A stretch of DNA of 38,262 nt from Podaxis mareebaensis (lineage: Eukaryota > Basidiomycota > Agaricomycetes > Agaricales > Agaricaceae), in contig JAEUWP010000295.1 of the NCBI GenBank assembly GCA_018524725.1, forward strand, positions 1 through 38,262, in the 5' to 3' direction. The notes beneath the pieces are model-generated. The model ran no database searches. It was not told the DNA's origin and saw only the letters and a program-made list of their open reading frames with translations. Both the position numbers and the translations under genes were made by a program. Shown here in pieces: positions 1 through 38,262 of the stretch. Positions within the stretch are counted from its first letter, which is position 1; each line of letters opens with the position of its first letter.

Positions 1-888
1 AACTCATGTTCAGCTTCCAGTATCTGTTGTACTGGACTCTCGAGACTGAGATACTCGATCCATCTCTGTGCATTGGGTGTGAGTGGAGGAGGAGGGGTTT
101 GAGGAGGAAGAGTGTGTCATGGTGTGCTTGCTTCCATACTGTTGTTGGAGCAAGGTGACAAAGGCAGGGGTCTCTGTGGTCGAGGCAGTGGTGAGGAATG
201 TACATGCCTGTCTGATGAGGTTCTTCACATATTGGACCTGATGCTGGGTTCGATACTGTGAGGTGACATTATAGAGGGGTCGTGTTGCTTGAGTGGCTGC
301 ATCTCAGAAATTAAACCATAACTTGTCTCCTGGTTCTAGGGCTGGTGGGTTCCAGCTTCTCGGGTCTGTGAGTACATTGGCTGCACTTGGATAACCAGCA
401 GCCTGGGCAAGGGAGGTAGTGGTCTGGTAGATATTACTCAAGGGGTTATATGGACTGGGGATATTGGACAGAGTTCCAGATGTTTGTGGGTCCAGCACTC
501 AATGGTGTTGTCCCAGTGGACTACAATCTGGGTTCCTTTGGGGAGTGGTGGCAAGGGCTTGTCAAAGGAAATTTTGATAGTTTTCATCTTTTGGAACAGT
601 CGTTGTGCGGTTTGGAAGACTGGCATGTGGTGGATCAGAGGCAGGTGTCATAGATATTGGATGATGGTATGTATGTTGATGGAACAGGTTGGTACTAGTG
701 ATTGGGGATGGTTCACTCTGGATAGTAGTGAACTCAAGGTGGTCTGAGGGGGACGTTGTGATGTAGTCACCATCAGATCCTCTGGTTGGAGAGTCTCCAT
801 GGAGGAGCTCTGTGAAACTTTCTGTCCTGGTGGTCACTGGCTCAATGGCAGCATAATCATTGACAGAGAAGGAGCTAGCATTTGACAT
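1..888 (-). pseudogene. Extra 3' ORF of element A (ORF3), unknown function, partial
   Basis: The ATG at 888 opens 14 nt before the pol stop (875-877), in the +1 frame relative to pol. The same frame continues to the window edge and is broken only by TGA codons near 559, 502 and 301, with two more TGAs in the last 12 bases of the window, so at least 290 codons are involved. The product is rich in Ser, Thr, Pro and Gln, with a more ordered middle part ending in a segment with the motif EPGDKLWFNF. No transmembrane helix or retroviral domain is recognisable. Element C has an ORF in the same place and same relative frame, but I see no similarity between the two proteins. Confidence 0.55.
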
Positions 889-1326
889 AAGTACATTTGG
901 AAATAGTGAGTTTTTGGAATGGGGGAATGAAGTGTCTCTCCTTATATTCTACCAAGATTCTTGAAGCATTTTTTGTCAAGTTTTCTTCATCTTCCCAAGT
1001 GTTGTCCAAATTTGGATAACCTTTCCAGTGGACAAGATAGGCAGTTTGGCTTTGGCGAATTTTGTGGTTAATAATAGATTTGATTTCATATTCTTCTTCT
1101 CCATCTATTAATTCTGGTTGAGAAGGTTCAGGTTTGGAGATATTCTGGTCAGTCTTCTTGTATCATTTCAAGAGGGAGACATGGAATGTGGGATGAAGCT
1201 TCCATGCAGTGGGAAGGGTGAGTTCATATGTGAGTGGTCCTTTCCATTTCTTGACAGTAAAGGGGCCATACCTTCTGGGACAAATCTTCGCTTTCTGTTC
1301 TTGCAGAGGAAGGTTTCTGGCATCTA
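875..1326 (-). pseudogene. pol: Element A pol, 3' part: integrase C-terminus and chromodomain
   Basis: Continuation of A pol after the LINE. The integrase tail reads RRYGPFTVKKWKGPLTYEL, followed by HPTFHVSLLK, the standard end of chromoviral integrases. It is followed by a chromodomain (about 1090-940) with YLVHWKGYPNLDNTWE, including the aromatic residues of the methyl-lysine cage. One TGA follows HVSLLK, where the family normally has Arg. Pol ends with TAG at 875-877, overlapping ORF3. A chromodomain is expected to target integration to heterochromatin, which fits the nested surroundings. Confidence 0.85.
1308..1326. repeat. Target-site duplication of the LINE, 3' side
   Basis: The 19-bp sequence ggaaggtttctggcatcta directly abuts the poly(A) tail of the LINE and is identical to 8467-8485. 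It lies within A pol. Keeping one copy rejoins the sense codons of integrase to the chromodomain part. Confidence 0.95.
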
Positions 1327-1599
1327 TTTTTTTTTTTTTTTTTAAATCAACATTTATTGCACTAGACTAGCTAATACAAGTGGGTGCATAATAGCAGTCC
1401 CAATACCAAAACTAGAGAAGAAAGAGGGGAAAGAGAAAGAGAATAAAGAGAGGGAGATAGGAGCAGGTGAACTACACTAGAGATATGAGGTGAAAAGAAA
1501 GAGGAAACTAACTTAATGCATCGCAGAAGAAGTAGTGGGATGAGAAGAAAAGGTAGGAGCAGGGGAGCTAGCTATGAATTGAAGAGAAGAGAATGGCCT
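1327..1599 (-). other. LINE 3' UTR and poly(A) tail
   Basis: The minus-strand 3' end carries AATAAA (1353-1358 on the plus strand) shortly before a 17-nt A tail. The 3' UTR is pyrimidine-rich. About 240 bp of it is closely matched, in the opposite orientation, by the truncated copy at 3160-3403, which confirms they are one family. Confidence 0.85.
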
Positions 1600-3145
1600 T
1601 CAGTGTACATCCAGGACTCTGTTTCTTGCAAGTTGCTCTCTATGATTGAGGCAGCAGGTGGCGAACTCCTCTTGAGTTATGGGTCCTTGTATCTGGTCAG
1701 CAAAGGAAAATGCTGTGGGGTTTCGGTCAAGGAACTGGATGATCCAGAAGAAGCTGTCACAGGCTCCTACTGGATATTGGAAGCAGGGGCAGTCATCAAG
1801 AATGTGATCTTGAGTTTTGAGTGGCTTGCCACATGGGCAGGAGGTGATGTGGTGCCCAGGGAAGAAGCACTGTCAGAAGGCACTGATGGGCACATGATTG
1901 GTGACACAGCACATGAAGCACATGCATAGATTGGCACTCTTCCCAAGGGGCAAATTGAGCCAAGTTCCACCTTTGGCATACTTGGGTTGGAGGGGTTGCT
2001 CAGCAGGGTTGAGTAAGGGGAGCCACGAATGACTATGATAGGAGGGATTGTTCATGTGTCATTGCCAAATAGAGAGGCATTTTTGGGTATAATGGTTGTG
2101 AATGAATCTGATGGATGTGCAGAATGGTTGACGATGTGGGTTAGAAAGGCAGAGGGATTTAGCTAGGGTGTGCGCCTTGTGATGGATGGACCAGTTGGCA
2201 GATGAGGGGATGGACCAGAAGTGGACATGGTTGAGAGGAGAGGAGGAAAGCCAAGTGTGGAGGAGGGGAGCAACAGCAATGGAGTCTGGATGTGTGCTGT
2301 GAGGCCTATATGAAAAAAGGAGTTTAGCAGAAGAGATAGAGTCAGTAAAAACTACAATCAAAGAGATATTGAGAGATTGAGCAAGAGAAATGGAAGAAAA
2401 TAAACTGAGATGGAGAGCATACAATTTGGAGTCAGATGTAGTTACTTCACCACAAGGGTGAACAGCAGAAGAAAGAATATTGGAATCAGAAGAGTTGAAA
2501 ACAATAAAGGCAGAAGTGGCAGATAGGGAGGGGTTGGGAGGGATGGAGCCATCTGTAGCTACTAAGAGAGAAACAGGGGAGGCAAAGGAAAGGTCTCAGG
2601 CATGGGAGGCATTGGTGATATGAAGTGCCATGGCACCTTCTTTCGAAGGGTCAGGGCACTCGATGAATTTGATGCAATCACAGAACAAGTCTAGCAAGTG
2701 CTGGCCAGGTTCAGCGCTGGGGTGGAGGCACTGGAACCGGTCTGTGACCAGTTGAGCATCAGAAACAAAGTCAAGCACTGTGGAACGCTGTTTAGTTTGG
2801 TGCATGTCCAGTGGATCAACATCATGGGTTAGAAGTTTGAGAGGGTGGGATGGGGGGAGGGTGTGGAAATGTAGGGAACAGCATTTGGTGAGTTTGAAAA
2901 GGTGAAGTTGGATGGGGATGAGGCCAGTGATGGCCTCAACTCCACCAGAAGGGGTGGTATGGAATGCACCCATGATCCACAAGGCTGCTTGTTGTTGCAT
3001 GCACTGTAGGGACTTGATGAGTCTGCGGTATTGAGCATTGCGGTTAAACCATAATTGGAAGCCATATATGGCAATGGGGATGACACAGGATCAATAGAGT
3101 AGTCATTTGTGTAGGGGGGAAAGACCGCAGATGGAGTTGCCTAGC

Positions 3146-3159
3146 ATGCACATGCATCG
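3146..3159. repeat. Target-site duplication of the nested LINE fragment
   Basis: The sequence atgcacatgcatcg here is repeated exactly at 3404-3417. The two copies flank the 244-bp insert, and keeping one copy restores the RT-to-thumb frame of ORF2. The first base of the right-hand copy could belong to the A tail. Confidence 0.92.
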
Positions 3160-3403
3160 TAGCTAGCTCCCCGCTCCTACACCTCTTCTCCTTCTTTCTC
3201 TATTTCTCGTTGTATTAAGTTAGTTCACGTTCTTTTCATATCATCCATATATAGAGTAGCTTCCTCACTCTCCTACGTTTCTTACTCTCTCTTTCTTCAT
3301 CTCTTTTCCTTCTCTCTAGTTTTGGTATTGGGACTGCTATCGTGCACCCGTTTGTAGTAGCTAGTACTATTGCAATAAACGTCGATTAAAAAAAAAAAAA
3401 AAA
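3160..3403 (+). mobile_element. 5'-truncated copy of the same LINE, nested in ORF2
   Basis: About 228 bp of LINE 3' UTR plus a run of A ends at 3403. The sequence tracks the reverse complement of 1327-1570, including the AATAAA (3374-3379) and the phrase agttttggtattgggactgc. It is opposite in orientation to the surrounding LINE and flanked by a 14-bp TSD. Severe 5' truncation is normal for LINE insertion. It keeps CpGs (for example near 3341, 3350, 3380 and 3383) where the older full-length copy has TG or CA, so it appears younger and less deaminated. Confidence 0.93.
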
Positions 3404-5766
3404 ATGCACATGCATCGGATGGTAGAAAGAGCCTTGGTGGAATAGAAGCAGACATGTTCCTTGAAAGTGAGGCCTCTGTCAAACCAGAAGCTGAGGTATC
3501 GGAGGAAGGGTTTGGGATGGATGGTGAAGGAATCATCAATGATGACAGGGGGGTTGGGGTTGTGAGAAGGGTGATTGGAGAAATGGAAGGCCTCAGTTTT
3601 GTCTCTTTTGAGCATGAACCTGAGGCAGCAGAGATAGTCTTCACAGTTCTGATAAACCTGTGAAAGGAGATGGCAGTTAGTAGAGTATGAATCTGATTGA
3701 ACAATAATGAGACCATCATCAATGAAAGAAACTATTTTACAGTGAGGGTCGTTGGAAAACTTGTACATAAAGGGAGAGAGTGAAAGAGTGGTAAGAATTG
3801 GGGAAAGAGCAGAGCCTTGGCCAACACCAACAGAGGCTGGGAATTTGGGGGAGAGTTTATTGTTCCATGAATATGTGGTAAAACAATTCTTTAAATAATC
3901 AGAAAAGAAGGAAATGAGGCGGGAGTTGAAGCCTTGATGGCAGAGGGTGGAGATGAGGAGGGAGTGGTTGGTGGAGGGGAAAAATTGCACCACATCAAAT
4001 GCGATGATGCTAGTCTTGAGTTTGCATTGCCAGCCTGTATGAACAAGGTGAGTGACATATATGCCAGCATCTTCTGTAGAGCACTGGATGATTCCTCCAA
4101 ATTGGAGGGGGTGAACAAGATTGAGTTGGGATGCTTCAAACTGCATCCTTGCTGAGATCATCTTCTTGATAAGCTTACCTAGCGTATTAAGTAGAACTAT
4201 AGGCCAGAACATTTTCGGAGTGGAATAGTGCAGTTTATTAGGTTTGGGAATGATGACGGAGGTGGAATTCTTGAAGTGTTCTGGCCATGTGGAAAATTCT
4301 ACACATTTGGAAGCGAACAAGAGGAAGTTTGAGTGGACAATGTCATTAGACATTAAGTGTTTGATGTGAGCCCACAACAAATGATTGGGGCCAGGGGCAG
4401 AAGAATTGGCACACAGATTGAGGGTGTTGAAAAGCTCAGCACTGGAGAAGGGAGGCCAAGGGCATTCAGGGTGGGCATCAAAAGACTCAATGGTGCTTAG
4501 GTCCACATGATGATCAGAAGCAGAATTGTAGGAAGAATTGAGTGCATGCCAGAGGTCATCCAGCTCATCACAACTCTTCCCATTATATGAGATAGATTGG
4601 GAAGGAGGAAGATTGTGCTTGCTGATCCAGGACATAAGATCCCAGGGGCAATGGTCTTCTTCAGCTATGTCCTTGATTTTCTTGTCGAAGAATGCGTGTT
4701 TAGCCTAGTGGGTAGTGTATCGAAATTTGGTCCAATTTGGTTTAGACTTGTGAGTTTGGAACATTCTGAGGGCAGCAGAGCACTGGGGGTTCCACCACAG
4801 CTTGGATTTGGTGCAAATTTGGACAAGTTTGGCATTGGTCTGCCATTCTTGGGTGATGATGTGGGACATGGTGTTGGCATATGAGAGAATGTCATTGCTT
4901 GAATTGAATAAAGGTGGGATGGCCTGGAGACAGATGCCCACTGAGTAAAGGAATGTGGCTTCTTCCTCAGAATCACATGGGATGGTGAGCTTTTTGATGT
5001 AAGGTTGGAAAGGGGAGGGAATTGGGAGAGAGGTGAGAAGGGGGAGGTGGTCAGAGTTGATTTGCCAATTGTCACAGATAGAGTGGATGGGACTTGGTTG
5101 AAGGGGATCATCTATCATAAAAATGAGATCAATAACAGACAGGTGTTTGGAGTTGTCAAAAGGAATGTGTGTATACTTGGCCTCTGTCAGCATAGAAAGT
5201 GTAAGACTGATTGAGTTCATGATGTTGACTACGAGATTGGCACGAGCAGAATGGTGGGTGATGTGGGGGTCCCATTCAGGGGAATAGGAATTGAAGTCTC
5301 CTCCCGTGCAAATGACATTCTTTGGGAAGAGGTGGGTGTGGGATTCTAAATATGTGAGTGAAGAATCATCAGAAGGATCAAGATAGCAGTTGAGGAAATA
5401 CATCTTCTTTGGAAAAGATAAAGAGATAAGTTGGAAATCAGGGAGGAAATGATACTAGGATGTGAAGTTGGCATTAAAACTTCACATGATTTACGAATGA
5501 ATGTAGCCATGTGAGGGCACTCTTCATCTGAAATGAAAAGGCACCAGTTGGGGTTATATGGCATGCCTTTGTAGGGGACTCCTTCAGAGTCATGAGTAGA
5601 TGGAACATTGCAAATAATGCTAAACAGGGGTTCTTGAATGCATAAAATTAAAATGTCTTTGAATTGAGGGTCATTTAATAGTGCCTCGACTGTGTCCTTG
5701 GAATGGTGGATGTTGAAGAAGAGAATGGGAATGTTATTGAAAAGAGTTGATGTGTTAAGAGGTCCT

Positions 5767-8371
5767 TTAGACATTAACGGCACCTGAGTTGAAGTCACGG
5801 CAGTTTTTCTCTGCCTTAAGCTCATGGAGTTTGGTCTGGATCCACTCTCAGTCATATCAGTGGTGGAAGAATGGACATTTGTCTGAGTTCATGTGATGGT
5901 CTTTTGATTCACATGAAAGGCATTGGAAGGAGGTCACATGAGGACACTCCATGACATTGGCAGGGGTGGGGGGATGGGGGTTTGGTCCAGGTTTGCCATG
6001 GCAGCAGAAACTGTCATGTCAGTGGTTTTCAGTATGATGGGGATCTCCACATATTGAACATCTGGGATTACACACCTTGCAGAGATGAGTTGGGTGGCCC
6101 CACCTCCAACATCTGTTGCAAAGAGGGGAGGCAGTTCACATAGAAGTGCCTTGGAAGGTGCATACACGATTTTCAAAGAGAAGAGTGTGGTTGATGAGGT
6201 GTTTGGCCCTTGTTGTGGTTTGCGAATCCCAAAGATCAAAGAAGAGGATGGCAGAGTCAGAATGAGGGGAAATGTGGTGGAAACAGGGCTTACTAATGAG
6301 ATGTTGGATCATCTCATGGTAAGGGGAGGATTTGGTTACTTCCTTGAAGTCATCAGCTGTGTGTGGTGTCCCATCTGGACAGAAGTATGGGAGGTTCATC
6401 AATTTGATGAATGATTTGGACATGGGCAGAGATGGGGCGATGGCATCCCTAATCTCTTGGGTGGCAAATGCAGACCAGTTAGAGTCAGCAATGCCCTTTT
6501 TGATGATGAGGAGTTCCTCATCAGTCACAACTTGATTGGTGGAAAGCCAGAGAGTCCTATCATTGGACTTTGCTGACTCAATTTTAAGGAGGAAACCCTT
6601 TTGATAAAGGGCATTGTTGCAGTTTCTCACCACCAGGTCGAGGGAGGTGATAGGATGGGTTTGAACACGTCATTGTATGGGATGGCAATGTTCTTGTGAG
6701 ATGGGCCCTGAGTGGCCTTGGGTGAGTTAGAGGAGCAGGGTGGTGTCTTAGTTGAGGTTGGGGGAGGAGACTTGATGTCTTCTGAAGAGTGAAGAAAGTT
6801 GATGATGTCAACTGGCGACATATGAGGGAATTGATTTTGAAGAGCCACATATTTCTGCAGTTCCTCAGTTTGTATCAGGGTGTTAGAGGCTGCCTTGGCA
6901 TAAGATGACCTTTGGGTGGAAGGGGAGGGGGCATTAGACCTGGGGCAGGTCTTGTAGTTAATGGGGGGGGGGGGGTGGATGGAGGAGGAGAGGTTTTGGG
7001 GGCCTGAGGGGGAAATGCAGGAGTGGTGATAGGCTTACACAGAACTTGAGTGGCTACTGGTTTATGAGGCACCCATTGATGGGTGATGGTGGACCATGAG
7101 CTAGGATTGTTGTCACCTTTCCCAGAGGTTTGGGCTCCAGGAACAGCTTCAGGAGTGGTGGTGGTGGTGGGAGGGGGGGGGAGCATTTCAGTATCAATAT
7201 TAGAGCCTGAAGACTCACCTGGTTTATTCAGATTGGGTTGAGGGAGGTGGGATAGGGCAATAGCTTGCACTGTGTCCTTGGTGAATTGCGAGTCAGAGTC
7301 CTGGAGATGCCCAGTGACATCTGAGGGAGTAATAGAAGAGCTCTGGAGATGCCCAGGAGCATCTTTAGGGAAAGGGGAGGACACAGCTGGTGCTTTTTCA
7401 GCCCAATGAATGTTGCAGTGACCTGTGGACATGGGAGTGGGAGTGGGAGAGAGAGTATGGGAGGGTGGAAACTGCATAGAAATGAAGTTGTAGAGTTTAA
7501 GTGGTTGCCCATTGTAGGGAATGGATTTGTTTCGCAATTGTTTAGAGTGTACAATGGTCTGAAGAATGCAGATGAGGTGGGGGACTCCCTCAAAAGAAGA
7601 AAGATACCCAGTTTCGGCCCAGTTTCCCAAATAGGAAGAGACAAAGCCTAATAAGGAGGTGAGGCAATTAAGCCCCATGATGTTGTTAGTGTTGGTGATG
7701 TTGATCATAGAGATGCCATTGCCAAGAGTTTCATGGACAGATGACCAATCCATTCCATGGGTCGGCTGCACTTCAGCATGAGGCTGTGCAGTAGTAGGGG
7801 GAGGAGAAATAGGGGTGAAAGAGGGGATTGTGGGGAGAGGGTCAGATGGATGGGATTTGTCCCAAGTGGCACTGGGAGTGGGTGGAACAAAGCCATGTGA
7901 GGTGGCAATAGCTTGTGCTGGAGATAGCACCCTATGAGAAGAAGGGGCTATTTCTGGCAACATGTCAATTTCGTCGCATGCCAGTGCAATGGAAGGGTGG
8001 ATAGACTTGGGAGTGGAGAGGCCTTGAGAGCCCTCATTGATATCTTCTTCATTTTCCCCTGCAGAAGATATGGAGGCAGTGTCATCATCTTCTTTGAACT
8101 TCATACTTTTCTCCAAGCAATTGGAGAGGGATTGGTCTGTGGAATAGGAGTGTTTGGCTCCAATGGATGGTGAAGGAGATGGGGGCTTTCAAATGAAGTT
8201 ATCTGAAACTTGAAAATTGTTAAAGAGGGGGACAGAGGCCTCTCTTGGGAGAGTTGGGTTGGGCACTACACTGGTGCTAGATTGACAACAATGAATAATG
8301 CCAGAATGGATACTGCTGGTGGTCTTCTTAAAGCCTCCAAGGATGCCACTAGTGTCCTTAGAGTCCTTCAT
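5767..8371 (-). pseudogene. LINE ORF1: gag-like RNA-binding protein with zinc knuckles
   Basis: The start is ATG at 8371 (MKDSKDTSGIL), giving an unstructured Ser/Pro/Thr-rich N-terminal half. A TGA near 8189 interrupts the frame early, and a frameshift sits at a 13-G run (6963-6975 on the plus strand). A second frameshift lies between about 6640 and 6850. The C-terminal part (6630-5770) is more ordered and carries three zinc knuckles: CNRCWRWGHPTHLC (C-x2-C-x4-H-x4-C), CSICGDPHHTENH, and CLSCESKDHHMNSDKC. Further TGAs lie around these at about 6137, 6022, 5860 and 5854. The stop is TAA at 5767-5769. This protein normally coats LINE RNA in a ribonucleoprotein. Confidence 0.85.
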
Positions 8372-8466
8372 AGTGAATTAGAATGAGTTGTTTTATTCCT
8401 TGTGCTATGAATAACTGAGCCACTGAAACAATAGTGGTAGTTACTGAGAAAGGAAGGTGTTTTGAT
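8372..8466 (-). other. LINE 5' UTR
   Basis: A 95-bp leader between the insertion boundary and the ORF1 ATG. Such a short leader leaves little room for an internal promoter. I see no clear promoter element in it. Full length is inferred because the ORF1 start lies inside and the TSD abuts its 5' end. Confidence 0.6.
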
Positions 8467-8485
8467 GGAAGGTTTCTGGCATCTA
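8467..8485. repeat. Target-site duplication of the LINE, 5' side
   Basis: Exact 19/19 match to 1308-1326, marking the 5' end of the LINE insertion in element A pol. Confidence 0.95.
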
Positions 8486-9166
8486 GCCAAACTTTGTCAC
8501 CTGTTTCATACATCTCTGTTCAAGGTGTTTTTCTGAAGATCATTTGTTTAGCATTTTCTTTCATGACTTCTGTGGCATTGCATTGGGATTGATCTATATC
8601 AAATAGTCATTCATTTGATGCAGGGGTGTTGGTTCAGATGAGGAGTTCAGGAATGGGAGGGGGATTGTATCCATAGAGAAGCTCAAATGGTGTCTTCTCA
8701 TTTCCAGTATGCATGGTTGAGTTATACTTGTATTTGAAGTGCAACAGTTTATCAGCCCATGACTTGGGATCTTTGTAGCAATACTTCAAAAGGTATACTT
8801 CAAGTTCTTGATGTGAGCATTCTGTGGCTCCATCAGATTGGGGGTGGTAGGCAGTGGATAATCATAAATTGATTCCTAGGGCAGAATAAAATGCTTTAGC
8901 AGCTTTCCCTGCCCATCGTGGATCTTGATCTGCTACAATTGAGGTGGGAATTCCATAGCATGGATAGAAGTGCTTTGTAAGCAAAGTGGCTATGTCTTTG
9001 AAGGTCGCCATTTTCATAGTTGGTAGTACTAGTATCCCCTTTGTAAGTCCACAGTCCACTATGGACAATATGGTGTCATAGCCTTCTGTAGTCTTGGGTA
9101 GACCTGTGACAAGGTCCATGGACACATCTGCAAAGGGATGTAATGATGGTGATGGCTCCAAGGGGT
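8486..9166 (-). pseudogene. pol: Element A pol, middle part: integrase catalytic core
   Basis: The integrase core begins with FADVSMDLVTGLP near 9135. It contains the DDE landmarks: Asp in SMDLVTGLP, Asp in IVADQDPRW near 8930, and the Glu after STAYHPQSDGAT near 8830. A tail follows with FELLYGYNPPPIPELL and GDKVWLDARNLP. TGAs lie near 8865, 8635, 8610 and 8519. The piece joins to 16574 upstream (across B) and 1326 downstream (across the LINE) in one frame. Confidence 0.88.
9163..9166. repeat. 4-bp target-site duplication of element B (left copy)
   Basis: gggt here and at 16570-16573 flank the two LTRs of B. Keeping one copy rejoins the A integrase zinc finger (CHICQQFNIDRR) to the core. 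The reading frame across the junction supports this short TSD. Confidence 0.85.
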
Positions 9167-9769
9167 TGACAAGGCAAGTTCGGGGATGGATGTGAATAGT
9201 GCCAGCGTCCATCTGGCAATGGGAGTGGTTGTGGATTGAAGCAAGTTAGAGAATCAAGAGCAAAAAGAGAGCTGAGAGAAACTTGGGGGAAAGATCCATT
9301 CTATTTGTCGTACCTACTACAACATTTTATACTACCAATCTTTCAAGGTCCGAGCCATATGGTATGTAACATAGGAAAATACTAGAAAATTGAGAGAAAT
9401 TGTCAATAGAATGAAAAGAAAAGGAATGAGTCATGAGTAAGCCTTTTATCACCACCTCAGAACTTTGTCTCTTAACACTGAATTCCAATGTTGTGGGATT
9501 CTCGAGACACAAGGAACAACAGGCATTCTTGGAATGAAATCAGAGGTTGGAAGGATGTATATGGAATGGTGAACTGGTGGAGCCATTCTGTCATCAACAT
9601 TGCTGAGCCACCTTCTGAGAGTGGAAGGCAGTGGTTGAATAGGGAGTGACATCGTTACAGATGGTCCATGTATGTTGCGTAGTCAAGGAACAAGGTCAGC
9701 GGATGTCGAAGTAATGGGAGGAGGATGACAGATGGTGATTTCATAGCCAGCCGGTGTCCGATCTCCACA
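9167..9769 (-). repeat. 3' LTR of element B
   Basis: 603 bp, starting TGTGGAGATC and ending GTCA on the minus strand. It pairs with 15967-16569 without indels. The pol reading frame of B runs about 115 nt into it before a TAA at 9655-9657. Confidence 0.95.
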
Positions 9770-12700
9770 TCTCCCAGGGGGTTTTCATACTGACTTCCCA
9801 GTCAGTCAGCAACATGACTTCTGAGTCCATCTTCGAGTGTGTTGACATCATTATAGATGGCTGGGATGGCATCTGGTTCATGGGTAAGGTTTTCGAGCTG
9901 AGCTGGTGACAAGTCTGTGATCTTTGTGACAGGAACTGTTCATAAGTCATGGGGGTGATATGGTATGAGATGGAAAGCTGTGAAACATAGCTTTGATACC
10001 GATCTGTTGAGTTCTGCCAACATGTAGGATCCTCCCTTCGTCCGGCACAGGACTACCATGGGCCCAAAGTAATGGGGTTGGGTCTTGCTACCCAATTCTC
10101 CATCAATGCAAGAGTTGCGCACAAGCATGAGGGAACCAGGACTAAAATTGAAGTCCTTGATGGAATGCTTATGTTCCTCCTTGAAGTGCTTGATCAATTT
10201 GTATTGAGCCTTCAATACTCGTTGCTTGATTTGCACAAGGTCTGTAGGATGTTTCTGGAGCTGGACAGTGCAGTATGCGATGAGATCAGCAGTGGGGATG
10301 GGTTTTGTGAGAGGAGGCACCAGATACATCACTTCAACAAGGTCGAAGGGGAGAAGAGGTTCTAGACCGTGTGCTATATAATATGGTGAGTACCCTGTTG
10401 CCTTTTGTATTGAAATCCACTCAGCCCAGAATATGGATGGTGCAACTACTGTCCACTTCTTCTTGTCTCCTTCAGCTGCCTTTACCAATGCTTCATGAAC
10501 ATCAAAATGTCTTCACTCAACCGGACCATTTGCACATGAGTTATAGGGGGAAATGCATATGTGATAAATCTTGTATTTTTGCGTGAGGTATTGAACTGCT
10601 TGAATGAATGCAGGACCATTGTCCGTCATGATTTCTTTGACTGCACCCCACTGACATAGTATGTCTTCAAAGATGAAAGACCCAAGTGATCGTGTGTTCT
10701 CTTGATGGAGCATCCACCACTCTGGATATGATGATAGGGAACATCGAGCATGAATGATATACTGGAACCCATTTGACTTTGGCATGAACATTGTGTCAAC
10801 ATAGACTTTTCGAAAAAGGGATAAGGGGATGGGGACTGAAGGTGGGATGAAAATTCACTTGACCATTTGTGTTTGACACTCATGACAGGTTTTGATGAAC
10901 CAGCAAATGTCATCATCGAGGTAAGGCCACCAGAAGTGTTCAAGGAGCCAAATGCATGTTGTGAAAATACCCTTGTGCCCAAGTTCATCATGTGCTGCCT
11001 TGAGTAAGTGATACCACTTTTCTTCGTCTACCACAACCAACTTATGCTTCCCTTTGCCATCCTTCTTCCATAACTTTCCACCTCAAAGAAAGAAACCACT
11101 GACGAGTCAAATGAAATGTTTAAAGATGCTATCAGGCATCCCTTCCAGTTTCCTGGGGTTCTCCAGGAACATCTTGATTGCGAGTAACTTGTGATCTCGA
11201 AATTGGGCTTTAGGTGACCGGGGAATCTTCGGGTGACTCTTGTGGTCACTTGGCTGAGATGTTGCGATTGTGTTCATGATGATGGTGATGGTGGAATTGT
11301 ACACTGGCCAGAGACTTAGGTCTTGCACCCATAGGTTGAGACTTCTGTGTCTGACTGCTTCGAGTATTGCTGAGAGTGCGGGCAGACTCTGGTCGCCTTG
11401 TGTTCTCGAGGATGTTAAACTGTGTGCTGACCCAATGAGGAGTGCATTCGCTTTGTTGATCCACTCTTCATAATCATCTTCTTCGACTGGGTCTTCTGGT
11501 GTGCATGGCTGTTGTGATAACCCATCTGGACCATGGAGGTGTCCAGGAATGTGCCACAACTTGAAGTTGAACAGTAGGATAGCTGTGATCCAATGATTGA
11601 TTGTCGCATTAGGTTGTATATCCAGATTGTTAATCATCCCTCGTATGTACTTCACGTCAACCTCAACAACCAAATTCTTCACCCCTACTATCCAGATCCT
11701 ACAGTCCTTCAATGCCTGAAACAGCCCAAACAACTCCAACTTCACCTGTGAATACTGCCCTTCCTTCTCCGACAGGGTAATTGAGCCAAAATGTGATGGA
11801 TATCTCTTGTTATTGACACTGAGCTGAGAGAGAATATACCCAACTGCAATATTTGAAGTGTCGACTGCCAGAATAACTTCTCTGTCACTTGCGTAGTTGA
11901 TTCCCCTGATTGCAGGTGAGTTCTTTGCCAACTCCTTCAACCTATCCATTGCTAACTGCTGTTCTTCACCAAACACAAACTCTGCACCTTTCCGAGTAAG
12001 ATTGATGAGTGGTCATGTGATGACAGCATAGTCTTTGATGAAAATGCATATAGTACCCATGGTTCTGAGGAACCCACAAACTTTGGTGAGGTTCTTACAT
12101 GGAGGCCAATCGAGAATCTTCTGAACATGTGATCTATCAGGTAGACGACCTTCATACGTGCAAAGGTGACCAACAACGACAGCAGAGGGGACACAAATAT
12201 GGGATTTGGCTGCAGAGAAGGTGCCACCAGCATGTTTGATACATTGGATGACTTGATTGACATTCTGGAGATGTTCCCAGACAAAGTGCCAAATCCCTGG
12301 ATTCTCAGGAATAGTCTTGAAGCTTCCACCTTCGATTTTGTAATGTGTGGGAGGACCCTTGACTGGCACGTCATCGATGAAAGGGACTGCAACATGGGGA
12401 ATTTCATCTTGAAGTAGAAAGGTAAGATCTCCATGTTGGATTTGCAGCGAATTCATGTAACCCATGGGGATAGATGTAAGACAAAGTGTTCTGAGAGGGG
12501 TCTGAAAGGTGGTGAGGTTGCGAGACTCAGGTGCGAGGGCTCATTGGTTGTATCCAACATAAAGGTCAAAAACCCCATAGCACCCATGTCCTCCAAACGA
12601 CTCTGCATACTGCTCGATGAACGGTGGTACCCCAGCATCTTTGATGGTCACTGCATTCAGTGGCTGAAGGTCGTGAACGAGACGGAGAGACTTCCCATCT

Positions 12701-13401
12701 TTCTTGAGGACGCAAAACCAATGAGAACGATATGATGAGTTAGATGGTTCATACACTCCAGCTGCAATCTTGTCTTTGATAATCTGAACGACATGATTGT
12801 AGATGCCAGGGGGAATCGGGATATTCTTCAGGCTCCATGGAACATGCTCGATAGTTGGGATGACCACAGGATCGAAATATTCCTCCAAAAACTTTCCCTT
12901 CTCTTCTTTGCACCATGCAAGACCCATTTCCTGCAACTGAATAAGGTGATGTACCAACTTTTCCTCCTCCGGCCATAAAAACCCATCTTTATTGACATTC
13001 ATAGTGAGTTTGCGTTCAAGAGTATAATGAGATCCAGGCAAGAATTTGGGAGGGTGAGTAGGAAGGATGGGGAGAGACTCGAGGGGGTTAGAGGGGATGC
13101 GATGAATGATACAAAACTTCTCTGGAAGGGTAGTAGCAACTGGCTTGACTCAACAGGTGACTTTCTTATAGGCGAGTGACTTGACTAGCTGGCTTTCGTA
13201 TTCGATATCTGACAACGAAATTTCATATATTTCTTGAGGGTTCAAGATAGGTTCAAAACAAGATGATGTGAAGGCAATGGGAGATATCATACAGCATGAG
13301 AGGGGAGAGAGTGAAATGGTGAGAGGCTTAGTTAATTGGTGTGGAATGACTTGATAACCCGAGTCTCCTCAATGAAGTGCCGAATCCTCGACTTCTAAAA
13401 A
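9655..13401 (-). pseudogene. pol: Element B pol: RT, RNase H, integrase
   Basis: The pol frame opens at the -1 overlap with gag-protease (TTTTTAG at 13395-13401) and runs 1249 codons into the 3' LTR. RT: VLKKDGKSLRLVHDLQPLN near 12690 and an FIDD active site at 12370-12381 (FIDDVPVKGP). RNase H: LAVDTSNIAVGYIL near 11860. Integrase: HHCC finger (HDELGH ... CHECQ) near 10990-10880, then the core with MPKSNGF, MTDNGP and the Glu of NGPVE near 10515. The LxxP.HPHDL tail has no chromodomain. Stops inside are all TGA (for example near 12540, 12014, 11110, 10860, 10515, 9940). The position after YNQ at 12540 is normally Arg in this family, as I recall it. Confidence 0.9.
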
Positions 13402-15776
13402 CCTGATGGAGGCAAAACAGTATGAATTTGAGGCTTGGTTGGAATTGTAACCACCGTCTGAGTGTTTGGGTCCATGAGAGTAATGTGTGATCCACCATTT
13501 GAGAAATGATGAGTGCTGGCTTGGGTGAGAGTGAGGAAAGGACATCCGAGAAGCATTTCATAGGAGGCATTCTCAACAACTTGGACTTGGAGATAGAAGG
13601 TGCAGTTGCCGATCGACACATGGAGGTTAGGTAGGAGACTGATTGTTGCCTTGCAAGATGAATTGGCTGACTCCATCATCATGATCTTGTCTGACCTCAT
13701 AGGCAACCCCAATTTCTCCCAAATGTTGCATTGTAACCCAATAATCTGTGACCCTTCATCAAGGATAGCATCCAATGAAACCTTTCCCTCAATATCCACC
13801 TCAACTGTTCAAAGATCTTTGATATGGTTTGCAACAATTGTGTCAGGAGGAAGGGAGTGGCCTGAGGAATGGATAAGTGACAATATAGGTTCCTCCACTT
13901 CCTTGACTGATGAAACTGTCACTGGGGCTGCAGGAACTCTCTTCAATGTGACTTGGTCTTTTATGAAGTGACAAAGGTCTGGTGAAATCACAAGGAGTTC
14001 TTGTTGAGTTAGAGTAACTGTACTCTCCATCCCTTTCTCAATGACCTTCTGGACCAGTGATGAGTCTTCTATAGGCAATGTGTAGCAAAACTGAGGTGTG
14101 GATGACGAAGGTGAAGATGTAGATAATGGTCCAGGGGGTTGAGATGAAGGAGATGAAGATGCCAAGGGTGGAGATGGAGTAGTAGTAGATGTCACAGGTA
14201 AGAGTTGTCGCCCTTTAGCCCCTTCTTTTGTGCTAACACTCAATGCCCCTTTTCCCTTCATAGAACTCCCTAGTTTCTTCTGGATGTCTTTGGCCCTCTT
14301 GAGAGATGAGACAGCAACTGAGTCTAGGAGTTGGAGCTCTTCAAGCTTATCTGTGGTGACTTCTCCTAGGCTCTCAGTGGTGTTGGAGGTAGCTGGTGGC
14401 ATGACCCAGGTGTATTGATGAACATCTGGAGATGGGGTGGCTTCAATGATGTTCAATGTAACAGGAGGTGTGTTTTGAGCCTTATAATAATTATCCAACC
14501 TCTCCTTGATGTTTCTCCCAGGTGCAAGCTTGGATGTGATGACAGTGCCATCTGGGAGAATGATATGATGATCCTCATTGCACTTGCACAGCCCTCAGGT
14601 GATGTAGTTTTCAGCCTCAGAACATTGGTGATGGAAGTGGTTGGGGTCTGAACAAAATGTGCAATCAGTGTTGCAAGGATGAGAGAATGAGGTACTTTCC
14701 TGGGGCCTATTTCTGTTTGAACGACTTCCCAACTTCCCAGCTAACTTGTCAAGAAAGGCATCTGAAACAAGGAATTGCTTGAGTGATGACATATTGAAGG
14801 TTTTGCGAGCTTTCAGGGGTGGTGGGAGTACTGGAGGAGAGTGCAATGAAGGGGTATACAAGGACGTTACTGGTGGTAAGGGGGAGGGACCTGAAATCAT
14901 GTATGATGGTGGACTGTAGGCTGAGGGAGGGGGATAGTAAGGTGTATGACTTGGAAAACCTCCGAGTTCACTTGCAGCTGAGGTAGTGTCAAGAAGGAAT
15001 TGAGCAGCTTTGACTACCTTGTCCATAGGCCATGGTTGATAGAGAGGGTGGTCAGGGTTCTTGAGATGAAGTCAAGAGGTAAGCTTGTCACGAAAACTTG
15101 GGTCAAATCCACTAAAGAAAATCATATCCCTCTCGCGATGAGATATCTTGTTTCTGCCCATGAGCCAGTCACTAATGGTCAAGAATTGATGGTAGTACTC
15201 ACCGAATTGATATCGAGATCACATAGGAACAGTCACCTGACAATCAGCTAGAGCTTTGAGGTCATAGAATGTATATTTACAATCCTCTTCAGCTCCTGGG
15301 TACAAGGCCATGATGTCTCACTTGAACTGTTCCCAATCTCCTCCACTCACACTGGGTCTTCCCTTCCACATCTCATATTCCCTCCAGCTCAGGTAACATA
15401 ATGTATAGTGAATCATGTCTTGATCATCTAGCTGACAAGACCTGCCCAAGGTCTCGATTTCATTGAAGAAGCACCTGAGGGAAAGTGGATGACCATCAAA
15501 TTTCAGAGTGCTTTGATCCCCTGGAGCAGGCATACTACGAGGGTTGGGGGGAGCTTGGATAACGATAGGCTGGGATGGAGATGGTGGTACAAGTGGTTGT
15601 GGAGTGACCATATGACTGTCTGGAGTGCACCAATTTGCAGGGATGAACTGAGGGTGAGCAGGAGTGTGAGTGCCGATGTTTGTGTTGTCTCCCAACATGC
15701 CAAAGTAACAATAATGAGGGCAATAATTGTAGTGACACTGGGATAAGACTTCTGATTTGTCTCCAGCCTGAGACAT
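13395..15776 (-). pseudogene. gag: Element B gag-protease
   Basis: The start is ATG at 15776 (MSQAGDKSEVL) and the length 794 codons to a TAG at 13395-13397. The gag region carries a conserved-looking central part (SLRCFFNEIETLGRSCQLDD), proline-rich linkers, and one CCHC knuckle (CTFCSDPNHFHHQC) near 14670. Downstream is a retropepsin-like domain near 13760-13500, with LDEGSQI as the active-site loop and YEMLLGCPFL as the flap-distal motif. DEG replaces the usual DTG/DSG triad; the catalytic Asp is kept. TGAs interrupt the frame near 15318, 15205, 15074, 14595 and 13809. Pol follows in the -1 frame. Confidence 0.85.
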
Positions 15777-15966
15777 GTCAAAGACTGAAAGATGGAGGCT
15801 AGGTGATGGGGATGAAGTATCTGATGGAGCAAAGGAGTAGAAGATAGTATGGGGGGAAAGAGGGTGAAGAGGGGATAAGAGGGGATTGTTAAGGATGAGA
15901 GAGATTTCTTCAGCAAGATTTTGGTCTGGAATCTTGAGCTAGATGCCCCTCACAGTGGGCTCCAAA
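15777..15966 (-). other. Element B leader with primer-binding site
   Basis: Two bases after the 5' LTR, the minus strand reads TGGAGCCCACTGTGAGGGGC (15964-15945). It starts with TGG, complementary to a tRNA CCA end. Element D has the same 20-mer except one CpG-derived difference (TG here, CA there). The primer tRNA is not identified; a U before CCA would fit tRNA-Cys, which is only a suggestion. The rest is a short untranslated leader. Confidence 0.8.
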
Positions 15967-16569
15967 TGATGAGGCAAGTTCGGGGATGGATGTGAATGGT
16001 GCCAGTGTCTGTCTGGCAATGGGAGTGGTTGTGGATTGAAGCAAGTTAGAGAATCGAGAGTGAAAAGAGAGCTGAGAGAAACTTGGGGGAAAGATCCATT
16101 CTATTTGTTGTACCTACTACAATGTTTTATACTACTAATCTTTCAAGGTCTGAGCCGTATGGTATGTAACATAGGAAAATACTAGAAAATTGAGAGAAAT
16201 CGTCAATAGAACAAAAAGAAAAGGAATGAGTCATGAGTAAGCCTTTTATCACCACCTCGGAACTTTGTCTCTTAACACTGAATTCCAACATTGCGGGATT
16301 CTCAAGACACAAGGAACAACAGGCATTCTTGGAATGAAATTGGAGGTTGGAAGGACATATATGGAATGGTGAACTGGTGGAGCTGTTCCATCGTCAACAT
16401 TGCTGAGCCACCTTCTGAGAGCAGAAGGCAGTGGTTGAATAGGGAGTGACATCATTATGGATGGTCCATGTATGTTGCATAGCCAAGGAACAAAGTCAGC
16501 AGATGTTGAAGTAATGGGAGGAGGATGATGGATGGCAATTTCATAGCCAGCCAGTGTCCGATCTCCACA
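15967..16569 (-). repeat. 5' LTR of element B
   Basis: 603 bp, same length as 9167-9769. Of the 47 differences from the 3' LTR, 14 are CA-versus-TG dinucleotide pairs and 15 are single CpG-versus-TG/CA changes, leaving 4 ordinary transitions. Confidence 0.95.
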
Positions 16570-16573
16570 GGGT

Positions 16574-19190
16574 GAAGGGAAGGGTGATTGGGTCTTCTGT
16601 CAATATTAAATTGTTGACAGATATGGCAGCCTGTAATGTAATTTCAAACGAAGTCTCAAAGGCCTGGCCAATCAGTTTCTGTGCAGATTTGGTGAATTGT
16701 TTTGTCAATGCCTGAATGTCCTGTGGAGTGATGATCATGATGTCTTGTGAGGATCTCACATTTTTCATCTAATGATGGCTGTGATATGAGGGGTGATTGT
16801 GATGCATTCTGGAGTGATGGCAGTAGAGGTGGTATGTCATCTGATGTGATAGCATCGACAAAGAGTTCCTTTGGAAGGAGGACTCTGTTGAGGTTCTCTT
16901 TCAATTTGTCAACTTCATGGTCTGGTCATCTGGAGGGTGCATCAGTGACTGGTATTGCCTTGCCTGGATAGTGTTTGATGTGGAACTTGTATTCCTGCAA
17001 TTCAACCCAGGTTTGCATGTGTCATTTTGATAGTTTTCTGGCATCCTGCCAGTGTTGGAGATTGTCATGATCTGATCAAACTTTGATTTCATAGGGAGCA
17101 GAATGTAGGTAGTGGCACCATTCATCAAAGGCCTGTTTGATTGCCAGGAGTTCCTTATCAGGAGTGGCATAATTTTGCTCTGTTGGGGTTAATGACTTTG
17201 ATCAGAATGCACAAGGGTGTTCATTTCTGTTGTTGTCTTTCTGGATAAGTACTCCACCAGTGGCATAGTCAGAAGCATTGGTTTCCATGATGAAGGGTCT
17301 AGATGTATCTGGTGTGTGAAGGAGGGGTTCTTTCTGGAAGGTCTCCTTCAAGGCTGTGAAGGCCTGCTCTGCAGTGTCATTCCATTTGAAGTTCTGGTTC
17401 TTTTGGAGGAGTGCATTGAGAGGGGCACATAGGTGGGAATAATGATGTATGAACTTCCTATAAAAGTTAGCGAAGCCTATGAATTTCTGTACATCTTGGA
17501 TGCATTTCAGTCTAGGCCAATCTTTGATACCAGCCAGTTTGTCTTTTGACATTCTGATCTGGTTATGAGAAATGTTCATACCAAGATATTCAACAACTGT
17601 CTGTTTGAATTTACACTTCTTGGGTTTGACATAGAGATCATTCTCTCTTAGCCTCTTCAGAACTTTGCGAGTTTCTTTTCACAAAGAAGAGAGGTCATCT
17701 GAGAAAATAAGGATATCATCCATGTAGACAATGACTGCGGTGCATCTGGGTTTGTCTATCAGGTCATGGAATATATGGTCCATCATTGCTTGAAATGTAG
17801 CCAGGCTGTTAGTCATTCTGAAGAACATGACATTCAGTTCAAAAAGACCAAAAGGGGTTCAGAAGGTGCCTTTCCATTGGTCACCTTCTTGAATGTGGAT
17901 ATTGTTACATCCTGCACAAATGTTGAGAGTAGTGAAATACTTGGCTCCTTTGAGGTGATCAAGTATTCCAGAAATAGAAGGAATGGGATATGCATTTTTC
18001 ACTGTGAATCAGTTCAAATGTCTGTAGTCTTGAACAGGTCGCAGCTTCCCATCTTTCTTTGATATAAAGAAGAATGGTGTGGCTTGTGGGCTTTCAGATT
18101 TCCTGATGTAACCTTTTCATTGGTTATCATCTAAGAATTTCTTTAACTCTAACAGTTTGTTGTCTGTCAAGCAGTACAATTTAGCTGCTTTGGGTTTAAA
18201 GTCTGGTTTTAGGTCAATCTTGTGGTCATACAGTCGTGAAGGAGGATATCTTTCCAATTCCTTTTCACTGAATAGGTTTAAATAATCCCAATAATGCTTT
18301 GGGATGATGTCCTTTGGATCCACAGGCTTCTTAGAGCCATGGTATGCCTGATAGGACTTCTGCACTTCCAAGATCTTAGTATTGATCTCTAGAGTGGCAT
18401 GTGCTAGGTTGAGCTGAGCTTCATAATTGAGTCTAGCTTTCCTGTGGACAGAATGCGGAACATTCTCAGTTGCCTTTTCAGCTAACTGGATATGGTTGAT
18501 CTGGATCTTGTTTTTGGTATCCATGTGATTGATATTTACAGCAGGGATCTTTGATCTTCTAGTTTGCCATCAAAAGGTACATTTCATCCAATTGATGTCA
18601 GGGTTGTGTTTTTCGAGAAATGGAAGGCCAATAATCATTGGTTGCTCTCCAATTTCTGCGATGTAGCAAGTAATGTCTATGTCACAATTATCTATGTGTA
18701 GCTGCAATTCTGCTTGTGCAGTAATGGCATGTCCTACATTCATAGTACCATCAATGTTTCATACTGGTATAGGTCTGTTCAAGGGTATTGTTCTTAACCC
18801 AAGCCATTGAATGGTCAAGGGAGAGACAAAGTCTCCTTGCACACCACTGTCAAGTAGCGGATAGATAGTGGCAACTGTGGAAGAATTTGGATTCTTTAGT
18901 ATGGCCAGGATGTACAGAGATTTGTTGTTGGTTGATGCTGATAAGCAGATTTCAGCTATCATCAGCTCAGTAGAAGAGTGGGTACTCGAAGTCTGGTCTG
19001 AGTTCGAATCTGTAACCTGTACAGGAGTTTCTTTCAACATCTTTCTACTCTGTATCTTATGAGTGAGATATTTCTGAGCAGTCCAATGAGAGTCATAATG
19101 GTTCTGTATATCAAAAGGAGGATCAAAATCCATACTGGAATTTGAAAGCATTGGAGGACTCAGAGGTGTTGCCTCTACTCTGGTCCTTGC
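16574..19190 (-). pseudogene. pol: Element A pol, 5' part: protease, RT, RNase H, integrase finger
   Basis: The frame is -1 relative to gag, overlapping the gag stop. Protease: YPLLDSGVQGDFVSP near 18860-18820 and QPMIIGLPFLEKHNPDI near 18640-18590. [21 protein letters not shown] near 18060-18010 and a YMDD active site at 17715-17726 (VYMDDILIFSDD). RNase H: ETNASDYATGGVL near 17280, then YATPDKELLAIKQAFDEW. Integrase HHCC finger near 16750-16620 (HHSTGHSG ... CHICQQ). At least 12 in-frame stops, all TGA, lie between 18760 and 16630, for example after KAYPI-flanking HLN at 18012. The frame continues at 9166 once B is removed. Confidence 0.9.
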
Positions 19191-20329
19191 AGAAAAGACT
19201 GTTGTTCTTCTTCAATGATCTTGGCCATTGCGTGGTTTGCCAGTTCATTTTGATCTTCAGCAGTCATTTCAGTGAAAGCTACCTTGATTGCATTAAGAGT
19301 GTTGAGATGAGATGGAGAAGTATTAGAAGAGGAAGAAGGTCATGGTTGGCTTGATGAAGAGAAGGAGGTCAAGGCCAGAGGCCGAGAGGAAGGTCGTTTT
19401 CCTTTCTGGAAATGTCTCTGATTCATCAGAGCTTGTTGGTTCTTGTGAAGGGGGCATGAGCATGCCCAGTGGTCCATTTTACCACAGGTGATACATGCTC
19501 CACATTTCATTCAGTCTCACTGTTGATCTGTTAACATAGCATTTACTGAAATGCCTTGTTTAGTGTAGTTGTCTTCTTCATCTGAAGAAAAGTCAGGGAC
19601 TTCTTCTTCATCTCCAGAAGGGAATTCTTCTAGTGCATTGATATCCATGGGTTCACCTGGTGGGAGTCAGTGCTCTTTATAGATGAATTTGTTTTGAGGT
19701 GCATCATTGAAGGTGTCATTAAAATAGGATAATTGGGATGAGGGGCCTCTACCAGTTTTGTGCATCTGGTATTGCTGGAAGTTGTTAACTATCCTAGCAA
19801 TGTTGGCTTGCCATTGGGCATAGGTAGTAGGGGGTTGGGTCATCAAATAGAGTTGTCACTGTACCCAGTCGGGAATAGAATTGACATAGAGATGCACTTT
19901 GTGATTGTCATCAGTAATGTTTGCTTGACTCAAAAGATAGGTGAACATTTGATTAAAGACAGTAATGTCAGTTTTAGAAATGTTAAGATGAGTGCATCAA
20001 AGCTTCTCAGTAGCTTGCATTGCTTCAATCTTCAGTTTGAAGTGGTCTTCAAGTTGGGTGTTGAAATTGTTCCAAGTACCATATTCATAGGTGTTGCTGG
20101 TGGTATTCCATTTTTCTTTCATAAAAGCATTATGGAATCCAGCAGCATTGCCTTTGGTCATGTATTGGAGAGTGTAGAGGATTTTCTTCTGGTCATTGAT
20201 GTTGTTCTGCACATTTTGAAATGTGGCTCGATGGTCATCAAAGACGAGTCCAAGTTGATCTTGGAAGGTTTGGAAATTACGAGGTTCACCATTGAATGGT
20301 TGAATCTTTGGGGCTTTAGGTGTGGTCAT
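19175..20329 (-). pseudogene. gag: Element A gag
   Basis: ATG at 20329 (MTTPKAPKIQPFNGEPRNF) opens a 385-codon frame ending in TAG at 19175-19177. The N-terminal two thirds match the retrotransposon capsid pattern (PFNGEPRNFQTFQDQL, WNNFNTQLEDHF). A CCHC knuckle (CITCGKMDHWACSC) near 19490 is followed by a basic Ser-rich linker and a C-terminal helix-like segment, AFTEMTAEDQNELANHAM. Six in-frame TGAs occur (near 19995, 19855, 19668, 19518, 19512 and 19340). Gag forms the capsid of the virus-like particle. Confidence 0.85.
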
Positions 20330-20396
20330 AGCTGCATTTTGTTGATGAGTGGGTGGTCTGTGAGGTGGGTTTGGAGGAGGAGGAGATGGTGGTTGA

Positions 20397-21513
20397 TTAA
20401 ATGGAGTCGAGGTCAATGATGTAGTACCTGGTACTCTCAGTATCCGATTCGTTGGTCTCTGTGGGGGGTGTCTGATCAATAGGTAACTCTGGCTTCTGCA
20501 TCTCTGTAGTAGATTGGCTCAGAGGTATAGTATCAGTCAGCATTGGGGTTTGGGATGAAGATGATGGTGACTTGCTGGTTCCAAAGGTATCTAAGGTTTG
20601 GGTAATGGATACTGAGGGTAAAGTTTGCATCTCTGGGAACCTTGAGGAAGGCCATGTATCTGGTCCTAGCCACGAGTGCAGAGATAGGGGCAAAGGTGTA
20701 TCGATCTGGTTCTCAGGTTGTACACTCGTTGCAGATGCAAACGTAGAACTGTGATTCTGACTACTTGGTTAGTGATGTAGTATGCCTGTGCAAAGCAATT
20801 TGGGTAGTGCTGGCCAGGATTGGTTCTGGGGTGGATGGTCAAGTTGAATGATATGATAGTGGTTCTAAAGTCTGGAATCATTGCAGCAGGTTCGAGGGTT
20901 CAGACTCTCTGATAGCCATCTGCTTGACTGAATGGAAGATGGGTGAGGTAGTAGTTGAGGGAGGGGATACCAGTGTAGTTGTGTGCTGACAATGGCTCAA
21001 ATGGCATTCGAAAGCTCTTAGAAGTGCTTCAGCTTGGTCAATCTCTTGAGGGGAACCTGTCCAGTGGAGATGTAGACTCTGAGCTTGCTTGGCTTGCTGG
21101 AAGTGTTCTTTGAACTGTGCAAAGAGGGTAGGATGTTCAACAAGAGTGGGGAGAGTCTCAAACTGCCAACTATGTTGGAGTTTGTAGTGGAGTAAGATAT
21201 CAGTGTCTTGGTAGACTCTGAGTGGAGATTTGGGAAGTTCTGCTTCACCTTCTCGTGAATAATGGAGGGTGTAGTAGACTCCTAGTAATTCTCATTTTGT
21301 GTAGGATTTGCCATTGATAAGGATTATATTCTCTGTACTGTGGGTGTAGTTGTCGAGTTGATTTCAAAAGTCACTTTCTGAGTGTGCTCTCTGAAGGAGG
21401 TTCTGGAGTTCTGTAAAGCAGGAATCAGAGAAAGGTTGATAAGAAGGAGGAGGGAGTCAGGGATATGGATTGGATGGTGTACACCTAGTAATAGGCAGGG
21501 GTAAACAAGACAT
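20397..21513 (-). pseudogene. Element A ORF0 upstream of gag, unknown function
   Basis: ATG at 21513 (MSCLPLPITRCTP) starts a frame that reads plausibly for about 300 codons if TGAs are passed over (near 21468, 21363, 21280, 20880). Recognisable stretches include YTHSTENIILINGKSYTK and SPQEIDQAEALLRAFECHLS. Near 20750 it has VCICNECTT followed by YTFAP. This Cys pattern recalls the short CxCxxC domain at the N-terminus of some fungal Kyakuja-Dileera-Zisupton transposase proteins; that link is only a hint. A TAG lies at 20761-20763 and the last 300 nt are open in two frames, so the true 3' end is uncertain. It could be a gene of A or a leftover of an older element. Confidence 0.4.
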
Positions 21514-21838
21514 ATTGGATGATAGTCTGGACAAAGGTTGGAGGGTGCTCCACTGAAGTTATCTTGCAGGAGACTTTGGTCAACTTGTAGCCATGAGGAT
21601 GAAGGGAAAAGGTAAGGAGTGGAAGAACTTAGCTTTATGATTCTGTTATGTAGAGACAGTATGAATGTCATCTCAGTGTGGAGAAATACTGTCCTAAGAC
21701 AACCCAACACTATTAAGTTCCTGATGCAGAACACCTGTCCATTCTCTGGAGAGAACTAGAGGCTGGTTGGAAATCTCACAGGGACTGCCTAGGGAGAGAT
21801 ACAACTTGTAAGGTTGCAGGCTACTCTGTAGGTTTAGC
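21514..21838 (-). other. Element A leader, no gene seen
   Basis: Between the candidate 5' LTR and ORF0. I find no TGG-type primer-binding site at the LTR edge, unlike B and D. Elements of the Tf1/sushi group prime from their own RNA 5' end, which would explain this, but I could not find the complementary stretch. Confidence 0.35.
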
Positions 21839-22286
21839 TGTTACACCAGTTATCCTGTCAAGGCAGGTAGAGCTCTCATGCAGCAAGAAGATAAAGCAGA
21901 AGACAGTCCTCACTATTCTCGTGCTATGTACAAGTGATCATAAAGCTAAGTTCTACTTACTTTATGAGTTATCTAAATACTAGTGCAATTGCCATTCTAC
22001 ATGTCCACATTGAGAATCTCGTAGTTACTTCGGTGTTTCTAATTATACTAGACTGAGCCTGAGGTAAGATGAGATCTACAGAAGGAGGACTTATTATTTA
22101 CAATGTATCACCAAGCCTGAGTGCTAAACATAGTGCTACTTTGGAAGATCCAGGATAAGACTGAAGGTCAAGATAGAAGTTGAAACAAGGTGGACACTTG
22201 GAGTCCAAGAGACAGAAGGACAGTCAGAGATAAGGAGGTGGGAATGAGGAGGACATGGTGACAATGGAAACAAGAGGATTGTAACA
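21839..22286 (-). repeat. Candidate 5' LTR of element A
   Basis: A 448-bp segment with inverted termini TGTTACA ... TGTAACA, placed where A's 5' LTR should be. No second copy is in the window, so LTR identity, TSD and exact ends cannot be confirmed. No obvious TATA box on the minus strand. Confidence 0.35.
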
Positions 22287-22666
22287 TCCACCAACATTCA
22301 AAGAAGCCCAGAATTTTCTTGCACATTTCACCTTTCCAGTATGCTGTAACTTACATGGACCTTTGGATTAGTTTTCATGTGGTCATGACACCTTAGGAGG
22401 AGGGTGATGTTACAGTCTCATCTATGTTTAGAATATACTTACTCAGCACACCATTTCATCCCATGTTTCAGCCCCTTGCTACACCCCACCTTAGTCATCC
22501 ACTGACTCATTATCTTGTTTATCTATTCTTAGCTGTCCTTCCCATAGTATATAAGCCCTAGGTAGAGCACCTGTATTCCTTATGCTTTACCAACTAGTTC
22601 TTTCCCCTTTGCTCATTCTCAAGTCTTTGCCTAGTTGCAACCTAAGTTCATACAAAGGTTGTAACA
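22287..22666 (+). mobile_element. Plus-strand LTR element fragment E (internal 3' end plus LTR)
   Basis: A purine tract (aggaggagggtga, 22395-22407) directly precedes a 259-bp LTR-like unit, 22408-22666, that begins TGTTACAG and ends TTGTAACA. A TATATAA box lies inside it at 22548-22554. The orientation of tract, LTR start and TATA box agrees with a plus-strand element whose internal part was lost or displaced by insertion of A at 22286. About 120 bp of internal sequence remains. No TSD found. Confidence 0.5.
22548..22554 (+). promoter_or_regulatory. TATA box in the LTR of fragment E
   Basis: TATATAA followed by gccctagg, about 140 bp into the LTR. The position suits the U3/R boundary of a retrotransposon LTR on the plus strand. 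Confidence 0.45.
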
Positions 22667-22807
22667 CCTGGAATGATTGTATGGTTTCAAATCCTTTTGT
22701 ACTATGCAAAATACCTTCCAGAAACATGGCCTTTTGTGGTATTTAGTACATTTTGATGTATATATTGACTGTTTTTGGTATATATAGTTTTGGCCTTTTT
22801 GCTGATG
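22667..22807. other. AT-rich spacer before the tandem array
   Basis: No ORF or repeat recognised. It contains two gtatatata-like stretches. It may be the outer end of the foldback-like structure that begins at 22808. Confidence 0.3.
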
Positions 22808-23545
22808 TGGTAGTAGAATTCTACTGTTCTGGGGACCTTAATAGGAGTAGAATTCTACTGTTCCTAGGACCTTAATGGTAGTAGGATTCTACTGTTCTGG
22901 GGACCTTAATAGGAGTAGAATTCTACTGTTCCTAGGACCTTAATAGTATTAGAATTCTATTGCACATAAGACCTTAATGGGAGTAAAATTCTACTGCACC
23001 TTGGACCTTAATGGTAGTTGAATTCTACTGTTCCTAGGACCTTAATGATAGTAGAATTCTACTGCACCTAGGACCTTAATGGGTGTAGAATTCTACTGTA
23101 CCTAGGACTTTAATGGGAGTAGAATTCTACTGCACCTTGGACCTTAATAGGAGTAGAATTCTGCTGTTCCTAGGACCTTAATAGTAGTAGAATTCTATTG
23201 CACCTAGGACATTAATGGGAGTAGAATTCTACTGCATCTAAGACCATAATGGTAGTAGAATTCTACTGCCCTTAGGGCCCTAATGATAGTAGAATTCTAC
23301 TGCACCTTGGACCTTAATGGTAGTTGAATTCTACTACACCTAGGACCTTAATGGTAGTAGAATTCTACTGCACCTGAGACTTTAATGGTAGTAGAACTCT
23401 ATTATGTATAGGACTTTGATGGTGGTGGAATTCTACTACATCCAAGCCCTTAATAGTAGTAGATTCTATTGCTCCTAGGACATCAATAGTAGTAGAATTC
23501 CACTACCACTAAGATTATATTAGCAGTAGAATCCTACTGGCTCAA
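22808..23545 (+). repeat. 34-bp tandem array, forward orientation (array 1)
   Basis: About 21 units with a 34-bp period (for example the palindrome cores at 22816, 22850 and 22884). Each unit holds a 14-bp palindrome, AGTAGAATTCTACT with an EcoRI core, plus a spacer of the type gcacctaggaccttaatg in which CCTAGG is also palindromic. Units vary mostly in the spacer; the palindrome is best conserved. The same unit is found inverted from about 25122 on. Confidence 0.92.
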
Positions 23546-23676
23546 GTCCCCCTTTGGAAAGAATTCAAACCAAGGCCACATACTATTCTCACTCTCATGC
23601 ACCACAACAACCACAGTTATTTCAAATCTAGTAACTAAACATAAACTAGATAGAAATCAAGTTTCAATGGTAAGCC

Positions 23677-23964
23677 TCAGAGCATTATCTTATAATCCAC
23701 AGATGCTGTCTGAGTCAGCATCTTCACTATTATATGTTTCTCTTCTTCATCCATACTCAGAGATAGTGATCCTGAAAACATGTCCTCCAATTCAATGCTC
23801 CACAACCTATGAAGATTCTGAATGATAGAAAGAACATTCCTTGGATCTAAAGGCCTGGGGCCAAATCTCTCCACTACCATGCTCCATTGAGAATGGATGA
23901 GATCTGCCATACCTTCTAAAGCAGAGCTCCACATCCAGATGAAAAAAGCCAGCAATCTTGCCAT
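23677..23964 (-). CDS. Hypothetical 95-residue ORF between the arrays
   Basis: Reads MARLLAFFIWMWSSALEG at the start, then a mixed Leu/Glu-rich body (NVLSIIQNLHRLWSIELEDM) and an acidic stretch, SMDEEEKHIIVKML. Amino-acid make-up is protein-like rather than low-complexity, and it may be the last exon of a longer minus-strand gene. No family recognised, no neighbouring partner, no promoter seen. It may equally be chance. Confidence 0.25.
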   Translation of the reverse strand: MARLLAFFIWMWSSALEGMADLIHSQWSMVVERFGPRPLDPRNVLSIIQNLHRLWSIELEDMFSGSLSLSMDEEEKHIIVKMLTQTASVDYKIML

Positions 23965-24192
23965 TTGGATACTTCTGATACTCCATAGATACTTATACAG
24001 CCCAAGCCATTACTGTCATTATGAGTGGTGACATAGTCCTTGAGATCATGATGATACAGATGGAGTTCCCAATTTCATTTATCAGCATCTCAAGAGTGAG
24101 CCAATAGGTTGTAGTATAGGCTTCAGGCAGATAGTTAGGTTACTTTCTGGCTTGACTCCTGAGCATAGATGGAATTTTAGGTTTGTCATTAT

Positions 24193-24519
24193 TTGGAGCA
24201 TATAGCCATGCCTTTAAAAACACCATTCCTTCATCTAGAATCATTATTAGCTAAGGCTATAATGAAAAAATATGGAACATATCATCTAAATAGATGTAAG
24301 CCAGTTTTCTCTTCTCTCATTTCTTCTTATTTTTCTGATTGCTTGATCTTGGTTACTATAGCCCCTTCCAGGTTTAAAGGATGTAATTGTTTATCTGGAT
24401 ATGATTACATACCCAGTGGAACACCCCTTTCTGGGCTTGAGGAATCAGCTGAGATTTTATGTTCCTTATGGCTAGAGGGAAGCACTAAAACACTTATGAG
24501 TTATATGATAACTAATTAG
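24193..24519 (+). CDS. Hypothetical 108-residue ORF between the arrays
   Basis: Starts MEHIAMPLKTPFLHLES and has an even amino-acid composition. There is no recognisable motif, transmembrane helix or signal peptide. Its end overlaps the minus-strand ORF 24512-25006 by a few bases. It is the only plus-strand ORF here with protein-like make-up. Function unknown; may be chance. Confidence 0.2.
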   Translation: MEHIAMPLKTPFLHLESLLAKAIMKKYGTYHLNRCKPVFSSLISSYFSDCLILVTIAPSRFKGCNCLSGYDYIPSGTPLSGLEESAEILCSLWLEGSTKTLMSYMITN

Positions 24520-25006
24520 AAAAAGAATGCTGACAGGCCTTCTTGGTATCTTTGTCAATGAGCTTGAGCTCAAAGTCTTCTTCATCAGTAACCTCAATAT
24601 CTCTCTGGCCCTCCAAAGTTTGGTTTTGGTTCTCTAGAGTCATCACCACTGACTCTGCAGGAGTAGTTGGAGTAGAAGCAGAAGCATGAAAGTTACTTGA
24701 AAGGAAAATATGAGCTAATAATAAAGGACCATAGAGGGTTACTAGTAGCATTGCAAAGGAAGCAAAGAGATGTGTTTGCTCTTGTACTAGAGCACCTTGG
24801 ATTGAATGGGAAGAGTCAATGGAAACAGGAAGAGAAATCATAAGAACAGATTGTTCAGGGAAACAAGAAGGGATAGAGGTAGTCTCATGAGAGATTGGAG
24901 ATGGGGTGGTTGTGGAGACATGAGTAGTAGCTGGAGGGGATATGGAAGCTAAAGTAGATATATCACCAAAAGGAAAATGTCTACAATATATAAAATATAG
25001 ATGCAT
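24512..25006 (-). CDS. Hypothetical 164-residue ORF with one hydrophobic segment
   Basis: Ser/Thr-rich N-terminal half, then a hydrophobic stretch of about 24 residues (residues 80-105, containing FASFAMLLVTLYGPLLLAHI) that could span a membrane. The C-terminus is acidic and charged (EVTDEEDFELKLIDKDTKK). No family recognised. It sits just inside array 2. It could be a captured gene fragment or chance. Confidence 0.25.
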   Translation of the reverse strand: MHLYFIYCRHFPFGDISTLASISPPATTHVSTTTPSPISHETTSIPSCFPEQSVLMISLPVSIDSSHSIQGALVQEQTHLFASFAMLLVTLYGPLLLAHIFLSSNFHASASTPTTPAESVVMTLENQNQTLEGQRDIEVTDEEDFELKLIDKDTKKACQHSFSN

Positions 25007-25121
25007 ACAGAGTATTTTACTTGTTTGACAGGATACTTGGGCTTACTATAATAGAATGCCATTGTGTCAGTTCTTTGATCAAATTTTTCTCTTGTCTTGC
25101 AAGGCCTTGACTTCTATGGTA

Positions 25122-25705
25122 ATATAATTATACTAACATTAAGGTCCTAATTCTACTCCCATTAAGTCCTGGATACAGTAGAATTCTGCTGCCACTAAGG
25201 TCTTGGCTGTAGTAGAATTCTACTATCATTAAGGTCCTACATGTAGTAGAATTCTACTCCAATTAGGGCCCTAGGTGCAGTAGAATTCCACTCCAATTAG
25301 GGCCCTAGGTGCAGTAGAATTCTACTACTATTACAGTCTTATATGCAGTAGAATCCTACTGCCATTAAGGTCCTAGGTACAGTAGATTTTCACTACCATT
25401 AAGGTCCTAGGTGTAGTAGTATTCTACTCCTATTAAGGTCCAAGGTGCAGTAGAATTCTACTCCCATTAAGATCTGAGGTGTAGTAGAATTCTACCACCA
25501 TCAAGGTTTTAGATACAGTAGAATTCTACTCCCATTAAGGTCTCAGGTGCAGTAGGATTCTACTGCTGCTAAGGTCTTATGTGCAGTAGAAATTCACTAC
25601 CATTAAGGTCCTAGGTACAATAGAATTCTACTATCATTAGGGCTCTAAGTGCAGTAGAAATCTACTCCCATTAAGACTCCAGGTGCAGTAGAAATCTACT
25701 ACCAT
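25122..25705 (-). repeat. 34-bp tandem array, inverted orientation (array 2, first part)
   Basis: About 17 units, each the reverse complement of the array 1 unit: ccattaaggtcctaggtgc followed by the palindrome AGTAGAATTCTAC. The array is cut at 25705 by element D and resumes at 37844; both D boundaries fall at the same point of the unit (after ctaccat). Confidence 0.92.
25702..25705. repeat. 4-bp target-site duplication of element D (left copy)
   Basis: ccat here and at 37844-37847 flank element D. Keeping one copy restores the array unit. Confidence 0.8.
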
Positions 25706-25788
25706 TGTAGAGTGAGTAAGCTCACTAGGGTGTGAGGGCCCAGTGGTGTTGTTAACCTCAGGAGTATACCAACAAGTGGCAGAGACAA
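25706..25788 (-). repeat. 3' LTR of D, distal part
   Basis: 83 bp matching the first 83 bp (plus-strand order) of 37659-37843. It ends in gacaa, the TSD of element C. It includes a small hairpin GTGAG-taag-CTCAC; the other LTR has GCAAG-taag-CTTGC at the same place. Confidence 0.88.
25784..25788. repeat. 5-bp target-site duplication of element C (left copy)
   Basis: gacaa here and at 36935-36939. Joining the flanks with one copy rebuilds an LTR of D at its full 185 bp. Confidence 0.93.
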
Positions 25789-26029
25789 TGTAAAGCTTTA
25801 TGCTTTACAGTTAGAAGACCTCACGCTCACACCAAATAGTTCAAACCTGTTTATTGGGAGACTACATGGCACAAGCAAAGGTCAGTTGTCACCGACAACC
25901 GAAGTGCCCTAATAAACAGTAGATACAAACATGTGATGGAGTGATGGGTAAACAAGACTGATAGCAAAATATAACACAATGACATGGGTTAATTGATTTT
26001 TGAATTAAGTGTAAGGGCGTGCCCTTACA
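25789..26029 (-). repeat. 3' LTR of element C
   Basis: 241 bp. Both ends are perfect hairpins: TGTAAGGGC-gt-GCCCTTACA at 26010-26029 and TGTAAAGC-tttat-GCTTTACA at 25789-25809. A third, GTTGTC-acc-GACAAC, lies inside. It differs from the 5' LTR at 7 bases in 5 CpG-derived sites. Confidence 0.95.
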
Positions 26030-26042
26030 CACCCCCCCTCCA
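26030..26042 (-). other. Polypurine tract of element C
   Basis: Minus strand TGGAGGGGGGGTG immediately before the 3' LTR; the expected plus-strand primer of reverse transcription. Confidence 0.85.
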
Positions 26043-26380
26043 GACCGTTTTATGGTCTCTTGGTGTGAGAGAGAAGAGGATTAATAAATAGTCATGTATG
26101 ATAGGGTATAGGTCCGAGATGAATAAGATGCTCGGTTTTAGGGTATAGGGTATATGGCCAAGACGACTAGGTCGCTTGGATACAGTTTTAATAAGTGGTG
26201 AGGCTGAAGGGGTAAAGTCCCTCGGCCAGGTGTGAAGGAAGTCAAGTCATGAGACTTGACCATGGTAGGGGCCAGGCAGTGATGCCTGGAAGAGGATACG
26301 AGTGGGATCAAGTCATGAGACTTGACGAGGGTAGTTACACGGCGGAGCGACTAGGTCGCTCCCCTGTCGTCGATAGGAAG
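26043..26380 (-). other. Element C 3' non-coding region rich in hairpins
   Basis: No ORF. It holds two copies of the hairpin TCAAGTC-atga-GACTTGA (26242-26259 and 26308-26325), GAGCGAC-tag-GTCGCTC (26345-26361) and repeats of the type agggtatagg. These precede the polypurine tract. Confidence 0.7.
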
Positions 26381-29300
26381 TTAGGCAGGGGGTAATGAAA
26401 TTCCCCCAGCCCTGGGTGTGGAGCTGTTTGACAATGCAATATCGTCGTCAGATGCATTGGGGGGTGATGACTCGCTTTCGGGATGAAGAATGGAGGGGCA
26501 ATCAACCTCCATTGGTCAGGCTTCAGTTGAGGGGTGATCCTTGACCTGAGCCTCACTAGATGCGATGGGCAGAGTCAAGTTGCTGGGCCCATCAACTGCA
26601 GGTGTGGTTGGGGGCTTGAGCAGGTGTGGGGTGTACTCCCACTTACTTAGAAGGCAGAAGTGAGTAGGGCCCCCGGCCTTTAGCCAGCTGGGGTCATCTT
26701 GCATTTCCTTCCCGGTGCGAAGGAATTCTCGTTGTTCGAAGAAATACGACCTGAGAAGGTTGTGGTCGTTGGGGTAGAACCATCTGTCCCATCTCTCGAT
26801 GGCCAGAGGTGGTCCATATAGGTCGAGACAACAGATACGTTCATCGTCCCAGTCATGATACATGGACTGGTGACTAGGTTCACCAGTATAGGATTGATCC
26901 AAGTAATGGATCCCAAAGAGGTAAGCATGGTCGACCCAGGACAGGTCGACTCCATTGTGGATGAGAACCTTGGCAACGGTGTCGAGGTTCATATTTGGCA
27001 CTTGACTATTGTCAATGTCAAGTGATCGGAAGTAACACGTTGGTCCCGGTTGAGGGACAAAGGGGTGTTCAGGATGCCGAGCATTCCAACGCTCAATATA
27101 CTCTCTATAAAGTCGTGGTGATGCAACTAGGACAGCAAAAAGCCGGGTGAATCTCACCTGGCCTGTGCGGTTAGGACCACATTTGGGTGGCCCAAAGAGG
27201 CGAGCTAGGCCGTACCCAAAAGTGGTTCGATGGTGTATGAGCCGTCTATGCTCGAACAAGATACCATTGATGGGGTTGTTGGACCCCGGGCAGCTATGAG
27301 TAAGAAGATATCGACCAAGATGGTCAATATTGAAGAGGCCAGCTCCCGTGGGCTGGGTGAAACCCATGCCCTGGGTCCAATTTTTGGGATTTGAGACACG
27401 AGCTTGTTCGTACGCTCGTGACAGTTGGTGCTCTTCCCTTATTTCAGTGGTTATTCCAGACAGGTGCGTGTCTGGGTGGAAGCCACTATGGCGCAACAGG
27501 AAGATCATTGCATCATTGTAGTGCTCTTCCTCCATGCACTGAGCTATTTTGTATAGCTCAGTCAGGAGGTGGTGTGCCTCAGCTTGATGCTTGGCTTTGG
27601 CATGATGATTATTGAGAAGCTTGATCAGCTTCTCTACTTCATGGGGTGTCATAGGCAGTCTGTGACGGGCTGCCTTATAAACTGGATGAGTGGCTGGGAT
27701 TTCAAACTCCTGGCCTTTGTATTCCATCATTGCGGCGATGGTGGCAGTGGCTCCAGCGAACACAGTATTGATTCGTCATGAGTAATGAACTTGCTGCGAT
27801 AACATGTTCCACATGCTGTTGTCGCATTCGCAACTACGGACTTGGCTGTGTTGCCATAGTCCCCACATGGATGGAATAATGCCATTATGACCTGGCAGGT
27901 CATGGATAATTGGTCGAGATGTCGACCTAGAGGTTGATGATTGAGGGGCCTTCTTCTTACCCTTCTTGGGTTTGAAGTCTTTGGCCGTGTCTTCTTCCTC
28001 ACTGGAGGACATGGGTGTCATGTCCTCAGGTGTGAGGTAGTTGGGGACAACTCGAGGAGTGTCCTCGAGTTTGGTGGGGAGATGGACCAAAATGAGTGGT
28101 CCATAGTTGCATGTGGGGGAGGTGGGACCTGGAATCCCAGGTCCCGATGGTAGTTCTTCAATATGCAATGACTGCTCAGAAGCAGTTGTCAGCGGGAGTG
28201 GGGTGTTGTCCATTGGGACGTCATCATAGATGAGCATGACATCCAGTTCTTGGGTGACCGACTCATCAGTCGTCCTGATGGGTGAATCCTGTTGCCTTCG
28301 CTTGGACGACTTTTTGACAGGTGTTGGTTCTTGACTAGTGCTAGGCGCACTAGTCTTGGAGGAGGTTGTGGTTAGGCGAGTGCTGGGAGCACTCACCTTC
28401 TTGGAGGTGGAAGGTGGTAGCTTGGTTTGTGTACCTGCCTTTGAGGATGAGGATGATGAGCGAGCACTACTGGTGCTTGCTTTGGAAGATGTAGATGATG
28501 TGCGAGTCATTGCATTACTCGCAGCTGAAGCGTATGATTTAGGTCGAGCTGATGAGCTCAACACAGGTTGTTGTTGCTGTTGTAGTGGAGCTGGAGTGGC
28601 TCCACCGGGAGGTGTTAGAGAACCAGACAAGGTCCTCTTTTTAGACGCACGAATCGTGGCCTTGAGCTCGTACTCTCTCGATTGCTGTAAAGCGGAGAGT
28701 GTATCATTGAGGTGGCGGAGGCGTCCTTTGAGGACGCTGATGTGTGCATTTTTATTTTGTATAATCTCAATGAGCTCATTGAGAACTTGATTGATCGACT
28801 CATCAAATGGGTCGATCATGTCGATGAGGTGGTCATTTAGTCCAACCTTGTGTAATCGGGATATGAGGCCCGAGTTCTGTTCCTCATATTGTTGGTGGAG
28901 CAAATCTTGCTCCGATGCGCATTGTTTGCCTTTGGCTCTTGACAGCCCAGCTGTCGTCGAGGGCATAGGGTGAGGTAGTTGCCAAGTGTATTCACTCGGC
29001 ACAGTTGGGTAATGGTGGTGGTGTGCCAACTGAAGTGCAGTTGGCAGCAGCGGCAATGCGTGATATGGATGATAAGGCATTGTCGTCAGATGATGGAGCG
29101 TCAGCAGTGGTGGAGGGTAGTATGCAGGGTTCAGGTAACCCTGTGGATATGGATTGAATGGTGGGTGGCCAAATTGTTGATTCGGCCATTGCTCAAATTG
29201 TGGGTGTTGAGACATCGACATTGGTATCGTCGACAGTAAGGTGCAATGAGGGTCTTGGTGCCCTTGCTGATGCTCGGGCTGACTCATAAATGTTGGAGTG

Positions 29301-29557
29301 GGGTCTGAAGTTGTGTCCATTGACTCCCTCCCCCTCCCAGGACCTGTCCAGGGTCCTTGGAATGTTGATGGTGCAGAGCCGCTTGTGCTGCTCTGCTGAG
29401 GCATGGTGGTTGGTTGTTGTGGTTGTTGCAGGTGCTGGGGGTTCATGGTGGTGGTTGTAGGGAGAGAAGAGGCGACTTTTGCAAGTTGCCATTGGTAATA
29501 TATTGTAGGATTCTCAGGGTCGAAGTTAATCTCTTTGACCTGATTTGTACCTACCAT
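26381..29557 (-). pseudogene. Element C second ORF (ORF3), about 1059 codons, unknown function
   Basis: ATG at 29557 lies 32 nt inside the 3' end of pol, in the +1 frame. The frame runs to TAA at 26381-26383 with only two stops, TGA at 27776 and 26516. Residues 1-220 are Gln/Pro/His-rich. About 225-320 look like coiled coil (LIDMIDPFDESINQVLNEL...LRHLNDTLSALQ). About 330-430 are Ser/Ala/Thr-rich, then comes a basic linker (KPKKGKKKA). The C-terminal 420 residues look globular, rich in aromatics and His (YGLARLFGPPKCGPNRTG, IERWDRWFYPNDHNLL). No signal peptide, membrane helix, protease or nuclease motif. An accessory structural or nucleic-acid-binding protein is possible; an envelope role is not supported. 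Confidence 0.75.
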
Positions 29558-32500
29558 TTCTGGTAGGCTGTGATCGGGGTTGAAGTTGTTGAACCTTCAA
29601 CACCCCTTGCAGCTCCAGGTACCTATCCAATGCTGCGAGTTCTTTGCAGTGTTGTATTGGTTCCCAAGTGGTGTCTCCCAGACTCCACTGGACCTGAAAT
29701 TCGATTTTGCCATCATTGGTAAACTGATGGCCTATGATCTCTTTGACGAACCATTCATGCTTGTCATCAAACCTGAAGTTGTATGGCTCGGGCCGCGATC
29801 GCTCTGGGAATAATGTATCGTCTGAGGCATGGTATGGCCTCAGAAGGTTTACATGAAACACTGGATGGATTTTCTGGCATAATAACACTGGGGGCAGTTC
29901 CAATTTGTAATTGGAAGTCTCTGGCTTTGATTCTAGGACCTTGTAGGGTCCTATAAACTTTGGACAGAGCTTTCAAGCTCTGTCTTTTGGTAACGAGAGG
30001 TTCTGTGTGGAAAGGTAGACTAAGTCTCCCTTCTCGATACAAGGTTCTGGCCCTCGTTTTTTGTTGGCATTGTGGGTTTGGAAAACCTGTGATTCTATTA
30101 TTGCATCATGGGTGGCTGCTAAGTTTAGCAGTGCTGCTTCTGCAAAGGTTGTTATTCCTTTGTGGATGGTTTCGGCATTGCAGCCATCCCAGATCATGGA
30201 CGGCATATATCCGTAATTCAACTCGAATGGGGCATATTTCGTGGTAGCTGAGATGCTCGAGTTGATTGCAAACTCGGTTAATGGTGCTTTGTCGACCCAA
30301 TTAGTTTGGTTGTAGCATACCGTTGCATGGAAGATCTGACTGATATTGCAATTCATTCGCTCAGTCTGGCCATCCATTTGAGGGTGAAAAGACGTTGACA
30401 TTAGGAGCTTGGCTCCTAATATCTTGTGGAGCTCTCTCCACCAGGTGGATGTGAATTTTGAGTCTCAATCGCTCACAATCGAGCTTGGTAGTCTGTGTAA
30501 GCATATGATATCTCGTACATAAACCCATGACAGCTCCGACACTGTCATTTTTGTGTGCACTGGTATTAAGTGCACCATGCTCGTCATTCGGCACATAACT
30601 ACCCAGAGATAGTTAAAGCCTCTGGATTCTGGGAATGGACCGACGAAGTCCATCCCGATTGAGTCCCAGGGTTTGGTAGGAACCAGTAGAGAGTGTAGCT
30701 CTCCACTGGGTTTTGTGTTCGATGTCTTGGTTCGAGCACACGTTTCACAAGTTCCACAGAACTTGTGACAATCTTTTACCAACAACGGCCACCAGTACCA
30801 TCTGTGGACGTACTCTGCTGTCTGTTGGTCGCCTAGATGTCCCACAATTTTGTGGGCCTTCATCAGTACCTGGGTTATGAGTCACCTGTCATTTGGGATA
30901 CATATGACTCGGTCTCCTAGGGGAGTTTTCTTCATGATCACTCCTCGGTTATCCACAGAGAAGTCTCTATACTTCTCTGGGGATTGTTTGACTATACTCA
31001 TTAATGAGTCTGCATTGTATCCAGTGACGACTTTGTCAATGAAGTCGTCCCCAATGGTGAAACTGGCGGAGTTGCCAGTTGCAGAGAGTGACTCACCAAG
31101 GGTCATTCCCTTGGTTTTGCATTTTTGTGTTGAGCGTTTCACTCGGCCAGTATCTGGTTCTACAGCATGGAGGGCAGCTGCCTCTTGAAGCTCTTCAGCT
31201 TCAATATCTTGTTGTTCGCACTTTTCTTGGAGTCTGGTGCTTCACCTAACTCCTTCGTCATTCATGGCTGCCAGTCGATCTTGCAGACGTTGTATCTCTG
31301 CTTGTCTTGGTGCTGGCAAATCGTCTCCTTCGGGGTCGATATGGAAGTCTGCCTGTATGTACTCCCCACTGGGGTGCTCTTCCCCCAGTTGATCACTCTT
31401 GTAGTATCGCGAGAGACAGTCAGCGATCTTGTTGTGTTCTCCTTTGACGTAGGTTATGTCAAAGTTGAACCTCGACATATAGTCGAGCCATCATCGTTGT
31501 CAGCTCAACAATTTCAATTGAGTTTTGAAAAACTCAAGTGCTTTATGATCGGTAATGATGTGGATGTGATAGCCTACCAGCTTATCCTCCCACTTCAGTA
31601 ATGCTTCGAGGATAGCCAGTGTTTCGAGTTCATGCACAGCATAGTTCTGCTGTGCTGCAGAGAACTTTTTGGACATGAATCCTGCTGGGCGACAGTCCAC
31701 CCAGCTGGGGCCTTGTCCATACATGGCACCGATACCAGTTTTTGAAGCATCACAGATAACCCATATGGGTTCTCCGTTCTTCGGATCTATCGGTTGGATC
31801 ACGGGCGTTTTACAACAGATGCATTTGATCATATTGAAGCATCTCTGATGTAACAGTCGCCAGTGGAATGGTATTCCGTTCTGTGTTATGGCCATTAACA
31901 GGCCAGTATATGCAGTTATATCTGGCAGAAAGTTGGACACGTAGTTAATGAGTCCAACAAATTTCTGCACGTCATTATAGTTGCAAGGGATTCTCCACTT
32001 GCGGATTTGGGATAGTTTATCAGTATCAGGGTGGATACCATTATTGTCTATTATATGACCGAGACAGTCCACTCGGTCTGCATACAGTTCTACCTTCGAC
32101 TCTTTGACGTAGAGCTGTTGTTGGCGGAGTCAGTCTAATACAAGCCGTAGATGCTGCTTGTGTTCCTCCACAGAATTAGAAAATATAAATATATCATCCA
32201 GGTATACGTGGACAAATATACCGATGACGTCTCTAAAAATAGCTGTCATCAATCTTTGGAACATGGCAGGGGCGTTACAGTCCCCTTGCTGCATGATGTT
32301 ACTAACGTATGTTCCCACAATGGTGGAGAAGGCTGTCTTCTCTACATCCTCAGGTCGAACTCTGACCTGTTTGTATGCGTTGGCTAGATTGATCTTAGAG
32401 CGATACCTCGCTCTAGCCACGTCTTCTCAGATTACTTCTTGATTAGGTAAAGGAGTTACATCCTTTACCATGTTATCATTTCGCTCCTTCGCATCGACGA

Positions 32501-35500
32501 CTGTACGCAGTCACCCATCCTTCTTGGGGATGCATAGCAAAGGGGCTGCTTGCATGACATTGTGGGGTTCCCACCACCCCGCGTCTATGTAACAGTTGAG
32601 TTTTGCATGGAACTCCTCCTGTAATGACTGTGGGCATCTGGGCAAGTGATAGTTATATCACTTGTTCTCCTCTATGAGGTGAATCTTGTGATTCACCTCT
32701 CAGAATGGGGGTAGGCGAGATGGTGTTTCTTGCATCATATCGTTGTAGTCGCGCATCAACCGCTGCTTAATCTGCAGTATTTTGCACTGGTTCTGGTCAC
32801 CCAGATTATCAGGTGGTTTCTTTGTTTCGAATCGAGCACGCGTGTCCTCGATTCGTTTCATGCAGTTGTCTTCCATTGGTAGACGGACAACTGTCATACT
32901 ATGGATATAATCCCTGAGAGACCACTTGGGATATCTTATCCTTGTGAATTCTTCTGTGTGGACAATATTGTCCACACTGCTTGGGGTGTATCCCATAGAC
33001 GGTGGGTGTCCGTCTGCGGGTCGTTTCATTGACCAGATGCCTGATACCATGGTGTTCCACTCGTCAGGCATCTGCAGGTCATAGTACCAGTCGTACATTG
33101 CCTTGATGACCAGTGTTTCGATGAGCCATTTGTGGGCTGGTGGCCCTCGCTTTTGACAAGCTAGTAACTCGTCTTTGACTGAGACTATAGGGTGAAATTT
33201 AGGTTCACTCACATATTGTGGACGGGGAAGTTTCTCCCCGTGGTCTTCATTTCTTGTCCTCAAGGGAATCTCCTTGAGGATATGGGGATAATTGTGGGGG
33301 AGTTTTCCCCCAGTGTGTACTCCACTCGCTTCGATGACGTCCTCTACTGTCACTCGATTCATAGTGGGCTCTTTGCCTCCATATAGTCATGTCAACTGAT
33401 GTTTATCAGTCAAACAATGGCGATGGAGCCGCATATCTGAGTTACTGACAGTGTTGGTAGCTGGAATGCTGACTCCATCAATGATCACTGCTTGATTCTC
33501 GAAATTGAGCTTCACTTTATGCCGATGCATAAAGGGGGTTCCGATTATCATGTCATAGCGATCAAAGTTCGCTATGTCAAGGTACGATGAGGTTTTTATA
33601 GGCCCGACTGTCAATTCAGTGGTTGTGCTGTACTTCACAGTGGATCTACTACCAACTGTGCCCAGTTGGAGTGTGTGCAGATCTTCTAATTTGCTGACTT
33701 TAACGTCAGCAATTTGAGCAAAGGTGGGGGTCATTCTGGAGGTCGTACTCCCTGAATCCCAGAGCATCCAGGCTTCGATGCTGTTAACACTGATATACAA
33801 TGCAAGACATTGCTTCTTGCAAGGGGCAATCTGTGGGTGTAATATCTTTCCTTTGTTGGTTCGAAGAGTGACTCTTTGAACCCATTGATTTTGAGGCTCA
33901 TCTTCCTCAGGGTAATCAGTGAGCGCATTTATTTCGCTCTCTGCAGGAGTATCGTCGATACTTGCGAGGAAGTTCATGTCCTCGCTATCAGATCCATAGT
34001 CAGATTCAATGATGGTTACTTCGGCATATCCATCTTCTGAGGCTTGTGTTGACGCATGATCTTCGTCAACGTCGTCCTCCTCTTCTTCATAATCAGGCTG
34101 GTCATCTTCTGCCTGATCATCGTCTTCTTCTCCTGAGTGCGATACTCCGTCTTCAGGTATCGCTGTATGAGCTGCTCGAATCTGTGAGGGTTTACCCTTC
34201 AAAGGGCACTTGTCCGAGCTAGCATAATGGTTACTGCCACAGCGATAACATTTTATGGCATTGGTAGGTTTATTGGCATTGTGGTCCAGTGGTTTACTGG
34301 GCTGCCTCACGCCTAGGTGGTTGCTCGACTTATAATCCAGTCGAGCTGTTTTGTTCTTTGAGTCATGCGAGAGTTGCTGTAACTCTCGAATGTGCATTTG
34401 CTTTCGCCCATTTGCTACCTTCTTGGGTACGAATGCCGTTCGAGATCTAGATTGCTCTCGAATCGGTACTGGGCGATTATTATGCATCAGGGGATCTACT
34501 CCCCTGTTATTCAGATGAAGAGCCTGACAGTAGTATGATGTCAGTTTCCATTGGCTTTCGTATGAGACTGCGTAGGTGAGGAACTCGTCTAACGAGTTCA
34601 CTTCAGGGGACAGACCTTGATGAAACAGCAGGTCTGTCCTCATGTCCTCAGGTATTCCTTCCAGGAATAACTCGATGAGGGTATAATCATCAGGATGCAC
34701 AGTCATGCACTGTGCATTGTCCATGATGGAGTCATAGTATCCTTGTACTCCAATGCGAGGGTTATAATGGACTCGTTTGAGTCCTTCTCTCACTTTGTGC
34801 ATTGATGTTGGTAGCACGAAGTGATTGTACAGAGCAAGGATCGCTTCCTCGAAAGTCCAATCGAACTTTGTTCAATTAACATTTATAATGTGCCGAATGA
34901 TCATTCATTTGGCCTCTCCAGCTAGGTGGTAGGGTAGGGTATACAGGCGCAGCCTGTCCCTTGCATGATCCATTCCACCTAGACCTTTTAATGCAAGGTC
35001 TAGGCAGAGTGCGGATACGAAGTTTTTGAGGTCACTAAACCTCGGACTTCCACTGTAGGGCTCCAGACCTTTCTTGGTGGGGGGTTTCCCATTTCCGGGT
35101 CTGTACCCCTCTGGGAATTCAAATGGTTGCGAGAGGTACTCTCAGATTGTTGCACTCAACCGATTGTGCATTAGTCGTGTGTGATTGTGAATGGTGTTTG
35201 CAATGCCTGGGGACCCAAAGGTCGGTGGTATGTCTCTAACAAGGGAGTATCCTCACCTTGGTCTTTCAGGGGGTTGGTATAATTCCTCCCCTTCGTCGGA
35301 TTCTTCCTCTTGATGACTTCCATGACCAGTCGGTGGTTGTGGTACTGTTGGGGGGTATACTGGAGGAGTGGCTGGGGCTGCTCCTCTTAGTGTGGCTGCA
35401 TGAGCCATAGGTGGTGGTAACGACGATCGTCGAGGATGCAAGGCTCCTCACCTTAGGTCATTATCATCCAAGACATCCCCATCTACAGGGGTTGTTCCTA

Positions 35501-36611
35501 TGAACCGGATGCCTTGGTCTGGTATTTTTGACCTTCCGTATAGTCAAATATCTTCATTTCGCATCCGCTGGAGTGCCACTCGATCACTCCAGTATTCCAC
35601 GCACTCTATACTGGGCTTGGATGGCCCAGTTTCCAACCGCTTTTCTCTCTTGCCTCCACTCGGGTTAAGATCAATTTTAACAGAGTGCTTTTCTGAACTC
35701 TGTATAGGTCTTGGTTGAGCAATGGAGGCATTGGGGATTGCCCTATTGAGGGCAGTCAGTACTTGTGTTTGGCTTTCTAGACAACAAGAGTATTCGTCGT
35801 TGTTTTCACCAATCTTTCAAGGGGCAAACAGCTTGTCTAAGGCTTGTTGGGTCGAGTATGTTGTGATACTCGACTCTGAAGGGGTTGGTTCTGCAAAGGA
35901 TGATGTTCCTCTGATCGGTGCTTTTCCTTTGTCAGGGGTGCCACCAAGTGCCGCCATAGGGTCGGCATCGGATGGTGATTCTACCCGTGAAAGGGGGTTG
36001 TACAGGTGCTCATCACCTGTGTTATCCATTTCTTTCCTTGATCAAGCCGTAGGCATGGCTCGATAGATTTCATTCATGGGGGTTTCAGGTCTTTCCCCTT
36101 TATGTTGCTTTGCTGCCTTGTACAGCGAAGCGAGTCATTTAATTGTTTTACATAGGAGATTCTTATACATCTCCAATGTAGGGTCTATTGGTATATCTGT
36201 CGAGCTCTTAAACAGCTCAATGGTATATTCTTCTGCATGGAACCGCAGTTCTGCCCTTCTTACAGGGCTTTTGACATGATTCACGTCGAAAATGAGGGAA
36301 ATTCTTTCTTCGAGTGTATATAATTCACTCGATATTGCTGTGTTAAATTCAGGCGATGGTGCCCTGTCGAGTGACAATGGTTGCTCACTTTCCTCCTCTA
36401 TTGGTGGCAGAGTATGTAAATTGCTTCCAGCTGCAGTATTAGATCCCGTAGTCGGATTCTCTGCATTGTGTTGACTATTGTCGATGGGTTCTAATTTAAA
36501 TAGTCTGGAGTGGGGATAATTTCCCTTTCCTCCATTATTGTCAGTGCGGCTACTGCCACTAGGTAGTGAATCTGATGTGTTATCACATCAAAGCTTGTTG
36601 GGCGTTGTCAT
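29526..36611 (-). pseudogene. gag-pol: Element C gag-pol polyprotein, one frame
   Basis: ATG at 36611 (MTTPNKL); 2362 codons to TAA at 29526. Gag to about 34150, with a Cys/His knuckle of unusual spacing (CYRCGSNHYASSDKC, near 34240). Protease: LWDSGSTTSRMTP near 33765 and YDMIIGTPFMHRH near 33545. RT: LCIPKKDG near 32540 and YLDD at 32193-32204. RNase H: VICDASKTGIGAMYG near 31755, HELETLAILEAL, ITDHKALEFF. Integrase: HKIVGHLGD...CGTCETC finger near 30850-30740, MDFVGPFP, SSIVSD, FHPQMDGQTERMN. Chromodomain near 29770-29610 (FQVQWSLGDTTWEP). There are 22 internal stops, all TGA, several where this family has Arg (after KKDG, after the VLD of the post-YLDD helix, after IVSD). No frameshift in 7 kb. 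Confidence 0.93.
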
Positions 36612-36693
36612 TCTTGGTTGCCACGTGTACGTGGTGGTTAGGTATTATAGGGCATTTTGCTCGTGCGTTAGTCCACTCAGTGAACTAAAAAAA
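36612..36693 (-). other. Element C leader
   Basis: 82 bp between the 5' LTR and gag ATG. It begins with seven T, then AGTTCACTGAGTGGACT, which can fold on itself. No TGG-type PBS is seen, unlike B and D, so the priming mode is unclear. Confidence 0.6.
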
Positions 36694-36934
36694 TGTAAAG
36701 CTTTATGCTTTACAGTTAGAAGACCTCACGCTCACGCCAAATAGTTCAAACCCATTTATTGGGAGACTACGTGGCACAAGCAAAGGTCAGTTGTCACCGA
36801 CAACCGAAGTGCCCTAATAAACAGTAGATACAAACATGTGATGGAGTGATGGGTAAACAAGACTGATAGCAAAATATAACACAACAACATGGGTTAATTG
36901 ATTTTCGAATTAAGTGTAAGGGCGTGCCCTTACA
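36694..36934 (-). repeat. 5' LTR of element C
   Basis: 241 bp, equal in length to the 3' LTR. Keeps CpG at three of the five differing sites; the other two are CA here against TG in the 3' LTR. Confidence 0.95.
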
Positions 36935-36939
36935 GACAA
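36935..36939. repeat. 5-bp target-site duplication of element C (right copy)
   Basis: gacaa, identical to 25784-25788. Confidence 0.93.
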
Positions 36940-37041
36940 CTACATGATCATAGTAGAAGCTAAAGAAATTAATCTACACTGAAGTATGTTAAATATGCTG
37001 ATTTTCCCAATTTCCCATGCAGCCAAGTAGGTACCTCCACA
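36940..37041 (-). repeat. 3' LTR of D, proximal part
   Basis: 102 bp, continuing the LTR begun at 25706 and ending in CCACA on the plus strand. Matches 37742-37843. Confidence 0.88.
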
Positions 37042-37056
37042 TCTCACCCTTTCTTT
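37042..37056 (-). other. Polypurine tract of element D
   Basis: Minus strand AAAGAAAGGGTGAGA immediately before the 3' LTR start TGTGGAGG. Confidence 0.75.
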
Positions 37057-37636
37057 AAATAATGATGTCCTTGTCATTCCCCAATCCTACTACTGTTTCA
37101 GTTCCAAACACAGTTTGTGCAACTCCTAATTATATACATATGTACAAGGCTCTCAGTGAGTCAGTGAGTCAGTAGTCAGTTGCTCAGTCAGTTCAGTCAG
37201 TTGTTGGTCACTCAGTTGGTTCAGTCAGTTAGTTGTTTGGTCAGTTGATTCAAATGTCCAGTCTCTGTGTGCAATATGTGGATGGGCTCATGAGCAAGGT
37301 CTCAGATGAGATAAGGCAATGATGTCATGATGGGCAATCAAGAAATGGTAATAGGTAATGTGATGTGATAGCATGATGGTGATCTGATTGGATGGCTGAT
37401 GGCTAGCAGCTGCTGGGGATTGATAGCACTCATGGCCTCATAGGGTGCTTGTGGTGGTCAAGGAGCAGCAAAGGGTAGTTGACATATACACAGTGTTGAA
37501 AGGTGAATGAGCAAATAGTGAAGGGATATAGGAATGAGAGGAAGGTCACAGATCACCAACAAAGAAAGAAGGTTACAAAGACCAGGGGTGGACTGTCTTG
37601 ACAAGTCCAGGATATAAGTAGAGGTCAGGACATTGG
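37057..37636 (-). other. Non-coding interior of element D
   Basis: No ORF of note. It contains a degenerate CAGT/TCAGT-rich tract at about 37147-37248. Lack of gag or pol makes D dependent on another element. Confidence 0.7.
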
Positions 37637-37656
37637 GCCCCTTGCAGTGGGCTCCA
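37637..37656 (-). other. Primer-binding site of element D
   Basis: Minus strand TGGAGCCCACTGCAAGGGGC, two bases inside the 5' LTR. Identical to the PBS of element B except CA against TG at one former CpG. Confidence 0.8.
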
Positions 37657-37658
37657 AT

Positions 37659-37843
37659 TGTAGAGCAAGTAAGCTTGCTAGGATGTGAGGGCCCAGAGGT
37701 GTTGTTGACCTCAGGAGTACACTAACAAGTGATGGAGATGACTATATAATCATGGTAGAAGCTAAAGAAATTAATCTACACTGAAGTACATTAAATATGC
37801 CAATTTTCCCAATTTCCTATGCAGCCAAGTAGGTACCTCCACA
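37659..37843 (-). repeat. 5' LTR of element D
   Basis: 185 bp, TGTAGAGC ... CTCCACA on the plus strand; matches the two-part 3' LTR. Confidence 0.88.
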
Positions 37844-38262
37844 CCATTATAGCCTTAGATACAGTAGAATTCTACTACCATTAAGGTCTCAGGTGCAATA
37901 GAATTCTACTATCATTAAGGTCTCAGGTGTAGTAGAATTCTACTACCATTAAGGTCTCTGGTGCAGTAGAATTCTACTACTATTAAGGTTTCAGGTGCAG
38001 TAGAATTCTACTACTATTATGGTCTTAGATGCAGCAGAATTCTACTACTATTAATGGCCCAGGTGCAGTAGAATTCTACTACCATTAAGGTCTCAGATGC
38101 AGTAGAATTCTGCTCTCATTAAGGCCCTAGGTGTAGTAGAATTCTACTACTATTATGGTCTTAGATGCAGTAGAATTCTACTACCATTAAGGTTTCAGGT
38201 GCAGTAGAATTCTACTACTATTATGGTCTTAGATGCAGCAGAATTCTACTACTATTAATGGC
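37844..38262 (-). repeat. 34-bp tandem array, inverted orientation (array 2, continued)
   Basis: About 12 more units in the same orientation as 25122-25705; the array runs past the window edge. Units here are more uniform, and a higher-order repeat is visible (the stretch at about 38012-38058 recurs at 38211-38262). Confidence 0.92.

Follow-up and report, generated by a model that had tools for sequence, protein, structure and literature searches.

The genome of element C, an LTR retrotransposon of Podaxis mareebaensis, is saturated with short perfect hairpins, about one per 90 nt over 11 kb, genes included, and this saturation is a property of a Ty3-type clade that includes at least the families C and D. 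The excess is specific to the clade, the stem arms are constrained at synonymous sites in C copies, pairing receives no upkeep in dead copies, and individual stems turn over between families at similar density. A sequence-only reading of this DNA had described the hairpins as a property of an LTR retrotransposon, which proves too narrow, and had proposed two causes, selection for folding and template-switch correction, both of which are still alive and neither of which is proven. The explanation favoured here, to which an even chance is assigned, is that selection keeps the active-lineage genome of the clade as a chain of hairpins in a single-stranded replication intermediate. The active lineage would retain more than 100 short local hairpins at the density given above, written largely through synonymous codon choice. 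They would act in the genomic RNA and/or cDNA, and the advantage would arise from general folding rather than from particular stems, possibly through protection, packaging or silencing escape, by analogy with some RNA viruses.

Element C and its stems

Element C occupies positions 25789-36934 of the window (the whole 38,262-nt stretch analysed, contig JAEUWP010000295.1), with the minus strand as sense. These limits, which had been proposed earlier, are borne out by LTRs of 241 bp each and by a 5-bp target duplication, TTGTC, on both flanks. The LTR ends, TGTAAGGG...GCTTTACA, show the TG...CA pattern of Ty3/gypsy elements (TGTAAG...TTTACA), each LTR end itself forms a hairpin, and the two LTRs are 97% identical over a 246-nt match. 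The features are as follows:

36694..36934, minus strand: 5' LTR, 241 bp, TGTAAGGG...GCTTTACA
33387..34871, minus strand: gag/protease open frame, 494 codons from stop to stop, homologues found
32049..32714, minus strand: reverse transcriptase (RT) region, RVT_1 found in the corresponding open frame of a young C copy
31500..32072, minus strand: RNase H region, RT_RNaseH domain match
29529..31055, minus strand: integrase region with H2C2, rve, SH3_Tf2-1-like and sub-threshold Chromo matches, scored on the young copy
27776..29557, minus strand: extra ORF 1 after the integrase, 593 aa, without informative domain
26516..27763, minus strand: extra ORF 2 after the integrase, 415 aa
25789..26029, minus strand: 3' LTR, flanked by TTGTC

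The order of protease, RT, RNase H and integrase is that of Ty3 elements, and among solved structures the RT finds its best matches in 4ol8 (RT/RNase H) and 7q5b (Ty3-G Gag-Pol). The gag/protease frame contains an RVP_2 aspartyl protease and, as judged by eye, a zinc-knuckle-like motif, while the RT region of the window copy is interrupted by five TGA codons. The integrase coordinates follow an inferred mapping from the young copy, in which the Chromo match after the integrase (E=6.8e-5, 23.2 bits) lies under the cut-off of 25.1. Extra ORF 2 has a single homologue found, in Agaricus bisporus H97. Element C resembles fungal Ty3/gypsy chromodomain elements in its LTRs, 5-bp duplication, gag-protease-RT-RNase H-integrase series and, tentatively, a chromodomain-like tail, but differs from them in its hairpin saturation and its two extra ORFs. 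An Rfam scan of the element and a tRNA scan of the whole window were both empty.

Perfect stems were counted with loops of up to 20 nt. All 15 stems of at least 9 bp listed in the sequence-only reading were recovered at their positions, some of them one pair longer, and 10 further ones had been missed, so that the excess is larger than first noted: 25 stems, against a mean of 0.66 and a maximum of 5 in 200 dinucleotide shuffles. They are listed by coordinates, stem length and loop length:

26009..26030: 10 bp, loop 2, start of the 3' LTR
27538..27562: 10 bp, loop 5
28005..28027: 9 bp, loop 5
28049..28071: 10 bp, loop 3
28124..28145: 9 bp, loop 4
28333..28355: 9 bp, loop 5
28765..28784: 20-bp palindrome
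29024..29046: 9 bp, loop 5
29963..29984: 10 bp, loop 2
30400..30420: 9 bp, loop 3
30745..30768: 10 bp, loop 4
30956..30979: 9 bp, loop 6
31518..31537: 9 bp, loop 2
32446..32469: 9 bp, loop 6
32643..32664: 9 bp, loop 4
32676..32699: 10 bp, loop 4
32828..32855: 9 bp, loop 10
32956..32977: 22-bp palindrome
33034..33074: 11 bp, loop 19
33257..33280: 9 bp, loop 6
34608..34639: 10 bp, loop 12
34695..34717: 9 bp, loop 5
34978..35004: 10 bp, loop 7
35851..35874: 9 bp, loop 6
36915..36934: 9 bp, loop 2, start of the 5' LTR

Stem 30400..30420 recurs at the homologous position in family D, though without its outermost pair in copy L071; the same copy retains eight of the nine pairs of stem 31518..31537, and stem 34608..34639 has arm changes in only 2 of 17 aligned copies. 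At thresholds of at least 7, 8, 9 and 10 bp, 106, 52, 25 and 11 stems were observed against 11.0, 3.0, 0.85 and 0.28 expected from 40 shuffles. The loops are mostly 4-6 nt long, and the cluster at 34320-34720, previously put at about eight hairpins, contains exactly eight stems of at least 7 bp. Stretches of elements A and B and of the LINE of the window had been described as having almost none. This holds for A and B (8200-15800; no stem of at least 8 bp versus 2.9 expected), whereas the LINE has six versus 1.6 expected, a count reached in 1 of 300 shuffles, which is still far below element C.

Codon shuffling had also been suggested as a control. Run on one young copy each of C and D rather than on the broken window copy, synonymous-codon shuffling abolished the excess (129 stems observed versus about 11 expected). 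The stems avoid the register that pairs third with third codon positions (19/129 versus 28% in shuffles, P=4e-4), which is what adaptation of both arms through synonymous changes would produce, and they are richer in GC than chance stems. Chance, base composition, codon usage or protein repeats as the source of the stems are rejected by the two shuffling schemes, both of which remove the excess, and retain only a negligible probability.

Clade range and constraint on stem arms

At all 59 loci examined around C-related matches, stems exceed the shuffles of the same locus at least 3-fold, while other Ty3 clades, elements A and B and random genome pieces have counts near chance. The comparison of RNA folding that had been proposed gives the same division: the mean folding-energy excess over dinucleotide shuffles is 29-34% in C and D and -6 to -1% in controls, and every folding window is positive in both families (31 of 31 in element C, mean excess 29.2%). 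Only 5 of 28 stems are common to C and D at the same columns and yet both families are dense in them, which indicates that folding is kept rather than particular pairs. Two very old copies, C335 and C69 (L072, L073), were dropped as further lineages and may be decayed D copies.

Among C copies, stem arms carry shared non-CpG variants at third codon positions 3.4-fold less often (16/497) than the sequence outside does (245/2220; P=4e-9), and loops are not depleted (25/190); first and second positions show no difference (20/980 in arms versus 126/4453, P=0.19). Third-position non-CpG divergence to an old relative, C70, follows the same pattern (arms 77/503, loops 61/196, outside 635/2229; P=3e-10), with CpG-type divergence at 10.1, 12.8 and 10.1%, respectively. 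Variants pooled over C and D copies amount to 23/1159 in arms, 46/759 in loops and 394/7979 outside, and fixed subfamily differences to 8/523, 11/220 and 52/1583 (P=0.02, arms versus rest). When a single seed copy supplied the stems and the remaining copies the variants, P<0.05 was reached for 12 of 14 seed copies at 7 bp or more. Stem gains also exceed neutral opportunity, with 8 gains and 15 losses against a neutral ratio of 0.178 (P=0.016), two unpolarised changes being left out. The pooled, seed, gain/loss and arm-variant wobble counts excluded columns below 80% occupancy and stretches below 88% mean identity, as well as the outgroup copies L021 and L049 and the poorly aligned L043 and L027. 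Stem letters change far more slowly than their surroundings, which suggests that folding matters in itself or is kept up by active renewal.

Several results weigh against selection for folding as the cause. For stems of at least 9 bp only 2 of 14 seed copies reach P<0.05, and the D seed copy L031 shows no depletion in arms. In the pooled data the CpG control shows no difference, but it is uneven in detail, CpG variants being fewer in D arms as well (24/294 versus 341/2504) and likewise in the arms of several decayed seed copies. A single host genome, moreover, supplied all of the evidence.

CpG decay in dead copies is blind to pairing (240 paired, 230 unpaired), so upkeep of the stems is confined to the active lineage. 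A host process acting on integrated DNA, such as quasi-palindrome correction or gene conversion, has a precedent in yeast, where mutations that extend the identity between the arms of imperfect inverted repeats are described in the available part of PMC3820800. For integrated copies, such a host-wide or DNA-repair cause is nevertheless refuted by this random decay and by the lack of comparable stems in other elements and random genome pieces, and it is considered very improbable.

Wobble pairs, strand symmetry and paired changes

Selection for the stability of the sense genomic RNA, as ordinary genome-scale ordered structure or dispersed packaging hairpins, would accord with the mostly short loops and with a folding excess in C and D of 29-34% on the sense strand versus 21-24% on the antisense strand. 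With the stems fixed and the rest shuffled, however, neither strand has more extra structure than the other, so composition probably accounts for the sense excess. Wobble pairs are similarly divided. G.U exceeds A.C among polarised losses (9 versus 4, by hand tally) and in the orf3 alignment alone (10 versus 3), but a clear overall preference is absent: arm variants create 24 G.U and 18 A.C pairs (P=0.44), stems containing G.U are enriched 7.7-fold and those containing A.C 6.4-fold, and single changes relative to C70, CpG decay included, give 68 A.C and 44 G.U. Tests on one-mismatch stems were small and showed no clear preference, closing pairs and loop end bases showed no strong one, and outer-flank pairs are roughly as composition predicts. 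These counts may still be compatible with a modest preference for G.U, of up to about 2-fold by estimate. The absence of a clear preference and the equal gain of both strands are unlike ordinary RNA-stability selection, which is accordingly judged unlikely.

A close rival of selection for hairpins is self-templated copying during reverse transcription, in which the growing strand folds back and one arm is copied from the other. Near-palindromes would thereby become perfect while protein selection discards copies with changed amino acids, so that a synonymous arm mutation would usually be reverted; the clade would then differ from other Ty3 elements in its RT or replication mode. This is a real possibility, though short of an even chance. 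It fits the strand symmetry and near-indifference between G.U and A.C, the perfection of the stems, their restriction to the clade, the single-pair gains above neutral and the lack of correction after integration. It is further favoured by two exact micro-inversions of loops, each in a hairpin with a length of 11 bp in the copy concerned: CCC became GGG in the youngest copy, and TCC became GGA in another. The arm differences accompanying the second are of CpG type and may be plain decay, which weakens it as support. In the available text of PMC8794818, loop inversions are put down to template switching, and a loop inversion with a compensatory change is called the strongest possible support for it. 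Possible one-arm rewrites relative to C70 point the same way: a stem near the 3' end has seven of eight differences in one arm and one in the other, and another stem has three adjacent changes in one arm. Both lack an outgroup, the alignment at the first is uncertain, and a scan for one-arm rewrites found nothing clear.

Paired substitutions, the remaining proposed check, proved few, and the numbers are small. Self-templated copying predicts about one double per neutral substitution at third:third pairs, by which an estimated 11-13 of 46 such pairs would be doubled between subfamilies; six paired doubles and seven singles were seen, and among copies one double and two single sites. None of the eight fixed arm differences is a compensated double, and covariation between C and D is near background because few stems are shared. 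Against C70, the raw counts over 484 pairs are 19 paired doubles and 99 broken pairs, which are not a main argument since they are mixed with CpG decay. Template-switch correction gains from the strand symmetry and micro-inversions and loses somewhat from doubles that are, in these small samples, scarcer than estimated. Selection for folding gains from the 3.4-fold arm constraint and the excess of gains, and it is countered by the lack of clear wobble tolerance in G.U versus A.C, by the few compensated doubles and by the fact that self-templated correction with protein selection accounts for most of the same data.

Relation to known systems and significance

The clade resembles the genome-scale ordered RNA structure (GORS) of RNA viruses in its folding excess along the whole genome and in structure kept despite pair turnover. 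GORS is characterized in the accessible part of PMC7642675 by many consecutive local stem-loops that are indifferent to which bases pair, and by a constant overall level while stems turn over, all of which the clade shares. In contrast to GORS viruses, element C is a chromosomal LTR retrotransposon with perfect short stems, and the wobble tolerance and sense-specificity of an RNA-strand property were not found in its clade, which is strand-symmetric without clear wobble preference. Folding excess is given there as 7.5-10.7% for hepatitis C virus, about 15% for SARS-CoV-2 and at most 23.4% among vertebrate RNA viruses; the 29-34% of C and D exceeds these values, the methods being similar but not identical. 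HIV-1 also shows selection on paired or synonymous sites through RNA structure (PMC4161434, PMC2666660, as far as available), but the constraint in the element C clade is spread over the whole element and strand-symmetric. Perfect stems, loop inversions, absence of a clear G.U over A.C preference and strand symmetry are likenesses to template-switch or quasi-palindrome correction (PMC8794818, PMC3820800); the available portions of those papers concern DNA replication, whereas the stems described here number more than 100 in 11 kb, are limited to a single clade of retroelements and show fewer doubles than expected. No report of hairpin-saturated LTR retrotransposons appeared in the literature searched, mainly open-access titles and abstract openings, which is weak evidence of novelty.

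It is tentatively conceivable that reverse transcription in this clade continually palindromises its own genome by fold-back copying, with the arms repairing each other. If so, coding sequence would be driven, within synonymous codons, to a self-correcting chain of perfect hairpins, and the second arm would be a built-in backup copy in an error-damping replication mode that, to our knowledge, is known from no other retroelement. More generally, self-templated copying would mean that reverse transcription can edit the very template it copies and that structured RNA can arise by a mutational route. Should selection be the cause, folding across a whole genome would extend beyond RNA viruses, would reach a higher level in a chromosomal retroelement than in those viruses covered by the available part of PMC7642675, and would have in this clade a natural system in which to ask its purpose. 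Either way, the clade offers a clean design of active lineage and dead copies, arms and loops, and synonymous and CpG decay sites, with unstructured Ty3 clades of the same host serving as controls.

Structure of element C and its inverted repeats

Element C is a Ty3-type LTR retrotransposon that carries gag-protease, reverse transcriptase-RNase H and integrase, followed by two further ORFs.

25789-36934, minus strand: element C, an LTR retrotransposon with both 241-bp LTRs and the target duplication TTGTC
26516-29557: two ORFs downstream of integrase, 593 and 415 aa

A chromodomain match at the integrase is sub-threshold, and the window copy is broken by five TGA codons within the reverse transcriptase region. 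In a protein search, named homologues of the gag-protease frame include Leucoagaricus, Termitomyces and Psilocybe, all members of Agaricales, which makes an agaric host probable. The only protein matched by the 415-aa ORF belongs to Agaricus bisporus H97. Both LTR ends form hairpins (TGTAAGGG..CCCTTACA and TGTAAAGC..GCTTTACA, e.g., at 36694-36934); by eye, the TGTAAGGG/CCCTTACA arms are identical across 23 aligned LTRs and the intervening loop is variable. The element adjoins or sits inside a 34-bp minisatellite with palindromic core AGTAGAATTCTACT (22706-23550, 25084-25760 and 37770-38258), which is inverted on either side of a 1.7-kb spacer and recurs beyond element C.

The sequence-only reading had listed 15 perfect stems of at least 9 bp in C as an excess over chance. 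All 15 are present, and an exhaustive search with loops up to 20 nt yields 25 such stems, compared with a mean of 0.66 and a maximum of 5 in 200 dinucleotide shuffles. At ≥7 bp the window copy contains 106 stems versus 11 in dinucleotide shuffles, with loop lengths peaking at 4-6 nt. C237, a copy in pieces with undecayed CpG, contains 120 (10 expected), distributed along the entire element at a mean spacing of 90 nt and, by our own calculation, about as evenly as under random non-overlapping placement. Codon shuffling also removes the excess: four coding stretches from young copies of C and of family D, a second hairpin-rich family of the same clade, hold 129 stems ≥7 bp, versus ~11 after synonymous-codon shuffling. 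Registers pairing third with third codon positions are scarce among them (19/129, where shuffles give 28%; P = 4e-4), a bias that would follow if stems arose mostly via synonymous changes in both arms; two-direction copying under protein selection could yield the same register bias.

Folding energy shows an excess as well. Over dinucleotide shuffles in 350-nt windows, it averages 33.6% in a young copy of C, 29.2% in the window copy (31/31 windows positive), 31.5% and 29.9% in family D, and 19.8% in the old copies C335 and C69, versus -0.9% in other Ty3 elements, -0.6% in random genome and -6.0% in elements A/B. In PMC7642675 hepatitis C virus reaches 7.5-10.7%, SARS-CoV-2 about 15%, and the highest value listed is 23.4%; the 29.2-33.6% of C and D exceeds these, by methods that are similar, not identical.

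Distribution of the excess across the clade

In the 37-Mb assembly (429 contigs), the gag-protease stretch recovers 15 copies at 89-95% identity besides the window copy. A 76% relative on contig C70 is hairpin-rich too, as is family D (L026-L034), whose copies are 86-92% identical among themselves and about 68-72% identical to C in alignable parts. For stems ≥8 bp, all 59 loci taken from around C-related matches, some of which include flanking DNA, exceed the mean of five shuffles, the weakest (L057, L002) about 3-fold. Of 332 reverse-transcriptase candidates 150 were scored; identity to C is 61-100% in 49 rows, which represent 46 places, and at most 39% in the remaining 101. Three further pieces belonging to the clade (L071-L073), including two very old copies without a family assignment, have 18, 19 and 11 stems ≥8 bp against 1.0, 1.0 and 1.5 expected. 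Other Ty3 clades, sampled as six pieces totalling 11.4 kb, have 12 stems ≥7 bp (11.2 expected), five ≥8 bp (2.6 expected; four in L079) and none ≥9 bp, and eight 4-kb random genome pieces have 13 ≥8 bp (9.2 expected). Hairpin saturation is real and belongs to the entire clade.

The contention that A, B and the LINE show almost none held for A/B (no stems ≥8 bp) and did not quite hold for the LINE (six versus 1.6 expected, still far below C). This LINE excess (3300-8200) is weak, its level being matched by 1 of 300 shuffles, while A/B (8200-15800) have fewer stems than expected and fold below their own shuffles. The random pieces (L061-L068) show a mild general excess at ≥9 bp (6 versus 2.6). 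Two C-related pairs, L022/L056 (contig C216) and L051/L058 (contig C134), are apparently rearranged or mosaic, their similarity differing by block.

Maintenance within the active lineage

Differences between copies are largely CpG to TpG/CpA and are taken as post-insertion decay; shared non-CpG variants are taken mostly to predate insertion. In C and D combined, the latter occupy 23/1159 arm, 46/759 loop and 394/7979 outside sites (arms versus outside, P = 1e-6), compared with pooled CpG variants at 13.9%, 14.6% and 14.3%, a control that is uneven by data set (more in gag arms, fewer in D arms). When stems were defined on one copy and variants counted from the others, P < 0.05 was obtained for 12/14 seed copies at ≥7 bp and for just 2/14 with the few stems ≥9 bp; D seed L031 gave no clear arm depletion, and CpG variants were likewise fewer in arms for every D seed and for several of the decayed ones. 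Third codon positions in C carry shared non-CpG variants at 16/497 in arms, 25/190 in loops and 245/2220 outside (P = 4e-9), while first and second positions show no significant difference (arms 20/980, outside 126/4453; P = 0.19). Third-position non-CpG divergence to the C70 relative is 77/503, 61/196 and 635/2229, respectively. Pairing changes polarised by outgroups comprise 8 gains and 15 losses with the partner unchanged (P = 0.016), or 11 and 22 including changed partners (P = 0.007), whereas neutrality, with transitions assumed to carry a weight of 6, predicts a gain:loss ratio of 0.178. Maintenance of the hairpins within the active lineage is well supported.

Among stacked CpG pairs of dead copies in which both sides have decayed, 240 are paired and 230 unpaired (excluded were 67 undecayed cells, 207 one-side decayed, 52 in other states and 57 gaps), indicating no stem upkeep after integration. 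CpG observed/expected across copies L005-L020 runs from 0.97 down to 0.05, a series that suggests methylation of repeat CpGs in the host.

Selection and self-templated copying as possible causes

Individual stems turn over: only 5/28 stems ≥7 bp occupy matching alignment columns in C and D, where about 0.1 would be expected under the null. The paired substitutions sought in stem arms lie near background between C and a young D copy that diverges from it by 33% across the aligned length.

Stems ≥9 bp with one or two non-Watson-Crick pairs, in four sets (C237, D, two old copies and the C70 relative), are enriched over shuffles 7.7-fold for G.U, 6.4-fold for A.C, 3.7-fold for A.G and 2.9-fold for C.U. 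Arm variants create 24 G.U, 18 A.C and 10 transversion mismatches (G.U/A.C: gag 8/8, orf3 10/3, D 6/7). When the stems are kept fixed and everything else is shuffled, native structure lies above controls to the same extent on the two strands (sense minus antisense difference, -0.8 +/- 0.9 for C and +1.6 +/- 0.9 for D). The similar G.U and A.C values and this strand equality argue that Watson-Crick identity is sensed rather than RNA stability, or that the action is on both strands; sense-RNA stability alone is accordingly disfavoured and improbable. Two features nonetheless hint that stability counts: stems are GC-richer than chance ones, and the longer of them are AT-richer in one of three sets.

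Of the two causes originally offered, template-switch correction, i.e., self-templated copying, fits the strand and mismatch symmetry better than selection does and is a tentative but serious candidate. An exact reverse-complement inversion of a 3-nt hairpin loop occurs in two copies, an event type attributed to template switching in PMC8794818; in the second copy an arm also became perfect, by CpG-type changes that may be decay. A stem near the 3' end differs from the C70 relative at 7/8 places in one arm and one in the other, which may reflect rewriting of a single arm, although the alignment there is doubtful. Copying as the main force would be expected to produce many double changes at third:third pairs; against the C70 relative (n = 46), 6 are double paired, 1 double unpaired, 7 one-sided and 32 unchanged, a scarcity that selection fits better. 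Elsewhere protein selection blurs this contrast, since a copied first- or second-position change would be rejected.

A literature search of incomplete coverage found no report of a hairpin-saturated LTR element of this type. Selection acting on a folded intermediate would keep the hairpins, and we give roughly even chances to its being what maintains them across the C clade.
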